A stretch of 64,000 nt of DNA from an uncultured Hungatella sp. (GTDB lineage: Bacteria; Bacillota; Clostridia; Lachnospirales; Lachnospiraceae), in contig CATLBR010000005.1 of NCBI GenBank assembly GCA_949879795.1, forward strand, positions 1 to 64,000, in the 5' to 3' direction. The notes beneath the pieces were generated by a model. The model saw only the letters and a list, made by a program, of their open reading frames with translations, ran no database searches and was not told the DNA's origin. Position 1 is the first letter of the stretch. Each line of letters begins with the position of its first letter. The translations under genes and the position numbers were made by a program. Below are positions 1-64,000 of this stretch, one piece after another.

Positions 1-144
1 ATACAGCCTGTATCCAATGGCAATTCACAACTGAAAATGCCAGGACTAAGTTGGTGTCACTCTATCCTAAATTTGGTCCCATAGAGGCAAGTTAATTTAG
101 CTATATATAATGCAGACAAGACACTAGGGCAGTTTGCTTCTGCC
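1..144. other. Left-edge sequence with no assignable gene
   Basis: An A+T-rich stretch in front of the EIIC gene. No ribosome binding site for the ATG at 145, no clear promoter and no complete short gene was seen. It may contain a rearrangement junction because EIIC-like coding potential continues upstream of the first ATG to a stop at 82-84. Confidence 0.4.
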
Positions 145-1371
145 ATGAGCGCGAACATCTATGTGACTGCCATTCGTGACGCCATGCTGGCCTATGTGCC
201 CTTTACATTTATCGCGTCCATCTTTTTGATTTTGGCCTGTTTTCCCATCGAGGGATTTAACAATCTGGTTTCATCGATCCTCCACTGTGAGGCATCAGTA
301 TGGCAGGGAAAACTCATGTATGTACACGCCTCAAGCCTTGCAATCGGAGGCCTGCTGGTAGTTCTGACCATGGCTCATTCCATGGCGGAGAAGATGAAGA
401 TCAACGAGATTCAGGTAACCGTCACTTCTCTCGTAAACTATCTGATCCTCACTCCTATGCTGATGACAGATTCCGGCAAGGCCATTGCCTTAAATACCGT
501 AAGCGCCGAGGCCATGTTCTGTGCTATCCTGACAGGTCTGTTTACGGCAAAGATCTATCAGTTTATTGACAGCAAGGGCATTAAGATCAAGATGCCGGAG
601 GCGGTTCCGCCGGCAGTGTCGGCGCCGTTTGAGTCGTTGATCCCGTCTTTCTGCGCCATCTTCGTGTTCTGGGTTGTCCGTCTGATCATGGATGCCCTGG
701 GAATGAGCGCAGTGCAGCTGATCAACAAGACTCTGGGCATGCCTCTGTTTTTGATCGGCGGCTCCATCTTCGGCGTGGCAGGAGCCAAATTCTTTGAGCA
801 GCTTCTGTGGTTCTTCGGCCTTCACGGCGGCTCCATCGTTTCCGGCGTTATGACTCCTGTGTTCCAGGTACTGGAAGATCAGAACCGGAACCTGTCTATG
901 CTGGGTGAACTGCCTACCAATATTATCAGCAGCAGTTTTTATTCTCATTTTGCCTCCGTAGGTGTTGTGGGAGGCGTGATCGCGGCTCTGATCGTGGCAA
1001 GGAGCCGTCAGTATAAAGAGATCTCCAGGATCGCGGCAGTTCCCTATATCTTCGGCGTAGGAGAACCGGCCCTGTTCGGATTCCCCATGATGCTGAATTT
1101 TGACCTGATCATTCCGTTTTTGTTTTCCAATGCCATCTCGGCCGTCATTGCTTACATAGCATTTGCGGTGAAGCTGGTGCCCGTGGCCACAGGCCTGGTA
1201 CAGCTTCCGTGGACCACTCCGCTTTTGGTCAGCGGAGCGCTGGTAACCAACAGTATCTGGGGCGCGGCTTTGCAGTTAGTACAGCTGATCGTGGCTACCC
1301 TGATCTGGATGCCCTTTATCAAGAAGGCAGATAAGAAGCTGGCAGCCATGGAGCAGGGCGGGCAGGAGTAA
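145..1371 (+). CDS. PTS EIIC, lactose/cellobiose family (5' end doubtful)
   Basis: Membrane permease subunit of a phosphotransferase system that imports and phosphorylates a sugar. The 408-aa reading is almost entirely hydrophobic. It carries the FGLHGG motif (about residues 227-232) and GVGEPALFGFP, both typical of the lactose/cellobiose/beta-glucoside EIIC family. The EIIA gene follows 6 bases downstream, but no EIIB gene is visible nearby. The ATG at 145 has no convincing ribosome binding site. The frame stays open upstream to a stop at 82-84, and the upstream residues (TLGQFASAM) still resemble the family's N-terminal helix, with no in-frame start codon. The gene may be 5'-truncated or rearranged. 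Substrate unknown; the adjacent rhamnosidase-like enzyme suggests a plant-glycan-derived sugar. Confidence 0.8.
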   Translation: MSANIYVTAIRDAMLAYVPFTFIASIFLILACFPIEGFNNLVSSILHCEASVWQGKLMYVHASSLAIGGLLVVLTMAHSMAEKMKINEIQVTVTSLVNYLILTPMLMTDSGKAIALNTVSAEAMFCAILTGLFTAKIYQFIDSKGIKIKMPEAVPPAVSAPFESLIPSFCAIFVFWVVRLIMDALGMSAVQLINKTLGMPLFLIGGSIFGVAGAKFFEQLLWFFGLHGGSIVSGVMTPVFQVLEDQNRNLSMLGELPTNIISSSFYSHFASVGVVGGVIAALIVARSRQYKEISRIAAVPYIFGVGEPALFGFPMMLNFDLIIPFLFSNAISAVIAYIAFAVKLVPVATGLVQLPWTTPLLVSGALVTNSIWGAALQLVQLIVATLIWMPFIKKADKKLAAMEQGGQE

Positions 1372-1377
1372 AGAAAT

Positions 1378-1710
1378 ATGGCTGAGGAAAATGTAACCAG
1401 AGTGATGGAGATGATCAGCAGGGCAGGTCTTGCCAGATCCAGATATCTGGAGGCAGTAAGAGCGGCAAAACAGTCTGATTTTGAGAAAGCCCGGACACTG
1501 ATGGACGAGGGAGATCAGTGTTTCGGAAAGGCTCATGAACTCCATTCGGATTTTCTGGCCTCGGGGTGCGAAAATTTGCTGGAAAATGGAGGCGGAGAGC
1601 TGAATCTGATTCTGGTCCATGCGGAAGATCAGATGATGTGTGCGGAGACTTTCCGGGTGCTGGGAGCGGAACTGGTGGAATTATATAAGGCCTGTGTGTT
1701 TGGGCAGTAA
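1378..1710 (+). CDS. PTS EIIA, lactose/cellobiose family
   Basis: Cytoplasmic phosphocarrier that passes phosphate from HPr to EIIB in a sugar PTS. It is 110 aa, the normal size for this all-helical family. His81, in LVHAEDQMM, is the expected phosphorylated histidine, and the acidic residue after it fits the trimer's metal site. AGGAG at 1364-1368 lies 9 bases before the ATG. The spacing of 6 bases from the EIIC gene indicates co-transcription. The partner EIIB must be encoded elsewhere, since none is found in this window. Confidence 0.9.
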   Translation: MAEENVTRVMEMISRAGLARSRYLEAVRAAKQSDFEKARTLMDEGDQCFGKAHELHSDFLASGCENLLENGGGELNLILVHAEDQMMCAETFRVLGAELVELYKACVFGQ

Positions 1711-1780
1711 GATCTGGTGGCAATCGTATCTTCATGGGGTGCGGTTGCCACAAATGCTATAGAAGAGAAAGGAGAACCAT

Positions 1781-4120
1781 ATGGCGCAGGATTCAAAGTG
1801 GATTTGGAGCGGGAGCTGGGGGGCGAAGGAGGATGAAGTTCCCACGCAGGTGCTGTTTCGCAGGGAGATCGAGATCGACAGGGCTGTGGATACGGCGGAC
1901 GTAAAGATTTCGGCGGATTCCAGATATAAGCTGTATGTCAACGGGGTGTTGGCGGAGGCAGGTCCCTGCAAAGGGGACGGACAGATCTGGTTTTATGACC
2001 AGGTGTCCATAAAGCCGTATCTGAGAGAGGGAAATAATGTGCTGGCAGCAGCCGTGCTCCGCTTTCCCATGCACCCTTCCAGGGGAAACCAGAGTATGGT
2101 GGGGACTTATTTTCCGGGACTGTTCCTTGAAGGAAGTATTGTGGAAGAGGGAGGGACAAGCCTGGACATATCGGCGGACCGGGAGTGGAAATGTATCATC
2201 GATGAAAGAACCTCTTTTGTCCGGGAGGCCCCCGGGTTTGCGCCCCTTCATTTTTATGAGGATGTGACGGAGAAAAGGGAGGTCAGGACATGGAAGGAGC
2301 CTGGATTTGACGACAGCGGCTGGGAGAGAGCCTGTCCTTATGAGAGAGGGCTGATCCGGGATGCGGTGAGCCCGGGAAATTTAAATTCCAGGCCCATTCC
2401 TTATATGAGAAGAAGTAAGGGAAGATTTCAGGAGATCATGGCTGTGAGAAAGTCGGAGACTTCAAAGGAACAGTGGCAGCAGATGATCCTGGGCGCCGGC
2501 AGAGTGGAGATCGGGCCGGAAAAAGAAGAGATCGTGGAGCTTCACGCGGGAGAGGAGATGACGGGATATCTCCATCTGGTTCTGGAGGGCGGAACCGGAG
2601 CCAGGATCCGGATTTTGCAGTCGGAAGCTTATGTCCAGAGGGACAGCGTGGGAAAGAGCGGCAGGCCTGTAAAAACCGACCGGATGGATGCAAAATCCGG
2701 CGTTTTGACGGGATATGAGGATGTGTACTGTCCGGCAGGGGACGGAACGGAAGAAAAACCGGAGGAATATGAGCCTTTCTGGTTTCGCACATTCCGGTTT
2801 GTCCGGCTTTGGATCACCACGGGACAGGAAGGACTGACCATCAGAGACTTTTATTATGAGGAGACCGGATATCCCCTTGACATCAGGGCAGGCGTAAAGA
2901 CATCGGATGAGTCTCTTGAGGCCGTGTGGGATATCAGCGCCAGAACCTTAAGGCGGTGTATGCATGAGACTTATATGGACTGTCCTTTTTATGAGCAGCT
3001 TCAGTATGTGATGGATTCCAGAGCCCAGATTCTGTTTACCTACGCGGCCTCCATGGATGACCGTCTGGCAAGGAAATGTATGGATGACTTTAAACGGGCC
3101 CAGAGATATGACGGCCTTCTGTGCAGCGCTTACCCCAACACGCGGCCCAATGTGATCCCCGGGTTTGCCATTTTCTATGTGTGGATGGTTTATGACCATA
3201 TGATGTATTTTGGGGATCGGGATCTGGTCCGTTATCATATGCCAGGAGTGGAGCAGGTTCTGGCGTTCTTTGAGAGGAGCCGTACAGAGGAAGGATACGT
3301 GGGAAAGACCGGAGGGTTCTACCGTCAGGCCAGATTCTGGTCCTTTATAGACTGGGCGCCTCAGTGGAAGGTGGGGGTTCCCAATGCCGCGGGGAAAGGG
3401 GCTGTTACCATGGAAAGTCTTCTCTATCTCATGGGACTGGAGAAAGGGGCGGCTCTTGCTTCCTTCCTGGGCAGAGAAGAACAGGCCGGAGAGTACCGGG
3501 AGACGGCAGAAAAGCTCCGGGAGAGTGTGAGAAGGTTCTGTGTAGATGAAAACGGATGGGTCATGGACGGACCGGGATTTGCGGAATACAGCCAGCATTG
3601 TCAGGTGTTCGGAGTGCTGTCAGGCGTTCTCGACAGGGAGACGGGGCGAAGGAATCTTCTGGAGACTCTGCGTCACCGGGAACGGTACGCCCAGTGCACC
3701 GTATCCATGGCGCTGTACCTCTTCCGGGCTCTGGAGATGACGGGACTGTACGAGGAGACAAAGGAGTGCTGGAACGTCTGGCGTCAGATGGTAAACAATC
3801 ATATGACTACGGTGGCGGAATCTGACGATGAGCCCAGAAGCGAATGTCATGCCTGGGGAGCCCTGGCTCTCTATGAACTTCCGGCAGTGACTCTGGGGAT
3901 CCGCCCGGCGGCGCCCGGATTTGAAAAGATCAGAGTGTGCCCGGTGCAGGGATATCTGGATTGGGCAAGGGGAGAAGGACTGACGCCGAAAGGAAAGATT
4001 TTTGTGGAGTGGAGGAAAGACGGAGTGAATGGGATCTCGGTTACAGTAAGGGCGAAAAAAGAAGTGATGGAACGGATTGTCAGAGAAGAAGGTTTTCATT
4101 ATCAGTATGCGGAGGAATAG
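1781..4120 (+). CDS. Alpha-L-rhamnosidase-like glycoside hydrolase (GH78-type)
   Basis: Predicted to release terminal L-rhamnose, or a related sugar, from plant glycans or flavonoid glycosides. It is 779 aa with no signal peptide, so probably intracellular. Residues about 5-170 form a beta-sandwich substrate-binding region with the SRYKLYVNG pattern usual in this family. Residues about 370-700 are the (alpha/alpha)6 barrel. Asp400, Glu405 and Asp412 in DCPFYEQLQYVMDSR sit where GH78 enzymes have the catalytic DCP..R.....D segment. A GGAG site precedes the ATG. Its position after PTS EIIC/EIIA suggests import of a glycoside followed by intracellular cleavage. The exact substrate is inferred from family only. 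Confidence 0.82.
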   Translation: MAQDSKWIWSGSWGAKEDEVPTQVLFRREIEIDRAVDTADVKISADSRYKLYVNGVLAEAGPCKGDGQIWFYDQVSIKPYLREGNNVLAAAVLRFPMHPSRGNQSMVGTYFPGLFLEGSIVEEGGTSLDISADREWKCIIDERTSFVREAPGFAPLHFYEDVTEKREVRTWKEPGFDDSGWERACPYERGLIRDAVSPGNLNSRPIPYMRRSKGRFQEIMAVRKSETSKEQWQQMILGAGRVEIGPEKEEIVELHAGEEMTGYLHLVLEGGTGARIRILQSEAYVQRDSVGKSGRPVKTDRMDAKSGVLTGYEDVYCPAGDGTEEKPEEYEPFWFRTFRFVRLWITTGQEGLTIRDFYYEETGYPLDIRAGVKTSDESLEAVWDISARTLRRCMHETYMDCPFYEQLQYVMDSRAQILFTYAASMDDRLARKCMDDFKRAQRYDGLLCSAYPNTRPNVIPGFAIFYVWMVYDHMMYFGDRDLVRYHMPGVEQVLAFFERSRTEEGYVGKTGGFYRQARFWSFIDWAPQWKVGVPNAAGKGAVTMESLLYLMGLEKGAALASFLGREEQAGEYRETAEKLRESVRRFCVDENGWVMDGPGFAEYSQHCQVFGVLSGVLDRETGRRNLLETLRHRERYAQCTVSMALYLFRALEMTGLYEETKECWNVWRQMVNNHMTTVAESDDEPRSECHAWGALALYELPAVTLGIRPAAPGFEKIRVCPVQGYLDWARGEGLTPKGKIFVEWRKDGVNGISVTVRAKKEVMERIVREEGFHYQYAEE

Positions 4121-4124
4121 ATTC

Positions 4125-4817
4125 ATGCCGATAGGAATCTTATGCGGATGCGGGGCCGTGTTTGCCGGAGGCCTTGTGGGAACCGTGTGCGGAAAATACA
4201 TTAATGATGAGACAAAAGATGTGATTACTACGGTGTTTGGAATGGCAGCCATAGGCAACGGAATCATGTCCCTTATCAAAGGCAGCACCATGCCGCCGGT
4301 GATATTGGCGCTGATCGTGGGTACCCTCATAGGGCAGAGTCTTCAGCTGGAAAGGCGGGTAAAAAGCGGGCTGAAAGCTGCTCTGGACAGACTGCCTCTT
4401 GCCACAGACAGGATCGATATGAATGAGTATGTAACGATTGTGGCCATCTTCTGTGCCGGAGGGTTTGGCATCTATGGGGCGCTGATGGAGGGCATGTCCG
4501 GGGACTCTTCCATCCTTCTGTCAAAATCCATTATGGATTTTTTTACTGCCGTCCTTTTTGCCGGAACCATGGGGGCGGCGGTAAGCCTGGTGGCCCTTCC
4601 CCAGCTCGCCGTTTTTATGATCCTCTTCTGGTTCGCCAGATTGATCGTCCCTCTGACTACGCCGGAGCTGCTCAACGATTTTGTGGCCTGCGGCGGGATC
4701 ATGACCATAGCGGCTGGCCTGAGAGTGGCAAAGATCAAGGATATGCCTCTGATCAATATGCTTCCGGCCCTGGTGCTGGTGATGTTCTTCAGCAGGGGCT
4801 GGGGCATGGTATTCTGA
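4125..4817 (+). CDS. DUF554 family membrane protein
   Basis: A 230-aa multi-spanning membrane protein of the DUF554 (YdfK-like) family, whose function is unknown; a transporter-like role is often supposed. Glycine-rich hydrophobic segments run through the whole chain. The ATG at 4125 (MPIGILCG) is chosen because GGAGG at 4111-4115 lies 9 bases upstream and overlaps the end of the rhamnosidase gene. A longer reading from 4077 would overlap that gene by 44 bases. It is probably translated from the same transcript as the PTS and rhamnosidase genes. Confidence 0.85.
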   Translation: MPIGILCGCGAVFAGGLVGTVCGKYINDETKDVITTVFGMAAIGNGIMSLIKGSTMPPVILALIVGTLIGQSLQLERRVKSGLKAALDRLPLATDRIDMNEYVTIVAIFCAGGFGIYGALMEGMSGDSSILLSKSIMDFFTAVLFAGTMGAAVSLVALPQLAVFMILFWFARLIVPLTTPELLNDFVACGGIMTIAAGLRVAKIKDMPLINMLPALVLVMFFSRGWGMVF

Positions 4818-4825
4818 GAAATTAT

Positions 4826-4845
4826 TTACCGTATTAAAACGGTAA
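4826..4845. promoter_or_regulatory. Small inverted repeat after the DUF554 gene
   Basis: TTACCGT-ATTAAA-ACGGTAA is a perfect 7-bp dyad in the 121-base gap between the DUF554 and esterase genes. There is no following T-run, so it looks more like an operator or weak hairpin than an intrinsic terminator. Role unknown. Confidence 0.35.
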
Positions 4846-4938
4846 GAAACGTAGTGGAAGTTGGCTCTTCTGTTCTCTATAATGGCTGTATAAGGAACCA
4901 AAAGTAAGTATGAAACAAAGAGGAGGAGGCAGCTGATT

Positions 4939-6792
4939 ATGAGAAAAAATGAGAAGATGAAGTGGAAAAGGACGGCAGGTCTTCTGCTGGCAGGAACTTT
5001 GGCACTGACCGGATGCAGTACAGATGCAGGCGCCGGTTCAGGGGAGGGCAGCGGGACAGCTGCGGCTGCGGCGGAGACAACGGCGGCAGCTGTTACCGCA
5101 GCAGAGACCACAGCAGCGGCTTCGGCGGCGGAGACAGGAGCAGCAGAAAACAAAGAGACTACAGCGGCAGAGACAGAAGCAAAGCAGGAGTCCGGCACCG
5201 GGGAAACGGTGGAATTTATGAAGGCGGCTCAGATGGAGACCAAGGAAGGGAATCTGGAGTATTTTTCCTACAGTGCCAAGGCAGACGGATTTGACAGCAA
5301 CCGTGTGGATATTATGTCCCCGGCATTCTATATCTTTGCAGGCAATGTGGACGAGAAAGGGGCCAATGAGCTGGTAAGCGATCTGGGTATGGCCGAGAGA
5401 GTGCAGAAGTGGGCAGGAAGTATCTTTGTAGTCAACCCACTGGACGGCAGTGAGTACGGCGAAAAGGATCTTGACGCTTTTCTGGAGCTGGTCAACAGCC
5501 AGGGGGCCGCTAAGAACGTAAAAGTGGTGGGGATCCAGGACGGCGGTACCTTTGTGAACAATTATGTATCTCAGAAATGCTATTTTGTATCCGGTATGTT
5601 TGTGTACGGAGGAGAGATGGAAGAGGGATTGGACTATTTTGTTCCGGTTCCCGTATATTTGTCAGGAGATGACCAGACGGCGGCTGAGTATTATACAAAG
5701 GCCAATGAGGGCGTAAATCTGGCCGTGGTGGAGACCGGTGCGGAAAGTGATCTGGGAACGGCATTTGACAACGCGTGGAACAAGGTGCTGTCCAAAAATT
5801 ATCGGATTTATGACTGGACTACGGAATTTTACTCCAGCAACATCATGGACCACAACACCCCCTATGAGCTCAATGAGATCCCGGATTTTGATGCCCTGGG
5901 GATCCGGTATATTACTTGCAAGGATGAGAAGGTAAGCGGCATGGAAGGGGCATACAGCTGGTTTGAGTATGTGCCGGAGACAGTTCTGGCTATGGAGGAG
6001 AAGTCCGTGCCTCTTGTGGTAAGCTGCCACGGCAACAAGAATGATCCCCATATGCAGGGAGATACCACAGGCTGGCCGGAGACGGCGGCGAGAGAGGGAT
6101 TTATAGTGGTTTCACCGGAGTGGCAGCCCTCGGATATTAATTTTACAGGCTGTGACGGACTTGGGGAGGAGGGAGTAGTGGCCCTTGTGGGGGACCTTAT
6201 GGAAAAATACCCTCAGATCGACCCGTCCAGAGTGTACATCAGCGGTTTGTCCGCAGGCGGTGCGTTTTCCTTTATGATGGGGATCAAGCACAGCGACATA
6301 TTTGCGGCGGCAGCCCCTGTATCCGGCGTGAATTCTTTCGCGGCCGAGATCAAGGAAGCACTGGAAAGCTATACGGGACATGGAACACCACTTCTCTATA
6401 TGTGCGGGGACTACGACTTTTTCCAGATGATCCCCGTGGACGGAAGCAGCCCCAACGGTATGCAGGGATTGTGGGAGTCTGACGAGAACGTAAGGATATT
6501 CTCTGCCCTTCAGGCATATCAGAAGACGCTGGGACTTGCGGTAAGTCAGGAGCCTGACATGGAAGCCAATCCTTACTATGGGATCGCGCTGGACGACTGG
6601 AAGAAAGTGGCCCTGGGGGATAAGGAAATGTACACAGGCACGCTGTCCAATGAGAACGGCGTGGTCATGGAGCTGGCGGCCATCCTTGATCAGCCTCACT
6701 GGAATTACAAAGGGGAAGCCGATTATATCTGGAATTTCTTCTCCCGCTACAGCAGAGACGTGGAGAGCGGAGAGATCGTGTTTGAAGAATAG
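4939..6792 (+). CDS. Secreted lipoprotein with PHB-depolymerase-like alpha/beta-hydrolase fold
   Basis: A 617-aa surface-anchored esterase candidate. Residues 1-26 form a lipoprotein signal with lipobox LTGC and lipidated Cys26. An Ala/Thr/Glu-rich linker spans about 35-85. The C-terminal half is an alpha/beta hydrolase: GLSAGG at 436-441 gives nucleophile Ser438, CGDYD at about 490 gives the acid, and His587 in QPHWNY the base. HG in VVSCHGNK (about 364) fits the oxyanion loop. The arrangement resembles LpqC/PHB depolymerase-type esterases, so feruloyl or acetyl-xylan esterase activity is possible. The N-terminal half (90-310) is unassigned. AGGAGG lies just upstream of the ATG. Confidence 0.78.
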   Translation: MRKNEKMKWKRTAGLLLAGTLALTGCSTDAGAGSGEGSGTAAAAAETTAAAVTAAETTAAASAAETGAAENKETTAAETEAKQESGTGETVEFMKAAQMETKEGNLEYFSYSAKADGFDSNRVDIMSPAFYIFAGNVDEKGANELVSDLGMAERVQKWAGSIFVVNPLDGSEYGEKDLDAFLELVNSQGAAKNVKVVGIQDGGTFVNNYVSQKCYFVSGMFVYGGEMEEGLDYFVPVPVYLSGDDQTAAEYYTKANEGVNLAVVETGAESDLGTAFDNAWNKVLSKNYRIYDWTTEFYSSNIMDHNTPYELNEIPDFDALGIRYITCKDEKVSGMEGAYSWFEYVPETVLAMEEKSVPLVVSCHGNKNDPHMQGDTTGWPETAAREGFIVVSPEWQPSDINFTGCDGLGEEGVVALVGDLMEKYPQIDPSRVYISGLSAGGAFSFMMGIKHSDIFAAAAPVSGVNSFAAEIKEALESYTGHGTPLLYMCGDYDFFQMIPVDGSSPNGMQGLWESDENVRIFSALQAYQKTLGLAVSQEPDMEANPYYGIALDDWKKVALGDKEMYTGTLSNENGVVMELAAILDQPHWNYKGEADYIWNFFSRYSRDVESGEIVFEE

Positions 6793-6813
6793 ATGAGAAA
6801 ATCCTGAGAAATC

Positions 6814-6850
6814 AAAGCCGGGGACCTGTCTGACAGATTCCCGGCTTTTG
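6814..6850. terminator. Bidirectional intrinsic terminator
   Basis: AAAGCCGGG (6814-6822) pairs with CCCGGCTTT (6840-6848) and is flanked by A and T runs. It sits between the convergent esterase gene and the zinc-ribbon/transglutaminase gene and could serve both. Confidence 0.75.
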
Positions 6851-6865
6851 GCTTCTTTCACATAT

Positions 6866-8980
6866 TTAATTGGCAAAAGGCGTCAGACCCAAAGTACCTG
6901 AATCGCCGCAGTCGATGACGTATGTGTCGTCTGTAAGGTACTTGCGCCAGCTGTCGTGGTTGTAGTAGGTGATGGGACCGGTCCCTGCATTTTTGTAATC
7001 TAACAGCGCGTTTGCGTTTTCCTCGAAAACGCTCTGGTTGTTGGAATCCTCGGAGAGGGCCGTCGTCTCAATGAGGAAATAGTTTCCTGTGCCGGTAGCG
7101 TCATCCCCGCTTCCGTTCCAGACTTCCACAGCCACCTGGGCGTGGCCCGGCGGGAAGATCAGAAATACATGCATACCCGCACTCTGGAGGGCGCTTGCCA
7201 CAACCAGGGATGTCTCGATGCACAAACCGCTTTTCTGTTCCAGCACCTCCTCCGGAAAAAGGATGTGCTGATTGCTGCCGCTTAAAGAGAAGGAATCCAT
7301 ATTATACCGGACGCCTGATTCATACAGTGCCCGCATGATGCCTGCGGCTTGGAGATAGGTGCCCACATAATGGTTATTCCATTTTGTATTCTGATACCCT
7401 ACAAAGGATTCCATCTGGCCGTTGGTGATGCTGGATATGTGGTCGATGGCCAGCCGCTTCAGCTCTGATATGGCCGGCGCCTCCGGCGTCAGAAAACACA
7501 AGATATTGTCCTTTGTGGCGACTCCGTATTCGTCACTGTACCACTCAAAATCATACTTGCTCTTGATGGTTACCGGAAATGTCTTCGCTTCGATGAGAGT
7601 TCCGTCTGAATTGGAGACCGTCACGTTGATCTGGGCGTCTTTCGCCGCCGACAGATTCAGGTCGCCGGTGAGGGCAGGCGGCTTGACATAGATTTCCGTG
7701 TAGGCGGAATCCAGAGTGAAGGTCTCTTTGTAGTTCTGTGTAAACCCGGGTATCTCTGCTTCCACCAGGATCTTTCTTGTGCCGCTGGCACATCCTGTTT
7801 TTATGACCAGGAACGCGTCATAGGAATTGTACAGAGAGGGGTATATGGTGTCCACGGTGTCATAATTTATGGAAATCTTGCCTGTGCGGACATATTCAAA
7901 TTCATATCCGTCCCGCTCTTTCTCATCCATCTCCGAATATGTATGAATCTCCTGGGCAAGTTTGGAAGACAGGCTGCGCTGTCCCAGGTAATGGTTCTGT
8001 TCGCCCTCCAGAGAATCCAGGAACTCGCTGTAGCGGAGCATTTCGACGGTATCGTATCTGTCGATCATATTCTGGGCGGACTGGTATCTGAGGGGGTCGT
8101 CATACTGTACGGACAAGTATAATTTCCGGCTGATGCTGTCGTTTAAGTCCAGTATGGTTTCATATTGTTTCCATCTGATTTCCAGGCAGGGGGGACAGGA
8201 GTCGACTGCGGCATATCCTTCTTTTACATTCTGATACCATGGGTAAAAAGCATTGTAGTATTCTTCTGTTGAAGTATAATCTTCTGCCCGGGGCCTGTTA
8301 TCCAGATAAGCCTCACAGAAATCCAGATAATCCGCCAGGAATGTCCAGATTTCCAGGACCGCGTTTTGGGAGTCGGACATCATATTAAAATATTCGAGTC
8401 CCGCGGTTTTGAGATTGGCGTCGATGCCGCTGACGGACTCCGCCTGCTGCTGCAGCTTTGACAGGTCGGAGAGCAGAGTTTCTACGATCTCGCATTGCTT
8501 TCTGCTTCTTTCTACGAAATCTTCTTCCTCATCGGCCAGGACGTGGATCTTGTCGTAGGCGTCAGAATAAACCTCTTCCGCCTGATCAATATATTCCAGC
8601 AGTTCTGCCTCCGATGTGGACGAGGAGGATTTGCCGCCGGAATCTTTCTCTTCCGACCGTGCCTCCGTCCTGTCTTTTTTTGAATCTTTCGGCGATGAGG
8701 AGGTCCGGTCTTCCGACTGTGCCGATGTCCTGGGACTGTCGGCCTCTTTGTCTTTGGACGACAGGAGAGAGCCGCCTGCCACAAAGATGCAGACGAGGGC
8801 CGCCGCGACCGCGATGACGACGGGCAATGCAGGCTTTTTCTTTTTTTTCTCGTTCCCCGGGCCGCCGGAATCTTCTTTGCCGCCGCTTTCTGCTGTCTTC
8901 TCCTGCTTTTTGCCGCACTCGTCGCAGAACATGTCGTCGTCTTCCAGGAGCGCCCCGCAATAAATACACTTCTTACTCAT
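6866..8980 (-). CDS. Zinc-ribbon / single-TM / transglutaminase-like protein
   Basis: A 704-aa membrane protein of unknown role. Residues 5-22 form a CxxC...CxxC zinc ribbon (Cys5, 8, 19, 22). A Lys-rich stretch precedes one transmembrane helix at about 50-72, followed by a Ser/Lys/Glu-rich linker and a long, partly coiled-coil region (125-350). Residues about 500-650 resemble a transglutaminase-like cysteine protease fold, with likely triad Cys587 (SGLCIET), His613 (PGHAQ) and Glu638. Topology should place the ribbon in the cytosol and the enzyme-like domain outside. Its start overlaps the stop of the upstream TIR gene by 8 bases (8973-8980), so the two are translationally coupled. Function as a signalling or wall-remodelling pair is inference. 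Confidence 0.75.
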   Translation of the reverse strand: MSKKCIYCGALLEDDDMFCDECGKKQEKTAESGGKEDSGGPGNEKKKKKPALPVVIAVAAALVCIFVAGGSLLSSKDKEADSPRTSAQSEDRTSSSPKDSKKDRTEARSEEKDSGGKSSSSTSEAELLEYIDQAEEVYSDAYDKIHVLADEEEDFVERSRKQCEIVETLLSDLSKLQQQAESVSGIDANLKTAGLEYFNMMSDSQNAVLEIWTFLADYLDFCEAYLDNRPRAEDYTSTEEYYNAFYPWYQNVKEGYAAVDSCPPCLEIRWKQYETILDLNDSISRKLYLSVQYDDPLRYQSAQNMIDRYDTVEMLRYSEFLDSLEGEQNHYLGQRSLSSKLAQEIHTYSEMDEKERDGYEFEYVRTGKISINYDTVDTIYPSLYNSYDAFLVIKTGCASGTRKILVEAEIPGFTQNYKETFTLDSAYTEIYVKPPALTGDLNLSAAKDAQINVTVSNSDGTLIEAKTFPVTIKSKYDFEWYSDEYGVATKDNILCFLTPEAPAISELKRLAIDHISSITNGQMESFVGYQNTKWNNHYVGTYLQAAGIMRALYESGVRYNMDSFSLSGSNQHILFPEEVLEQKSGLCIETSLVVASALQSAGMHVFLIFPPGHAQVAVEVWNGSGDDATGTGNYFLIETTALSEDSNNQSVFEENANALLDYKNAGTGPITYYNHDSWRKYLTDDTYVIDCGDSGTLGLTPFAN

Positions 8981-10109
8981 ATGATCCCCCTTGTATCCAA
9001 TCTATTTTCGCTCCGCATTTGGCACAGAACTTTTTCCCCTGTCTCAGCGGAGCACCGCACTGTCTGCATAACTGCCGGGTAACAAGAAGGGTTCCGCATT
9101 TTGTACAAAATTTACTTCCCGGCTTATTGATCCTCTGGCATGACTGGCAGACGATTGTCCCCGCGGGAGCCGCTTCTGTGGCAGCCGAGACCTGCTCTCC
9201 GGCCGGGGAAAGTTCCGGCGCAGTGCGCTCAGGCCTGAAGGGCTCCGACGCCATAGGTTCCGGGTTTGTGGGTTTTGGTATGGGCTCTGATTTTATGGGC
9301 AGGGGTTTTACAGGTTCTTCGGCGGGAAAGGCCTCAGGTGCTGTCTGGCGCCGCTTTCGGATGGCTTCACGCTTTAGATTTTCCAGTATGGTCAGCTTGA
9401 TGGAGTTGTTCTTGTCGTTGATAAAGTTGTCCGTCAGGAGTTCGGCGCACTTCTCCACATCCTCGAAGAGCTGAAAGTTGGGCATATCTTTCATGTTCGC
9501 GAAGATCAGGTCGTACATGTTGATCACGACGTCATGCTTGTCGTGGATATCGTCCAGCAGTTCCTGGACGGATTCCGGGTCCCGGTAAGTGTCCAGGTTG
9601 CTGTCCAGAATAAATTTCTGAAGAACCGTGTATTCCGGAGGGGATATCTCCACACGCTGTCTGGTGCTTTCCCTGCGGATCTCGTCGCTGTAGATATAGG
9701 CAGACATCTGCTGCAGAGTACTCAGCTCCGACTCCAGAGCCACATAAAACACCGGCAGCTGTTTGCCCGCGTGCCTGCGCATCCTGTTGGTGCGGTTGGC
9801 CATCTGTTCCACCAGGCAGGCGTAGCTGCGCATGTAGTTGATGCTCAGAAACGTTACGATCCCCTTGCACCCGCTGTCGCGGAACAGGCGTTCCTGAAAA
9901 TTTTTCAGCCAGCTGGAGGACTGGTTTTCCATAAACTCAATATCGATGTAGACGTTGATCCCTCTGGCCCGCAAGGCCATGACACAGGGATACACCTTGT
10001 CCCAGTCCCGGCTGGAATAGCTGACAAATACATAATCCTGATCCGGTATCCAGCCGTTTCTCAGCTGCCATTTGTAATCTTTTTCACTTATATACCGACC
10101 TGACTCCAT
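8973..10109 (-). CDS. TIR domain protein with C-terminal double zinc ribbon
   Basis: A 378-aa protein. Residues about 25-150 form a TIR domain: FVSYSSRDWDKV starts it, and YMRSYACLVEQM carries Glu101 where NAD-cleaving bacterial TIR domains have their catalytic Glu. A Pro/Glu-rich linker (255-318) leads to two zinc ribbons (Cys321/324/335/338 and Cys348/351/362/365). The ATG at 10109 is chosen because AAAGGG lies just upstream and the longer reading would run into tRNA-Val. It is coupled by overlap to the zinc-ribbon/transglutaminase gene. Bacterial TIR proteins often act as NADases or cyclic-nucleotide synthases in immunity, but some are scaffolds. No ThsA-like partner is adjacent. Confidence 0.8.
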   Translation of the reverse strand: MESGRYISEKDYKWQLRNGWIPDQDYVFVSYSSRDWDKVYPCVMALRARGINVYIDIEFMENQSSSWLKNFQERLFRDSGCKGIVTFLSINYMRSYACLVEQMANRTNRMRRHAGKQLPVFYVALESELSTLQQMSAYIYSDEIRRESTRQRVEISPPEYTVLQKFILDSNLDTYRDPESVQELLDDIHDKHDVVINMYDLIFANMKDMPNFQLFEDVEKCAELLTDNFINDKNNSIKLTILENLKREAIRKRRQTAPEAFPAEEPVKPLPIKSEPIPKPTNPEPMASEPFRPERTAPELSPAGEQVSAATEAAPAGTIVCQSCQRINKPGSKFCTKCGTLLVTRQLCRQCGAPLRQGKKFCAKCGAKIDWIQGGSYE

Positions 10110-10150
10110 GATACTGACCCTTTCTGTGGCAGATATCCCTGTTAAGGGAA

Positions 10151-10195
10151 GGAAAAGGACGGGAAAAAGCAACCGCTTTTCACTCGTCCTTTTCC
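10151..10195. repeat. Nested inverted repeat between TIR gene and tRNA-Val
   Basis: GGAAAAGGACG (10151-10161) pairs perfectly with CGTCCTTTTCC (10185-10195). Inside it, GAAAAAGC (10163-10170) pairs with GCTTTTC (10175-10181), leaving one bulged A. It lies just downstream of tRNA-Val on the minus strand and upstream of the TIR start. It may be the tRNA terminator or a structured leader of the TIR mRNA. Confidence 0.6.
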
Positions 10196-10208
10196 AGGCT
10201 TTTATTCG

Positions 10209-10281
10209 TGGAGACAACAGGGCTCGAACCTGCGACCCTTTACACGTCAAGCAAATGCTCTCCCAGCTGAGCTATGTCTCC
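10209..10281 (-). tRNA. tRNA-Val (anticodon GAC)
   Basis: On the minus strand the acceptor arm GGAGACA pairs with TGTCTCC. The D arm GCTC...GAGC, the TTCGAGC T-loop and a TTTGC/GTAAA anticodon stem are all present. The 7-base loop TTGACGT gives anticodon GAC (valine, GUC codons). The discriminator is A, and CCA is not encoded (followed by CGA). It lies upstream of the TIR operon on the same strand. Confidence 0.95.
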
Positions 10282-10474
10282 GATACATTTATTTTACCAT
10301 GTTTTTCTGGATAGTCAATAAAAATTTTAATTTCTTCCTGTGAAGTTTTAAGATAACCGTAATACATGTTTAAAGGATTCTTTTGGTTAAATGTGGTATG
10401 ATTTTAAAAGACATGAAAGAGTCTGCGCCTCAGGAGGGAGGACTCTGAAATAAAAGCGACAGGGAGGTATTTGG

Positions 10475-12067
10475 ATGAGAAAAATCTTAAGATGGACGGT
10501 CATATTGGCGGCTGCAGCCGGGGTTATGGCTGGCTGCGCGTTCGCTGCGGGAAACCGGGGCGGGGAGGGACAGCCGGAGACAGCGGGGAAGCAGCTGGCG
10601 GATACCGGAGAATCAGGGAAGGAGAACACGGGTCAGGATAATACAGATCTTGAGACGGCGGAGGACGGAGAGGAAGAAACCCTGAGAGCTGAGATCATAG
10701 AGACAGGGATACTTAAGCAGGGAGAGTGGGAGGAAGGTGTTATGCAGGACGGCGGGTTGAAAGCAGGCAGTCCGGAGAACATTGCAAACGCAGTGCAGCC
10801 GGTCTACCCGGAGATGACCTTCTACCCTGATGAGGAGGAATATTTTGATAAAAAGACAGGTGAGTTTGACAGTGACAGATTTTCTCAGGCATTTGACGCC
10901 TGGTGGGCCGAAAAGCGAAGCAGACGGAACCCTCCGGAAGGATACGCGGATAGTCTGAGACCCTTTTTTGTATCCTCCATCCGCCAGTTTCTGGCGGAGA
11001 ACGGTGAAGAGGGGGATGAGAACCAGAACAGGATCTGCTCTCCCCTCAACGTGTATATGGCCCTGAGCATGCTGGCGGAGACGGCTGGCGGGGACAGCAG
11101 ACAGCAGATACTTGCTCTTTTGGGCGCAGGTTCCCTGGAGGAATTGCAGCTGCAGGCAGGCAGAGTCTGGAACGCCAACTACAGTCAGGACGGGGCGGTG
11201 ACCAGCCTTCTTGCCAACTCCCTGTGGCTGGATGAGGATATCCCTTTTAAGAAGGAGACTTTGGAGTCCCTGGCAAAGCACTATTACGCGTCATCCTACT
11301 GGGGACAGATGGGGACGAAGGAGTTGGATGAACAGCTGCAGAGCTGGCTCAACCACCAGACCGGAGATCTGCTGCGGGAGCAGGCATCAGGGCTTCACAT
11401 GAGTGACGATACGCTGATGGCATTGGCGTCCACCATCTATTTCAGAGCCAAGTGGTCCGATGAGTTTGCAAAATCCAACACAAGAGAAGAAATATTTCAT
11501 GGGCCCCAGGGAGACATAACCTGCGAATTCATGCATCAGAGCGGAACCAACACTTATTACTGGGGCGAGAAATTCGGCGCTGTCAACAAGTACCTTCAGG
11601 AGAGCGGAGGCATGTGGCTGATTCTTCCCGACGAAGGCGTGACACCGGAAGAAATCCTTCTGGACGACGAGGTGATGGAAATGTTTCTGGACGGCGGAGA
11701 GGGAAAGAATCAGAAACGTCTTATCGTCAATCTATCCATGCCCAAGTTTGATGTGACGTCCAACATTAATTTAAAAGAGGGGCTGAACCGGCTGGGGGTG
11801 ACAGATGTGTTTGACGGCGGCAAGTCTGATTTTACACCTCTAGTGGATGAGGCGGAGGGAATTTTTGTATCCCAGGCAAGCCATGCCGCGCGGGTTATGG
11901 TAGATGAAGAAGGGTGTATAGCCGCAGCTTACACGGTGATGGCCGCAGCGGGTGGAGCCATGCCGCCGCAAGAGAAGATAGATTTTGTCCTTGATCGTCC
12001 CTTTATCTTTGTGATTACCGGGGACTCAGGGCTTCCGCTTTTTGCGGGAATCGTGAGACGGCCTTGA
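10475..12067 (+). CDS. Serpin family lipoprotein (serine protease inhibitor)
   Basis: A 530-aa surface-anchored serpin. Residues 1-21 are a lipoprotein signal (lipobox MAGC, Cys21). An acidic Gly/Glu-rich linker runs to about 100. The serpin fold spans about 160-530, with recognisable segments SPLNVYMALSMLAETAGG (189-206), the LANSLWLD helix region and RPFIFVIT near the end. The reactive loop lies at about 478-498: hinge EEG at 478-480, small residues in the hinge, and P1 near Gly494. This predicts an elastase-like rather than trypsin-like target. GGGAGG lies 7 bases before the ATG. Gut bacterial serpins can block host neutrophil elastase or bacterial proteases; which applies here is unknown. 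Confidence 0.9.
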   Translation: MRKILRWTVILAAAAGVMAGCAFAAGNRGGEGQPETAGKQLADTGESGKENTGQDNTDLETAEDGEEETLRAEIIETGILKQGEWEEGVMQDGGLKAGSPENIANAVQPVYPEMTFYPDEEEYFDKKTGEFDSDRFSQAFDAWWAEKRSRRNPPEGYADSLRPFFVSSIRQFLAENGEEGDENQNRICSPLNVYMALSMLAETAGGDSRQQILALLGAGSLEELQLQAGRVWNANYSQDGAVTSLLANSLWLDEDIPFKKETLESLAKHYYASSYWGQMGTKELDEQLQSWLNHQTGDLLREQASGLHMSDDTLMALASTIYFRAKWSDEFAKSNTREEIFHGPQGDITCEFMHQSGTNTYYWGEKFGAVNKYLQESGGMWLILPDEGVTPEEILLDDEVMEMFLDGGEGKNQKRLIVNLSMPKFDVTSNINLKEGLNRLGVTDVFDGGKSDFTPLVDEAEGIFVSQASHAARVMVDEEGCIAAAYTVMAAAGGAMPPQEKIDFVLDRPFIFVITGDSGLPLFAGIVRRP

Positions 12068-12090
12068 AACGGCAAAAGGCAGGGCGGTGA

Positions 12091-12936
12091 TTACCGCCGC
12101 AAAAGCTCCAGCACGGCGTAGGTTCTGCGGCCGAGATCGTCGGAGAGGGGCAGGGAGCGGGAATGCACATCCAGCTCCTGGGGCAGCTGGTGGAGGTCGA
12201 TAACCTCCATCCCCTTCCCCTCATAATATTTTCGCAGGTATGGTTTCCCCGCATGAAGGCTGCTGGAAAGAAAATAGTTGCGGTGCATTTCTTTTTTTAC
12301 CCGCATCTCATCGGCTATATAGTCGATCCAGCTGACGAAGGTCTTTAGATTGTAGTCGTTAAGGGAGTATCCTACGAATAAAAACACATGGCCGATGAGC
12401 AGGTATTTTAAAAATGTCTCCATGAGACGGTGAGTTTCCGGGTAGTGGAGATAGTCGTCCTCCTTGAATACCAGCTTCTCGGGGTCGCGGATATCTCCGT
12501 GAAGTTTTAAAAGATAGTGGGCAGATATGCCTCTCAGCAGATCCCTGTCCTCCTTGATCACCTGATAGCCGTCGGCTACCTGGTCCATGAGAGTGTCAAA
12601 ATTGGTTGTGACGATGTGCTTTGGACGCAGGGAGGCGATGAGCCGGTTGAGGGGATTGGGGAGGATGTTTTCGGGTATCATGGATTCTATGAGGGAATAA
12701 TAATCCGAGTGGCCGGGGCTCTCGTCGAGACAATAGTAATATTGGGGAATCCGGATGTATTCGTCCGTGGCCAGGCGGCCTTCCATAGGATATCCTATCT
12801 GCTGTGCGAAACTTTGAACCATCTGTCCCCATGTGGGAAGACCCGAGTTTTTCGATACTCCTGCCCCCACAAAGATCACCAGTTTTTCCCGTCTCAGCGC
12901 AAGTGAAAGATCATTGATCATCTCATAAAAAGTCAT
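12091..12936 (-). CDS. SIR2-fold protein (SIR2_2-type)
   Basis: A 281-aa protein with a sirtuin-like NAD-binding fold and no zinc-binding Cys tetrad. FVGAGVS (22-28) is the NAD-binding GAGxS loop, TTNFD at 110-114 gives the NxD motif, and His146 in LKLHGD is the expected catalytic His. FVGYSLND (187-194) is the late signature of the SIR2_2 group. Such proteins in bacteria are usually NADases in anti-phage systems (ThsA, DSR, Avs and others), but here no second effector domain or adjacent sensor is fused. It converges on the serpin gene with only 23 bases between stops, and it diverges from the DJ-1 genes. Confidence 0.82.
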   Translation of the reverse strand: MTFYEMINDLSLALRREKLVIFVGAGVSKNSGLPTWGQMVQSFAQQIGYPMEGRLATDEYIRIPQYYYCLDESPGHSDYYSLIESMIPENILPNPLNRLIASLRPKHIVTTNFDTLMDQVADGYQVIKEDRDLLRGISAHYLLKLHGDIRDPEKLVFKEDDYLHYPETHRLMETFLKYLLIGHVFLFVGYSLNDYNLKTFVSWIDYIADEMRVKKEMHRNYFLSSSLHAGKPYLRKYYEGKGMEVIDLHQLPQELDVHSRSLPLSDDLGRRTYAVLELLRR

Positions 12937-13026
12937 AATACCCTCCCCGACCAGTTTGTTCTGAATATTATTATAACCTTTTCCACAGCTTTGGACAACC
13001 TTACTTTTCCGAAAACTGGAAATCAG

Positions 13027-13055
13027 TTGAAATGGTTTTGTCTATTCATTATAAT
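13027..13055 (+). promoter_or_regulatory. Promoter of the DJ-1/RpiR operon
   Basis: TTGAAA (13027-13032), 17-base spacer, TATAAT (13050-13055), placed 44 bases before the first DJ-1 start. Confidence 0.6.
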
Positions 13056-13099
13056 GGGGGCAGAACAAGGGAATAAAAATAAGACAGGAGGATATTTTC

Positions 13100-13657
13100 A
13101 TGAAAAAAGCTGCAGTGATCATAGCTCCAGGTTTTGAGGAAGGGGAGGCGCTGACGATTATTGATATAATCAGAAGGGCAGGGATCACCTGTGACAGTGC
13201 TGGGCTCACGGCGAGAATAGTGACCGGCGCCCATGACATCACCATATTATGTGACCGGGTACTGTCAAGGGAGATATGCGACTACGACATGATAGTGCTT
13301 CCCGGCGGAATGCCGGGGGCGACCAACTTGAGAGACAGTGACCTGTTGATGGAAGTGGTCAGGGAGATGAATGCAAAAGGAAAGTACGTATGCGCCATGT
13401 GCGCGGCGCCTATGGCTTTAGAGCGGGCAGGAGTCCTGGAGGGAAAGACTTTTACTGCATATGTGGGGTACGACGAGAAGATCAACGCAGGAACTTTTTC
13501 CCATGAAGAAGTTGTGACTGACGGGAATGTGGTTACCAGCAGAGGGCCGGCTACCGCTTACTCGTTTGCCTATGAGCTGGCAGGGCTCCTGGGCGGAGAT
13601 GTGGAGGCAGTGAAACAGAGAATGCTTTATGATCATGCATTTAAGAAGGAGGCATAA
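13100..13657 (+). CDS. DJ-1/PfpI family protein (first of tandem pair)
   Basis: A 185-aa protein of the DJ-1/ThiJ/PfpI superfamily, whose members act as glyoxalase/deglycase-like enzymes, chaperones or stress sensors. It begins AAVIIAPGFEEGEALTI, with the conserved Glu (Glu15 region), and CAMCAAPMAL carries the nucleophile-elbow cysteine. AGGAGG precedes the ATG. The next gene is a paralog starting 4 bases after the stop, and an RpiR regulator follows, so all three are likely one transcript from the promoter at 13027. Substrate not predictable. Confidence 0.88.
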   Translation: MKKAAVIIAPGFEEGEALTIIDIIRRAGITCDSAGLTARIVTGAHDITILCDRVLSREICDYDMIVLPGGMPGATNLRDSDLLMEVVREMNAKGKYVCAMCAAPMALERAGVLEGKTFTAYVGYDEKINAGTFSHEEVVTDGNVVTSRGPATAYSFAYELAGLLGGDVEAVKQRMLYDHAFKKEA

Positions 13658-13661
13658 AACT

Positions 13662-14273
13662 ATGGCCAGGGTTGCGGTACTGATGGCAGAGGGATATGAA
13701 GAGGGGGAGACCCTGACAATTGTCGATATTTTGAGGAGAGCGGGAATTGGGTGCCATACTTTTGCGGTGGACACCCGGCGGGTACAGAGCGGAGATTTTG
13801 CGGAAAAAGGAGATACTGCAGACGACGGACAGGGAAGGTTCGTAAAGGGAATGCACGGCATGATGGTGAAGGCGGATAAGGAGTTTTCACAGGAGATAAA
13901 GAACTATGACATGGTGGTACTTCCCGGGGGAAGGCCAGGCGGAGCCAATCTTCGGGAGAATCCCCGGGTTATTGAGGCGGTGAAATATTTTGCACAGGAG
14001 GGGAAATTCGTGGCTGCCATGTGTTCCGGAACCCTCGTGCTTTCCCAGGCAGATATCATCGGGGGAAGGCAGGTTACCGGGTACACAGGGTACGGAGAAA
14101 AGTTAACCGGGGCTGTGTTCAGAGAAGATGTGGTGGTGGCAGACGGAAATCTCATCACAAGCCAGGGACCTGCCACAGTATTTCCTTTTGCCTACAAGCT
14201 GGCGGAGGTTCTGGGCAAAGACGTGTCGGTGCTGAAGGAGCGGATGCTGTACAATTTCGCAGGCGGTCAGTGA
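13662..14273 (+). CDS. DJ-1/PfpI family protein (second of tandem pair)
   Basis: A 203-aa paralog of the preceding gene. The AMCSGTLVL elbow keeps the cysteine. Compared with its neighbour it has an acidic/glycine-rich insertion at about residues 47-70 (GDFAEKGDTADDGQG), before the EIKNYDMVVLPGG strand. The ATG at 13662 is chosen because AAGGAGG overlaps the end of the first gene just upstream; a start at 13629 would overlap the neighbour. The tandem arrangement indicates local duplication followed by divergence. Confidence 0.87.
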   Translation: MARVAVLMAEGYEEGETLTIVDILRRAGIGCHTFAVDTRRVQSGDFAEKGDTADDGQGRFVKGMHGMMVKADKEFSQEIKNYDMVVLPGGRPGGANLRENPRVIEAVKYFAQEGKFVAAMCSGTLVLSQADIIGGRQVTGYTGYGEKLTGAVFREDVVVADGNLITSQGPATVFPFAYKLAEVLGKDVSVLKERMLYNFAGGQ

Positions 14274-14292
14274 AAATCGGAGGAAAGTCGGG

Positions 14293-15078
14293 ATGATCTA
14301 CGGCAAACTGCCAGTGGTGTTCTTGAGTGTGATTGCCAGCGAGAAAAGCGGGAGTACCAACAGCTCCATAGCGTCCTATATTCTGGAGCACATGGATGAG
14401 GTGAAAGACACAGGGATAAAGGAGCTGGCCAGAAGATGCCATGTGGGCACCGGCTCTGTCTCCCGGTTCTGCAGAGATATCGGTCTTCGGGATTTTGTGG
14501 AATTGAGAGAACTTCTCCAGTCTACAGATGAGAATTTTCAACCCTATTCTTCAAAGGAGTCGCCTCAGGAGAGAATAGCGGACTACGAAAGAAAGGTAAA
14601 TCAGAGCATCACGATGGCGGCCAGAACTCTGTCCGTGAGAAAACTCGAAGAACTGTGCCGAGATCTGAGAACGTATGAGAAGGTGGCCCTGTTCGGCCTC
14701 TTGAAAGCAGAGTGCGCGGCCGTCAACCTGCAGGGAGATCTGTGGTTGATGGGCAGACACGCGTACACTAACGTGTCCTATGACCAGCAGATCGAGTACA
14801 TAGGGCAGGCGGGAAAAGACACTCTGATTCTCATATTCAGCTACACAGGGTCATTCTTTGAGTATCACAGGGAAAAACTCTTCAGGGGAAGAGATAAAAA
14901 TGACTGGCCGAAGATATGGATGATAACAGGGAAACGGAATTCTTCTTCGGAGTATGTGGCGAAAGTGCTGGATTTTCAATCCCTTCAGGATCAGGCCAGC
15001 CATCCATATCAGCTGCTGTATGTGGCGGGGCTGATCGCCCAGGAGTATGGACGGGGGATAGAGCCCAGCTTGGGATAG
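14293..15078 (+). CDS. MurR/RpiR family transcriptional regulator
   Basis: A 261-aa DNA-binding regulator. Residues about 1-80 form the RpiR helix-turn-helix (IKELARRCHVGTGSVSRFCR). Residues about 110-240 form a SIS sugar-phosphate-binding domain (LILIFSYTGSFFEYH). It lies 19 bases after the second DJ-1 gene on the same strand. RpiR regulators respond to phosphosugars, so the DJ-1 proteins may belong to a sugar-phosphate or carbonyl-stress response. Target and ligand unknown. Confidence 0.87.
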   Translation: MIYGKLPVVFLSVIASEKSGSTNSSIASYILEHMDEVKDTGIKELARRCHVGTGSVSRFCRDIGLRDFVELRELLQSTDENFQPYSSKESPQERIADYERKVNQSITMAARTLSVRKLEELCRDLRTYEKVALFGLLKAECAAVNLQGDLWLMGRHAYTNVSYDQQIEYIGQAGKDTLILIFSYTGSFFEYHREKLFRGRDKNDWPKIWMITGKRNSSSEYVAKVLDFQSLQDQASHPYQLLYVAGLIAQEYGRGIEPSLG

Positions 15079-15097
15079 AGAAAGAATTTGTGAAAAC

Positions 15098-15122
15098 GGG
15101 GCAGCCTGTCGGGGGCTGCCCC
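15098..15122. terminator. Intrinsic terminator between convergent genes
   Basis: GGGGCAGCC (15098-15106) pairs with GGCTGCCCC (15114-15122). On the minus strand it is followed by GTTTTC, serving the PIN-like gene; on the plus strand it follows the RpiR gene. Confidence 0.7.
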
Positions 15123-15125
15123 TGT

Positions 15126-15779
15126 CTATCCTGTGAGCTGTTTCATCATGTGGTAAATGGCCAGCCCGTCCTTTTTTCCAAAGGTTTTGACGGAGTCCAG
15201 ATAGAGGATCTTCTTGCTGGGCTGTTTCTCGAACAGGTGCTGGATTTGTCCCAGATATTCTTCGTAGCCCGAGTCCGCGAAAGCGGCCTGGAGAACCTTT
15301 CGCACTCTCAAGCGCTCCTGGTGCCGGGCGAATTCTGTATCCAGACGAACCGGTTTTAACAGTTCCCGGACCTGAAGGGTTCGCAGCCGGTTTTCGTTGG
15401 CTGACAGAATACACTGTTCCAGAGTGCTGCCCAGGATCACTTCTCTCGACTTACCCTGGGATTTCCAGTAGTCATGAACCGCCGAAAAACCGTGATCTTT
15501 GCTGACGATAGCGGCTTTTCCCGAATATCCGCTGCCAAAGATCTCGCCGATCTTCGTGGATATGTAAAAATCAAGGGCATTCTTTCCCTGCTTTTTCAGC
15601 TTGCATATGTCTAGATGGCAGAAGGAATCCATAATCTGCATAAGGTTCCCCTGTCGGATCTTCTCGCAGGCCTGGCTGTAAAAAATAATTACCACGTCTT
15701 CATCCAGGAGGTATTCTGCTCCCTTTAAACCGTCATCTCCAACATTTTCAAAGTCAATCAGAAAATACACGACCGTCAT
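15126..15779 (-). CDS. PIN-like/NYN domain protein
   Basis: A 217-aa protein that begins VVYFLIDFENVGDDG, the first acidic strand of NYN/PIN-like nuclease folds. ALDFYISTKIGE (about 66-77) and AAIVSKDHGF (about 87-96) supply further acidic positions of the fold. The C-terminal third is a charged helical region without assignment. A metal-dependent RNA-cleaving activity is plausible from the fold but unproven. The start is ATG 15779, although a GTG directly before it at 15782 is possible. It converges on the RpiR gene. Confidence 0.65.
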   Translation of the reverse strand: MTVVYFLIDFENVGDDGLKGAEYLLDEDVVIIFYSQACEKIRQGNLMQIMDSFCHLDICKLKKQGKNALDFYISTKIGEIFGSGYSGKAAIVSKDHGFSAVHDYWKSQGKSREVILGSTLEQCILSANENRLRTLQVRELLKPVRLDTEFARHQERLRVRKVLQAAFADSGYEEYLGQIQHLFEKQPSKKILYLDSVKTFGKKDGLAIYHMMKQLTG

Positions 15780-15842
15780 CACCTGCCTGAAATAATGAAT
15801 AAAAACCGTCGGCTTTTATCATATCACAGTTTTCGTGTAAAA

Positions 15843-17126
15843 TCAACATTGTCTCATCAATTTCCACAGGTCCTCATAAAATCCCGGATAGGAGATATTG
15901 ACACATTCCCCTCCCAGAATCTCGGTCTCTCCGTCGGCGCACAGTCCCGCTACGGCAAATGTCATGGCGATGCGGTGGTCCAGACAGCAGTCGATGACAG
16001 CGCCGTGAAGCGGTTTTCCTCCCCGGATGATCATACCGTCCCCGGTCTCCGTCACATGGGCGCCCATGGCTGTAAGACAGCGGACCATGACTTCCAGGCG
16101 GTTGGATTCTTTCACCTTCAGCTCGGCCGCGTCTCTGATCACCGTCTCCCCGTGGGCCAAGCAGGCCATGGCGGCGATCATGGGAAGTTCGTCGATGAGC
16201 GTGGGGATGAGGGCGCCCTCGATGACGGTCCCCCGAAGAGCGGATGAGGACACCAGGATGTCGGCGGTGGGCTCTCCGGAACCGGATTGTCTGTCAAGGA
16301 GAGTGATATGACCTCCCATGGCTTTGGCGACTCGCAGTATGCCGTCTCGGGTCGGATTGATCCCTACATTTCGGATCAGGATCTCCGAGTTGGGAACCAT
16401 GAGTCCTGCACAAATAAAGTAGGAGGCAGATGATATGTCGCCCGGCACCCGGATCTGGCGTCCCTCCAGCTCGGCGGCAGGCCGGATCAAGGCGGTGGTT
16501 CCTTCTGTCCGGACATCCGCTCCGAAATACCGCAGCATGACTTCGCTGTGGTTTCTGGACAGATAGGGCTCTGTAACCGAGGTCTCTCCGTCGGCGTAAA
16601 GTCCCGCCAGAAGAACAGCGGATTTTACCTGGGCGGACGCCACCTTCGATGTGTAGCTGATTCCCCGAAGCGGCCGGCCTGTGATCTCCAGCGGGGCGCA
16701 GCCGTTGTCTCTGGAGCTGTGGATCTGGGCGCCCATAAGTGTCAAAGGCTCTATGATGCGGTTCATGGGGCGCTTCTGAATGGAGGCGTCGCCGGTGAGG
16801 ACCACATGAAAATCCTGGGCTGCCAGAATGCCGGAGATGAGGCGGGTGGTGGTCCCGCTGTTGCCGCAGTCCAGGGCGGAGTCAGGCCGTGTCAGGCCCC
16901 TGAGCCCTTTTCCGTGGACTATAACCGTGTCTCCTCTGTTTTCGATGGCCACTCCCATTTTCTGAAAACAGGAGATGGTGGACAGACAGTCGGCCCCCTG
17001 GAGATAGTGCAGGATCTCTGTGGTTCCTTTGGCGATAGAGCCAAACATAACGCTTCGATGGGAGATAGATTTGTCTCCCGGGACAGTGACTTCTCCCCGA
17101 AGTCCTTTTGACTTTGTAATAATCAT
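15843..17126 (-). CDS. aroA: 3-phosphoshikimate 1-carboxyvinyltransferase (EPSP synthase)
   Basis: Catalyses the sixth step of the shikimate pathway: shikimate-3-phosphate plus PEP gives EPSP. It is 427 aa, the normal size. LDCGNSGTTTRL matches the PEP-binding LxGNAGTAxR motif, and KVKESNRLEVM corresponds to the RxKESDRL signature. PGDKSISHRSVM at the N-terminus binds shikimate-3-phosphate. It is the last gene of an aroF-tyrA-aroA operon, 43 bases after tyrA. Confidence 0.97.
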   Translation of the reverse strand: MIITKSKGLRGEVTVPGDKSISHRSVMFGSIAKGTTEILHYLQGADCLSTISCFQKMGVAIENRGDTVIVHGKGLRGLTRPDSALDCGNSGTTTRLISGILAAQDFHVVLTGDASIQKRPMNRIIEPLTLMGAQIHSSRDNGCAPLEITGRPLRGISYTSKVASAQVKSAVLLAGLYADGETSVTEPYLSRNHSEVMLRYFGADVRTEGTTALIRPAAELEGRQIRVPGDISSASYFICAGLMVPNSEILIRNVGINPTRDGILRVAKAMGGHITLLDRQSGSGEPTADILVSSSALRGTVIEGALIPTLIDELPMIAAMACLAHGETVIRDAAELKVKESNRLEVMVRCLTAMGAHVTETGDGMIIRGGKPLHGAVIDCCLDHRIAMTFAVAGLCADGETEILGGECVNISYPGFYEDLWKLMRQC

Positions 17127-17169
17127 GGGTATATGCCTTTCTTGTTTCAGCTGGAGACATGCCAGCCTG

Positions 17170-18264
17170 CTACACGGTCAGTTCATAGTGATATCGTTTC
17201 AGGCGAAGCCATGCCTTGTCCATAGCCTCCTTTTCATAGAAGGATATTCGAAGGGCCCCCTCGCCGTGTTCCCGGTTGTGGTTGATGCCGATGTTCTTGA
17301 TACTGATCCCGCCTGCAGCCAGGATGACGGAGATGGTGGAGATGGCGCCCACCTCGTCGGCGATATCTACGGTGAAGCTGTAGTCAGGGTCGATGGCTCC
17401 TTTTGCCTTCCGGGCGAAAGTATTGCGGTAATCCCTGGAGGTCTCAAAGAGGCGGTAAATAGACCGGGAATCGCAGGTGTCAAGCTGTCTGGCCACAGAC
17501 TGGAGGGAGGCGATGTACAGGTTCAGGGCGCAGGAAAGATTTCGGCTGTTGGTCATACAGATCTGCTCCCACATCTCAGGTGAGGAGGAAGCGATTCTGG
17601 TGATATCTTTAAATCCGCCTGCAGCCAGACGTTTCATCATGCCGTCTTCCCCGTCGCTGTCTTTTACCAGATTTACCAGGCTGGAGGCGACGATATGGGG
17701 GAGATGGCTGATGGCGGCTGTGATCTGGTCGTGGCGCTCATAGTCCAGGACGATGGGAATGGAACCGATGGCCTGGGCTACCGCCACCAGGCGGTCTATG
17801 TTCTCCCGGGAACTCTTTGTTGTGGGCGTTATGATGTAGTAGGCGTTCTCCAGAAGATGGTCGGAGGAGTTCTCGTAACCGGTCTTTTCAGAGCCTGCCA
17901 TGGGATGCCCGCCCACGAAGACGGCCTCCAGGCCCAGCCGGGTCACCTGACGGTGGATATCGGTCTTGGTGCTGCCCACATCGGTGATCAGGGCCCGGGG
18001 CTTTAAGTAGGGGCCTATCTGCTCCAGATAGGAGGCATTGTATTCTACAGGTGTGCACAGAAAGACGAGATCACACTGGTTGAGCTCAGGGCCTATGCCG
18101 TCAAGGATTATATCCACCATCCCTTCTCGTTTGGCCTGTTCCAGTTTGGAACGGGTCCGCATGTAGGCCATGATGGTGATTTCAGGGTGGGAGCGCTTGA
18201 GCCCTCTGGCGATGGATCCGCCGATAAGCCCAAGCCCGATAAAGGCGATCTTCGAATCGGTCAT
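17170..18264 (-). CDS. tyrA: Prephenate dehydrogenase with ACT domain
   Basis: Oxidatively decarboxylates prephenate to 4-hydroxyphenylpyruvate for tyrosine synthesis. It is 364 aa. GLGLIGGSIARGL is the NAD(P)-binding Rossmann loop, and GGHPMAGSEKTG is a dehydrogenase signature. Residues about 295-360 form a C-terminal ACT domain, the usual site of tyrosine feedback. Its ATG overlaps the aroF stop (ATGA at 18261-18264), indicating translational coupling. Confidence 0.96.
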   Translation of the reverse strand: MTDSKIAFIGLGLIGGSIARGLKRSHPEITIMAYMRTRSKLEQAKREGMVDIILDGIGPELNQCDLVFLCTPVEYNASYLEQIGPYLKPRALITDVGSTKTDIHRQVTRLGLEAVFVGGHPMAGSEKTGYENSSDHLLENAYYIITPTTKSSRENIDRLVAVAQAIGSIPIVLDYERHDQITAAISHLPHIVASSLVNLVKDSDGEDGMMKRLAAGGFKDITRIASSSPEMWEQICMTNSRNLSCALNLYIASLQSVARQLDTCDSRSIYRLFETSRDYRNTFARKAKGAIDPDYSFTVDIADEVGAISTISVILAAGGISIKNIGINHNREHGEGALRISFYEKEAMDKAWLRLKRYHYELTV

Positions 18265-19277
18265 CCCAGTTTCCTCCCAGCCAGAGCAGCAAACGGCTTT
18301 AAGTCATCCATAAGAGTGTCAAACTGGCTGAAAGTCAGAGACTGGGGCCCGTCGGAGAGGGCGCAGGAGGGACAGGGATGAACTTCGATCATCAGGCCGT
18401 CGGCGCCTGCGGCCAGGGCGGCTTTTGCCAGAGGCTCCACGTAGGCCCGGACGCCGGTGGCATGGCTGGGATCCACGATGACAGGCAGATGGCTCTTGGA
18501 ACGGATCACGGGCACGGCACTGATGTCCAGGGTGTTGCGGGTGCTTGTCTCATAAGTGCGGATCCCCCGCTCGCACAGGACGATATTAGGGTTGCCCTCG
18601 GAGATGATATACTCTGCTGCGTTGAGCCATTCGTCGATGGTGGCTGACAGGCCTCTCTTTAAGAGAACCGGTACACCGGATTTGCCAGCCTCCTTGAGTA
18701 GCTCAAAATTCTGCATATTCCTGGCGCCGATCTGAAGCATATCCACATAGTTCACTGCCGCCTGAATGGCGTGGGCGCTGGTGACTTCGCAGATCACGTT
18801 GAGCCCGGTGGCTTCCCTGGCTTCTTTCATGTATTTCAAGCCTTCCTCCTCAAGACCCTGGAAGGAGTAGGGGGATGTTCTGGGCTTGTAGGCACCTCCG
18901 CGGAGAAACGTGGCTCCTGCTTTCTTCACCGCCAGGGCAGTCTCCATAAGCTGTTCCCTGCTCTCGATGGCACAGGGCCCCGCCATGACGGTGACCGTGC
19001 CGGGGCCGATGAAGGTATTGCCCACGGGAATCACCGAGTCCTCGGGATGGAACTTTTTGTTGACCAGCTTATATGATTCGGTCACGTTGACGATCTTGTC
19101 AACACCCTCGGAGATCTCGATGTTGGAGCCGTGAAGTTTTGACTTGTCTCCCACCACGCCCACGATGGTGACCTCGTCTCCCTTGGAAAGATGTACCTGG
19201 AGTCCTTTTGACTCTACCAGTTTGGCGACTTTTGCGACAGATTCCTCCGAAGCATTGGGTTTCATAATAATAATCAT
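18261..19277 (-). CDS. aroF: 3-deoxy-7-phosphoheptulonate synthase (DAHP synthase, AroF type)
   Basis: Condenses PEP and erythrose-4-phosphate in the first step of aromatic amino acid synthesis. It is 338 aa. Residues about 1-70 form the ferredoxin-like regulatory domain, followed by the barrel with AGPCAIESREQL, GGAYKPRTSPYSFQG and VDPSHATG. The start at 19277 (MIIIMKPN) is supported by GGGGGAT upstream and by family length; an upstream ATG at 19340 lies inside the -10 region of the promoter. First gene of the aroF-tyrA-aroA operon. Confidence 0.95.
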   Translation of the reverse strand: MIIIMKPNASEESVAKVAKLVESKGLQVHLSKGDEVTIVGVVGDKSKLHGSNIEISEGVDKIVNVTESYKLVNKKFHPEDSVIPVGNTFIGPGTVTVMAGPCAIESREQLMETALAVKKAGATFLRGGAYKPRTSPYSFQGLEEEGLKYMKEAREATGLNVICEVTSAHAIQAAVNYVDMLQIGARNMQNFELLKEAGKSGVPVLLKRGLSATIDEWLNAAEYIISEGNPNIVLCERGIRTYETSTRNTLDISAVPVIRSKSHLPVIVDPSHATGVRAYVEPLAKAALAAGADGLMIEVHPCPSCALSDGPQSLTFSQFDTLMDDLKPFAALAGRKLG

Positions 19278-19322
19278 GGCAGTATCCCCCTGATTTGTAG
19301 ATTTTCGTTTTTGTCCTTTCCT

Positions 19323-19351
19323 ATTGTAGAATAGAAACAAGATTTTGTCAA
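19323..19351 (-). promoter_or_regulatory. Promoter of the aroF-tyrA-aroA operon
   Basis: Read on the minus strand: TTGACA (19351-19346), 17-base spacer, TACAAT (19328-19323). It lies 46 bases before the aroF start and directly downstream of the tandem palindromes at 19361-19385. Confidence 0.8.
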
Positions 19352-19360
19352 CGCTCTTTC

Positions 19361-19385
19361 ACTTTAAAGTTTCGCACTTTAAAGT
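19361..19385. promoter_or_regulatory. Tandem 10-bp palindromes upstream of aro promoter
   Basis: ACTTTAAAGT occurs twice (19361-19370 and 19376-19385), 15 bases apart centre to centre. Each copy is a perfect palindrome, and the pair ends about 10 bases upstream of the -35 box. It looks like a two-site operator for an aromatic-amino-acid regulator. The binding protein is not identified. Confidence 0.6.
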
Positions 19386-19439
19386 TGAACTGTAAAATAC
19401 ATTCGGCTGTAAGATCCGGCTGGAAAATTTTTAAATCTA

Positions 19440-19468
19440 TTGACAAGTTTAACCATTTTGTTTATACT
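19440..19468 (+). promoter_or_regulatory. Promoter upstream of the Rpn nuclease gene
   Basis: TTGACA (19440-19445), 17-base spacer, TATACT (19463-19468): a near-consensus sigma-A promoter. About 160 bases of leader follow, holding a small GCCGG/CCGGC hairpin at about 19490 and no convincing short gene. Confidence 0.65.
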
Positions 19469-19633
19469 AAATACAATCTTCGCCGGGGGTTCCCTCCGGC
19501 AGTGGTCGTTGCAGTTTCTGCAGATGTTCCATGGATGATTGACTTACTAAAAGAAAATAGTTGAGATATGGTGGAATACTGCGTATAATGATAACAGGGT
19601 CGGCTCCTGTATTCCGCTGTAGGAAAGGAGCTT

Positions 19634-20566
19634 ATGATCATTTCCGCCAAATTTGACGATGTTTTCAAGGAGCTGTTTCGCAATCTGGTTATTCTCAGAC
19701 ATTTTATCGGGGATATTCTGGGAATTCCCCAGAGTAAAATCCGCAGCGTGCGCCTGAAGAACACGTTTCTGTGGAGACGGTACAGAAAAGAAAAACTGGG
19801 AATTCTGGATGTGGCGGTGGAACTCAATGATGACACCGACATCGACATCGAACTGCAGGTAAAGGTGTACGACAGCTGGGACAAACGGCAGCTGTTCTAT
19901 CTGGCAAAGCTGTTTACGGGGGAGCTTGCCGCCGGGCAGGATTATTCCATTCTGAAGAGATGCGTTGGTATCAGCATTCTGGATTTTAACCTTACGGAGA
20001 GGGAAAATTACCACACGGTATACCGTCTGAGGGACGAGGAGGGGAATGAACTGTCGGATATCCTGGAGCTACACATAGTGGAGCTGAAGAAGACGCTGAC
20101 GGGGAAGGGGGAGGTCGATGACTGGATACGTCTTTTTAACGCGAGAACAGAGGAGGATCTGAAGATGATAAAGACAAACAATCCCGGAATACTGGCCGCA
20201 ATCGGGGAGCTGCAGAGAATGAGTCTGAGAAATCCCCTGCGTTTGAGATATGAGGCCTATCTGAAAAGAGTGAGAGACGAGCGGGCGTGGAAGATCCATG
20301 TCTGGAAAACCGCAATGACAGAGGGCATGGCCAGGGGAGTTGCGGAGGGAAAGGCTCAGGGAGTAGCTCAGGCCATATTGGATTTGCTGAAGGAATGTGG
20401 AGAGGTTTCGGAGAAGCTGGAGACAAGAATTCTGTCAGAGAAAGATATGGATAAACTGCGCTGCTGGCTGAGTCTTGCGGCGAAAAGTCAGTCGGTGGAT
20501 GAATTTTGGGAGCAGATATCTGAATTGCCGCCCAATGCAAAAAACAGTACTAAAATGCACAAATAA
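19634..20566 (+). CDS. Rpn family recombination-promoting nuclease / PD-(D/E)XK transposase-like protein
   Basis: A 310-aa protein of the Rpn/YhgA-like (PDDEXK_2) family, which are DNA endonucleases linked to recA-independent recombination. It begins SAKFDDVFKELF, typical of the family. Asp at GILDV and IELQVK (residues about 55-78) form the D...(E/Q)xK nuclease core. A charged helical tail containing GMARGVAEGKAQGVAQ (about 238-255) matches the usual C-terminal repeats. GGAAAGGAG precedes the ATG. Such genes are abundant and mobile-like in Lachnospiraceae. Domestic function unknown. Confidence 0.85.
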   Translation: MIISAKFDDVFKELFRNLVILRHFIGDILGIPQSKIRSVRLKNTFLWRRYRKEKLGILDVAVELNDDTDIDIELQVKVYDSWDKRQLFYLAKLFTGELAAGQDYSILKRCVGISILDFNLTERENYHTVYRLRDEEGNELSDILELHIVELKKTLTGKGEVDDWIRLFNARTEEDLKMIKTNNPGILAAIGELQRMSLRNPLRLRYEAYLKRVRDERAWKIHVWKTAMTEGMARGVAEGKAQGVAQAILDLLKECGEVSEKLETRILSEKDMDKLRCWLSLAAKSQSVDEFWEQISELPPNAKNSTKMHK

Positions 20567-20567
20567 C

Positions 20568-20596
20568 TTGTAAAATTCTGAATTTTTTAGTAAAAT
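20568..20596 (+). promoter_or_regulatory. Promoter of the EF-G paralog gene
   Basis: TTGTAA (20568-20573), 17-base spacer, TAAAAT (20591-20596), 39 bases before the ATG at 20636. Confidence 0.55.
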
Positions 20597-20635
20597 GTTT
20601 TCATAGGCAAAAATTTATGTACAGGAGGAATGTTT

Positions 20636-22738
20636 ATGAACGTGTATGGAACAAAGCAAATCCGTAACGTCGTGTTACTAGGCCATGGCGGTGCAGGTAA
20701 GACGACCCTGGTGGAATCCATGGCGCTGGTGACCGGAGTTACCAAGAGAATGGGTAATGTAGTGGACGGTTCTACCATCAGTGATTATGATAAGGAAGAG
20801 ATCAAGAGACAGTTTTCCATCTCCACCTCCCTTGTACCGCTGGAGTTTCAGGGTGAAGAGGGGCCCATAAAAGTTAATTTATTGGATACCCCCGGTTATT
20901 TCGATTTTGTAGGCGAAGTAGAAGAGGCTGTCAGTGTGGCTGACGCGGCAGTGATCGTGGTGAACTGCAAGGCAGGAATTGAAGTGGGAACGGAGAAAGC
21001 GTGGGAACTCTGTGAGAAACTCAATCTTCCCCGCATCATTTTTGTGACCAATATGGATGATGATCATGCCAGTTTCCGTGAACTGATCCTGAAACTGGAG
21101 ACAAGATTTGGCAGAAAGATTGCTCCTTTCCATCTGCCGATCCGTGAGAATGAGAAATTTGTTGGTTTTGTCAACGTGGTAAAGATGGCAGGAAGAAGAT
21201 TTACCACCAACAGTGATTACGTAGAATGTGAGATTCCCGAGTATTCCAAGAAGAATCTGGAGATCTGCCGCGGAGCTTTGGTAGAAGCGGTGGCAGAGAC
21301 CAGTGAGGAGTATATGGAGCGGTATTTCTCCGGTGAAGAATTCACATATGAAGAGATTTCATCTGCTCTCAGGGAACATGTCATAGATGGAAGTATTGTT
21401 CCGGTTATGTTGGGTTCCGGTATCAACTGTCAGGGTGCAAGGATGCTTTTGCAGGGCATTGACAGGTATTTCCCGTCACCGGACCGTTTTGAATGTATCG
21501 GTGTGGATGTGTCCACAGGTGAGCGCTTTGTGGCCAAGTATAATGATGGCGTGTCTCTCTCCATGCGTGTGTTTAAGACGATTGTAGATCCTTTTATCGG
21601 CAAGTACTCCATGGTGAAGGTGTGTACAGGAACCCTGAAACCAGATTCTACCTCCTACAATGTCAATAAGGACACAGAGGAAAAGATCGGTAAAGTGTAC
21701 ACTCTCAGAGGCAAGGAACAGATGGAGTTAAAAGAACTCCACGCCGGCGATATCGGCGCAGTAGCCAAACTGAATGTAACCCAGACCGGTGACACACTGG
21801 CAGTGCGCACGGCCCCTATCGTATATCATAAACCTCAGATTTCCACACCATACACTTATATGCGCTACAGAACCAAGACAAAAGGTGATGATGACAAGGT
21901 AGCTACCGCTCTGGCAAAGCTGATGGAAGAGGATCAGACCTTAAAGGCTGTGGGCGACAAGGAGAACCGTCAGACTCTGCTGTATGGTATCGGTGACCAG
22001 CAGCTTGAGGTAGTGGTCAGCAAGCTGGCAAGCCGCTATAAGGTTGAGATCGAGCTGAGCAAGCCCAAGTTTGCGTTCCGCGAGACCATCCGTAAGAAAG
22101 TGGAAGCCCAGGGCAAGTATAAGAAGCAGACCGGCGGACACGGCCAGTACGGCGATGTGAAGATGTCCTTTGAGCCCTCCGGCGATCTGGAGACACCTTA
22201 TATGTTTGAAGAAAAAGTATTCGGCGGCGCCGTTCCGAGAAACTACTTCCCGGCGGTAGAGAAGGGCATCCAGGAGAGCGTTCTGAAAGGGCCTCTTGCC
22301 GCATATCCGGTTGTGGGTATCAAGGCAGTGCTTCTGGATGGTTCCTACCATCCGGTAGATTCTTCTGAGATGGCTTTCAAGATGGCGGCCAGCCTGGCGT
22401 TTAAGAAGGCGTTTATGGATGCCAGCCCGGTTCTTTTAGAGCCTATCGCTTCTATGAAGGTGACGGTGCCGGATAAGTTCACCGGCGATGTCATGGGAGA
22501 TCTGAACCGGAGAAGGGGACGTGTTCTGGGCATGAATTCCGATCACCATGGCAAACAGATCATAGAAGCGGATGTGCCTATGTCCGAGCTGTTTGGTTAC
22601 AACACAGATTTGCGCTCCATGACAGGCGGAATCGGTATCTATGAGTACGAGTTCAGCCGCTATGAGCAGGCTCCCGGCGATGTTCAGAAGAAAGAGGTTG
22701 AGGCGAGGGCCTCCCAGCTTGACGGGTCAGAGTCATAA
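20636..22738 (+). CDS. Elongation factor G paralog (EF-G2-like)
   Basis: A 700-aa ribosomal translocase-type GTPase with EF-G domain order (G, II, III, IV, V). The P-loop is GHGGAGKTT (16-24). The G3 motif reads DTPGYFDF, so Tyr88 replaces the catalytic His of DTPGH. The G4 position reads TNMD instead of NKxD. The same His-to-Tyr change is typical of EF-G2/FusA2 paralogs, some of which (in Bacteroides) support translocation without GTP hydrolysis. This is therefore probably not the housekeeping fusA. The ATG at 20636 is chosen because AGGAGG (20623-20628) is 7 bases upstream; the ATG at 20630 is too close. Confidence 0.9.
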   Translation: MNVYGTKQIRNVVLLGHGGAGKTTLVESMALVTGVTKRMGNVVDGSTISDYDKEEIKRQFSISTSLVPLEFQGEEGPIKVNLLDTPGYFDFVGEVEEAVSVADAAVIVVNCKAGIEVGTEKAWELCEKLNLPRIIFVTNMDDDHASFRELILKLETRFGRKIAPFHLPIRENEKFVGFVNVVKMAGRRFTTNSDYVECEIPEYSKKNLEICRGALVEAVAETSEEYMERYFSGEEFTYEEISSALREHVIDGSIVPVMLGSGINCQGARMLLQGIDRYFPSPDRFECIGVDVSTGERFVAKYNDGVSLSMRVFKTIVDPFIGKYSMVKVCTGTLKPDSTSYNVNKDTEEKIGKVYTLRGKEQMELKELHAGDIGAVAKLNVTQTGDTLAVRTAPIVYHKPQISTPYTYMRYRTKTKGDDDKVATALAKLMEEDQTLKAVGDKENRQTLLYGIGDQQLEVVVSKLASRYKVEIELSKPKFAFRETIRKKVEAQGKYKKQTGGHGQYGDVKMSFEPSGDLETPYMFEEKVFGGAVPRNYFPAVEKGIQESVLKGPLAAYPVVGIKAVLLDGSYHPVDSSEMAFKMAASLAFKKAFMDASPVLLEPIASMKVTVPDKFTGDVMGDLNRRRGRVLGMNSDHHGKQIIEADVPMSELFGYNTDLRSMTGGIGIYEYEFSRYEQAPGDVQKKEVEARASQLDGSES

Positions 22739-22776
22739 GGCCTGACAGAATCAGATAAAAGACATAGAATTGTAAA

Positions 22777-22813
22777 CAGAGAGGACGGCAGCGTTTGGCT
22801 GACGTCCTCTCTG
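22777..22813 (+). terminator. Terminator after the EF-G paralog
   Basis: CAGAGAGGACG (22777-22787) pairs with CGTCCTCTCTG (22803-22813). The following T-run is weak. It marks the left edge of the A+T-rich agr/TIR block. Confidence 0.65.
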
Positions 22814-22876
22814 CGTGGGTTTGGCTGTGTGCAGAGGTATATTCCTGTTATGGATGATAATAATGTACGAATAAGC

Positions 22877-22945
22877 ACCTATAGGTATTGACATTACAAC
22901 TGATGGTATCTTCAAAAAAATATGTGGAGAAGATACTATATAGGT
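22877..22945 (+). promoter_or_regulatory. Operator/promoter region of the XRE regulator
   Basis: A TTGACA box (22888-22893) is followed by a dyad, ATGGTATCTTC (22903-22913) against GAAGATACTAT (22929-22939), 10 of 11 matched with a 15-base spacer. A perfect palindrome ACCTATAGGT (22877-22886) lies before it, and a TATAGGT half-site (22939-22945) follows. Probable autoregulatory site of the XRE protein. The -10 box is not obvious. Confidence 0.5.
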
Positions 22946-22965
22946 GAAAGTGAAGGAATATGTAC

Positions 22966-23316
22966 ATGCACAATGAGAGCAAACCTAAAAAGGTACGAGA
23001 ACTGTATAAGAATATAGGCAGCCGCCTTTTGGCGAAGCGAAAAGAGTTGCGCTATACGCAGGAGAAGATGGCGGAACTCCTTGGAGTGAGTACAGGGTTT
23101 TACGGAATGCTTGAACGCGGCGAGAAAGCGCCAAGTATTGAAAAACTTGTCACGATCTATGAGAGATTGGGAACTGATATCACATATTTGCTGACCGGGG
23201 ATGGGAATGACAGGCGATACGAGGGGTACATTGACATGTGTCCCGAGGAAAAACGGTATGATTTTGAGCAGCTGATAAAGTACGCGCTTAATCTGGCTGA
23301 GATCAAAAAGCATTGA
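22966..23316 (+). CDS. XRE family helix-turn-helix regulator
   Basis: A 116-aa transcription factor. Residues about 15-75 form a Cro/CI-type helix-turn-helix (RYTQEKMAELLGVSTGFYGMLERG). The C-terminal 40 residues are charged and unassigned. The ATG at 22966 is preferred, since AAGGA at 22953-22957 is 8 bases away but only 2 bases from the ATG at 22960. It is the first gene of the A+T-rich block holding the agr genes and the TIR cassette, and it may control them or only itself. Confidence 0.85.
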   Translation: MHNESKPKKVRELYKNIGSRLLAKRKELRYTQEKMAELLGVSTGFYGMLERGEKAPSIEKLVTIYERLGTDITYLLTGDGNDRRYEGYIDMCPEEKRYDFEQLIKYALNLAEIKKH

Positions 23317-23448
23317 ATTATTTTGCGGCGCTGAGTAGCCTGAGGTTATTCATCGCCTGTTTTGTTATATAGCGCTGTTCAATGGAAGAGAATTCTGTCA
23401 ATATAGGCTCAGTCTCCTTTCCCGAAAATACTAATTGGGGGGAATTTG

Positions 23449-24171
23449 GTGTATAAGATTGCTTTGTGTGATGATAATGAGGAAAGTCTGAAGCTGATTA
23501 AAGATACGTTATTAAGTTATTGTGATTGCCATAATTTTGAGGTGAGGCCGCACAGTTTCAGTGACAGCGATGCTTTGTTGGAACTGATCGAGGAAAAGAA
23601 ATTTTTTGACGCATATATTTTGGATATTGATTTGCCGGTTCATTCAGGGCTGGATCTTGTCAGGCAGATCAGAGCCAGGACGGAGCTGCCTGTAATTATT
23701 CTGCTTACCGGATATGAACAGTATGCCATAGAAGCATGCGGGATGGGTATTTTTCGTTATGTTTTGAAGAATGATTGGGATAATAATTCCGAAAGAATTT
23801 TAGGAGAGTTGTTTGAGCGTTTAAGAAATATTCGTGATGAACGGGTTTACATTATAAGCAATCAGAGAAAACATATAATGTTCAGAATAAGAGATATAAT
23901 CTATATATACAAAAATCAGAAAAACACGGTGTTCATACTTTTTGGGCGTGAGGAGGAGACAGAGAGACAGACTCTATTAAAAGTGTACGAAAAGCTCAAA
24001 TATCCGGAGATGTTCTTTCTCGACCGCTGCTACATTATAAACATTCTGCATATTCAGCAAATTAAGAAAAATATTATAAAAATGGAAGGAGGACATGAAA
24101 TCATATCCAATGAGGAGAATATCTGCAAATTAAAAACCTATCTCAATAGCTATTGGAGGAAATATTTATGA
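23449..24171 (+). CDS. agrA: AgrA-type LytTR response regulator
   Basis: A 240-aa response regulator. The receiver domain (about 1-125) carries acidic pair Asp8/Asp9 and phosphoacceptor Asp59 in LDIDLP. The C-terminal LytTR DNA-binding domain spans about 135-240 (HIMFRIRDIIYIYKNQK). The start is GTG 23449 (or TTG 23446), just after GGGGGG at 23437-23442. Its stop overlaps the kinase start (ATGA), so the pair is coupled. It is the presumed binder of the GGACA direct repeats at 25436 and 26300. Confidence 0.88.
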   Translation: MYKIALCDDNEESLKLIKDTLLSYCDCHNFEVRPHSFSDSDALLELIEEKKFFDAYILDIDLPVHSGLDLVRQIRARTELPVIILLTGYEQYAIEACGMGIFRYVLKNDWDNNSERILGELFERLRNIRDERVYIISNQRKHIMFRIRDIIYIYKNQKNTVFILFGREEETERQTLLKVYEKLKYPEMFFLDRCYIINILHIQQIKKNIIKMEGGHEIISNEENICKLKTYLNSYWRKYL

Positions 24172-25430
24172 TGAGCTTTGCCTTTGAAGGAATCGAGTTG
24201 GGGGCAACGCTGCTGGAGGTATATTTGGGGTTTAGAATCAATGCTGTTCTGCTGACTGATAAGATGAGAAAGCCGCATGTGTTTTTGTGGGCCACATTTC
24301 TTTTGACTATGGTTATTCAGATTATGAATCAATACCGTCTGTTCTCTGTATTTACATCTGTGGCTGCTGTGGCGGGATGTACAATTGGAACAATTTTGAT
24401 ATGTCAGTCGGATTTTTTGGGGTCACTGATTTCTTCTGTATTGTATGTGATTTTGATTCATATCATTGACTTTTTATCGCTTTCTGTCTGGAGTCTGGTA
24501 TTTACAGACAGCCAATTTGGCATTCGAATCATTTCAGGATATTCCATGTACCGTGTGATACATATTGTTTTTTGCAAAGTAGTATTGCTTGCGGTATGGT
24601 ATTTCTTTTTTCGCAGGCTGACAGGAAGAGCGGCAGTTCCGGTAAAAAAGATGGCGATGGCAGCGGCTGGCGCTGTTGGGCTGGTGTGGTATTTGGGAAG
24701 AGCGACGTTCGAAGATTCTGAGGCAGTTTTGACGGTGGTGTGGGGTATATTGCTTTTTGTCATATTGATCGGTATCTATTTTTTCAGAGAATACGGCAGG
24801 TGGAAAGAATCTCAGATGGAATATGAACTTGCTGTACAGAAAAATGAATGGATTGCAAAAAGCTACCGGCAGAATCAGCTTTTTTATCACAACCTCAATA
24901 ATCACTATGTGATAATAAAAGGTTTCCTTCAGAAGAAGGAATATGAAAAAGCAGAAGAGTATATGGAGCAAATAGGCGCAACGAAACAGGTGAGCCTGAG
25001 AAGCTGGGTTGGAGATGATACTTTAGATATTCTGCTCAATCAGAAATTGGAGGCAGCACAGAATGAATCCATAAATATGGAGATTCTGCCGGACAAGATT
25101 CAGCTGAGATTGACTGGAGAAGAGCTGACAAGTCTTTTTGGAAATGCTCTTGACAATGCCATTGAAGCATGCAGGAGAGTGGAGAGGGAGAAACGATGGA
25201 TACGGTTTCAGATAAAACGGGTAAACGATATGTCATTTTTCAAGATATCCAACGGAATACCAAATGATTTTGATGACCAGGAAGGTGAAGGCAGGACTAC
25301 CAAGGAACATAAATCCAGACATGGTTTGGGTATTTTAAGTATGAAACTTATTGCTGAGAAATATGGGGGAGTCGTGGAAACCAAAGTGGATGACGGAAAA
25401 TTTGTCTTGATGATCTCTTTCTTTGAATAA
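24168..25430 (+). CDS. agrC: AgrC-type sensor histidine kinase
   Basis: A 420-aa membrane kinase expected to sense the AgrD-derived cyclic peptide. Six or so transmembrane helices fill residues 1-210. The dimerisation motif FYHNLNNHY supplies His241, the likely phosphorylated residue, and a GHKL ATPase domain follows with NALDNAIEA (326-334) and GLGILSMKLI. The ATG at 24168 is set by GGAGG at 24155-24159 and overlaps the agrA stop. The order A-C-B-D differs from the staphylococcal B-D-C-A. Confidence 0.88.
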   Translation: MMSFAFEGIELGATLLEVYLGFRINAVLLTDKMRKPHVFLWATFLLTMVIQIMNQYRLFSVFTSVAAVAGCTIGTILICQSDFLGSLISSVLYVILIHIIDFLSLSVWSLVFTDSQFGIRIISGYSMYRVIHIVFCKVVLLAVWYFFFRRLTGRAAVPVKKMAMAAAGAVGLVWYLGRATFEDSEAVLTVVWGILLFVILIGIYFFREYGRWKESQMEYELAVQKNEWIAKSYRQNQLFYHNLNNHYVIIKGFLQKKEYEKAEEYMEQIGATKQVSLRSWVGDDTLDILLNQKLEAAQNESINMEILPDKIQLRLTGEELTSLFGNALDNAIEACRRVEREKRWIRFQIKRVNDMSFFKISNGIPNDFDDQEGEGRTTKEHKSRHGLGILSMKLIAEKYGGVVETKVDDGKFVLMISFFE

Positions 25431-25435
25431 TTTTC

Positions 25436-25496
25436 AAGGACAAAAGTATGGTAGTTGAAGGACAAAGTTTAAAAGCACCGAAAAAAGTAGTAAAAT
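25436..25496 (+). promoter_or_regulatory. LytTR-type direct repeat and promoter of agrBD
   Basis: AAGGACAAAAGT (25436) and AAGGACAAAGTT (25458) form a direct repeat with exactly 22-bp period. The -10 box TAAAAT (25491-25496) begins 31 bases after the second GGACA. Two-turn direct repeats over the -35 region are how AgrA/LytTR regulators bind. An almost identical element occurs at 26300-26362. Confidence 0.65.
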
Positions 25497-25524
25497 AGAA
25501 AATAAAATTTACGAAAGAGGAATT

Positions 25525-26112
25525 ATGATACTTCGTATATTAGCGGAAAGGTGTACAGATACTCTGATAAAGCACGATGCAATTCAAGCAGCACAAAGGC
25601 CCGTATTCCGCTATGGGTTTGAGTTGTTTTGGTCTACTTTTTTGTGTATAGTCAGTATATGTGTGCTTGGGGGTGTTGGCGGGTATATGCCTTTGGCGAT
25701 AACATTTATTTTGTATTTTATGCCTATTCGCACGGCTGTGGGAGGTTATCACGCCAAATCCTATGGGAGATGCTTTTTACTGACCAACATAATCAGTTTG
25801 GTCTGTGTGACAAGTGCGGGTATATTGTCCAATTGGGGGAAAGCGGGGATATTTGTCTGGACTTTATATGGGCTGGCTGTGTGGTACATATGGATTAACG
25901 CACCTGTTAAATCAAGAAAAAATTTTCAAAGAGAGGAAACTTTACTAAGAAGGAAGAGGATCGGGCGTAAGATAGTGTGTATGGAAAGTTTATCGATCGC
26001 TCTGTTATATATGATGAACTATAAAAAGATATCATATATGGCAATAGTTACCTCGTGGGCTGTTGCAGTTATGATGTTTATATGCAGAAAGGAGGAAAAA
26101 GGGAATGATTAA
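25525..26112 (+). CDS. agrB: AgrB-type accessory gene regulator processing protease
   Basis: A 195-aa membrane cysteine endopeptidase that trims the AgrD precursor and forms its (thio)lactone. GGYHAKSYGRC supplies catalytic His76 and Cys83 with the usual spacing. Four to six transmembrane helices surround it (about 35-70, 85-105, 110-130, 150-190). GAAAGAGG precedes the ATG. agrD overlaps its 3' end by 8 bases. The GGACA repeat promoter upstream suggests AgrA feedback on agrBD. Confidence 0.92.
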   Translation: MILRILAERCTDTLIKHDAIQAAQRPVFRYGFELFWSTFLCIVSICVLGGVGGYMPLAITFILYFMPIRTAVGGYHAKSYGRCFLLTNIISLVCVTSAGILSNWGKAGIFVWTLYGLAVWYIWINAPVKSRKNFQREETLLRRKRIGRKIVCMESLSIALLYMMNYKKISYMAIVTSWAVAVMMFICRKEEKGND

Positions 26113-26230
26113 TATCTGGGATGTGATAGCAGACTTTATTCAGAAGTTTGCGGAGCTGGGAGCTGGTTTTCAGTCAATCGGATCAAGTTATGAACCTGAG
26201 ATTCCAGAAGAATTAAAAGAGAATATCTGA
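26105..26230 (+). CDS. agrD: AgrD-like cyclic peptide precursor without cysteine
   Basis: A 41-aa peptide too short for ordinary gene calling. It has an amphipathic N-terminal helix (INIWDVIADFIQKFAEL), a small core (GAGFQSIGSSY) and an acidic tail with EIPEELKE, which parallels the EVPKELT tail of staphylococcal AgrD. AAAGGAGG at 26088-26095 lies 9 bases before the ATG. No Cys is present. Counting back from the conserved Pro, Ser23 falls at the position of the thiolactone Cys, so a serine lactone is predicted. Its overlap with agrB by 8 bases supports co-translation. Confidence 0.82.
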   Translation: MINIWDVIADFIQKFAELGAGFQSIGSSYEPEIPEELKENI

Positions 26231-26237
26231 TCGATGG

Positions 26238-26280
26238 ACAAAGGCACTGGTTTGTGAGAAACATAAACCAGTGCCTTTGT
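26238..26280 (+). terminator. Strong terminator after agrD
   Basis: A 16-bp perfect stem: 26238-26253 pairs with 26265-26280 (core AAGGCACTGG / CCAGTGCCTT) around an 11-base loop. It closes the agr operon and separates it from the TIR cassette promoter. Confidence 0.85.
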
Positions 26281-26299
26281 CGTATGATGTAGAAAATTG

Positions 26300-26362
26300 G
26301 GGGACAAAGTGTTGGGGGTTAGAGGACAGATGAGAGGCTTTAGGGGGAGAATGTAGTATAAT
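26300..26362 (+). promoter_or_regulatory. LytTR-type direct repeat and promoter of the TIR cassette
   Basis: GGGGACAAAGTG (GGACA at 26302) and GAGGACAGATG (GGACA at 26324) repeat with the same 22-bp period as the agrBD element. The -10 box TATAAT (26357-26362) begins 33 bases after the second GGACA, within a shared GTAGTAxAAT context. This indicates that AgrA also drives the TIR cassette. The remaining 250 bases before the TIR start are an A+T-rich leader with no convincing gene. Confidence 0.65.
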
Positions 26363-26609
26363 TAGAAATAAATATAATATTCAGGCTTAGTATATCTCTA
26401 TCTGATGAATCAACTTTGATATACATTGACAGTAAGATTGGAGAGAGATATTTCTGAAATACACTTCATAGGCCAAGAATGAAAAAATGGGTAATTTCAG
26501 AAAGCCGATATCCTTCGAAGCATATAAAGGGTTCCGGCTTTTTTATCGCTCAACTGACGAAATATGAAAACTGTATAAGAAGGATATTACAACAAGCAGG
26601 AGGGATAAA

Positions 26610-27206
26610 ATGCAAAAATTACAATTTCCGCTTAAAACTTTTATTTCTTACAGCCATCATGATAAAATCCTGAAAGAATGTTTGATAAAGCATTTGAACT
26701 CTTTGATACGTCAGAAGTATATTGAATTGTGGCATGATGATATGATATTGCCGGGAGCCAGTATTGATGACGATATATTGCAGGCAATGAGAGAATGTGA
26801 TCTGGCATTGCTGTTGATTAGCGCAGATTACTTGGCGTCTGATTACTGCTACTCTACAGAGATGGAAACATTTATGAGTCTTCGAAATACCGGAAAAATC
26901 GTAGTACCAATATTGTTGAGGCAGGTTGATCTGAAAGGTACTCCATTTGACGGGTTGAAGTCTCTACCGGAAGACAGAAAAGCAGTGAATAGTTTTTCTG
27001 ATCGGGATGAGGCAATGATATCTATTGCAACTGGGATCAGAAAGATAGTTGAAAGTGTTTATAAAGAATCGGTTCCTGGAATGAAAGAGACAATAAAAAG
27101 AAATATAGCAGGACAGGATATCTCATTGCCGTCAACACATATTAATTATGGATTTGAATTTTATGGAAATCAGATAAATGGCGGTTCCTTTGAAATTAAA
27201 AAATAG
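26610..27206 (+). CDS. TIR domain protein, first gene of agr-linked cassette
   Basis: A 198-aa protein. Residues about 8-140 are a TIR domain: KTFISYSHHDK opens it, WHDDMILPGASI is the BB-loop region, and SADYLASDYCYSTEME carries Glu84 at the usual catalytic NADase position. The last 50 residues are unassigned and end in a Gly/Asn-rich segment. AGGAGGG lies just before the ATG. It begins a four-gene A+T-rich operon behind a promoter that shares its direct-repeat element with agrBD. It could be an effector or a scaffold; NAD cleavage is inference from the Glu. Confidence 0.85.
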   Translation: MQKLQFPLKTFISYSHHDKILKECLIKHLNSLIRQKYIELWHDDMILPGASIDDDILQAMRECDLALLLISADYLASDYCYSTEMETFMSLRNTGKIVVPILLRQVDLKGTPFDGLKSLPEDRKAVNSFSDRDEAMISIATGIRKIVESVYKESVPGMKETIKRNIAGQDISLPSTHINYGFEFYGNQINGGSFEIKK

Positions 27207-27222
27207 TCAGGAGGAATCTGCA

Positions 27223-28827
27223 ATGGATGTAGAAGACAGAAAAGAGATCTCTGAAGAGGATATGAAACAAAATGCAGAGAACGTTTCAGAAAAGACGGAA
27301 AACCAGAAAGATCTGATTGAGAGTTATAAAGATTTACTGGAGAAGGAGAATCGTGAGAAAGAGGAAACGGGAACTTCAACTGTGGATCAGTTGCGGGAAG
27401 TTGTAGAGAACTGGGGGATGCAGTTTTCAAGATCAACATTTCGGGATTCTGTTTTTGTTATCAATCCAAATGTAAAAGGAACAGACAAGAAGGAATATAA
27501 AAAGAATATTCTTGGAACTATGGATGATCAGGAAATATTGGAGTGGTGCTCAGAACACTATAAGGATTACATATTTGCAGTTTTTCTGTCAGTTTGTATT
27601 CTGGATTGCCAGGCTTATGAGGATATTCTGCAGATGGGGAATGAGCTGCATAATATTTTGGACAAAAAGAAGGATGAAGAATCTGAGAATGTGGATTTTT
27701 GGAATTATAAATCCAGAATACAAGAGACTTTGGGTGTGATAGAATACAGAGATAAGGTTTATGTGAGGGGCACAGAACAGGAAACGGATTTTTTGAGACT
27801 ACCTCTGCATGAGCAGTCAAGTTACTATATACGATTGCTTGTTAAAGAATTTGCCGGTTTGAAATTGATGCTTGGTCCTTACCTGGCATCAAAGATATTT
27901 GAGACCTGTAAAAGTAAAAAGAATTATCTGATAGTGGGAGGCTGTACGGAAGCTCTGGCAAATATTGGAAATCAGGATGTGGTTTTTTTTAATTCAAGGA
28001 TATTGCCTCTATTTTTGGGTAAAAGAACGGATGAAGCTGATTATTGTCTTGCAATGCTTTTAAACCAGATGTATCTGTTGAATCAAAACAGGGACTACGT
28101 AATTACTTGTGCAGAACAATGGGGGCGGATAAAAAACAATCCCCACTATCCGTTGACTGCACTTTATCTGTGTGGAATGGTAAAAAATCAGGAAGGCTTC
28201 GTATGCGGAGTATGGAATTCACTTTTAAGTATTTTAATAAAAGAAATTATAGATGGACTAATATTTGCAGATAATTCCTATTATGTTAATCTGCTTGAAT
28301 TTTTTAGAAGCGGAAACAGAGAGCTTAGCTATTATAAAGGTGTGATTCATGCTTTCTATAACAAAATCAAAAAGATGGAAAAAGAGAATAAAAGGAAAGA
28401 GTGTGATATTCTGGGTACATTGTTTCTCTTGCTTGTTATGAATGATTATGGAGACTGTGATTTGTCAGGTCTGACGAAAAGAAGAAAAGATATGCTGTTG
28501 GTTGAGATAATGGAACAAATGGATGAAAAAACTGGACATGAACTTGTCTTTTTGTGGAAACAGGTTTTGAAACATCGAAAGCATCCGGGGGAAGGATGGA
28601 ATATTTTGCGCAGATATCTGGACAAATATGAATCATGGAGCGAGAAAGATTTGAGAAAATTAGCTTTCTTTTTTTACTGGATTAATCGGGAACTGGGTGA
28701 TGATCAGGCGTATTCATTTTTGAACAGAAGTATGTTAAAAGGTGGAAACAGATTACTGATTGCAGAAAAAATATATGAAAAAATAATAGGAGAGAATTCA
28801 CATGGAAGACAAAATTATAGAGATTAG
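27223..28827 (+). CDS. Uncharacterised 534-aa helical protein of the TIR cassette
   Basis: I do not recognise a family. The first 65 residues are highly charged (Glu/Lys), probably disordered or coiled. The rest reads as a long run of amphipathic helices suggesting a helical-repeat solenoid, with a hydrophobic GLIFADNSYYVNLLEFF region near 355. No catalytic motif, signal peptide or membrane helix stands out. The ATG at 27223 is set by AGGAGG upstream. Its end overlaps the next gene by 26 bases, so the products are probably made together. Sensor or adaptor role in the TIR system is a guess. Confidence 0.7.
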   Translation: MDVEDRKEISEEDMKQNAENVSEKTENQKDLIESYKDLLEKENREKEETGTSTVDQLREVVENWGMQFSRSTFRDSVFVINPNVKGTDKKEYKKNILGTMDDQEILEWCSEHYKDYIFAVFLSVCILDCQAYEDILQMGNELHNILDKKKDEESENVDFWNYKSRIQETLGVIEYRDKVYVRGTEQETDFLRLPLHEQSSYYIRLLVKEFAGLKLMLGPYLASKIFETCKSKKNYLIVGGCTEALANIGNQDVVFFNSRILPLFLGKRTDEADYCLAMLLNQMYLLNQNRDYVITCAEQWGRIKNNPHYPLTALYLCGMVKNQEGFVCGVWNSLLSILIKEIIDGLIFADNSYYVNLLEFFRSGNRELSYYKGVIHAFYNKIKKMEKENKRKECDILGTLFLLLVMNDYGDCDLSGLTKRRKDMLLVEIMEQMDEKTGHELVFLWKQVLKHRKHPGEGWNILRRYLDKYESWSEKDLRKLAFFFYWINRELGDDQAYSFLNRSMLKGGNRLLIAEKIYEKIIGENSHGRQNYRD

Positions 28828-29752
28828 AGAGCTGGAGAGAAGATTGACAGGATTTCAGGAGATACCAAGAGGAAATCTGGAAACCGCGTATGTGTTTTTT
28901 CAGTCAAAAGACAATTCTAAATATGTGATTACAACGGAAAAAAGAAAGATCATGTCAGCAGAATTAAGGGTGGGAAAATATGACAGGATCATGGAGATAC
29001 AGAGAGGCCGATTTGACAAAAAAATTTATAAAGAGATTTCATGTCTCGAGCCTGGTCATTTTTTTACAGTCGAATTGGATGTAAGATATTATATTTCGGA
29101 TCCGGAATATATTTATCTGAATCGAACCTATTCTGTATCAGAAGAACTGGATAGAGTGCTGTCTGGTATAGAAGGCGATCTCAGCAATGGATACAGCTTT
29201 ACAAAACAGGCAGAGTTGTCAAAAGATATGAGAATGCTGATTGACACAAAACTCAGAATGTTATCTTATCTTGAGTATTCCCTTGGAATTCAAATAGATG
29301 TGGATGAGAGCGCAAGGAATTTGATTGAGAGCCAAAGAAGACATGAGATAACTATAGACCAAATAGATAAAGAAGCTATCGAAGAACAACTCAGAGCCAG
29401 AAATGAGGAAGACTTAAAGCAGATGAAGATGGACAGCCTGGGGCGGTTTATGAGTCAGTATGGTGTAAATGCAGGCAATCTGCTCAGCCATGTGGATGGT
29501 GAGATGTCCGGAAGAGAATTGTCTGAAATTTTAAAGGCAGATAAGAAAGAGCAAACAGAGATGAGTTTTGAGATGCTTATGAAATTATATAAAGAAGGTA
29601 TTATTAACGATATAAACATGGGGAATGTATTGGAGAAAATTTTGCCGGGAATTGGACAGGCTGTATCTTCTGAACGGATTGAAGCAAGGAAAGACAATTT
29701 GAACGAAGAAGAGCATGGGGAGAACGAGTCATTCCAATGGAAAAAATCTTGA
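28802..29752 (+). CDS. SPFH/band-7-like protein of the TIR cassette
   Basis: A 316-aa soluble protein. Residues about 75-195 resemble an SPFH (stomatin/prohibitin) domain: FFTVELDVRYYISDPEYI is the typical strand pattern, followed by a helical stretch and LGIQIDVDE. A charged coiled-coil (about 183-215) follows, then a globular tail with LPGIGQ. No N-terminal membrane helix is present, so the membrane link may come from the next gene product. AGGAGA precedes the ATG, which overlaps the 534-aa gene by 26 bases. The assignment rests on pattern only. Confidence 0.55.
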   Translation: MEDKIIEIRELERRLTGFQEIPRGNLETAYVFFQSKDNSKYVITTEKRKIMSAELRVGKYDRIMEIQRGRFDKKIYKEISCLEPGHFFTVELDVRYYISDPEYIYLNRTYSVSEELDRVLSGIEGDLSNGYSFTKQAELSKDMRMLIDTKLRMLSYLEYSLGIQIDVDESARNLIESQRRHEITIDQIDKEAIEEQLRARNEEDLKQMKMDSLGRFMSQYGVNAGNLLSHVDGEMSGRELSEILKADKKEQTEMSFEMLMKLYKEGIINDINMGNVLEKILPGIGQAVSSERIEARKDNLNEEEHGENESFQWKKS

Positions 29753-29774
29753 TGAAGCAGGGTGGTGAAGAACG

Positions 29775-30605
29775 ATGTTACAGGACATGATACACGTATA
29801 TTTTGCGATGCTTCAATATTATATCCTGCGTTGTCCTTATTCGCTTATGATTTTTTTATTTGTAACAGAGGTTTTTTTTCCTGTAGGAATGGTATTAAGG
29901 GTTATGCCATGGTGTATTGGATGGCTTATTCGGAATATACAATGGTGTCTGTATCAGATATCCAGGCTGTTTCCGGTATTACAGGATATATGTAGTAAAA
30001 TAGATTCTGTGTTTAATTCTTGGGGCCTTCGGCTTGAGGGATCGGGGAACATGGATGAAAGCGGCAGGCAGAAAAGGAAAAAAGGAACATCTGTCATTGG
30101 GATTTATGTGTTAATAATAGTTGTAGCATATACATTTTTAATTGTACCATACTATCTGGAATCTAGCTTGACAGGAAATTCACAAAGAGTTTGTGCGAAT
30201 ATCAATCAGTTGGTTGAAGAGAGAGTTACATATGTCAAGGACTATGTAAATCGGTACTACACTCCTAAAATATCTGAAGAAACAGTATCTGAGGAAACGG
30301 TATCAGAGGAAACAGAAGAAGTAACAGAAACAGTGGAAGAGAAAGTGGAGGAGGAACGAATTGTTCTCCATCTTGGAAGCAAGGGAAGAGACGGATCCAA
30401 TTTGCGCAGCTCACCAGAAAAAAGATCAGATAATATTGTAAGTACAGTGTATGGAGATATTGAATTATTCTTTGAATATGAGATTCAGAAAACGGGAGGA
30501 ATTACATGGGTTAAAGTTAGCACAGATGAGATATCTGAGGTGTGGATCAGCAGGAATCTGCTTGACGAGGAAGAGGCAGAGACATTTTTGTATTTTGAAG
30601 AATAA
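29775..30605 (+). CDS. Membrane protein with C-terminal bacterial SH3-like domain
   Basis: A 276-aa protein. Hydrophobic N-terminal segments (about 16-60) and a clear transmembrane helix at about 105-127 are followed by a SEETVSEET-type acidic repeat linker (165-195). A bacterial SH3-like domain (about 198-265) reads GSNLRSSP...VSTVYGD...WVKV...VWISRNLL. Topology would place the SH3 domain outside, where such domains often bind cell-wall peptides. Last gene of the TIR cassette, 22 bases after the SPFH-like gene. Confidence 0.7.
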   Translation: MLQDMIHVYFAMLQYYILRCPYSLMIFLFVTEVFFPVGMVLRVMPWCIGWLIRNIQWCLYQISRLFPVLQDICSKIDSVFNSWGLRLEGSGNMDESGRQKRKKGTSVIGIYVLIIVVAYTFLIVPYYLESSLTGNSQRVCANINQLVEERVTYVKDYVNRYYTPKISEETVSEETVSEETEEVTETVEEKVEEERIVLHLGSKGRDGSNLRSSPEKRSDNIVSTVYGDIELFFEYEIQKTGGITWVKVSTDEISEVWISRNLLDEEEAETFLYFEE

Positions 30606-30907
30606 TCTACGGCCATATGGGCATTTTTTATGAAGTGATGGGTAATATTCATGATATCGTACAATTATTAATTTGAATGAGCCAAATCTGAGAATTAGAG
30701 TTAATTCATGACGTTCTATAGTAACGCTTTTGAAATTACCTCCTATTTATGATCGTACAAATGGTACAGGTGAGACATGCCGGCCATAGACATAGTGACG
30801 AAAAGGAGTTTTGAAGGTCTATCTTGACGAAGCCTCCATTTTAGAGTAATCTGATATAGACTTGAAAAGGCGGATATGCCGTGCCGTTTGGGCAGGGAGG
30901 AGGCGTC
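30606..30907 (+). promoter_or_regulatory. Intergenic region with vanZ promoter
   Basis: No gene seen. TTGACG (30824-30829), 17-base spacer, TAATCT (30847-30852) forms the likely promoter for the VanZ gene. A short GCC/GGC hairpin with T6 near 30612-30630 may be a weak terminator for the TIR cassette. An ATCGTACAA sequence occurs twice (about 30656 and 30751) with no clear role. The right edge of the A+T-rich block lies here. Confidence 0.55.
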
Positions 30908-31525
30908 ATGTACAGGACACTATTTCACACATACTGGCCCCGGTGGAGCGCTTTTGAAAGAAACGTTTTGCTTTTCATCTTGGCGGCTGTCATCGCTCTG
31001 GTGATCTGTTTCTATATAATGGGGTGGACGAAAAAGCGGTGTGCCGCCTTTTTTGCGCTGGCCATATACCTGTGCTTTGTATTCGGCTCCACAGTGTTTG
31101 CCAGAGCGCCAAGAAAAAGTTACAGCTACGAATTGGAATTATTCTGGTCCTACCGCAAGGTGATTGCCAACCCGGAAAGTCCGCTGAAAAGGGAGATATT
31201 TTTAAATTACCTGCTGCTGGCGCCCTACGGGTTTCTGGCGCCGGTGGCGGCAGGAGCGGGGAGAGCGGAGAGAAAAGGGGCGGGGAGACACAGAGGGAGA
31301 AAGGGAATCTGCCTCATGGTGATCGTCACCGGATGTCTGATTTCCTGCATGATTGAGGGGCTCCAGCTGTTTTTGAAGCGTGGCCTGTTTGAGCTGGACG
31401 ACATTTTAAATAATACCCTGGGGGTGGCAGGCGGGTATGTTATGTACTGTGCTATATCGTTTTTTTGCGATCTCCGGAGGGGGCAGAAAAAAGCCGAATT
31501 TAATCCTGACGGAAAGGCACCATAA
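30908..31525 (+). CDS. VanZ family membrane protein
   Basis: A 205-aa, four- to five-helix membrane protein of the VanZ family (teicoplanin-resistance-associated in enterococci; usual function unclear). GLFELDDILNNTLGVAGGY near the end is the family signature, and the NYLLLAPYGFLAP segment is also typical. The ATG at 30908 follows GGGAGGAGG directly; a start at 30881 has no such site. Confidence 0.85.
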   Translation: MYRTLFHTYWPRWSAFERNVLLFILAAVIALVICFYIMGWTKKRCAAFFALAIYLCFVFGSTVFARAPRKSYSYELELFWSYRKVIANPESPLKREIFLNYLLLAPYGFLAPVAAGAGRAERKGAGRHRGRKGICLMVIVTGCLISCMIEGLQLFLKRGLFELDDILNNTLGVAGGYVMYCAISFFCDLRRGQKKAEFNPDGKAP

Positions 31526-31555
31526 AAAAGGTGCCATAAAAACCTTAAAAAACAG

Positions 31556-31584
31556 TTGCAATGTTGCACAAATCATTTTATAAT
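31556..31584 (+). promoter_or_regulatory. Promoter of the peptide ABC transporter operon
   Basis: TTGCAA (31556-31561), 17-base spacer, TATAAT (31579-31584). It is followed within about 25 bases by the terminator-like hairpin at 31608-31636. Confidence 0.65.
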
Positions 31585-31607
31585 AGAGGACGGAAAAGTT
31601 GCAAGGG

Positions 31608-31636
31608 AGCATTAGAATGTTTCTAATGCTTTTTTT
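31608..31636 (+). terminator. Leader terminator (attenuator) before the peptide-binding protein gene
   Basis: AGCATTAGAA (31608-31617) pairs with TTCTAATGCT (31621-31630), then six or more T. It lies between the promoter and the substrate-binding protein gene, so transcripts would end after about 45 bases unless readthrough or antitermination occurs. Confidence 0.75.
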
Positions 31637-31687
31637 TGTACATCACGGTGTACAGACATTAAATTCTAAGAAACAGGAGGCAGGATT

Positions 31688-33406
31688 ATGAAAAAATACT
31701 TATCTCTGCTGATGGCGGGTGTTCTTGCCGTCAGCGTGCTGGGAGGCTGCAGCTCAGCCTTTGACGACGGGTCTTCATCTTCCGCGGCGGCCGGGGAGAG
31801 CGGCGGTGCCCAGACTCAGGCGGGGACGGCCGCTGGGGGAGAGACCAGCCAGGCGGCGGGCGGCAGCAATGGCGGCGCAGCCACAAAAGCCGCAGGAAGC
31901 AATGTGATCCACATTCCGGAACATGACGAGTTCCGTACGCTGGACTGCCAGAAAGATACGGAGTTCTATGTGGTTCCCCTGAATATCTACGACCGCTTAG
32001 TGGAGTGCGAGGTGGTGGACGGGGTGGCTACCATCGTGCCCAGCCTTGCCGAGAGCTGGGATATCAGTGACGACGGTCTTGTGTACACTTTCCATCTTCG
32101 CAGCGACGTGACCTTCCACAACGGGAATCAGTTTACGGCGGACGACGTGGTATATACGGTGGAGAGGATGATGAATCCTGCTACGGCGGCTGTGAATACG
32201 GACTTTTTCAGCATGATCAAGGGTGCCAACGATATGCTTGAGGGGCAGGCGGACGGAGTGGAGGGCGTGAAGGCCCTGGACGACTTTACGGTGGAGATCA
32301 CCCTGGAGGTTCCCTTTGCGCCGTTCCTGGCCAACCTGGCCACACCTTCCTGCTCTATTTACAACAGGGCGGCCACGGAGGCGGCAGGAGATCAGTTCGG
32401 CATCGACCCGGCGGTGACTGTGGGAACCGGTCCGTTTAAGGCGGCCGACTGGGTGCTCAATGACAGGGTCACTCTGGTGCGCTACGACGACTATTTTAAG
32501 GGGCCGGCCAAGATCGACGGTGTGGAGTTGATTCAGGTTCCCGACGAGAATACACAGAAGCTGATGTATGAGAACGGGGAACTGGATATTGTGGATCTCA
32601 GCAGTTCTACGTCTCAGCTGGCATATTTCATGGGTAACGACGCCTACAAGGATAATCTGGTCACAGGGCCGGAGGCAGGCAACTATTTCTACGCGTTTAA
32701 CCAGGATATGGCTCCCACAGACGATGTGAGGGTCCGTAAGGCCATTTCCATGGCCATTGATCGCCAGACAATTCTGGATCAGATGTACAGCGGGGCTGGC
32801 CACGTGGTCAACTCCATGCTCCCTGACGGTGTTCTGGGTTCCTACGAGGCGGAGGAGATTCCCTACGATCCCGACGGCGCCAAGGCTCTCCTGGCAGAGG
32901 CGGGCTACGGGGACGGCTGTGACCTGGAACTCTATCAGAAGACCAATGATCCGGACGCTCTGGCTATCAACCAGGTAGTGCAGTCCATGCTGAGCCAGGT
33001 GGGAATCAATGTCACCATCAAGCAGATGGACGAGGCCGCGTACCTGTCAGAGAGGAAAGAGGGAAAGCTGGGCATGACGAGAGCCGTGTGGTGGGCTGAT
33101 TTCAACGATCCGGACAATTTTCTCTATACCTTCTTTACCGAGAAAAATACAAAGGTTCGCTCCCTCAACCACAAGAATACCGATGTGTACCAGTGGCTGG
33201 AGGACGGCAGAAAGATGGTAGATGAAGACGAGCGCATGGAACTGTACAAGAAGATCGACATGACAATGGTACAGGAGGAGGCGGCAGTGTTCCCCCTGTT
33301 CCAGATGGATCATGTGGTTGTGGTTCAGGACTGGGTGAAGGGCTTCCAGATCCCGTGGAACGGCTGGACCGACACTTCCTATTATAACGTTTCCATTGAG
33401 AGATAA
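31688..33406 (+). CDS. Peptide ABC transporter substrate-binding lipoprotein (SBP_bac_5)
   Basis: A 572-aa extracytoplasmic solute receptor for di- or oligopeptides. Signal peptide with lipobox LGGC and lipidated Cys21; Gly/Ala/Ser linker to about 70. The family 5 fold then begins at DEFRTLDCQKDTEFYV. YTFHLRSDVTFHNG is the typical family motif. AGGAGG precedes the ATG. It heads a five-gene operon (receptor, two permeases, two ATPases). A terminator between it and the first permease suggests excess production of the receptor. Confidence 0.93.
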   Translation: MKKYLSLLMAGVLAVSVLGGCSSAFDDGSSSSAAAGESGGAQTQAGTAAGGETSQAAGGSNGGAATKAAGSNVIHIPEHDEFRTLDCQKDTEFYVVPLNIYDRLVECEVVDGVATIVPSLAESWDISDDGLVYTFHLRSDVTFHNGNQFTADDVVYTVERMMNPATAAVNTDFFSMIKGANDMLEGQADGVEGVKALDDFTVEITLEVPFAPFLANLATPSCSIYNRAATEAAGDQFGIDPAVTVGTGPFKAADWVLNDRVTLVRYDDYFKGPAKIDGVELIQVPDENTQKLMYENGELDIVDLSSSTSQLAYFMGNDAYKDNLVTGPEAGNYFYAFNQDMAPTDDVRVRKAISMAIDRQTILDQMYSGAGHVVNSMLPDGVLGSYEAEEIPYDPDGAKALLAEAGYGDGCDLELYQKTNDPDALAINQVVQSMLSQVGINVTIKQMDEAAYLSERKEGKLGMTRAVWWADFNDPDNFLYTFFTEKNTKVRSLNHKNTDVYQWLEDGRKMVDEDERMELYKKIDMTMVQEEAAVFPLFQMDHVVVVQDWVKGFQIPWNGWTDTSYYNVSIER

Positions 33407-33416
33407 AATGATCACA

Positions 33417-33446
33417 GGCGGCGAGGTAATCTAAGCCGCCTTTTTT
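33417..33446 (+). terminator. Intra-operon terminator after the binding-protein gene
   Basis: GGCGGC (33417-33422) pairs with GCCGCC (33435-33440), followed by TTTTTT (33441-33446). Partial readthrough would give more receptor than permease. Confidence 0.75.
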
Positions 33447-33532
33447 AGCAGGCAGCAGGTATGGGCCGCGTATGCCCTTTTGGCGGCTGCCCCATAGCTT
33501 CCAAATGTATATGTCTAAGGAGGAGAGCGCGG

Positions 33533-34456
33533 ATGTTAAAATACATAGCCAAACGGGTATTAGTGACCATTCCGGTGCTGATCGGTGTTGTATTTCTGAT
33601 TTTTGTCATGCTCAGTGTGGTTCCGGGAGACCCATTGACGGTTATGATGGGAGAGAAAATAAAAGTGGATGTTATTGAGCGCCTCAGTGAGACCATGCAT
33701 CTCAATGACCCGTGGTATATCCGGTTTGTGTGGTATCTGCGGGATGTTGTGCTTCACGGGGATTTCGGAATGTCCTACAAGTTGATGAGAAGCGTGTCGT
33801 CCCTTATCGCCAACGCGTTTCCCAAGACGCTGATGCTGGCTGTCACCGCGGCGGTTTTGTCCTGGATCGTGGGGATCCCGGCAGGCATCGTCTCGGCGGT
33901 TAGAAAAAATTCTCTGGTGGACCATCTTTTTATGGGCTTTGCCCTGTGCGGTGTGTCCATACCTGCATTCTCCGTGGGGATGCTGCTGCAGAACATATTT
34001 AACGGCATTCTCCCTGTGTCGGGTTTTGCCTCCCCCATACATCTCATCCTTCCCGCTATGGTGCTGGGGTGGAACGCGGCGGGAACCATCGCCAGACTCA
34101 CCAGGTCAAGCCTTCTGGAGGTGCTTGAGGACGACTATATCAGGACTGCCCGCGCCAAGGGCCTTGCCCCGCTGCCGGTGATCCTGGGGCACGCCCTGAA
34201 GAATTCTCTGCTTCCTGTCATCACCATGATGGCCATTCAGATTTCCAGCCTGCTGTCAGGGGCTGTGATCACGGAGACCCTGTTCAGCATTCCGGGTATC
34301 GGGCGCTTGACAGTGGACGCCATCAACGGCAGAGATATGCCTCTTCTCCAGGGGACGGTTATTTTCACCACCACGGTGATCATTGCAGGCAACCTGGTAG
34401 CGGATATTCTGTACAGCGTGGTTGACCCGAGAATACGTGTGGAGGGAGGAAAATAA
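33533..34456 (+). CDS. Peptide ABC transporter permease (DppB/OppB-type)
   Basis: A 307-aa inner-membrane permease with six predicted helices. RTARAKGL...HALKNSLLPV is the EAA loop that docks the ATPases. The N-terminal MLKYIAKRVLVTIPVL is typical of DppB. The ATG at 33533 is set by AAGGAGG; an earlier in-frame ATG at 33461 lacks a site and lies next to the terminator. Confidence 0.93.
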   Translation: MLKYIAKRVLVTIPVLIGVVFLIFVMLSVVPGDPLTVMMGEKIKVDVIERLSETMHLNDPWYIRFVWYLRDVVLHGDFGMSYKLMRSVSSLIANAFPKTLMLAVTAAVLSWIVGIPAGIVSAVRKNSLVDHLFMGFALCGVSIPAFSVGMLLQNIFNGILPVSGFASPIHLILPAMVLGWNAAGTIARLTRSSLLEVLEDDYIRTARAKGLAPLPVILGHALKNSLLPVITMMAIQISSLLSGAVITETLFSIPGIGRLTVDAINGRDMPLLQGTVIFTTTVIIAGNLVADILYSVVDPRIRVEGGK

Positions 34457-34457
34457 T

Positions 34458-35432
34458 ATGGCGACATTTGAACAGGCGGCGTCTCTTGCCGCCAGACTGG
34501 CCGTAGATTCGGTGAAAGAGCAGTTTTCCCCCCAGGAGCGTCTGGAGGCTGTACAGAAGATAGAAGAGGAAGAACTGCAGTACATGCCCATGCCTGACAC
34601 CATGAGGACAAAGATTCTTGGAATGTGCAGGGAAAATAAGGTGGCGGCTGTCAGCGCGGTGGTGCTGGCGGTGATGGCCCTGGTCATTATTTTTGCCGAC
34701 AAGCTGACTGTCTATGACCCCAACGCCATCAATCTGCTGGAGCGTCTTCAGCCTCCCAGCAAAGTTCACTGGTGCGGCACCGACGATCTGGGGAGGGATA
34801 TTTTCACCAGGATCCTCTATGGGGGAAGGGTGTCCCTTCTGGTAGGTGTGATCCCCACCACCATCTCTATGGTTATCGGAATCGTCCTGGGAATGGTGTC
34901 CGGTTACATCCGTCAGCTGGACGCGGTGATCATGCGTATGGCTGACATTGTGCTGGCATTTCCCTCCATTGTGCTGGCTATGGTGGTGATGTACACTCTG
35001 GGAGCCACCACCAGCAACATATTTATCGCTCTGTCCATGATCGGGTGGGCAGGGACAGCAAGAATCGTCCGCTCCCAGACCTTGTCTCTGCGGGAGCAGG
35101 AATTTGTGGAGGCGGCCAGAGGCATGGGTGTGAAAAAATGGACCATTATGTTCCGCCATATCCTCCCCAACTGTCTTCCTTCCCTCATCGTGCTGTTTAC
35201 ATTGAATATTCCGGATGCCATTTTGTCTGAGGCCAACTTGAGCTTCCTGGGGGTAGGCACCCAGCCTCCCGATTCCAGCTGGGGTCTGATGGTGTCCCAG
35301 GCCAGAACCTTTGCCGTATCAAGCCCGTGGATGCTGATTTTTCCAAGCCTGGCTATCCTGATCATGGTGCTGGCCCTGAATTTTCTGGGGGACGGACTTC
35401 GGGATGCCGTGGATCCTCACATGAAGAAATAG
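34458..35432 (+). CDS. Peptide ABC transporter permease (DppC/OppC-type)
   Basis: A 324-aa second permease. It has an unusually long cytoplasmic N-terminus (about 60 residues, charged) before the first helix. GTDDLGRDIFTRILYGGR is the DppC signature, and EAARGMGVKKWTIMFRHILPN is the EAA loop. Start set by GGGAGG, one base after the dppB-type stop codon. Confidence 0.93.
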   Translation: MATFEQAASLAARLAVDSVKEQFSPQERLEAVQKIEEEELQYMPMPDTMRTKILGMCRENKVAAVSAVVLAVMALVIIFADKLTVYDPNAINLLERLQPPSKVHWCGTDDLGRDIFTRILYGGRVSLLVGVIPTTISMVIGIVLGMVSGYIRQLDAVIMRMADIVLAFPSIVLAMVVMYTLGATTSNIFIALSMIGWAGTARIVRSQTLSLREQEFVEAARGMGVKKWTIMFRHILPNCLPSLIVLFTLNIPDAILSEANLSFLGVGTQPPDSSWGLMVSQARTFAVSSPWMLIFPSLAILIMVLALNFLGDGLRDAVDPHMKK

Positions 35433-35462
35433 CGCGGCCGCAGAGCAGAAAGGAATATGACG

Positions 35463-36464
35463 ATGGAAGAGAAATTACTTCAGATCCGGGATCTTCGCAC
35501 CACCTTCTACACGAGAGAAGGGCAGGTGCACGCGGTGGACGGAGTGAGTATTGATATAAACGCGGGGGAGAGCGTGGGGATCGTGGGAGAGTCCGGCTGT
35601 GGGAAAAGCATGACAGCCATGTCTGTCATGGGACTTTTGAAAAAACCGGGCAGGGTAGACGGCGGGCAGATTCTGTTTGACGAGAAAGATCTGGGAGTCA
35701 TGGCTCCCAGGGACAGGAGAAAGATTCTCGGCAACCAGATCTCCATGATCTTTCAGGAACCCATGACTTCTTTGAACCCGGTGATCACCGTGGGCAGGCA
35801 GGTGCGGGAAGCCCTTCTGCTTCACAACAAGGGCATGTCAAAGGAGGAGGCAAAGAAAAGGGTTGTTGAGGTCTTTGAACTGGTGGGCATCCCTGATGCC
35901 TCCAAGCGTTACGGCGAGTATCCCCATCAGCTGTCAGGCGGCCTCCGCCAGAGAGTGATGATCGCTATGGCCATGGCCTGCAACCCAAAACTTCTCATAG
36001 CCGACGAGCCTACCACGGCGCTGGATGTGACCATCGAGGCGCAGATTCTTCACCTGATGAAACAGCTTCAGGAAGAGAAGGGCACGGCGGTGATGATGAT
36101 CACCCACAATCTGGGGGTAGTGGCCCAGTTTTGCACCAGACTGTATGTCATGTACGCAGGAAAAGTCATGGAGAGCGGCACGGTGAAGGAGATATTTAAG
36201 AATGTGTGCCATCCCTACACCGACGGCCTTATGCGGTCCGTGCCGGATATGGAGTCCAGGGAGCGCCTTTACAATATAAGAGGTATGGTTCCAAACATGC
36301 TTCATCTCCCCCAGGGGTGCCGCTTCTGTCCCCGGTGCCAGCATTCTATGAAAAGATGTTTTGAGGAGGAGCCGGGGCTTTATGAGCCGTCTCCGGGACA
36401 TTTTGTAAGGTGCTTTTTATATGAAGATACATCTGCGTCACCAGAAAGAGAGGGTGAGACATGA
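35463..36464 (+). CDS. Peptide ABC transporter ATPase (DppD/OppD-type)
   Basis: A 333-aa nucleotide-binding subunit. Walker A GESGCGKS, signature LSGGLRQR, Walker [15 protein letters not shown]-terminal oligopeptide/dipeptide domain carries the Cys cluster [14 protein letters not shown], which may bind an iron-sulfur cluster as in DppD. The ATG at 35463 is 8 bases from AAAGGA; the ATG at 35457 is too close. Its stop overlaps the next start. Confidence 0.92.
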
Positions 36465-37447
36465 GCGAGAGAGAAGTTCTTTTATTGACCCGGAGACTGA
36501 CAAAGGAGTACCGTCTGAAAAACAGCTTCGGCGTCAGCAAAAAGCAGGTGGTTCACGCGGTCAGCGGAGTGTCTCTGGAGATATATAAAGGGGAGACACT
36601 TAGCCTGGTGGGTGAGTCCGGCTGTGGAAAAAGCACTCTGGGCCGCATGCTGATGAGGCTGATCGAGCCCACGGACGGTCAGATTTTGTTTGAGGGAAAG
36701 GATATTACCATCTACTCGGAAAAACAGATGAATCAGGTGTATAAAAAGATACAGATGATTTTTCAGGATCCTTACGCCAGCCTGGATCCTCGCATGAAGG
36801 TGAGGGATCTCATCGCCGAGCCCCTGGTGACTCACAAGGTTTACCCCACAAAGGAGGCCACCGAGGAGCGTGTGAAGGAGCTGATGCATATGGTGGGAAT
36901 CCGGCCGGAGCTTATCGACCGCTACCCCCACCAGTTTTCAGGAGGCCAGAGGCAGAGAATCGGGATCGCCAGGGCCCTGGCCCTGAATCCTAAGCTGATT
37001 GTCTGTGACGAGCCGGTGTCGGCTCTGGACGTGTCCATTCAATCCCAGATTCTCAATCTTCTCAAAGATCTTCAGCAGGAGTTTGATCTGACATACCTGT
37101 TTATCTCCCATGATCTGGGAGTGGTCCACTATATCTCGGACCGTATCTGCGTCATGTTCCTGGGAAAAGTCTGCGAGATCGGGGAGACGGAGGAGATCTA
37201 TGACAGTCCCATGCATCCCTACACCAGATTCCTTCTCCAGGCGGTGCCCAGCATGGACCCGGAGAAGGTGCAGAAGAGGGAGCAGATTCTCGCAGGGGAG
37301 ATACCCAGCGCGGTGAATCCGCCGTCAGGCTGCAGGTTCCGCACCAGGTGCCCTTACGCGAAAACAGTCTGCGGGGAGAAGGAGCCGGAGCTTAAGGAGC
37401 TGGGAGACAGGAAGGTGGCATGCCATTTTCCTCTGACAGAGGGCTGA
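36461..37447 (+). CDS. Peptide ABC transporter ATPase (DppF/OppF-type)
   Basis: A 328-aa second nucleotide-binding subunit with Walker A GESGCGKS, signature FSGGQRQR, Walker [13 protein letters not shown], and C-terminal Cys pattern [18 protein letters not shown] overlap with the preceding ATPase gene indicates coupling. Last gene of the transporter operon. Confidence 0.92.
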
Positions 37448-37472
37448 CGGCTGTCGCGGAGAAAAGAAAGGG

Positions 37473-37501
37473 TTGTGTATTTTCTGAAAATTTAGTATAA
37501 T
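37473..37501 (+). promoter_or_regulatory. Promoter of the PRTase-like gene
   Basis: TTGTGT (37473-37478), 17-base spacer, TATAAT (37496-37501). The spacer begins with the palindrome ATTTTC-T-GAAAAT (37479-37491). Confidence 0.6.
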
Positions 37502-37543
37502 ACAACCATCGAAACACCAATAAATTAAGGGGGTTTTTCCTGT

Positions 37544-38182
37544 ATGAAGACCAGAATCAAAAAGATAGGAACCGCCGGAACCACGGCACAGATGAGAGTT
37601 ATTCCCGGACATTTCGCGACCAACCACGCCCACATTAACTACTATCTGGATCTGACCATGCTCAAGAGCAGGACCAGCGAGGCCAGGGCGGTGGCAAAGG
37701 CTATGGCTCACCTGTACCTGTTTGACACCATTGTGGACACCATCGTGTGTATGGAGGGCATGGAGGTCATCGGCGCTTTTCTGTCGGATGAGCTTTCCAA
37801 GGGCGGTTTCATGTCCATGAATCAGCACAAGAGTATCTATGTGGTGCGGCCGGAGTTCAACAACAACAGCCAGATCATCTTCCGCGACAACCTGGTGCAT
37901 ATGATTGAGGACAAGCATGTGCTGGTGCTGGTGTCCTCCGCCACCACGGGACTGACTGTAAACAAGGTGATCGAGAGTATTCTGTACTACAACGGAATCA
38001 TGACAGGAGTGTCGGCCATCTTCGGCGCTGTAGATGAGGTGGACGGAGTTCCCATCAAGGCGGTTTTCGGGAAGAAAGATATTCCGGACTATGCTTCCTA
38101 CGATTACAGACACTGCCCCCTGTGCCAGCAGAAGCAGAAGCTGGATGCGCTGGTGAACGCCTTCGGGTACTCGGCTCTGTAG
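37544..38182 (+). CDS. Phosphoribosyltransferase-like protein (orotate PRTase-like)
   Basis: A 212-aa protein resembling type I phosphoribosyltransferases. VLVLVSSATTGLTVNKVIES is in the place of the PRPP-binding loop (consensus VDDVxTTGxT), but the two Asp are replaced by Ser/Ser. A CPLCQQKQKLDAL zinc-knuckle-like end follows. Loss of the acidic pair means catalysis on PRPP is uncertain; a regulatory role is possible. AAGGGGG precedes the ATG. It is monocistronic, between its own promoter and a terminator. Confidence 0.65.
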   Translation: MKTRIKKIGTAGTTAQMRVIPGHFATNHAHINYYLDLTMLKSRTSEARAVAKAMAHLYLFDTIVDTIVCMEGMEVIGAFLSDELSKGGFMSMNQHKSIYVVRPEFNNNSQIIFRDNLVHMIEDKHVLVLVSSATTGLTVNKVIESILYYNGIMTGVSAIFGAVDEVDGVPIKAVFGKKDIPDYASYDYRHCPLCQQKQKLDALVNAFGYSAL

Positions 38183-38209
38183 AATATCAGAATATGTCTG
38201 ATTTAAAAG

Positions 38210-38257
38210 GGAATCCTGCAAGATGCGTCAGAGACGTGTTTTGCAGGATTCCTTTTT
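38210..38257 (+). terminator. Terminator after the PRTase-like gene
   Basis: GGAATCCTGCAA (38210-38221) pairs with TTGCAGGATTCC (38241-38252), followed by TTTTT. Confidence 0.9.
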
Positions 38258-38292
38258 ATGTATTCAGAAGTTCACAAATACTTCACATTTTT

Positions 38293-38319
38293 TTGGCACT
38301 CAACCCTTGACAGTGCTAA
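38293..38319 (+). promoter_or_regulatory. CIRCE operator (HrcA site) before hsp20
   Basis: TTGGCACTC-N9-CAGTGCTAA matches the CIRCE consensus TTAGCACTC-N9-GAGTGCTAA with one mismatch in each arm and exact spacing. It overlaps the -35 box of the promoter TTGACA (38307-38312), 17-base spacer, TATAGT (38330-38335), so HrcA should repress the small heat-shock gene. Confidence 0.85.
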
Positions 38320-38397
38320 CAATATATGATATAGTACACATATAACAAATAAAACAAATGCCACAGAGCATTCTTTAAAGAAAAGGAGAGATGAGTT

Positions 38398-38832
38398 ATG
38401 TTGATGCCGAGTCTTTTTGGAGAAAATTTGTTTGATGATTTTATGGATGGTTTTCCTTTTGGGAACTACAGGAACACATCTTCTTTGGGAAATATGATGA
38501 AGACGGACATTCGGGACACGGCTCAGGGCTATGAACTGGATATCGAGATGCCGGGATTTAAGAAAGAGAACATCAAGGCAGAGCTGAAGGATGGTTATCT
38601 CACCATCGAAGCCCACACAGATGAAGACCGGGACGAGAAGGATGACAACGGCAGATATATCCGCAGAGAGAGATACTATGGTTCCTGCAAGAGAAGTTTT
38701 TATGTGGGGAAGGAAGTGACCCAGGAGGATATTCGCGCCAGATTTGACAACGGAATTCTGAAACTGACAGTTCCCAAGAAGGAGGCCCTTCCCAAGACGG
38801 AGGAGAACCGTTACATCTCTATCGAGGGATGA
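38398..38832 (+). CDS. Hsp20/alpha-crystallin small heat-shock protein
   Basis: A 144-aa ATP-independent holdase chaperone. The alpha-crystallin domain spans about 38-135 (TDIRDTAQGYELDIEMPGFKK), with the family's ARFDNGILKLTVPK near the end. AAAGGAG lies 9 bases before the ATG. It is controlled by the CIRCE element at 38293 and ends at a strong terminator. Confidence 0.95.
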   Translation: MLMPSLFGENLFDDFMDGFPFGNYRNTSSLGNMMKTDIRDTAQGYELDIEMPGFKKENIKAELKDGYLTIEAHTDEDRDEKDDNGRYIRRERYYGSCKRSFYVGKEVTQEDIRARFDNGILKLTVPKKEALPKTEENRYISIEG

Positions 38833-38880
38833 TGTTTGGCGCAATTCGTGGCTGCCTGCCGGTAAATAGATGGTCCTGAA

Positions 38881-38930
38881 CAGGGGCGGATGTGACGCAT
38901 GGTCGTCACATCCGCCCCTGAAACTTTTTG
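38881..38930. terminator. Strong (bidirectional) terminator after hsp20
   Basis: CAGGGGCGGATGTGACG (38881-38897) pairs with CGTCACATCCGCCCCTG (38904-38920), followed by AAACTTTTT. It lies between the convergent hsp20 and DUF1846 genes. Confidence 0.9.
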
Positions 38931-38991
38931 GCCCCATGTATAAATGGAACTATGTGAAAACAAGATTATTACAGCGATTGTTGGGTGCGGT

Positions 38992-40470
38992 CTAACGGTA
39001 TATTTTATTGTGCTCAAAGATGGGCTCGCTGGTGAGCTCCACGCCCAGGCGCTGGAAGGTGTGGATATCCACGTTGGACAGCATTACGGAGGTGTGGGCC
39101 TGGCAGCCTTTCAGCTTGGAAAGCTGGTCCAAGGCTTTCTGGGCGTTTACGTCGGTGGCGGCGCACATGGACAGAGCGATGAGCACCTCGTCGGTGTGGA
39201 GCCTGGGGTTCCTGCTGCCGAAGTAGTTGACCTTCAGCTTCTGGATGGGCTCTATGGCAGAAGGGGCGATAAGATGTATGTCGTCGGGAATATCGCCCAG
39301 GGCTTTCACGGCATTTAAGAGGAGAGCGGCGGAGGAACCTAGAAGGTCGCTGGTCCTTCCTGTGATGATCCGACCGTCCGGCAGCTCGATGGCAGCCGCG
39401 GGAGTCTTGCTCTTCTCCGCCTTCTCGTTGGCGGCCACGGCCACTTTCCGGTCCTGGGAGGTGATTCTGGACTGCTTCATGAGAAGTTCAATCTTGTACA
39501 CTTCTTCCTGGGAGCCGTCGCTTCTGGCCAGGCGGTTGAGAGCATGGTAGTAACGGCGGATGATCTCCTGGAGGGAGGCGTCCCGACAGGCTTCGTCGTC
39601 GGTGATGCAGCAGCCCACCATATTGACTCCCATGTCTGTGGGAGATTTGTATGGGCTGGAACCGTAGATGCCTTCGAAGATGGCGTTGAGGACAGGGAAT
39701 ATCTCTACATCCCGGTTGTAGTTGACCGCGGTCTCGCCGTAGGCATCCAGGTGGAAGGGGTCGATCATGTTCACATCGTTTAAGTCTGCCGTGGCGGCCT
39801 CATAGGCCAGGTTCACCGGATGTTTGAGAGGGAGATTCCAGATGGGAAATGTCTCGAATTTGGCATAGCCGGCTTTGATGCCCCGACGGTTCTCGTGGTA
39901 GAGCTGAGACAGGCATGTGGCCATCTTGCCGCTTCCCGGACCGGGGGCGGTGACGATGACCAGGGGCCTTGAGGTCTCTATGTAATCATTTTTTCCGAAG
40001 CCGTCTTCGCTCACGATGGTGCGGATGTTGTTGGGGTAGCCCTCGATGCGGTAGTGGCGGTACACCCGGATTCCCATGCGCTCCAGCTTTTCCTTGAAAA
40101 TGTTGGCGGCAGAGTGGCCGGTGTACTGAGTGATCACCACGCTCCCTACGTAAAGCCCCCGATCCTGAAAGGACTGGATGAGCCTGAGGACATCTACATC
40201 ATAGGTGATGCCCAGGTCATAGCGGATCTTGTTCTTCTCGATGTCGGCGGCGTTGATCGCGATGACGATCTCTGCCTGATCCGCCAGCTGCATCAGCATC
40301 TGCAGTTTGCTGTCCGGGGCAAAGCCGGGAAGTACCCGCGAGGCATGGTAGTCGTCAAACAGCTTGCCTCCGAATTCCAGATAGAGCTTGTTTCCGAACT
40401 GGCTGATCCGCTGCCGAATATGTTCGGACTGGGTGGTCTGGTATTTCTGATTATCAAATCCTGTTCTCAT
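38992..40470 (-). CDS. DUF1846 family protein
   Basis: A 492-aa cytoplasmic protein of the DUF1846 family, common in Clostridia and Streptococcus, structurally solved but without agreed function. TAPGPGSGKMATC (about 173-185) is a P-loop-like nucleotide-binding motif, and the N-terminal RTGFDNQKYQTTQSEHI is the family start. GGAAGGGAA precedes the ATG. Monocistronic on the minus strand. Confidence 0.93.
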   Translation of the reverse strand: MRTGFDNQKYQTTQSEHIRQRISQFGNKLYLEFGGKLFDDYHASRVLPGFAPDSKLQMLMQLADQAEIVIAINAADIEKNKIRYDLGITYDVDVLRLIQSFQDRGLYVGSVVITQYTGHSAANIFKEKLERMGIRVYRHYRIEGYPNNIRTIVSEDGFGKNDYIETSRPLVIVTAPGPGSGKMATCLSQLYHENRRGIKAGYAKFETFPIWNLPLKHPVNLAYEAATADLNDVNMIDPFHLDAYGETAVNYNRDVEIFPVLNAIFEGIYGSSPYKSPTDMGVNMVGCCITDDEACRDASLQEIIRRYYHALNRLARSDGSQEEVYKIELLMKQSRITSQDRKVAVAANEKAEKSKTPAAAIELPDGRIITGRTSDLLGSSAALLLNAVKALGDIPDDIHLIAPSAIEPIQKLKVNYFGSRNPRLHTDEVLIALSMCAATDVNAQKALDQLSKLKGCQAHTSVMLSNVDIHTFQRLGVELTSEPIFEHNKIYR

Positions 40471-40635
40471 AAAATAGGTTCCCTTCCGTGATCATGTTGG
40501 CTGGTTATTGTAGATGGCTGTCATCCATTATATAGAAAAACCCCGGTTTTGTAAAGAGATGTCAATTTTCTTTGGAGCCGGTTCTTGGCGGTTCAGAAAG
40601 TGCGGGCAGGTCAGAGCGGGAATTTGATAAAACGG

Positions 40636-40664
40636 TTGACAGAAATTTTTAAATGTGATAGATT
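40636..40664 (+). promoter_or_regulatory. leuS promoter
   Basis: TTGACA (40636-40641), 17-base spacer, TAGATT (40659-40664); transcription should begin near 40671, just before the T-box leader. Confidence 0.75.
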
Positions 40665-40674
40665 TAGTATCAGT

Positions 40675-40997
40675 TTAAATACCACGAAGAGGAAGAGTAG
40701 CAGGTCCAAACCGCACAGAGAGAAGCCGGATGGTGGGAGGCGGATGGGGAAGGCCTGTGAACTGGCCTTGGAGTAGCGCACCGAACCTGACGGCACCGGC
40801 CGGAGGAAGTAGACTGCCGCCGGTATCCCCCCGTTACAGGGAGCAGGAGTGTCTGTCTATGCCGGATCTGCCGGAGACGGCAGATACCCTCAGAGTGCAT
40901 GCATGGCATGAAGTAGAGTGGTACCACGCGGAAAACCGGAATCCTGAAGTACTGGGCCCGCGCCTCTATCAGAGATGATAGGGAGCGCGGTTTTTTT
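40675..40997 (+). ncRNA. T-box leader controlling leuS
   Basis: A tRNA-sensing riboswitch. Stem I features begin near 40685 (AAGAGGAAGAGTAGCAGG), with an AGAGAG bulge near 40717. The conserved T-box AGAGTGGTACCACGCGG lies at 40915-40931. The intrinsic terminator CCGCGC...GCGCGG plus T7 lies at 40958-40997. The likely specifier is CTG (40762-40764) after GTGAA, a leucine codon, consistent with the downstream gene. Uncharged tRNA-Leu would favour antitermination. Confidence 0.88.
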
Positions 40998-41165
40998 GTT
41001 CTATAAGGTGCAGCCTATAGGACAGAAAACACTCCGGGGAATGTGCATTGCGCGCATAGGGAAATGTTTGCTGCCGCAGCCGCGCTCCTGAGCGGGTGTG
41101 CGGCGAGAATCCCGGTCTGCACAAGATTTATGATAGCGAAATTGAAGAAGGAGGAATGATGACCT

Positions 41166-43577
41166 ATGGCATCGTACAACCACAGCGCCATTGAGAAAAA
41201 ATGGAGAGAAAACTGGGATAAAAATCCCATCAATGTCAACGACGGCAAAAAGCCAAAATACTACTGTCTGGATATGTTTCCGTACCCGTCAGGCAGCGGC
41301 CTTCATGTGGGACACTGGAGAGGATACGTGATCTCCGACGTGTGGAGCCGCTACCAGATCTTAAAGGGACACTATGTGATCCACCCCATGGGCTGGGACG
41401 CTTTCGGCCTTCCTGCCGAGAACTACGCCATCAAGATGGGAATCCACCCTGCTATCTCCACGGCCGAGAATGTGAAGAATATCAAGAGACAGATCAACCA
41501 GATTGCCTCCATCTACGACTGGGACATGGAAGTGAACACTACGGATCCGGAATTCTACAAGTGGACTCAGTGGATCTTCGTGCAGATGTTCAAAAAAGGT
41601 CTGGCCTACGAGAAGGAGTTCCCTATCAACTGGTGCCCTTCCTGCAAGACGGGTTTGGCTAACGAGGAGGTGGTCAACGGCTGCTGCGAGCGGTGCGGCG
41701 CCACGGTGACCAAGAAGAACCTTCGCCAGTGGATGCTGAAGATCACTGCCTATGCGGAGCGTCTGTTAAATGACCTGGACAAGCTGGACTGGCCGGAGAA
41801 GGTCAAGAAGATGCAGAGCGAGTGGATCGGCAAATCCTACGGCGCGGAGGTTGATTTCCAGGTAGAAGGAAAGGACGACAAGATCAAGGTGTACACCACC
41901 AGGCCTGACACCCTCTACGGCGCCACCTTCATGGTGCTGGCTCCGGAGCACGCCCTGGCCAAAGGGCTGGCTGTGGAGGAGACCAGAGAGGCGGTGGAGA
42001 AATACATCTTCGATTCTTCCATGCGCTCCAATGTGGACCGTATGCAGGACAAAGAGAAGACCGGCGTGTTTACGGGGAGCTATGCCATAAATCCCTTAAA
42101 CGGAGCCAAGGTGCCTATCTGGCTGTCAGACTACGTGCTGGCCGACTATGGAACCGGCGCCATCATGTGCGTTCCCGCCCACGACGACAGAGACTTTGAA
42201 TTCGCGAAGAAATTCAATCTTCCCGTTATCCAGGTTATCGCCAAGGACGGGAAGGAGATTGAGAATATGACCGAGGCCTACACGGAGGCCAGCGGCACCA
42301 TGATCAACTCGGGAGAGTGGAACGGCATGGAGTCGGCGGTGCTGAAGAAAGAGGCTCCCGCCATGATCGAAGCCAGGGGCCTGGGCAAGAAGACGGTGAA
42401 CTACAAGCTGAGAGACTGGGTGTTCTCCAGACAGCGGTACTGGGGCGAGCCCATCCCCATCGTCCACTGCCCCAAGTGCGGCAACGTGGCGGTTCCGGAG
42501 GAGGAACTGCCCTTAAAGCTCCCGGAGGTGGAGAGCTATCAGCCCACGGGCACCGGCGAGTCGCCTCTGGCGGCTATCGACGAGTGGGTGAACTGTACCT
42601 GCCCCAACTGCGGCGGTCCAGCCAAGAGGGAGACCAACACTATGCCCCAGTGGGCTGGTTCCTCCTGGTATTTCCTCCGGTATGTGGACAGCCACAACCA
42701 TGAGGAGCTGGTGTCCAGAGAGAAGGCAGACAAATATCTCCCGGTAGATATGTATATCGGCGGCGTTGAACATGCGGTTCTTCACCTTCTCTACTCCAGA
42801 TTTTACACCAAGTTCCTGTGCGACATCGGCGTCATCGATTTTGACGAGCCGTTTACCAAGCTGTTCAACCAGGGCATGATCACAGGAAAGAACGGTATCA
42901 AGATGAGCAAATCCAAGGGAAATGTGGTGTCCCCCGACGATCTGGTGAGGGACTACGGCTGTGATTCCCTGAGAATGTACGAACTGTTTGTGGGACCGCC
43001 GGAGCTGGACGCCGAGTGGGACGACAGAGGAATCGAGGGAGTCAGCCGGTTCCTCAACCGGTTCTGGAATCTGGTGACGGACAGCAAGGATAAGGACGTG
43101 AAGGCCACAAAAGAAATGCTGCGCCTCCGTCACAAGCTGATCTTCGACATCGAACAGAGGTTTAATCAGTTCAACCTGAACACGGTAATCTCCGGTTTCA
43201 TGGAGTACAATAACAAATTCATCGAGCTGTCCAAGAAGGAGGGAGGCATCGACAAGGAGACGCTGAGGACGTTTGTGGTTCTTCTGGCCCCCTTCGCCCC
43301 CCACATCGGAGAGGAACTATGGCAGCAGCTGGGCGGCACGGACAGCGTGTTCCACGCCGCATGGCCGGAGTGTGACACAGAGGCCATGAAGGACGACGAG
43401 ATCGAGATAGCCGTCCAGATCAACGGGAAGACAAAGGCAGTGATCAGCCTTTCGGCGGAGGTTTCCAAGGAGGAGGCCATCGCCGCGGGCAAGGAGGCCG
43501 TGGCTGGCAGGATCACAGGCAGCGTGGTGAAGGAGATCTACGTGCCGAAAAAGATTGTCAACCTGGTGGTGAAGTAG
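41166..43577 (+). CDS. leuS: Leucyl-tRNA synthetase
   Basis: Charges tRNA-Leu with leucine; cytoplasmic, class I. It is 803 aa. The HIGH-type motif is PYPSGSGLHVGHWRGY and the KMSKS motif is KMSKSKGN (about 575). A zinc-binding CPSC...CERCG module (about 159-180), the CP1 editing domain and the C-terminal anticodon-binding domain are all present. AAGGAGG precedes the ATG. It is under the T-box at 40675-40997. Confidence 0.98.
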   Translation: MASYNHSAIEKKWRENWDKNPINVNDGKKPKYYCLDMFPYPSGSGLHVGHWRGYVISDVWSRYQILKGHYVIHPMGWDAFGLPAENYAIKMGIHPAISTAENVKNIKRQINQIASIYDWDMEVNTTDPEFYKWTQWIFVQMFKKGLAYEKEFPINWCPSCKTGLANEEVVNGCCERCGATVTKKNLRQWMLKITAYAERLLNDLDKLDWPEKVKKMQSEWIGKSYGAEVDFQVEGKDDKIKVYTTRPDTLYGATFMVLAPEHALAKGLAVEETREAVEKYIFDSSMRSNVDRMQDKEKTGVFTGSYAINPLNGAKVPIWLSDYVLADYGTGAIMCVPAHDDRDFEFAKKFNLPVIQVIAKDGKEIENMTEAYTEASGTMINSGEWNGMESAVLKKEAPAMIEARGLGKKTVNYKLRDWVFSRQRYWGEPIPIVHCPKCGNVAVPEEELPLKLPEVESYQPTGTGESPLAAIDEWVNCTCPNCGGPAKRETNTMPQWAGSSWYFLRYVDSHNHEELVSREKADKYLPVDMYIGGVEHAVLHLLYSRFYTKFLCDIGVIDFDEPFTKLFNQGMITGKNGIKMSKSKGNVVSPDDLVRDYGCDSLRMYELFVGPPELDAEWDDRGIEGVSRFLNRFWNLVTDSKDKDVKATKEMLRLRHKLIFDIEQRFNQFNLNTVISGFMEYNNKFIELSKKEGGIDKETLRTFVVLLAPFAPHIGEELWQQLGGTDSVFHAAWPECDTEAMKDDEIEIAVQINGKTKAVISLSAEVSKEEAIAAGKEAVAGRITGSVVKEIYVPKKIVNLVVK

Positions 43578-43688
43578 GAAGATAAGATAGTCCTCCCTAA
43601 AATATGTATATTACAGAAAAGTCTGCCAAAAAGTTATTCTGTATTTGACAGTATAAGTGTTTTCCTGCAATGTCAGGGGACGTAAATG

Positions 43689-43730
43689 GGGACGCGGCTT
43701 TGTATCAGCCGCGTCCCGATGTCATTTTTT
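43689..43730 (+). terminator. Terminator after leuS
   Basis: GGGACGCGGCT (43689-43699) pairs with AGCCGCGTCCC (43707-43717), with T6 shortly after. It overlaps the last codons of the convergent 94-aa gene. Confidence 0.75.
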
Positions 43731-43989
43731 GCGTGAAAGCACGGAACATATTCGCCCTGTTTCTGTCTGAAGCACTCATGTGGCTCAGAAGAATGTCCGT
43801 GATAAGATTTGTCTCCTGGTTGGAGAAGGTAATGTTTTTTCTGCTGGCCTCGGCGGACATGGCGATGAAACCGGCCAGCACCTGATCCTTGGGAGTGCCG
43901 TTTAGCTGTTCCGCAAAGTCTGCCAGGAATTTGATCTTCTCGGGATTCATGGATTGCAGCCTTGGATCCTGTTTCCAGCTGTCATTCAT
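43705..43989 (-). CDS. Hypothetical protein, 94 aa
   Basis: A small soluble, helical protein (begins NDSWKQDPRLQ; QNPxK-like MNPEKIKFLADFAEQL). No catalytic motif. A GGAGATGACAATC-type site precedes the ATG on the minus strand. It follows the 213-aa hypothetical gene by 40 bases and is probably co-transcribed with it. I recognise the type from Lachnospiraceae genomes but not a function. Confidence 0.65.
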   Translation of the reverse strand: MNDSWKQDPRLQSMNPEKIKFLADFAEQLNGTPKDQVLAGFIAMSAEASRKNITFSNQETNLITDILLSHMSASDRNRANMFRAFTQKMTSGRG

Positions 43990-44029
43990 AGATTGTCATC
44001 TCCTTTCTGCAGCGGACTTTATCCGGATT

Positions 44030-44671
44030 TCAGGACAGCTGCTGCAGGGTCTGCATGAGAAATTTCGCCTGCTCAAATCTGGCCTGCTGGTCCGGGGGGA
44101 GAAATCCCTTCAGCTGCTGGAGGGCTGAGGGTATGGAGCCGGACTGGGGCGGGCTGTAGGGTTCGCTGTCCGAAAGAACGGTATCTCCGTTTCCCTCCTC
44201 AGACGGTATGGTCCCGTTGGAGACGGTTCCTGCGGGGAGGTTGTCAGAGGGGATGGCTCCGTTGGAGACGGTTCCCGTGGTGAAACCGTCGGAGCGGAAA
44301 CCACCGCTGAAGGGAACCTGAGAGGTCATGACTTCCGGGTACTGATTTCCCGTATGTACCCCCTGTATAAAATTGCAGATCCGCTGGATAAAATCCTGTT
44401 CCTGGGGATCGCCGTAGGGCTGCATGGCTTTTATCATGTCCAGGGGCGAACTTTTCTGTTCCTCGGGCAGGACAGAAATTCCCATGGCGGCGACGGGCTC
44501 CTCCTGAAACAGGGCCATAGTGTTCCTCAGTTCCCAGAATTTCACCAGAAACGACAGGATCCGCTGATGAGACACGCTGACGTAGGGGAGAGCTGCCTTG
44601 ACCATCTGCAGATGGCGGTCTCCGGTGAGATAATCAAAATCAGTGAGCTTCATGGTATGTTCATCGGTCAT
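44030..44671 (-). CDS. Hypothetical protein, 213 aa
   Basis: The N-terminal 110 residues are helical (MKLTDFDYLTGDRHLQMVKAA). A Gly/Ser/Thr/Pro-rich low-complexity middle has a near-repeat (GTVSNGAIPSDN / GTVSNGTIPSEE, about 143-165). A short helical end holds PPDQQARFEQAKFLMQTLQ. No membrane helix or known domain. The ATG at 44671 is chosen over an upstream TTG at 44704. Together with the 94-aa gene it forms a two-gene unit; function unknown. Confidence 0.6.
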   Translation of the reverse strand: MTDEHTMKLTDFDYLTGDRHLQMVKAALPYVSVSHQRILSFLVKFWELRNTMALFQEEPVAAMGISVLPEEQKSSPLDMIKAMQPYGDPQEQDFIQRICNFIQGVHTGNQYPEVMTSQVPFSGGFRSDGFTTGTVSNGAIPSDNLPAGTVSNGTIPSEEGNGDTVLSDSEPYSPPQSGSIPSALQQLKGFLPPDQQARFEQAKFLMQTLQQLS

Positions 44672-44829
44672 AATTTGCGGCTTTCCAGATGTCTTTGCTG
44701 ACAATATATGAGGCGCTTATGGAAAATATTCCGCATATGATAAAGTGTAGACAGAGCATTTTCGGAAATTCGTCTGCGTCTGTCTTCGCAGCTGATTTTC
44801 CGCCGATGCCTGAGAACAGGAGGAAAATT

Positions 44830-45009
44830 ATGTCTGAACGTTTAATCATAGATGGAAATGCAGTTTACGAGATCGATGAGGAGTGCCTGAAAAAACAGGA
44901 GGCCAGAAAACAGGCTGGAAGGCTCAGGAGGGTTATGAGGGAGAGGGCAAACTGCCAGGAGAGAGATGAGAGAGTGGGGAAGAAACAGCAGGACGGAGAG
45001 CAGGGGTAG
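44830..45009 (+). CDS. Small conserved hypothetical protein, 59 aa
   Basis: It begins SERLIIDGNAVYEIDEEC and is followed by a strongly basic, Arg/Lys/Gln-rich tail. AGGAGG at 44818-44823 lies 6 bases before the ATG, which decides the start; longer in-frame starts lack a site. The N-terminal motif is widespread in Lachnospiraceae by my recollection, with no assigned function. Divergent from the 213-aa hypothetical. Confidence 0.6.
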   Translation: MSERLIIDGNAVYEIDEECLKKQEARKQAGRLRRVMRERANCQERDERVGKKQQDGEQG

Positions 45010-45174
45010 AAGGGAAAGGGTTCTGCTTGTGGAAAACGGCAAGGCCGGGGGCGGTCGTCTGCCCCTGGCAAAGGCCAATGACAGAGATATTAGGAGAAAG
45101 AGGGGAGTGGCCGAGATGAAAGTCAGGGACAAAGAAAAAGACAGCGGGGAGACAGGGAAGCCAGGGCGATAAGA
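45010..45174 (+). other. Purine-rich stretch without convincing gene
   Basis: Gly/Arg/Lys-rich open frames run through this region because it is purine-rich, but none has a ribosome binding site. Nothing further seen. Confidence 0.4.
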
Positions 45175-45195
45175 AAAGCCGCCAATGGCGGCTTT
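45175..45195. terminator. Bidirectional terminator
   Basis: AAAGCCGCC (45175-45183) pairs with GGCGGCTTT (45187-45195). It lies between the 59-aa gene and the convergent Cys-rich gene. Confidence 0.75.
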
Positions 45196-45225
45196 CCGGT
45201 TATGCCCATGGGGCAGACCGCGGAA

Positions 45226-45486
45226 TTAGCAGCAGAAGCAGCTGTTATTTCCGCCACAGCAGCAGCACAGGAGAATCAGGATCCAGATAAAGTCACAGCC
45301 AAAGCCGATCCCGCAGGAATTGCCGCAGTTGTTGCCGCCGCATCCACATCCGCAGCCGAATCCGAATCCGCCGCTGCCGCCGCAGCAGCACAGGAGAATC
45401 AGAATCCAAAGGATATTGCCGCCTCCGTTGCCGCCTGACGTGCACTCACATCCACAACCACAGTTTGTTGCTGCCAAATCACTCAT
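45226..45486 (-). CDS. High-cysteine 'chorion class'-type small protein
   Basis: 86 aa, almost entirely Cys, Gly, Asn and hydrophobic residues. Two copies of a WILILLCCCGG segment (about 27-37 and 68-79) flank a Gly/Cys-rich centre, so the protein is an internal duplication. GGAGG precedes the ATG on the minus strand. Similar proteins are annotated in Lachnospiraceae as chorion class high-cysteine proteins. Function unknown; surface, metal-binding or spore-related roles are conceivable. Confidence 0.7.
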   Translation of the reverse strand: MSDLAATNCGCGCECTSGGNGGGNILWILILLCCCGGSGGFGFGCGCGCGGNNCGNSCGIGFGCDFIWILILLCCCCGGNNSCFCC

Positions 45487-45715
45487 ATTTTTTCCTCCAG
45501 GAATTTTCTTTACAGTCTATCTTATGAGGGGCAGCTTGGCAGTGTTTCACAAAAAACGTAGATTTTACAAAAATATTGAGAGACATCCATGCCGCTGTCA
45601 GAAAGAGTTTGATCCCCGCTGCCCCAGTTTGCCGGCGGTTGCGGCAGATGATTAATTGTGATATAGTGGTCAATACTTAGAGTAATAAGGTTTGCAGCCA
45701 GGAGGACCAATCACT

Positions 45716-46897
45716 ATGGAAAATATGAAAAAATTACATGTATTGTATGAGAAGAACCCGGAGCTGGCAGAGTTTGACGGGACGGTGACAGCCTGCGAGC
45801 GGGGAAAGAACAACCTGTATCACGTCACGCTGGACCGGACGGCCTTCTATCCGGAAGGCGGCGGCCAGCCCTTTGACACGGGAACCCTGGGTCAGGCCAA
45901 GGTGGTGGAGGTTCACGAAAAGGACGGAAAGATACTCCACTATACAGACAGGGAGCTGGCGGTGGGGAGTCGGGTTCACGGAGTCATAGACTGGGAGCGT
46001 AGGCAGTCTCACATGCAGCACCACAGCGGGGAGCATATCTTTTCAGGGCTGGTCCACAGCCGCTTTGGGTACGACAATGTGGGGTTTCACATGGGGCAGG
46101 ATGCGGTGACCATCGACTTTAACGGGATGCTGACCATGGATCAGGCCAGGGAGCTGGAGGCGGAGGCCAACCGTCTGGTGTGGGCCGACGTGCCTGTGGA
46201 GGCATGGTATCCTTCGCAGGAAGAATTACATAGTCTGGATTATCGGAGCAAGAAAGAGATAGAAGGGGCGGTGCGTATCGTGCGGATCCCCGGGGGAGAT
46301 ACCTGTGCGTGCTGCGGCACCCATGTGGGCCGCACGGGCCAGATCGGAATGATCAAGATAGTAGGGCTTAAGAAGTACAAGGGCGGTGTCCGCCTGGAGA
46401 TGCTGTGCGGCGCCAGGGCCCTTGAAGATTATGAAAAAAAACAGGAGCAGGTGCTGAGGATTTCCAATCTGCTGTCCGCCAAGCAGGGACAGGTTTCCCA
46501 GGCGGTGGAGAAACTGGCGGAAGAGGCGGCGGCACTTAAAAGACAGACGGCAGAGCTGTACCAGCAGATTTTCAGGCTCCGATGCGGGCAGCTTCCCTCC
46601 GGGGACGCACCGCTTCTGGTGTTCGAGGAGGACATGCCTCCGGTGCAGCTGCGGCTGCTTGTCTCCTTGCTGTGCCAGGAGGGAAAGGGAGACCTGGTGC
46701 TGGCATGTTCAGGGCAGGAGGGGAGTTATCACTATGTGCTGGGAAGCAGGGAGGAGAAGGTGGACGGCTTTACAAGGAAACTTAATGAGCTTCTCCGGGG
46801 AAAAGGCAGCGGAAAAGGCCTGATGTCCCAGGGGATGTTTGCGGCTTCCAGAGAGGAGATAGAACAGGTCTGGAATGAGGGAGTATGGAAGGGGTGA
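45716..46897 (+). CDS. Alanyl-tRNA editing protein (AlaX-type, long form)
   Basis: A 393-aa trans-editing enzyme that deacylates mischarged tRNA-Ala (Ser- or Gly-tRNA-Ala). The editing-site motif HMQHHSGEHIFSG provides HxxxH, and CACCGTHVGRTGQ supplies the zinc-binding Cys/His. RTAFYPEGGGQPFDTG is the AlaRS-like second-domain motif. Residues about 240-390 are a DHHA1-like end with a coiled coil. The ATG at 45716 is 10 bases from AGGAGG. Confidence 0.93.
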   Translation: MENMKKLHVLYEKNPELAEFDGTVTACERGKNNLYHVTLDRTAFYPEGGGQPFDTGTLGQAKVVEVHEKDGKILHYTDRELAVGSRVHGVIDWERRQSHMQHHSGEHIFSGLVHSRFGYDNVGFHMGQDAVTIDFNGMLTMDQARELEAEANRLVWADVPVEAWYPSQEELHSLDYRSKKEIEGAVRIVRIPGGDTCACCGTHVGRTGQIGMIKIVGLKKYKGGVRLEMLCGARALEDYEKKQEQVLRISNLLSAKQGQVSQAVEKLAEEAAALKRQTAELYQQIFRLRCGQLPSGDAPLLVFEEDMPPVQLRLLVSLLCQEGKGDLVLACSGQEGSYHYVLGSREEKVDGFTRKLNELLRGKGSGKGLMSQGMFAASREEIEQVWNEGVWKG

Positions 46898-46904
46898 GAC
46901 GGAA

Positions 46905-48092
46905 GTGGAATTGAATAAGGACAATATAAAGAAAATCAGAAGCCTTATTGTATTTGCGGTTGTTGTGGTAGTTTTAGGAATTAATTATCAGAAGGTTCTG
47001 ATTTTGATGGGGGACTGTATTTCCATGATCTCCCCCTTTCTCCTGGGAGGAGCCATCGCCTTTGTCTTAAACGTGCCCATGCGTGCCATAGAAACCTGTA
47101 CTCCTTTAAAAAGGATGAAGAAATTCAGGCGGCCGGCGTGTCTCGTGCTGTCTGTCTCGGCGGTGGCAGGGGTTCTGCTGCTGGTGATCTTCGTGGTGGG
47201 GCCGGAGCTGGTGAATACCCTCATAGGCCTGCAGAAGAGCATCCCTGCATTTTTCGAGAGGATTCAGGCCCAGGCGGAGGATATATTTGCCAAAAATCCG
47301 GGAATCGTCATGTATATAGAACAAATCCAGGTGGACTGGGAGAAGGTCGGAAAAGATATTGTGGGTTTTCTCTCCAGCGGCGCTGGGTCTATGGTGGCCT
47401 CGACCGTGAGCGCGGCCATGTCCATCATCAGCGGCGTCACCAATTTCTGCATCGGGTTTGTGTTTGCCGTCTATGTGCTTTTGCAGAAAGAGACTCTGTC
47501 AAGACAGGCAAAAAAACTTCTCTGCGCCTATCTGCCGGAGCGTCTGTGCCAGCGGGTGATAAAGGTGGCTGTCCTTACGGAGAAGACATTCTCCAATTTC
47601 CTGGCGGGTCAGTGTGTGGAGGCGGTAATTTTGGGAACCATGTTTTTTGTCACACTCACGGTTATGAAGCTGCCTTACGCGCTGCTGATCGGGGTTCTCA
47701 TCGCGTTTACGGCGCTGATCCCCATCTTCGGGGCGTTTGTAGGATGCGCGGTGGGGGCATTCCTGATTTTCATGGTAAGTCCGGTGCAGGCCCTGGTCTT
47801 CATGGTGGTGTTTCAGATTCTCCAGCAGATAGAGGGAAATCTGATCTACCCCCATGTGGTAGGCGGTTCTGTGGGTCTTCCTTCTATCTGGGTACTGGTG
47901 GCGGTGACCGTGGGCGGCAGCGCCATGGGAGTCCTGGGGATGCTGGTGTTTATTCCCCTGTGCTCTGTGCTGTATGCCCTCCTGAGAGAGGCTGTGGGGA
48001 TAAGGCTGGCAGGCAAAACGGCAGCTCCTGCTCCGGAGAACCCAAAGGGTGAGAGAAAAAACGGAGAGAGGAAAGTGAGAAGAGGAAAATGA
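46905..48092 (+). CDS. AI-2E (YdiK/PerM) family transporter
   Basis: A 395-aa membrane protein with about eight helices. Family hallmarks are LIGVLIAFTALIPIFGAFVG and a Gly-rich end (GSVGLPSIWVLVAVTVGG). Some relatives export AI-2 or sodium; the specific substrate is unknown. The start is uncertain: GTG 46905 follows AAGGGG with good spacing, while ATG 46875 overlaps alaX and lacks a site. Basic C-terminal tail (KGERKNGERKVRRGK). Overlaps the P1 peptidase start by ATGA. Confidence 0.88.
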   Translation: MELNKDNIKKIRSLIVFAVVVVVLGINYQKVLILMGDCISMISPFLLGGAIAFVLNVPMRAIETCTPLKRMKKFRRPACLVLSVSAVAGVLLLVIFVVGPELVNTLIGLQKSIPAFFERIQAQAEDIFAKNPGIVMYIEQIQVDWEKVGKDIVGFLSSGAGSMVASTVSAAMSIISGVTNFCIGFVFAVYVLLQKETLSRQAKKLLCAYLPERLCQRVIKVAVLTEKTFSNFLAGQCVEAVILGTMFFVTLTVMKLPYALLIGVLIAFTALIPIFGAFVGCAVGAFLIFMVSPVQALVFMVVFQILQQIEGNLIYPHVVGGSVGLPSIWVLVAVTVGGSAMGVLGMLVFIPLCSVLYALLREAVGIRLAGKTAAPAPENPKGERKNGERKVRRGK

Positions 48093-49132
48093 AAAAGAGG
48101 CTGAGGGATTACGGCATTATAATCGGAAAGGGGACTCCCGGTCCCCGCAACAAGATCACGGACGTAGACGGGGTGACCGTGGGACACTGCACCGTGGACA
48201 CGGAGAGGAGCAAGACGGGGGTCACGGTGGTCATGCCCTGCCAGGATAATCCGTTTACGAGAAAACTGACGGCGGCAGTGTGTGTACAGAACGGTTACGG
48301 GAAGAGCCAGGGGCTTGTACAGATAGAAGAACTGGGTACTCTGGAGACGCCTATTGCCCTGACCAATACATTGAATGTGGGAATTGTACACGATTCTTTG
48401 GTGGAATATATGCTGAAAGTGGGAGAAAAAGATCATATTTCCATCACTTCTGTCAATCCTGTGGTGGGAGAGTGTAATGACAGCGTGCTCAATGATATCA
48501 CCCTCAGGGCTGTGGGCAGGGCGGAGGTGACGGCGGCTGTAGACAGCGCTGCCGAAGATTTTGAGGAGGGAGATGTGGGAGCCGGGAAGGGCACTGTCTG
48601 TTTCGGACTGAAAGGCGGGATCGGTTCGGCTTCCCGCGTGGTCTCTCTGGGCGGGAGGAATTACACTGTGGGTGCCCTGGTACAGTCCAATTTCGGCAGC
48701 ACGGAAAATCTGGTCATCGACCATATACCCGTGGGACGGCAGCTGACAGGCATAGAGCCGGCGGTGACGGACAGGGGCTCCATCATGATGATTCTGGCCA
48801 CCGACCTTCCTGTGACGGACCGCCAGCTGAAGAGGATGTGCAGGCGGGCTCCCGTGGGGCTTGCCAGGTGCGGCTCCTTTTTGGGCCACGGGAGCGGGGA
48901 TATCGTCATTGGCTTCACCACGGCCAACCGGGTGGAGACGGGAAAAGAGCCGCCGGTCTATTCCGTGGAGGTGCTGAAAGAAGAACTGCTGGATCTGGTA
49001 TTTCCCATGGTGGCGGAGTCGGTGGAGGAGGCGGTGCTGAATTCCCTGGCAGCGGCATCTACGGTGACGGGATATGACGGCACCAGGAAATACAGCCTGA
49101 CAGATGTGTATCTGAGCAAGCACTGGGGCTGA
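48089..49132 (+). CDS. P1 family peptidase (DmpA/aminopeptidase-like)
   Basis: A 347-aa Ntn-type hydrolase of the DmpA/BapA family, normally self-cleaved into two chains. ITDVDGVTVGHCT is the typical N-terminal motif. ALTNTLNVGIV, CFGLKGGIGSASR (171-183) and GALVQSNFGS (195-204) are the other conserved blocks; I cannot decide by eye which Ser is the processing nucleophile. Likely substrate: N-terminal D- or beta-amino acids of peptides. Coupled by ATGA to the AI-2E family gene, suggesting linked peptide handling. Confidence 0.88.
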   Translation: MKKRLRDYGIIIGKGTPGPRNKITDVDGVTVGHCTVDTERSKTGVTVVMPCQDNPFTRKLTAAVCVQNGYGKSQGLVQIEELGTLETPIALTNTLNVGIVHDSLVEYMLKVGEKDHISITSVNPVVGECNDSVLNDITLRAVGRAEVTAAVDSAAEDFEEGDVGAGKGTVCFGLKGGIGSASRVVSLGGRNYTVGALVQSNFGSTENLVIDHIPVGRQLTGIEPAVTDRGSIMMILATDLPVTDRQLKRMCRRAPVGLARCGSFLGHGSGDIVIGFTTANRVETGKEPPVYSVEVLKEELLDLVFPMVAESVEEAVLNSLAAASTVTGYDGTRKYSLTDVYLSKHWG

Positions 49133-49180
49133 CAGGGAAAGACCCGGAGACAGCCTGGAAACAGGCGTTGAAAATTTAGG

Positions 49181-49438
49181 TTACAGATCAAAATCTACAT
49201 GAAATACCTTTTCGGGCGTGTGGAGGTCTATGGAGGACAGATTGAACTGATCCTCAAAGACCTCCACTTTGTATTCAAAAAAGATGTGGTCGTCCTGTTT
49301 GGACATGAGCACATAGACGCCTTCCTCTTTGTCCTCGATCTGGTCGCAGATGTCGTTGTAGATATCCTCCCCGTCTGCGGGCCCCTGGTATCCGGACTGT
49401 CGGATTCGATCCTCAATGGCGCGGTAAAGTTCATCCAT
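49181..49438 (-). CDS. Hypothetical acidic protein, 85 aa
   Basis: A small, strongly acidic cytoplasmic protein (GPADGEDIYNDICDQIEDKEEG; FHVDFDL end). GGAGG lies just before the ATG and overlaps the end of the PHP gene by 8 bases, so it is translationally coupled to it. No family recognised with confidence. Confidence 0.65.
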   Translation of the reverse strand: MDELYRAIEDRIRQSGYQGPADGEDIYNDICDQIEDKEEGVYVLMSKQDDHIFFEYKVEVFEDQFNLSSIDLHTPEKVFHVDFDL

Positions 49439-50276
49439 AATAATCCTCCTTGATATCTTTTAGAAGGGCGTAGGAAACCCGAAGGCCTCCTCTGCCCCGT
49501 CCAAGCTCCACGTCCGGTTTGTTGGAACCGTGAAAATCCGAGCCTCCGGAGGGCAGAAGCCCCAGTTCTTTAGTGATCACCTGAAGTTTGGCACTCTGTC
49601 CCTGATGGTGGGAGGAGTGGTACACTTCCAGGCCCCGAAGCCCCAGCTCCTTCAAATGGAGAGCCAGCTCTCTGATCTCCCGGTATCCCATATGGTACTG
49701 CATGGGGTGGGCCAGACAGGGCCAGGCACGGCAGGCTCTCAGAAGCTCCATCACCTGTTCCGCGGTGACTCTCTTGGGGCGGGTGCAGTAACGTCCCCCG
49801 TATTGGAGATATTTTTCAAATGCCTGGCTGGGGGAGGAGACATAACCTTTCTCGGTGAGAACTCTGGCAAAATGGGCTCTGGTGATCACCGTGTCCGGGT
49901 CACCGTGCCTCAGATCGTCCCAGGAGATGTCAAAGCCGTCTTCCTGAAAACGGGCCATCATGTCCTGGTTGCGGGTATCCCTCACCTGGCAGAACCGGGC
50001 CAGCCCGTCTCTCAGAATTTGTGAGGTCTCGTCCGCGAAGAATCCCAGGATGTGGATTTCGGTCTCCCGGTAGATACAGGAGAGTTCCATGCCGGGGATC
50101 AGCTCCAGGCCCAGAGCCGCCGCGGCTGCCTTCGCCCTGGGGATTCCGTCTACGGTGTCGTGGTCTGTGAGGGCTATGGCTTTCAGATTCTTTGACACGG
50201 CCAGGGCTATGAGCTCCTCCGGGGACAGGGTGCCGTCGGAGGCAGAAGAGTGGGTGTGAAGATCAACAAAATTCAT
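49431..50276 (-). CDS. PHP domain phosphoesterase (TrpH/YciV-like)
   Basis: A 281-aa metal-dependent phosphoesterase. The PHP motifs are VDLHTHSSASDGTLSPEEL at the start, ALTDHDTVDGI (about 36-46), GMELSC and GGSDFHG near 258. Relatives hydrolyse 3',5'-nucleoside bisphosphates or 5'-ends of short RNAs. GGGAG lies before the ATG. It diverges from the VanW gene. Confidence 0.92.
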   Translation of the reverse strand: MNFVDLHTHSSASDGTLSPEELIALAVSKNLKAIALTDHDTVDGIPRAKAAAAALGLELIPGMELSCIYRETEIHILGFFADETSQILRDGLARFCQVRDTRNQDMMARFQEDGFDISWDDLRHGDPDTVITRAHFARVLTEKGYVSSPSQAFEKYLQYGGRYCTRPKRVTAEQVMELLRACRAWPCLAHPMQYHMGYREIRELALHLKELGLRGLEVYHSSHHQGQSAKLQVITKELGLLPSGGSDFHGSNKPDVELGRGRGGLRVSYALLKDIKEDYYG

Positions 50277-50303
50277 AAAATTTCTCCCTTTTGCAATGGT
50301 TTG

Positions 50304-50333
50304 GTAACATCAGTGTAACATGTTTTGTAACAT
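50304..50333. promoter_or_regulatory. Triple GTAACAT direct repeat
   Basis: GTAACAT at 50304-50310, 50315-50321 and 50327-50333, 11 and 12 bases apart, in the divergent PHP/VanW intergenic region. Helical-turn-spaced repeats resemble PhoP/OmpR-family binding sites. A -10 box TATACT (50377-50382) and a TACCAT-N12-ATGGTA dyad (50355-50378) lie downstream towards VanW. Confidence 0.5.
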
Positions 50334-50458
50334 AAGTAAAATAGAAAAAAAGGCTACCATTTTCCACAAAGTATGGTATACTACTTGGTGTAAGTCCACA
50401 CCATCATGATTTTTCCGGTTATGATTTGTGGATCAAAATATTTGAAACGGGTGAAAGA

Positions 50459-52459
50459 ATGAATACGGATAATCATTATAATAATAGAGCGTCCTCAGGG
50501 CGCAGTGAGTATGGGACAAGACAGACAGGTTCCAGGCAGGGGACAGGCGTATCCAGAGGCTCTTCGAGGACATCGTCGGGAACGTCTTCCAGGGGCGCCT
50601 CGTCAGGCGGTACTCACAGAAGCGGGGGGACAGGCAGCTCATCCAGAGGTGCGTCTTCCAGAACCGGGTCCTCCAGGAGGGCGGGCACTTCCAGAAGTGT
50701 GTCTTCCAGAGGCTCTTCGTCTTCCAGGCCTCCCGGTTCCAGACAGGGGTATTCCGGCCACTCTTCCGGCACAAGGCGGGGAGGCAGAAGGAGAAGACGG
50801 CCTTCCATGAATTATGGGGTGATCGCCATAGCAGGTGTTGTCCTGATCCTGGCCATAAGCGCAGGGGTGTACGGCATGAAGCACAGCAAAAAGACCGATA
50901 CGGACCCTAAGGATACAAGTATGGAAATCGCCATGACCACCACGGAGCCTGAGACAGAGCTGGAGAAAGAGGTTACGGTAGACGGTATTCAGATCACGGG
51001 GATGTCCAGAGATGAGGCCAGGGCCCAGATCCTGAAAAACTATACATGGGGTATGAAGGTGGTTTACGGGGATGAGGTCTATGAGGTGTCCAACCTGATG
51101 GAGGAAAAGCTCAATGGCCTTCTGGACGAGATCTACAGAGGGGAGCCCAAGGAGCACTACACCCTGGATACCTCCGGGCTGGAGGAGGCGGTTGCGGCCC
51201 AGGCGGCGGCAGCGGCGGCCAAGTGGGATAAGGCGGCCAAAAACGGGTCTATATCCGGCTACGATTCCGCTACGGATACCTTCGTGTTCGAGGGGGAGGC
51301 GGTGGGCCTTGCCATCGACAGGGAGAAGCTGGCTGCAGATATTCAGAACGCTTTGAATTCCAAGAAGTTTGACGCTCAGATCACTGCCTCAGGCAGCGAG
51401 GTGCAGCCCGAGGTGACCATAGCCACGGCAAAAGAGAAATATAAGACCATCGGTACATTTACTACCAACACCACGGCCAACAGCAAGCGGAACACCAACG
51501 TGCGCCTGGCCGCCGAGGCGCTCAACGGCACCATCGTTCAGCCGGGTCAGGAGCTTTCTTTCAACGAGACTGTGGGAGAGAGAACCGTGGAGAAGGGATA
51601 CCAGGGAGCTGCCGCCTACAACAACGGTGAGGTGGTGGAGGAGATCGGCGGAGGTGTGTGTCAGGTGAGTACCACCCTGTACAACGCGGTGCTGAAGGCA
51701 GGCCTTAAGATATCGTTCCGCCGTTCCCACACCTTTGAGCCTTCCTACGTGAGGCCCGGCCAGGATGCCACCGTAAGCTGGGGTGGGCCGGATTTTAAGT
51801 TCATCAACAACTCCAACACGGCTATCGGCATCAGGGCTGCCTACTCCAACCAGACGGTGACCGTGTCGGTGTACGGGATACCGGTTCTGGAAGAGGGGAT
51901 CACCTACTCTCTGGAGTCCACCAAGATCGCGGATGTGGATCCGCCCGCACCAGTCTACGAGGAAGATCAGACCCTTCAGCTGGATCAGGAAGTGGTCAAG
52001 TCAGCGGGATCCAGCGGAAGCCGCTGGGAGACAAGGCTGATCATAAAGAAAGACGGGGAGGAGATCAGCAGAGAGGTGGACCATACAGCCAATTATAAAG
52101 GCCATGCGCCTGTGATAAAGAGAAACACTTCCGGCGTGGTGGTGACCACCGAGGGAAGCGAGTCTTCGTCGGAGTCCTCGGCACAGGAGACGTCAGAGGC
52201 GGAGTCGTCGCCGGTGGAGACATCGCCGTCAGAGACCGCTACCCAGTCTTCGGGCCAGAATCAGGGCCCGGGAACAGGCGGTCCGGGACAGCAGCCTTCC
52301 GTGGAGCCTTCCACAGCGCCTGTAGTCCCCGACAGACCTCAGGAGCCGGGGGATTCCGGTCTGGGAGAAGGCCCGGCCGGCCAGACGCCCCAGGACCCGG
52401 CAGTTCCCTCACAGCCCCAAGGCCCGGGGGGCATCATTGTAGAACCCAAACCGGAGTAG
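50459..52459 (+). CDS. VanW family protein with Ser/Gly-rich N-terminus
   Basis: A 666-aa membrane-anchored protein. Residues about 1-120 are Ser/Gly/Arg-rich and low complexity. One transmembrane helix (VIAIAGVVLILAISAGVYG) follows at about 122-140, then an extracellular region. The VanW domain spans about 330-460 (PGQELSFNETVGERT, GGGVCQVSTTLYNA, SHTFEPSYVRPG). A G5-like segment and a Ser/Thr/Pro-rich tail end it. VanW proteins occur with glycopeptide resistance in some species, but no vanHAX genes are here; a wall-related role is inference. The ATG at 50459 follows GGGTGAAAG. Confidence 0.88.
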   Translation: MNTDNHYNNRASSGRSEYGTRQTGSRQGTGVSRGSSRTSSGTSSRGASSGGTHRSGGTGSSSRGASSRTGSSRRAGTSRSVSSRGSSSSRPPGSRQGYSGHSSGTRRGGRRRRRPSMNYGVIAIAGVVLILAISAGVYGMKHSKKTDTDPKDTSMEIAMTTTEPETELEKEVTVDGIQITGMSRDEARAQILKNYTWGMKVVYGDEVYEVSNLMEEKLNGLLDEIYRGEPKEHYTLDTSGLEEAVAAQAAAAAAKWDKAAKNGSISGYDSATDTFVFEGEAVGLAIDREKLAADIQNALNSKKFDAQITASGSEVQPEVTIATAKEKYKTIGTFTTNTTANSKRNTNVRLAAEALNGTIVQPGQELSFNETVGERTVEKGYQGAAAYNNGEVVEEIGGGVCQVSTTLYNAVLKAGLKISFRRSHTFEPSYVRPGQDATVSWGGPDFKFINNSNTAIGIRAAYSNQTVTVSVYGIPVLEEGITYSLESTKIADVDPPAPVYEEDQTLQLDQEVVKSAGSSGSRWETRLIIKKDGEEISREVDHTANYKGHAPVIKRNTSGVVVTTEGSESSSESSAQETSEAESSPVETSPSETATQSSGQNQGPGTGGPGQQPSVEPSTAPVVPDRPQEPGDSGLGEGPAGQTPQDPAVPSQPQGPGGIIVEPKPE

Positions 52460-52485
52460 AGCGCTCCAGCCCAGAGTCGGGGAAT

Positions 52486-52541
52486 CGGCATGGAATTTGG
52501 CATCAAGATCGCTTGGAAGCCAGATTCCATGCCGGTTTTTA
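52486..52541 (+). terminator. Terminator after VanW gene
   Basis: CGGCATGGAAT (52486-52496) pairs with ATTCCATGCCG (52524-52534), followed by GTTTTTAT. Confidence 0.88.
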
Positions 52542-52612
52542 TATTGGATGCCCCTCGCTTTCCCCTCAGATGATTGTTCATAAAATAGTACGCTAAATCC
52601 GCATATTTTAGC

Positions 52613-52676
52613 TTTTCAAATTGATAAATAATTGTTATAATAATACACAGGTAAGTATGTATTTATCATACATACT
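52613..52676 (+). promoter_or_regulatory. nifJ promoter and downstream dyad
   Basis: TTTTCA (52613-52618), 17-base spacer, TATAAT (52636-52641). A perfect dyad AGTATGTA-TTTATCA-TACATACT (52654-52676) lies just downstream of the start site and could be a repressor operator or 5' hairpin. Confidence 0.6.
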
Positions 52677-52714
52677 GCACTGCGCAACATACATGATTGT
52701 AGGAGGAAAATCAA

Positions 52715-55700
52715 ATGGCTAGAAAAATGAAAACCATGGATGGTAATCAGGCTGCGGCGCATGCTTCCTATGCGTTTACCGAAGTAGCAGCCATGTATCC
52801 CATCACCCCGTCTTCCGTTATGCCTGAGCATGTCGATGAGTGGGCTACGGAGGGAAGGAAGAACATCTTCGGACGTACCGTTCAGATCACGGAGATGCAG
52901 TCTGAGGCAGGTGCCGCAGGAGCTGTTCACGGCTCTCTGACAGCAGGTGCTCTCACGGCTACCTACACGGCTTCTCAGGGTCTGCTTCTGATGATCCCCA
53001 ACCTGTACAAGATCGCAGGCGAGCAGCTTCCGGGCGTGATCAACGTTTCTGCCCGTGCTCTGGCCAGCCACGCTCTGTCTATTTTTGGCGACCATTCCGA
53101 CGTGTACGCATGCCGCCAGACCGGCTGCGCCATGTTGTGCGAGTCAAGCGTTCAGGAAGTTATGGATCTGACTGCCGTAGCTCATCTGGCTGCCATCAAG
53201 GGCAAGGTTCCTTTCATCAACTTCTTCGACGGTTTCCGCACTTCCCATGAGATTCAGAAGATCGAGGCCTGGGATTATGACGACCTGGCCGAGATGGCTG
53301 ACTGGGATGCCATCGCCGAGTTCCGCAACCATGCGCTGAATCCCAACCATCCCTGCCAGAGAGGTTCCGCTCAGAACCCGGATATCTTCTTCCAGGCAAG
53401 AGAGGCCTGCAACCCCTACTATGATGCTCTTCCGGCCATCGTGCAGGAGTACATGGACAAGGTGAACGAGAAGGCAGGAACGGATTACAAGCTGTTCAAC
53501 TACTACGGAGCTGCCGATGCAGAGCATGTGATCGTAGCCATGGGCTCTGTCAATGACACCATCGAGGAGACCATCGACTACATGGCTAAGGACGGCGCCA
53601 AGGTAGGCGTTATCAAGGTACGTCTGTACCGTCCGTTCTGCGCCGAGGCCTTGATTGCGGCGATCCCGGATACGGTTAAGAAGATCTCCGTTCTTGACAG
53701 AACCAAAGAGCCCGGATCTCTGGGTGAGCCCCTGTATCTGGATGTGGTTGCGGCTCTTAAAGGCAGCAAGTTCAACGATGTAGAGATCTATTCCGGACGC
53801 TATGGTCTTGGCTCCAAGGATACTACACCGGCTCAGATCGTGGCCGTATACGGCAACAGCGAGAAGAAGAGATTCACCATCGGCATCGAGGATGACGTGA
53901 CCAACCTGTCCCTGCCTCTGGGCGCTCCTCTGGTAACCACTCCCGAGGGAACCACCAACTGTAAGTTCTGGGGTCTGGGTGCTGACGGTACCGTAGGCGC
54001 CAACAAGAACTCCATCAAGATCATCGGCGACAACACCGATATGTATGCTCAGGCATATTTTGATTATGACTCCAAGAAATCCGGCGGTGTGACCATGTCT
54101 CACCTTCGTTTCGGCCATAAGAAGATCAAATCCACCTACCTGATCCACAAGGCTGACTTTGTGGCATGCCACAATCCTGCTTATGTGAGAAAGTACAACA
54201 TGGTTCAGGAACTGGTTGACGGCGGTACCTTCCTGCTGAACTGCTCCTGGAGCCCGGAAGAGCTGGAGACTCATCTTCCCGGCCAGATGAAGAAATTCAT
54301 CGCCGACCACAATATCAATCTGTACACCATCGACGGTGTGAAGATCGGTATCGAGACCGGCATGGGCCCCACCCGTATCAACACCATCCTTCAGTCCGCA
54401 TTCTTCAAGCTGACCGGCATCATCCCGGAGGAGAAGGCGATCGAGCTGATGAAGGATGCCGCTCAGAAGACCTACGGCCGCAAGGGCGAGGATGTGGTTA
54501 AGAAGAACTGGGCAGCCATCGACGCAGGCGCTCAGGGCGTTGTAAAGGTAGACGTTCCTGCAAGCTGGAAAGACTGCGCTGACGAAGGCCTTGACTATAA
54601 GGTAGTTACCGAGGGAAGAAAAGACGTGATCGACTTTGTCAACAACGTACAGACCAAGGTAAGCGCTCAGGAAGGCAACACCCTGCCCGTATCCGCATTC
54701 AAGGATTATGTGGACGGCTCCACACCGTCAGGCTCCTCTGCTTATGAGAAGAGAGGAATCGCGGTCAACGTACCGGTTTGGAATCCGGACAACTGTATCC
54801 AGTGTAACTTCTGCTCCTATGTATGTCCTCATGCAGTAGTTCGTCCCGTTGCCATGACAGAGGAAGAGGCTGCCAAGGCTCCGGAAGGAATGAAGACTCT
54901 GGCCATGACCGGTATGCCTCAGTACAAGTTCGCAGTGACCATCTCTGCTCTCGACTGTACCGGATGCGGCTCCTGTGCCAACGTATGTCCCGGAAAGAAG
55001 GGCGAGAAAGCTCTTGTTATGGACAAGCTGGCAGGTCATCTGGATGAGCAGCCTGTATTCGACTTCGGATGCACCGTGCCGGTGAAGACCGACGTGGTTG
55101 AGAAGTTCAAAGAGACCACTGTTAAGGGCAGCCAGTTCAAGCAGCCACTCCTTGAGTTCTCCGGCGCATGCGCAGGCTGCGGCGAGACTCCTTATGCAAA
55201 ACTGATCACTCAGCTGTTCGGCGACAGAATGTATATTGCCAACGCCACAGGATGTTCCTCCATCTGGGGCAACTCCTCACCGTCCACTCCTTACACGGTC
55301 AATGCCAAGGGACAGGGTCCTGCATGGGACAACTCCCTGTTTGAGGACAATGCCGAGTTCGGTTTCGGTATGCTTCTGGCTCAGAACGCGATCCGCGACG
55401 AGCTGAAGGAGAAGGTAGAGAAAGTAGCGGCCGACGACAGAGCAAGTGACGAAGTGAAGGCTGCCTGCAAAGAGTGGCTGGATACCTTCGGCATCGGCGC
55501 CCTCAACGGCACTGCCACCGACAAACTGGTTGCGGCTCTGGACGGCATCGACTGCCCGACCTGCAAGTATATCGTAGCCAACAAGGCATTCCTGGCCAAG
55601 AAGTCTCAGTGGATCTTCGGCGGCGACGGCTGGGCATATGATATCGGTTTCGGCGGCGTGGACCATGTACTGGCAAGCGGCAAAGATATCAATGTTATGG

Positions 55701-56251
55701 TATTCGACACAGAGGTTTACTCCAACACCGGCGGACAGTCCTCCAAGGCTACCAAGACCGGCGCTGTGGCTCAGTTCGCAGCAGGCGGCAAGGAGACCAA
55801 GAAGAAAGACCTGGCCAGCATCGCCATGTCCTACGGTTATGTATATGTAGCTCAGATCTCCATGGGCGCCGATATGGCTCAGACGGTCAAGGCCATCGCC
55901 GAGGCCGAGGCTTATCCGGGTCCGTCCCTGATCCTGGCTTACGCTCCCTGTATCAACCACGGCATCAAGAAGGGCATGAGCAAGGCTCAGACCGAGGAGA
56001 AGCTGGCTGTTGAGACAGGTTACTGGAACAACTTCCGCTACAATCCTGCTGCAGAGAACAAGTTTACTCTTGACAGCAAGGCTCCGAAGATGGAAGGATA
56101 TCAGGACTTCCTGAAGGGCGAGGTTCGCTACGCTTCCCTGGCCATGAAGAATCCTGAGAGAGCAGCCAAGCTGTTCGCCAAGAACGAGGCCGAGGCTAAG
56201 GAGAGATACGAGTATCTGTCCAAGCTGGTCAAGCTGTACGGCAACGAATAA
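52715..56251 (+). CDS. nifJ: Pyruvate:ferredoxin (flavodoxin) oxidoreductase
   Basis: Converts pyruvate and CoA to acetyl-CoA, CO2 and reduced ferredoxin; central to clostridial fermentation. It is 1178 aa, the single-chain homodimeric form. The N-terminal pyruvate-binding domain has YPITPSSVMPEHVDEW. Two [4Fe-4S] motifs lie at about 694 (CIQCNFCSYVCP) and 748 (CTGCGSCANVCP). The TPP domain has CAGCGETPYAK and GGDGWAYDIGFGG. AGGAGG precedes the ATG. Codon use is strongly biased, as expected for a highly expressed gene. Monocistronic. Confidence 0.98.
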   Translation: MARKMKTMDGNQAAAHASYAFTEVAAMYPITPSSVMPEHVDEWATEGRKNIFGRTVQITEMQSEAGAAGAVHGSLTAGALTATYTASQGLLLMIPNLYKIAGEQLPGVINVSARALASHALSIFGDHSDVYACRQTGCAMLCESSVQEVMDLTAVAHLAAIKGKVPFINFFDGFRTSHEIQKIEAWDYDDLAEMADWDAIAEFRNHALNPNHPCQRGSAQNPDIFFQAREACNPYYDALPAIVQEYMDKVNEKAGTDYKLFNYYGAADAEHVIVAMGSVNDTIEETIDYMAKDGAKVGVIKVRLYRPFCAEALIAAIPDTVKKISVLDRTKEPGSLGEPLYLDVVAALKGSKFNDVEIYSGRYGLGSKDTTPAQIVAVYGNSEKKRFTIGIEDDVTNLSLPLGAPLVTTPEGTTNCKFWGLGADGTVGANKNSIKIIGDNTDMYAQAYFDYDSKKSGGVTMSHLRFGHKKIKSTYLIHKADFVACHNPAYVRKYNMVQELVDGGTFLLNCSWSPEELETHLPGQMKKFIADHNINLYTIDGVKIGIETGMGPTRINTILQSAFFKLTGIIPEEKAIELMKDAAQKTYGRKGEDVVKKNWAAIDAGAQGVVKVDVPASWKDCADEGLDYKVVTEGRKDVIDFVNNVQTKVSAQEGNTLPVSAFKDYVDGSTPSGSSAYEKRGIAVNVPVWNPDNCIQCNFCSYVCPHAVVRPVAMTEEEAAKAPEGMKTLAMTGMPQYKFAVTISALDCTGCGSCANVCPGKKGEKALVMDKLAGHLDEQPVFDFGCTVPVKTDVVEKFKETTVKGSQFKQPLLEFSGACAGCGETPYAKLITQLFGDRMYIANATGCSSIWGNSSPSTPYTVNAKGQGPAWDNSLFEDNAEFGFGMLLAQNAIRDELKEKVEKVAADDRASDEVKAACKEWLDTFGIGALNGTATDKLVAALDGIDCPTCKYIVANKAFLAKKSQWIFGGDGWAYDIGFGGVDHVLASGKDINVMVFDTEVYSNTGGQSSKATKTGAVAQFAAGGKETKKKDLASIAMSYGYVYVAQISMGADMAQTVKAIAEAEAYPGPSLILAYAPCINHGIKKGMSKAQTEEKLAVETGYWNNFRYNPAAENKFTLDSKAPKMEGYQDFLKGEVRYASLAMKNPERAAKLFAKNEAEAKERYEYLSKLVKLYGNE

Positions 56252-56273
56252 TTGATATTGTAAAACCTGCAGA

Positions 56274-56322
56274 GGGCTGCGGGGAAACAGGACGACGGTT
56301 CTGTTTCCCCGCAGCCTCTTTT
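56274..56322 (+). terminator. Strong terminator after nifJ
   Basis: GGCTGCGGGGAAACAG (56275-56290) pairs with CTGTTTCCCCGCAGCC (56301-56316), followed by TCTTTTC. Confidence 0.9.
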
Positions 56323-56362
56323 CTTGTTCCGGAACTTTGAGCTTCATGTGATACGATTTCCG

Positions 56363-56412
56363 TTGACACAAGTGCCCAGGTGTGGTATAACTGTATTAAT
56401 CAAATTAATACA
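56363..56412 (+). promoter_or_regulatory. Promoter and operator of the YtrA-type operon
   Basis: TTGACA (56363-56368), 17-base spacer, TATAAC (56386-56391). Immediately after the -10 box is the perfect dyad TGTATTAAT-CAA-ATTAATACA (56392-56412), positioned to block initiation. It is probably autoregulated by the GntR protein encoded next. Confidence 0.75.
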
Positions 56413-56505
56413 CTAAAAACACTTGTGCAGGTGTATCGTTTGAATTCATTATGGCGGTGAAGATATTTCGCTGTCAAATCGTTTATATAGGAGAGGAGGT
56501 TGTGC

Positions 56506-56886
56506 ATGATCATTCTGGATTACAGAGACCGGCGTCCCATCTATGAGCAGATCGTAGAGCGTTTTCAGGAGCTGATGATGTCCGGGGCCATGGAGGAGAA
56601 CTCTCAGCTGCCGTCGGTCAGAAGCCTGGCCATGGATCTGTCCATCAATCCCAATACCATTCAGAGGGCCTACGCGGAACTGGAACGGCAGGGATATATT
56701 TACTCGGTGAAGGGCAAGGGAAACTTTGTGGCCGATAACGGGCATATAAAGGACAGCAAGCGGGAGGCAGTTCTAAAAAGGCAGGAGGAGACTGCCAAAG
56801 AGGCGCTTTTTCTGCAGCTGGAGAAAGAAAAACTTTACAATATAATCGATGAAATTTACAGCAGGGGAGGGATGAGAGATGATTGA
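56506..56886 (+). CDS. GntR family regulator, YtrA subfamily
   Basis: A 126-aa repressor. Residues about 5-70 form the winged helix: RRPIYEQIVERFQELMMSG, LPSVRSLAMDLSINPNTIQRAYAELERQGYI. The short C-terminal helix is typical of YtrA proteins, which lack a large ligand domain and control ABC transporter operons. The ATG at 56506 lies 7 bases after GGAGAGGAGG. It overlaps the ATPase gene by 8 bases. Confidence 0.92.
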   Translation: MIILDYRDRRPIYEQIVERFQELMMSGAMEENSQLPSVRSLAMDLSINPNTIQRAYAELERQGYIYSVKGKGNFVADNGHIKDSKREAVLKRQEETAKEALFLQLEKEKLYNIIDEIYSRGGMRDD

Positions 56887-57778
56887 GACAAGGGGTCTGA
56901 CAAAAAGATTCGGAGATATTCTGGCCGTAGACCATGTAGATGCCACCATAAAGGACGGCAGTGTCTTTGGCCTTATCGGAACCAACGGGGCAGGCAAGAG
57001 CACATTTTTGAGAATGCTTTGCGGTGTGCTGAAGCAGGACGAGGGCTCCGTGACCATCGACGGGAAGGATGTGTACGAGAATGTGGAGGTGAAATCAAGG
57101 TTTTTTTATATATCCGACGACCAGTATTTTTTCAGCAACGCCACGCCGGAAGAGATGATGACCTTTTACAGAACCGTGTATCCCCGCTTTGACAAGAAAA
57201 GGTTTCATCACCTGATGAAGAGCTTTGACCTTGATGAGAGGAGGAAGATCAACACCTTCTCCAAAGGCATGAAGAAACAGGTATCGGTGATCTGCGGCGT
57301 GTGCGCGGGGACGGACTACCTGTTCTGCGACGAGACCTTCGACGGTCTGGATCCGGTGATGCGCCAGACGGTGAAGAGTATTTTTGTGGGGGATATGGAG
57401 GAGAGGAATATGACGCCGATCATCGCCTCCCACAACCTGAGGGAACTGGAGGACATCTGCGACCATGTGGGACTTCTTCACAAGGGTGGGATCCTTCTGT
57501 CCAGGGAGCTGGAAGATATGAAGCTGAATATCCACAAAATTCAGTGTGTTATGCTGCCGGGAAGCGAGCCGGAGGACATGACGGAGCTGGATATTATGAA
57601 GGTGGAGCGGAGAGGCAGTCTGTGTACCCTGACTGTGAGGGGGAGCAGAGAGGACATAGAGACGGTTGTGGAAAGCTATCACCCGGTGTTCTCGGAGATT
57701 ATTCCCCTCTCCTTGGAGGAGATATTTATCAGTGAGACGGAGGTGGTCGGTTATGACATCAAGAAACTTGTATTTTAA
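56879..57778 (+). CDS. ABC transporter ATPase (YtrB-like)
   Basis: A 299-aa nucleotide-binding protein. Walker A GTNGAGKS (about 39-46), signature-region FSKGMKKQ, Walker B YLFCDETFDGLDP. The C-terminal part (about 210-299) is specific to this subfamily. It pairs with the 741-aa permease encoded next (26-base overlap) and is controlled with the GntR gene; such systems in Firmicutes respond to wall-active antibiotics. Substrate unknown. Confidence 0.9.
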   Translation: MIETRGLTKRFGDILAVDHVDATIKDGSVFGLIGTNGAGKSTFLRMLCGVLKQDEGSVTIDGKDVYENVEVKSRFFYISDDQYFFSNATPEEMMTFYRTVYPRFDKKRFHHLMKSFDLDERRKINTFSKGMKKQVSVICGVCAGTDYLFCDETFDGLDPVMRQTVKSIFVGDMEERNMTPIIASHNLRELEDICDHVGLLHKGGILLSRELEDMKLNIHKIQCVMLPGSEPEDMTELDIMKVERRGSLCTLTVRGSREDIETVVESYHPVFSEIIPLSLEEIFISETEVVGYDIKKLVF

Positions 57779-59978
57779 TCTTATGAAAGAAGATCTGAAA
57801 CGCAGGGTATGGACCATCGCGCTGACTGCACTGTCTTTGGTATTCACCCTTCTGGTGCCCACGGCTATTCGGAGTGGTGCTTACCTGGATCAGCTGAGAG
57901 AAGCCCTCAGTGACTATGAGAAGAGATCATGGATCCGGCAGCTGGAGGGTATGGTGGGGATCAATGGCCTGGTGATCGCAGTGCTGGTAATTCTGGCGGT
58001 GGTATGGGCGGTTTCCGGGTTTCGGTATCTTCACAACAGCAGGCAGGTGGATTTCTATCACAGCATCCCTGTAAGGCGGGGCAGGCTGTTTCTTGCATCT
58101 TATGTCAACGGTATCCTTGTGACAGGGATTGTCTACTTTGTGGTTCAGGCGGTTTCCGTGATGCTGATTCTGAGAACGGGCATAGACGGGCCTGTCCAGC
58201 AAGGCCTCTGGTGGAAGATATATCTTTTGAATATGGTGTACTATGTGATGCTTTACACCACCGCGGTCATCGCCATGATGATGACGGGAAATCTTATCGT
58301 GGCTCTTCTGGGAATCGTGGTCTTCTGTGGTTACGGTCCGGGGGTGATCGTCCTGATCAAAGGATATGAGATGATGTGGTTCCACACTCTCTGCGACACG
58401 GCCAGGAGCAGCATGCGATGGATACGGATGGTGAATCTCTCATCTCCTTTTGCCAACTACATGTTTGCCCTGGAAGATTTCTCCTATGGAGCTCTGGGAG
58501 TCAGGCGTATGGCGGGAACGGTGGTGGTCACCGCGGCTCTGGGACTCCTGGCCTATGTCCTCTACCGTATCCGCCCCTCGGAGTCGGCGGGAAAGGCCAT
58601 GGCTTTTAAGAAGACTCAGACTCCTATCAAGCTCCTTATCGCCCTTCCGGTGGCGGTGGCGTTCGGAATATTTTTTTATTCCCTGCGCAGCACCCTTCCA
58701 TGGGGTGTCTTCGGGGCTCTCTGCGGGTCAGTGATCACCTGCTGCCTGATGGAGATTATCTATCATTTTGACTTTAGGAAACTGTTTGCCAACTGGATTC
58801 AAATGGCAGCCTGCGGGGCTGTGTCTGTGCTGCTGATCCTGGCGGGAATCTACGACTGGTACGGCTATGATTCCTGGCTTCCGAAAGCCACGGAAGTAAA
58901 GTCAGCCGCCGTGTGGCTGGGATACGAGGACAACTGGGTGACCTACGGGAAACCCGGAATAGAGACCAACTATCGAGGCGAGGAAGAGCTTGTATGGAAC
59001 TATGGAAGCCAGAAGGAATATCAATATGAGCACATGGAGCTGACGGATATCTACACGGTCATGGAGCTGGCCGGGAAGGGAGTCCGGACCGGCAAAGAGC
59101 TCCGAAGAGACGGCCTTCAGATATGGGATTCATGGGGACATGACACACAGTGGAGAATGTGTGCCGTGTGTTTTAGAATGAACAACGGAAGACAGGTGTT
59201 TCGCCAGTACAGAATTCCCATGGATGATGAGATGACAGATATTACGGCAGCCATTCATGACAGCCGCGAGTACAAATGCGGCACCTACCCCATACTAACC
59301 CAGTCCCCGTCCGACACGGCATCAGTGTATTTTCAGCAGTATGACCGGGTGGAGAAGCTGAATGTGGACGGGGAAGACAGAGAGAAGCTGCTGGCGGTTT
59401 ACCAGAAGGAGCTGGAAGAGCTGACCATGGCGGTGAGGGAGAGAGAACTGCCTGTGGGAGTTATCCAGTTCAGAACCGTGGAACACCAGGAGGCCATAGA
59501 TTTTTATCGGGACAGCAATAGATATGACCTGGAAGGCAGATGCTATTATCCGGTGTACCCGTCTTTTACAAGGACGTTGGAGGCTATCCGCGGCGCGGGA
59601 GGCACGGTGGATGATCTGACAAAGGGTATGATATCGGAAGTGAGGATTCGGTATTATACCTGGTACGAGGGAGAAGATATGACGGAGGAGCAGGCGGCCA
59701 TAGCCAGCTCGGGCTACGAGGGTATTGACATGCTCTACGAAAAGAAGGAAGAGATCGACATCCTCAGCAAAGCCCTTCTTTACGCGGACTATTACGGCAT
59801 GAACGAGTATTACAAGGCCGAATGCGCGGACAATGTAGGCGTCACTGTATTTTTTAAGCCCAGAGGTACTTTTGACAAAGCCGCTGTTCAAAGCCGCCGC
59901 TGCCAGATCGATATGAGCCGTCTCACTGAGGAGGAGATCGAGCGGTTCGGATTTATGCGGGAGGCACAGGAAAATTAA
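57753..59978 (+). CDS. ABC transporter permease with large extracytoplasmic domain
   Basis: A 741-aa membrane protein. Helices fill residues about 20-390 (eight or so). A soluble region of about 330 residues then follows with no recognised domain (contains HDTQWRMCAVCFRMNNG). It ends without a last membrane helix. The start at 57753 (TSRNLYFNLMKEDLKRR) is about 10 bases after GGAGG and overlaps the ATPase gene by 26 bases. The long tail is unusual compared with ordinary YtrC permeases. Confidence 0.82.
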   Translation: MTSRNLYFNLMKEDLKRRVWTIALTALSLVFTLLVPTAIRSGAYLDQLREALSDYEKRSWIRQLEGMVGINGLVIAVLVILAVVWAVSGFRYLHNSRQVDFYHSIPVRRGRLFLASYVNGILVTGIVYFVVQAVSVMLILRTGIDGPVQQGLWWKIYLLNMVYYVMLYTTAVIAMMMTGNLIVALLGIVVFCGYGPGVIVLIKGYEMMWFHTLCDTARSSMRWIRMVNLSSPFANYMFALEDFSYGALGVRRMAGTVVVTAALGLLAYVLYRIRPSESAGKAMAFKKTQTPIKLLIALPVAVAFGIFFYSLRSTLPWGVFGALCGSVITCCLMEIIYHFDFRKLFANWIQMAACGAVSVLLILAGIYDWYGYDSWLPKATEVKSAAVWLGYEDNWVTYGKPGIETNYRGEEELVWNYGSQKEYQYEHMELTDIYTVMELAGKGVRTGKELRRDGLQIWDSWGHDTQWRMCAVCFRMNNGRQVFRQYRIPMDDEMTDITAAIHDSREYKCGTYPILTQSPSDTASVYFQQYDRVEKLNVDGEDREKLLAVYQKELEELTMAVRERELPVGVIQFRTVEHQEAIDFYRDSNRYDLEGRCYYPVYPSFTRTLEAIRGAGGTVDDLTKGMISEVRIRYYTWYEGEDMTEEQAAIASSGYEGIDMLYEKKEEIDILSKALLYADYYGMNEYYKAECADNVGVTVFFKPRGTFDKAAVQSRRCQIDMSRLTEEEIERFGFMREAQEN

Positions 59979-60031
59979 CATTGACATTCAGGTCCGGACA
60001 GGATAAGATTATCCTAAAGGAGGGATTGTCC

Positions 60032-60511
60032 ATGGCATTTTTTGACGAATTAAGCAAGACCCTGAGCGACAAAGGGAAGGAAGCGGCCCAGAAAGCAAAG
60101 GAAGCCGCCGGTGTGCTGCAGATGAAGGCTCAGATTTCTTCTGAGAAGAGCAAGCTGAAGGAGCTGTACGGAGCAGTGGGGGTTCTCTATTACAAGAAAC
60201 ACCGCGACGACGAGGACAACGAGTTCCAGGATCTGTTCAAAGAGATCGGTAATGTCCTGGCCAATGTGGCGGCGATGGAGGCAAGCCTTCAGGAGATGGA
60301 GGGGACTATCATATGTCCCAACTGCAAAAAGCCGATGAAAAAGGGCTGTGCATTCTGTAGCAGGTGCGGAACATCCCTTAGGGCAGAGACAGAAGATGAT
60401 GGCTGGGAAGACGACAGCGAAGCGGTCAGTGAACCGGAGCAGGAGGCCGCCGGTGAGACTGCGGCGGAAGACGAGGATATATTTGAGGAAGACCATCTGA
60501 CAGAAGAATAA
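60032..60511 (+). CDS. Zinc-ribbon protein, 159 aa
   Basis: A small cytoplasmic protein. The N-terminal 100 residues are helical and Lys/Ala-rich (AFFDELSKTLSDKGKEAAQK). A zinc ribbon CPNCKKPMKKGCAFCSRCG lies at about 108-126, followed by an acidic Glu/Asp-rich tail. AAAGGAGGG precedes the ATG. It probably extends the YtrA/ABC transcript (54 bases after the permease). Function unknown. Confidence 0.82.
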   Translation: MAFFDELSKTLSDKGKEAAQKAKEAAGVLQMKAQISSEKSKLKELYGAVGVLYYKKHRDDEDNEFQDLFKEIGNVLANVAAMEASLQEMEGTIICPNCKKPMKKGCAFCSRCGTSLRAETEDDGWEDDSEAVSEPEQEAAGETAAEDEDIFEEDHLTEE

Positions 60512-60525
60512 AAAAATTACTCTTG

Positions 60526-60563
60526 CAGGAGCGGATATGCCGGGGTGCGGCATTCCGCTCCTG
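60526..60563 (+). terminator. Hairpin terminator after zinc-ribbon gene
   Basis: CAGGAGCGGA (60526-60535) pairs with TCCGCTCCTG (60554-60563), with an inner ATGCC/GGCAT extension, then TTTACT. The T-run is weak. Confidence 0.65.
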
Positions 60564-60695
60564 TTTACTATAAAAGTTCGCCGCCGAATAGGCGGCATGA
60601 ATTCAGGTATGCCAAGTGCGCCCGCCAGACTTTCATGTGTGGTGGTGCACCCGCCCGCCGGGTGCATGGGGGTTTACTATGAATTGACTATGGGT

Positions 60696-61577
60696 TTAGT
60701 CTCCCAGCTTCCAGGTAACCGTGCCGCAGACCAAGGCCAGGACCAGCCCCGGAAAGATTTTGCCTGGCCCCAAAGAGGAGGACTGTGCCAAGGCTCCCGT
60801 GTTGTAGAAGATGGCAAAGGGGGAGGCGGCAATCAGTCCCAGGATGGCACAGTAGGTCTGAACACCAAACCGCTCAAAGAGGAAGGTGATCAGCTTCGCG
60901 ATGAGGAAGATGCCCAGAAGCACCCCTACGCCAAAGGGCATGAGGAGGGCAAATCCGTGGACCAGTCCAGCCGTATCGAAGATTTTCAGTGCGTCCAGGA
61001 AGGACTTGATGGTGTTGATGATGCCGTAGTAGTATCCAAGTATCATCATCACCAGGGAACCGCTTACTCCGGGAACGACCATAGTGGCGGAGGCGATGAC
61101 GCCTACGAAGAACAGAGAGACCATGGATGCGGGGGTGACGGAGAAGGTTTTCAGAACTTCGTCGTCAGCATTCATCATGGGCAGGAACACTGCCACCGAG
61201 AAGAGCAGGACAAAGGCCAGAACACCGGATATTCCAATCCTGGAAGAACCCTGGGCGAGCTCTTTTTTCAGTGAGGACAGGAGCACCGGAATACCTCCCA
61301 GAATCAACCCTACGAAAGCCATGCAGGTGACAAAAGTATGATGACTCAGCAGATATTCCACGGCGTAGGTGAAGCCGACGATTCCGATTCCGCAGCCGAG
61401 AATGATGGGAAGAAGAGTGCGAAGGCTTTTTTTCCATCCCTGGGGCAGGCAGGACACAGAAGAGATCAACTTATCATAGATCCCCAGAGACACGGCCATG
61501 GTTCCGCCGCTGACTCCGGGTATAATGTTGGCAATGCCGATAAGAGTTCCTTTTATAATGTCCATCAAAAACATCAT
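60696..61577 (-). CDS. DUF368 family membrane protein
   Basis: A 293-aa protein with about eight membrane helices. GIANIIPGVSGGTMAVSLGIYDKLI is the family N-terminus, repeated as VVPGVSGSLVMMILGYYYG in the second half. DUF368 proteins have been linked to undecaprenyl-phosphate recycling (PopT group), so wall lipid-carrier transport is the likely role. AAGGAG lies 7 bases before the ATG. Confidence 0.92.
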   Translation of the reverse strand: MMFLMDIIKGTLIGIANIIPGVSGGTMAVSLGIYDKLISSVSCLPQGWKKSLRTLLPIILGCGIGIVGFTYAVEYLLSHHTFVTCMAFVGLILGGIPVLLSSLKKELAQGSSRIGISGVLAFVLLFSVAVFLPMMNADDEVLKTFSVTPASMVSLFFVGVIASATMVVPGVSGSLVMMILGYYYGIINTIKSFLDALKIFDTAGLVHGFALLMPFGVGVLLGIFLIAKLITFLFERFGVQTYCAILGLIAASPFAIFYNTGALAQSSSLGPGKIFPGLVLALVCGTVTWKLGD

Positions 61578-61616
61578 GTTTAATCTCCTTTTCTTGCTGT
61601 GAAATAAGTATTTCTA

Positions 61617-61646
61617 ATTATAGAGTTGTCCATACAGATTTGTCAA
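61617..61646 (-). promoter_or_regulatory. Promoter of the DUF368 gene
   Basis: Minus-strand TTGACA (61646-61641), 18-base spacer, TATAAT (61622-61617). Confidence 0.75.
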
Positions 61647-61831
61647 CAGAAAGCGCCTTGAGATCATGTTAAATTTAGGTTTGCTGTGTGTAAAAATAAA
61701 TTCCTGTAAAGCTCCCCTGCTTCGGGAATTTTACCGCAGTGTGATATAAAATGGTACCAGGGTTAAAAGATCAGGCTGTTATGCATCCCCGGGCATGAGA
61801 ATTACAACAGCAGAGAAGGAGAGGGAAAATT

Positions 61832-62539
61832 ATGTGGACCATAGCTATTTGTGACGACAACAGGAGACAATGCTGGGAACTGGGAGTGATGCTGAAAATC
61901 TACAGCGAGGAGAGAAACCTGGCGGTGGAGACGGAGACGTTTTACGACGGCAGCACTCTGTTTGAGAGCCTGAAGACAGGAAAGCACTACGACATAATCT
62001 TTTTAGATGTCTTTATGCGGGGGATGAACGGGGTCGATCTGGGCAGCGAGATACGGAGAGGTCTGGACAATGAGGAGGTTCATCTGGTGTATGTGACCAT
62101 GATTACAAACCATCTGGAACTGCTGTTTCAAAACAGGCCTCTGGGACTGATCAGGAAACCGGTGCCCAGGGAGGAAGTGTACCGGGTCGCGGATTACGCC
62201 AGACGGCTGGAGACAAGGTTTCAGAGATGCTTTCTGTACCGGAAAGAGAAAATCATTTACCAGGTAGCGTACCAGGAGATTTGCTATTTTCAGAGCGTGG
62301 GAAGAAAGATCGAGATACATTCCACAAACGGAGTGTACGAATTTTACGGGAAGCTGTCATCGATTCTGGAGAGAGGGCTTCCGGTACAGTTTATTCAGAT
62401 ACACAAATCGTATATCATCAACCGAGATTATGTGGTCTGGCAGAGTTCCAAGAGAGTGTGCATGAAGAATGAGAAGGGATGCCTGTCCATCAGCCGGCCC
62501 TACCGCAGGACCGCCTTGTGGTGGACGGACGGCATGTAG
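61832..62539 (+). CDS. Orphan LytTR response regulator
   Basis: A 235-aa protein. The receiver domain has acidic pair Asp8/Asp9 and phosphoacceptor Asp59 (FLDVFMRGMNG); LytTR DNA-binding domain at about 135-235 (ICYFQSVGRKIEIHS, FIQIHKSYIINRDYV). GGAGAGGGAAA precedes the ATG. No histidine kinase gene is adjacent, so the partner is unknown. It is unlike the AgrA gene in base composition and belongs to the host-like part of the window. Confidence 0.9.
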   Translation: MWTIAICDDNRRQCWELGVMLKIYSEERNLAVETETFYDGSTLFESLKTGKHYDIIFLDVFMRGMNGVDLGSEIRRGLDNEEVHLVYVTMITNHLELLFQNRPLGLIRKPVPREEVYRVADYARRLETRFQRCFLYRKEKIIYQVAYQEICYFQSVGRKIEIHSTNGVYEFYGKLSSILERGLPVQFIQIHKSYIINRDYVVWQSSKRVCMKNEKGCLSISRPYRRTALWWTDGM

Positions 62540-62685
62540 ATGTCTGATTTTGCCGGACAGGGTGCTAAAAATGACAGGAGTGAACCAGAAAGCGGGGGGA
62601 TGTGGTAAGATATCAGTGACATGCTGCTGCAGTTTTGGCAAAGCCGCCTGGGGTCCTCAGCAGGGCAGCTTTCAGGGCAGATGTC

Positions 62686-62720
62686 AAAAGTCCGGAATTC
62701 GGGGGTTTTCCGGACTTTTT
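62686..62720 (+). terminator. Terminator between response regulator and metY
   Basis: AAAAGTCCGGAA (62686-62697) pairs with TTCCGGACTTTT (62708-62719), followed by T. The 150 bases between the response-regulator stop and this hairpin hold no assignable feature; an S-box was looked for and not found. Confidence 0.85.
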
Positions 62721-62724
62721 AGGA

Positions 62725-62753
62725 TTGATTTTCCACAATGTTTTATGTAAAAT
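62725..62753 (+). promoter_or_regulatory. metY promoter
   Basis: TTGATT (62725-62730), 17-base spacer, TAAAAT (62748-62753), 38 bases before the metY start. Confidence 0.65.
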
Positions 62754-62791
62754 AAGGAAGAAAATCGTTTATAGCCGGAGGAGGACACAAT

Positions 62792-64000
62792 ATGAGCGGG
62801 AAACAGTCACTAGATACTATCTGTATACAGGGAGGATGGCAGCCGAAGAACGGAGAACCCAGGGTTCTGCCCATATACCAGAGTACAACATTCAAATACG
62901 AGACCAGCGAACAGATGGGGCGTCTGTTTGATCTGGAGGAGAACGGATACTTTTACACCAGACTGGCCAACCCCACAAACGACGCGGTGGCGGACAAGAT
63001 CTGCAGGCTGGAGGGAGGAGCGGCAGCCATGCTCACCTCGTCGGGCCAGGCTGCCAATATGTACGCTGTCTTGAATATATGTTCGGCCGGGGACCATGTG
63101 GTCAGCGCCGCCACCATCTACGGAGGCACTTCCAACCTCTTTACCGTGACTCTGAAGCGGTTCGGGATCCAGTGTACTCTGGTAGATCCGGACGCGCCGG
63201 AGGAGGAACTGGAGAAGGCTTTTCAGGACAACACAAAGGCGGTGTTCGGGGAGACTATCGCAAATCCCGCTCTTGTGGTTCTGGATCTGGAGAAATTTGC
63301 CCGTCTGGCCCACAGCCACGGGGTTCCGTTTATCGTGGACAACACCTTCGCCACCCCCATAAACTGCCGCCCCATAGAGTGGGGGGCCGACATCGTGACC
63401 CACTCCACCACCAAGTACATGGACGGACACGCCATGGCTGTGGGTGGCTGTATCGTGGACAGCGGTAATTTTGACTGGGAGGCCCACAGCAGCAAGTTTC
63501 CGGGCCTGACTACCCCGGATGAGTCCTATCACGGGGTGGTGTATACCCAAAGGTTCGGAAAGGCCGCCTACATCACAAAGGCCACGGCCCAGCTGATGCG
63601 GGACATGGGTTCCATCCAGTCGCCTCAGAACGCATTCCTGCTGAACATCGGGCTGGAGACACTGCACCTGAGAATGCCCAGACACTGCGAGAATGCCCTG
63701 AAAGTGGCGGAGTATCTCAAATCCAGAGAAGATGTGGCGTGGGTGAAGTATCCTGGCCTTGCAGGGGACAGATATTATGATCTGGCGAAGAAGTATATGC
63801 CTGACGGGACCTGCGGCGTCATCTCCTTCGGCCTGAAGGGAGGAAGAGCCGCGGCGGCAGAGTTTATGGACCGGCTGAAACTGGCGGCTATCGTGACCCA
63901 TGTGGCGGATGCCCGCACCTCCGTGCTCCACCCTGCCAGCCATACCCACCGTCAGCTCAGCGACGAGCAGCTGGTTGAGGCGGGAGTGGACCCTGCGCTG
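62792..64000 (+). CDS. metY: O-acetylhomoserine sulfhydrylase-type PLP enzyme (3' end cut by window)
   Basis: The first 403 codons of a cystathionine-gamma-synthase-family PLP enzyme, running off the right edge; full-length relatives are about 425 aa. IYQSTTFKYET, ENGYFYTRLANPTNDAV, the Gly/Ala-rich LTSSGQAAN segment and VDNTFATP (PLP-binding Asp) are all seen. THSTTKYMDGH contains the Schiff-base Lys. It would make homocysteine from O-acetylhomoserine and sulfide. GGAGGAGG precedes the ATG. Distinction from related lyases is by resemblance to MetY. Confidence 0.9.
   Translation, partial: MSGKQSLDTICIQGGWQPKNGEPRVLPIYQSTTFKYETSEQMGRLFDLEENGYFYTRLANPTNDAVADKICRLEGGAAAMLTSSGQAANMYAVLNICSAGDHVVSAATIYGGTSNLFTVTLKRFGIQCTLVDPDAPEEELEKAFQDNTKAVFGETIANPALVVLDLEKFARLAHSHGVPFIVDNTFATPINCRPIEWGADIVTHSTTKYMDGHAMAVGGCIVDSGNFDWEAHSSKFPGLTTPDESYHGVVYTQRFGKAAYITKATAQLMRDMGSIQSPQNAFLLNIGLETLHLRMPRHCENALKVAEYLKSREDVAWVKYPGLAGDRYYDLAKKYMPDGTCGVISFGLKGGRAAAAEFMDRLKLAAIVTHVADARTSVLHPASHTHRQLSDEQLVEAGVDPAL

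Follow-up and report, generated by a model that had tools for sequence, protein, structure and literature searches.

An A+T-rich block of an uncultured Hungatella genome places the same paired repeat before agrB and before a candidate AgrA-controlled TIR cassette

An agr quorum-sensing module and a four-gene cassette headed by a TIR-domain protein lie side by side in an A+T-rich block of an uncultured Hungatella sp., and the same paired direct repeat, GGACA-N17-GGACA, precedes both agrB and the TIR gene. The window, as we call the whole 64,000-nt stretch of DNA that was analysed, holds two exact copies of this repeat against 0.2 expected, one in the agrB promoter gap and one in the gap between agrD and the TIR gene. 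Our leading reading, in which our confidence stops a little short of even, is of an acquired block whose AgrA controls an abortive-infection TIR cassette. It bears on why lethal defences are not always expressed: a defence-like cassette would seemingly have been brought under a locally encoded density sensor, and cells might arm a suicide-type defence in a crowd and not otherwise. Quorum control of abortive infection has a precedent in the CBASS of V. cholerae, an operon that is upregulated when cell density is high (PMC10653837). The operon is there under a chromosomal quorum regulator, according to the same paper, whereas here a complete private agr module adjoins the cassette. PMC12462963 reports that quorum sensing in S. 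aureus inhibits type III-A CRISPR.

All nine genes lie on the + strand, where the earlier note had placed them, and the compositional contrast that it described holds on both sides: GC content is 0.397 in the agr half, 0.369 in the TIR half and 0.381 in the block as a whole (38%, against 51% in the window), compared with 0.498 for EF-G on the left, 0.515 for VanZ on the right and 0.510 for the window. The lowest-GC 7.6-kb stretch of the window begins at about 23200. The first gene encodes an XRE-family HTH regulator of 118 aa (22960..23316; HTH_3, 1e-11 in Pfam/NCBIfam) with a GC content of 0.457, between those of the block and its flanks, and its membership of the unit is uncertain. In 7/7 genus relatives, reading 3.4-4.5 kb onward from EF-G did not reveal the block, a result that favours the earlier note's interpretation. 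VanZ is not a close conserved neighbour, its best genus match outside the own genome having 37% identity. We propose that the block was horizontally acquired and that an agr module was joined to a mobile four-gene TIR cassette. Searches for a phage or plasmid origin lent it no support: the TIR protein had no match in phages and matched 43 plasmid records, all below 60% identity; the 534-aa protein encoded next to it (the orphan) was absent from the phages and viral contigs searched, its relative in genome G390 was absent from plasmids, and the SPFH protein had no counterpart in the viral contigs or plasmids searched.

The agr genes run in the order A-C-B-D. AgrA (23446..24171; Response_reg 4e-14, LytTR 3e-8) is a response regulator with a LytTR DNA-binding domain and retains D60. 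AgrC (24168..25430; GHKL 5e-23) is a membrane sensor kinase with a GHKL ATPase, in which H241 is the candidate phospho-acceptor, a role we take from general knowledge of such kinases. AgrB (25525..26112; PF04647, 3e-31), the peptide-processing membrane protease, carries H76 and C83, presumably its catalytic His and Cys. The AgrD pro-peptide (26105..26230, 41 aa) matches TIGR04223 at 19.0 bits, exactly the cut-off value; its frame overlaps agrB and carries a ring residue and a P..P.EL tail, and the Ser, the Gly and this tail are invariant among the 3 AgrDs compared. The ring position is Ser rather than Cys, and the product is predicted to be a lactone. A 20-bp hairpin just 3' of agrD (26237..26281; fold -35.2 kcal/mol, without a clear T run) is likely the agrBD 3' end. 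With AgrB and its His and Cys, AgrD, the AgrC kinase and a LytTR AgrA in one locus, the module is complete in its genes, and the repeat at the agrB promoter is its candidate element for density-dependent autoinduction. The locus shares with known agr (AgrBDCA) systems the whole set of four proteins, key residues included, and a pair of direct repeats ahead of the agrB promoter; it differs in gene order, in the Ser of AgrD, in boxes that read GGACA and in a second copy of the repeat before the TIR cassette.

The candidate AgrA operator of the agrB promoter spans 25438..25464, with a -10 element TAAAAT (25491-25496) 31 bp past the second box. That of the TIR cassette spans 26302..26328, with TATAAT (26357-26362) 33 bp past the second box, a distance outside the 31-32 bp of several relatives. 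The boxes are offset by 22 bp at both promoters, so that each site pairs direct repeats at a distance of roughly two helical turns, ahead of a promoter, the arrangement sought for an AgrA (LytTR) regulon. The shared promoter elements on which the earlier note relied are therefore real. Two exact repeats were reached in 2/100 shuffles of the window. Counting the bare repeat genome-wide is uninformative: the own genome has 13 exact matches and the backwards control 22. Eleven of the 13 lie inside frames of at least 117 aa; for the two at the block the frames measure 86 and 57 aa. Alignment of the two whole promoters was likewise discarded as weak evidence, being equalled in 54/2000 mononucleotide shuffles, with three other window tiles aligning better.

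The repeat also occurs near relatives of AgrA. In its loose form (21/22-bp offset) it occurred at 14/29 AgrA-relative loci (L059-L087, excluding the window's own L058 and amounting to a minor share of the AgrA matches there), against 0/30 control loci, two of which (L010, L035) come from the own genome; it was accompanied by a -10 at 10/29 and missing at 15/29. When the offset was fixed and the word not chosen beforehand, GGACA ranked first of 512 5-mer classes near AgrA relatives, the next-best excess over control being 10. The repeat adjoins an AgrA/AgrC gene in 7/8 relatives fetched with flanks. Because tblastn found agrB in just 2/8 of these loci, many AgrA relatives are AgrA/AgrC pairs not known as agr. 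A matrix was then built from 13 of the relatives' 14 sites, L060 and L061 being of one genus with an identical repeat; the window was left out, although it was the window's own GGACA words that had guided the choice of training sites. L074 and L077, two of the 14, have the repeat on the side opposite to the usual one, and one re-run omitted them as well. The agrB site ranked 1st in every version. The TIR site ranked 2nd of about 431,000 positions on boxes plus -10 with the -10 at 31-33 bp or 29-35 bp, the 33-bp distance having been admitted after seeing this site and the -10 matrix being hand-set. Scored by its boxes alone it came 9th among 431,102 positions, and 5th among the 127,932 of the window; with the -10 held to 31-32 bp it fell outside the top six. 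GGACA-N16/17-GGACA may serve as a search repeat for further AgrA-controlled genes in this family.

The TIR gene (26610..27206) encodes a 198-aa ThsB1-like protein (TIR_2 1e-12) with E84 at the TIR glutamate position. Among solved structures its best relative is Cat1 (3e-7), a TIR that is associated with CRISPR and forms filaments, followed by plant TIRs. It matches the Thoeris model ThsB1 of PADLOC (PDLC00420) at 4e-38, and its counterpart in L004 does so at 4e-41. Membership of Thoeris was rejected: PADLOC found no ThsA among the 10 proteins from 22960 to 31525, and, unlike Thoeris, this cassette has SPFH, helical orphan and SH3-like partners, none of which matched a PADLOC model.

The cassette recurs elsewhere. 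L004 carries all four genes in order (identities of 70, 67, 64 and 49%), G390 has TIR, orphan and SPFH in order with three genes visible, and G207 has an SPFH-SH3 pair beside a frame whose first 243 aa match retron RT models; G061 was left out for a 42-residue match with three stops. The G390 copy is divergent: its TIR has no ThsB match and only marginal kinship to that of the window (E 0.015), and the likeness of its third gene's product to SPFH is uncertain (blastp 1e-9 with composition correction off; hhalign probability 4%). One G390 hit in a profile search arose by construction, since the profile included the G390 protein. Agr is not beside the cassette in two of the three copies with a visible upstream side (L004, G390), no such GGACA repeat precedes the TIR gene in either, and eight AgrA relatives occur without the cassette. 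The earlier note had named cassettes found as often without agr as one finding that would count against its joint system; such cassettes make up 2 of the 3, and agr as an obligate part of the cassette was rejected, while as a standing component it is unsupported. Its link between the two halves, drawn there from adjacency and promoter likeness, nevertheless survives in part: the connection goes beyond adjacency, because the TIR promoter region holds, as a candidate physical link, the paired repeat that is enriched near the AgrA-type genes of relatives. The sister copy in L004, with neither agr nor the repeat beside it, offers a natural control.

As we picture the favoured reading, AgrB would cut AgrD and a cyclic peptide would be released; at high density AgrC would phosphorylate AgrA, which would bind and activate at the paired GGACA boxes, 22 bp apart, of agrB (autoinduction) and of the TIR promoter. 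Since AgrA would act at the TIR promoter too, the cassette is proposed to be built up solely in a crowd. It would then serve as an intracellular conflict system of abortive-infection type, in which the helical orphan acts as sensor or scaffold and is anchored at the membrane through two partners, the SPFH ring protein and the SH3-like membrane protein. A triggered orphan would recruit the TIR protein by a short beta-arch motif (orphan N-terminus, TIR C-terminus), and the clustered TIR domains would consume NAD+ or make a nucleotide signal.

What stands between operator and TIR gene complicates this picture. A terminator-like hairpin with T6 (26499..26544; -16.8 kcal/mol, 0/200 shuffles equally stable) occupies the leader, so that operator-driven TIR expression is not certain; the hairpin is possibly an attenuator or the end of an RNA of about 175 nt. 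In S. aureus, the P3 promoter makes RNAIII. AgrA repeats lie upstream of two promoters in that species, P2 and P3 (PMC4227749), and by analogy the second operator might drive an RNAIII-like agr RNA ending at the hairpin, the TIR cassette being read by leak-through or from a weak promoter of its own. We consider this unlikely: no Rfam family reached gathering score between 20000 and 33000, the promoter scan listed no + site between hairpin and TIR gene, and a small frame (26479-26673) crosses the hairpin, so that translation could open it.

The two halves might instead be unrelated acquisitions with a second repeat there by chance, as would suit the occurrence of each half without the other and the lower ranks of the TIR site on boxes alone or at 31-32 bp. 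This is the least probable of the explanations that we weighed, given that shuffles of the agrD-TIR gap recreated the repeat in 26/20,000 cases and the repeat with a -10 in 0/20,000, and that the window has its two exact repeats in just this gap and the agrB promoter gap. Only slightly less improbable is an agr-timed self-lysis or kin-competition device, triggered by density itself rather than infection. Secreted and lytic functions are often under the control of agr loci, and the cassette has membrane-type partners; against this, the cassette stands without agr alongside in L004 and G390, and both the TIR protein and the retron-type neighbour suggest a conflict system. An AgrA-controlled abortive-infection cassette remains our preferred reading. 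A more specific form of it, in which a private agr quorum sensor has its AgrA directly control a new four-gene TIR signalosome (TIR effector, helical sensor, SPFH membrane ring and SH3-like anchor) that assembles by a homotypic beta-arch motif, while the leader with its terminator hairpin forms a second gate before the TIR gene that may respond to infection, strikes us as doubtful, if less so than the RNA alternative.

The proposed contact involves the orphan (27223..28827), whose best start, at 27223 behind a Shine-Dalgarno-like stretch, gives 534 aa comprising an N-terminal region and a helical body (low-confidence model). Nothing scored above cut-off in Pfam, NCBIfam or PADLOC, and no solved relative appeared at E<=1. 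The model is poor (pLDDT 46.6), and a fold search with it gave weak matches to helical repeats, none of them reaching E<=0.001. Residues 63-80 resemble the C-terminal motif of the TIR protein (aa 179-196). Within the first 130 aa of the orphan, motif sharing was equalled in 26/5000 shuffles for L004, 15/5000 for G390 and 267/5000 for the window, at matching places; among 308 control proteins, with orphans left out, 0, 2 and 9 unrelated N-termini reached the motif score. Over the whole orphan the shuffle counts were 128 (L004), 30 (G390) and 1356 (window) of 5000, the window copy having a weak motif, and a different stretch of the window orphan gives a slightly better fit to the TIR tail of G390 (24 vs 23). 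An amyloid-type contact between TIR and orphan via this motif would recall BASS amyloid signalosomes, among whose carriers TIR domains are named in a passage of PMC7889193. As in those NLR/effector gene pairs, a candidate short motif lies at the effector C-terminus and at the N-terminus of the adjacent gene's product, in three examples here (good in L004 and G390, weak in the window); unlike the NLR partner, with its NTPase and repeats, the orphans contain no NTPase family.

The last gene (29775..30605) encodes a 276-aa membrane protein whose C-terminus is weakly SH3b-like (PF08239 E 0.08), and a distant relative in G207 scored 26.3 against a cut-off of 27. Between it and the orphan, 28802..29752 encodes a 316-aa protein that we assign to the SPFH/band-7 family by profile and modelled fold. 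It had no direct Pfam band-7 match and, by sequence, no SPFH match in PDB. Its profile found 4 matches, among them two proteins of other genomes (E 3e-5 and 6e-4) that are band-7 by Pfam (1e-32, 5e-24); two of the 4 are ordinary band-7 genes. In Foldseek against PDB all 18 matches at E<=0.001 were titled SPFH, on a poor model (mean pLDDT 51) and with TM-scores of about 0.3. A scan of genome contigs found no relative, although L004, found there via its orphan, encodes an SPFH protein; scans of this kind miss relatives, and absence from them is weak evidence. The protein thus resembles HflK/HflC and stomatin in fold and profile, and differs from them in that no hydrophobic stretch was found and in that its gene sits in a TIR cassette.

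Nine genes, all on the + strand, lie between the EF-G gene (20630-22738) and a VanZ-like gene (30881-31525), the left and right neighbours of a low-GC block. The A+T richness claimed for this block in an earlier note was borne out (GC 0.381 versus 0.510 for the window), and its proposed left boundary at an EF-G terminator is only loosely supported: a strong inverted repeat, noted by eye, follows EF-G at 22780-22812 and has no T run. Genes 1-5, which give the family matches expected of them, comprise an XRE regulator followed by a full agr module (gene order A-C-B-D); genes 6-9 encode, in turn, a TIR protein, an orphan of 534 aa, an SPFH protein and a membrane protein whose end is weakly SH3b-like. 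AgrA D60, AgrC H241 and AgrB H76/C83, which we take to be the key functional residues, are all present. The window AgrC (24168-25430) reads HNLNN around the candidate phospho-acceptor His; its relative in genome G307 reads HDLKN. The 41-aa AgrD is predicted to yield a serine lactone peptide, because one Ser, a Gly two residues downstream and a P..P.EL tail are invariant across three AgrDs.

The agrB and TIR promoters each carry two GGACA boxes 22 bp apart (25438-25464 and 26302-26328, respectively), and a -10 box follows the second GGACA at 31 bp (agrB) or 33 bp (TIR). Of the eight best AgrA relatives outside the window genome, fetched with their flanks (L088-L095), seven carry the repeat (21- or 22-bp offset) next to a gene of agr type: five have it directly 3' of agrC (L088-L091, L094), L092 has it upstream of agrB and L095 upstream of agrA. 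The sole repeat in L093 is far from any agr-type gene. A tblastn search recovered agrB at just two of these eight loci (L088, L092), and none had a match to the TIR, orphan, SPFH or SH3 proteins. Across 29 AgrA-relative loci, 14 contained the repeat and 10 the repeat with a -10 box, compared with none of 30 control loci. Among 512 5-mer classes at 21/22 bp, GGACA ranked first (14 vs 0), with the next-largest excess belonging to A-rich words (10). Given the 14 of 29 loci against 0 of 30 controls, and this first rank, the GGACA repeat genuinely belongs to this AgrA group.

The earlier note had also linked the two halves of the block, from their adjacency and shared promoter elements. The paired repeat at both promoters favours that link; the rank of the TIR site, on the other side, depends on the -10 distance allowed. 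Within the agrD-TIR gap, the repeat arose in 26 of 20,000 dinucleotide shuffles and the repeat plus a -10 box in 0 of 20,000, using a -10 range of 31-33 bp that was chosen once the sites were known. We scored positions with an operator matrix built from 13 relatives' sites, the window excluded, and a hand-set -10 matrix. The agrB site ranked first in all matrix versions. The TIR site ranked second with the -10 at 31-33 bp (score 23.3; next, 18.1) and at 29-35 bp (next, 21.6), fell below the top six once the -10 was limited to 31-32 bp, and, scored on boxes alone, was ninth of 431,102 positions and first in its own gap. From these figures we grade the candidate AgrA site upstream of TIR as likely. 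In staphylococci, AgrA is reported to bind a pair of direct repeats that stand upstream of promoters P2 and P3 (PMC4227749).

Two hairpins occupy the agrD-TIR gap. One, directly 3' of agrD (26237-26281; -35.2 kcal/mol), probably terminates agrBD. The other, terminator-like and with a T6 run, lies between the candidate operator and TIR (26499-26544), and a small frame of 64 aa (26479-26673) starts in the TIR leader, crosses this hairpin and overlaps the TIR start. Judged from sequence, the leader would be either an attenuator, with a hairpin perhaps opened by translation of the small frame, or the place where the candidate operator yields an RNA of ~175 nt.

A fixed partnership of agr with the cassette did not survive comparison: agr was linked in one of three cassettes with a visible upstream side, since it was unmatched at L004 (17.6 kb) and at G390 (20 kb). 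The TIR cassette is a unit of its own. L004, a locus of Lachnospiraceae bacterium MGB1 found via the orphan, has the four genes in the same order as the window (70, 67, 64 and 49% identity); its upstream side carries genes for an ECF sigma factor and a beta-propeller protein, and more distantly an integrase and tRNA-Cys. The phage-type integrase (1572-2867; PF00589, 7e-13) adjoins tRNA-Cys (3057-3129) ~4 kb before the cassette; the pair is a possible island boundary. A GGACA-type paired site is absent before TIR at L004, and the simplest reading is that AgrA captured the cassette in the window lineage. In G390, a genome from a different genus of the same family, a TIR gene is accompanied by a distantly related orphan (22%, E 7e-17) and by an SPFH-like frame that runs off the contig end; an impB/mucB-type polymerase gene adjoins them. 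The SPFH and TIR proteins of G390 bear a weak likeness to their window counterparts, and the former is 52% identical to the SPFH protein of a further genome, G207, where at a contig start an SPFH gene precedes a membrane SH3-like gene related to that of the window (hhalign 95.5%, E 1e-8). The orphan is rare within the genomes searched, occurring in 1 of 26 in the genus and 1 of 392 in the order (the window genome itself in both cases) and, by profile search, in 2 of 397 in the family (the window genome and G390). At locus L100, a frame (2127-3797) has matches over aa 1-243 to RVT_1 and retron RT-Toprim I-C models; next in the frame come a nucleotidyl transferase and then a ManC-type domain, which may reflect a truncation, a fusion or an assembly join.

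The block is accessory. Full-length EF-G copies are 87-96% identical across the genus, and the 3.4-4.5 kb downstream of EF-G holds other genes in all seven relatives read, four sharing one set, two a second and one having its own. At >=40% identity, these seven loci gave no match to any protein of the block. The neighbourhood also looks locally rearranged: in the window, a peptide ABC-transport operon and its neighbour (31688-38221) follow the block to the right of EF-G, and in the genus relatives G001 and G005 (L139, L140) they are on its left. A PD-(D/E)XK family transposase gene (19634-20566; PF12784, 2e-39) separates the DAHP synthase gene from EF-G in the window. For AgrB, the genus offers only remote matches, at 25-32% identity in 2 other genomes of the 26. 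Because post-EF-G content differs, the operon lies on the other side of EF-G in two relatives, a transposase is nearby and AgrB is distant in the genus, both halves of the block look acquired and their surroundings rearranged. EF-G directly adjoins aromatic-pathway genes in G001, G005 and G002, all relatives within the genus.

The window TIR domain is closest to the ThsB1 model; among solved chains, Cat1 is nearest, then plant TIRs (SNC1, RPP1), with Toll-like receptors lower. Its E84, presumably the catalytic position, aligns with a Cat1 glutamate. The last 18-20 residues of the TIR protein resemble orphan residues 63-80, a likeness that is marginal in the window, where 267 of 5000 shuffles of the first 130 aa of the orphan, 1356 of 5000 of the whole orphan and 9 of 308 unrelated N-termini did equally well. 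It is better in L004 (26/5000, 128/5000 and 0/308) and in G390 (15/5000, 30/5000 and 2/308), where TIR and orphan both carry a motif different from that of the window pair; the motif positions are the same in all three. A low-confidence model of the orphan places two short strands (65-68, 78-81) at the motif and is otherwise helical. An effector C-terminus resembling its neighbour's N-terminus is the layout of bacterial amyloid signalling motifs, accounts of which mention TIR domains (PMC7889193; PMC8086366). The top fold matches of the SPFH protein, by title, are HflK/C and stomatin; since such SPFH proteins form membrane assemblies, this one would give the cassette a membrane-anchored sensor platform, as the analogy suggests. 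From the TIR protein, the rarity and patchy presence of the cassette and, at the G207 copy, an adjacent frame for a retron-type reverse transcriptase, we infer a role in defence.

A search for agr with anti-phage defence found nothing in the open-access literature, the scope of the search. Open-access titles and abstract starts showed no such locus for Thoeris with quorum sensing or for SPFH with TIR and defence, nor did those among the open-access matches listed for AgrA with TIR domain or agrBD with defence. Quorum control of CBASS is already known (PMC10653837).

Further AgrA-controlled genes may be findable through the GGACA repeat. As separate observations, the repeat also occurs where tblastn finds no agrB (L089, 1095; L090, 9059; L091, 6543); in two related genomes it precedes, by eye, a NUDIX-like frame, and in G313 it lies 267 bp before a 959-aa frame.
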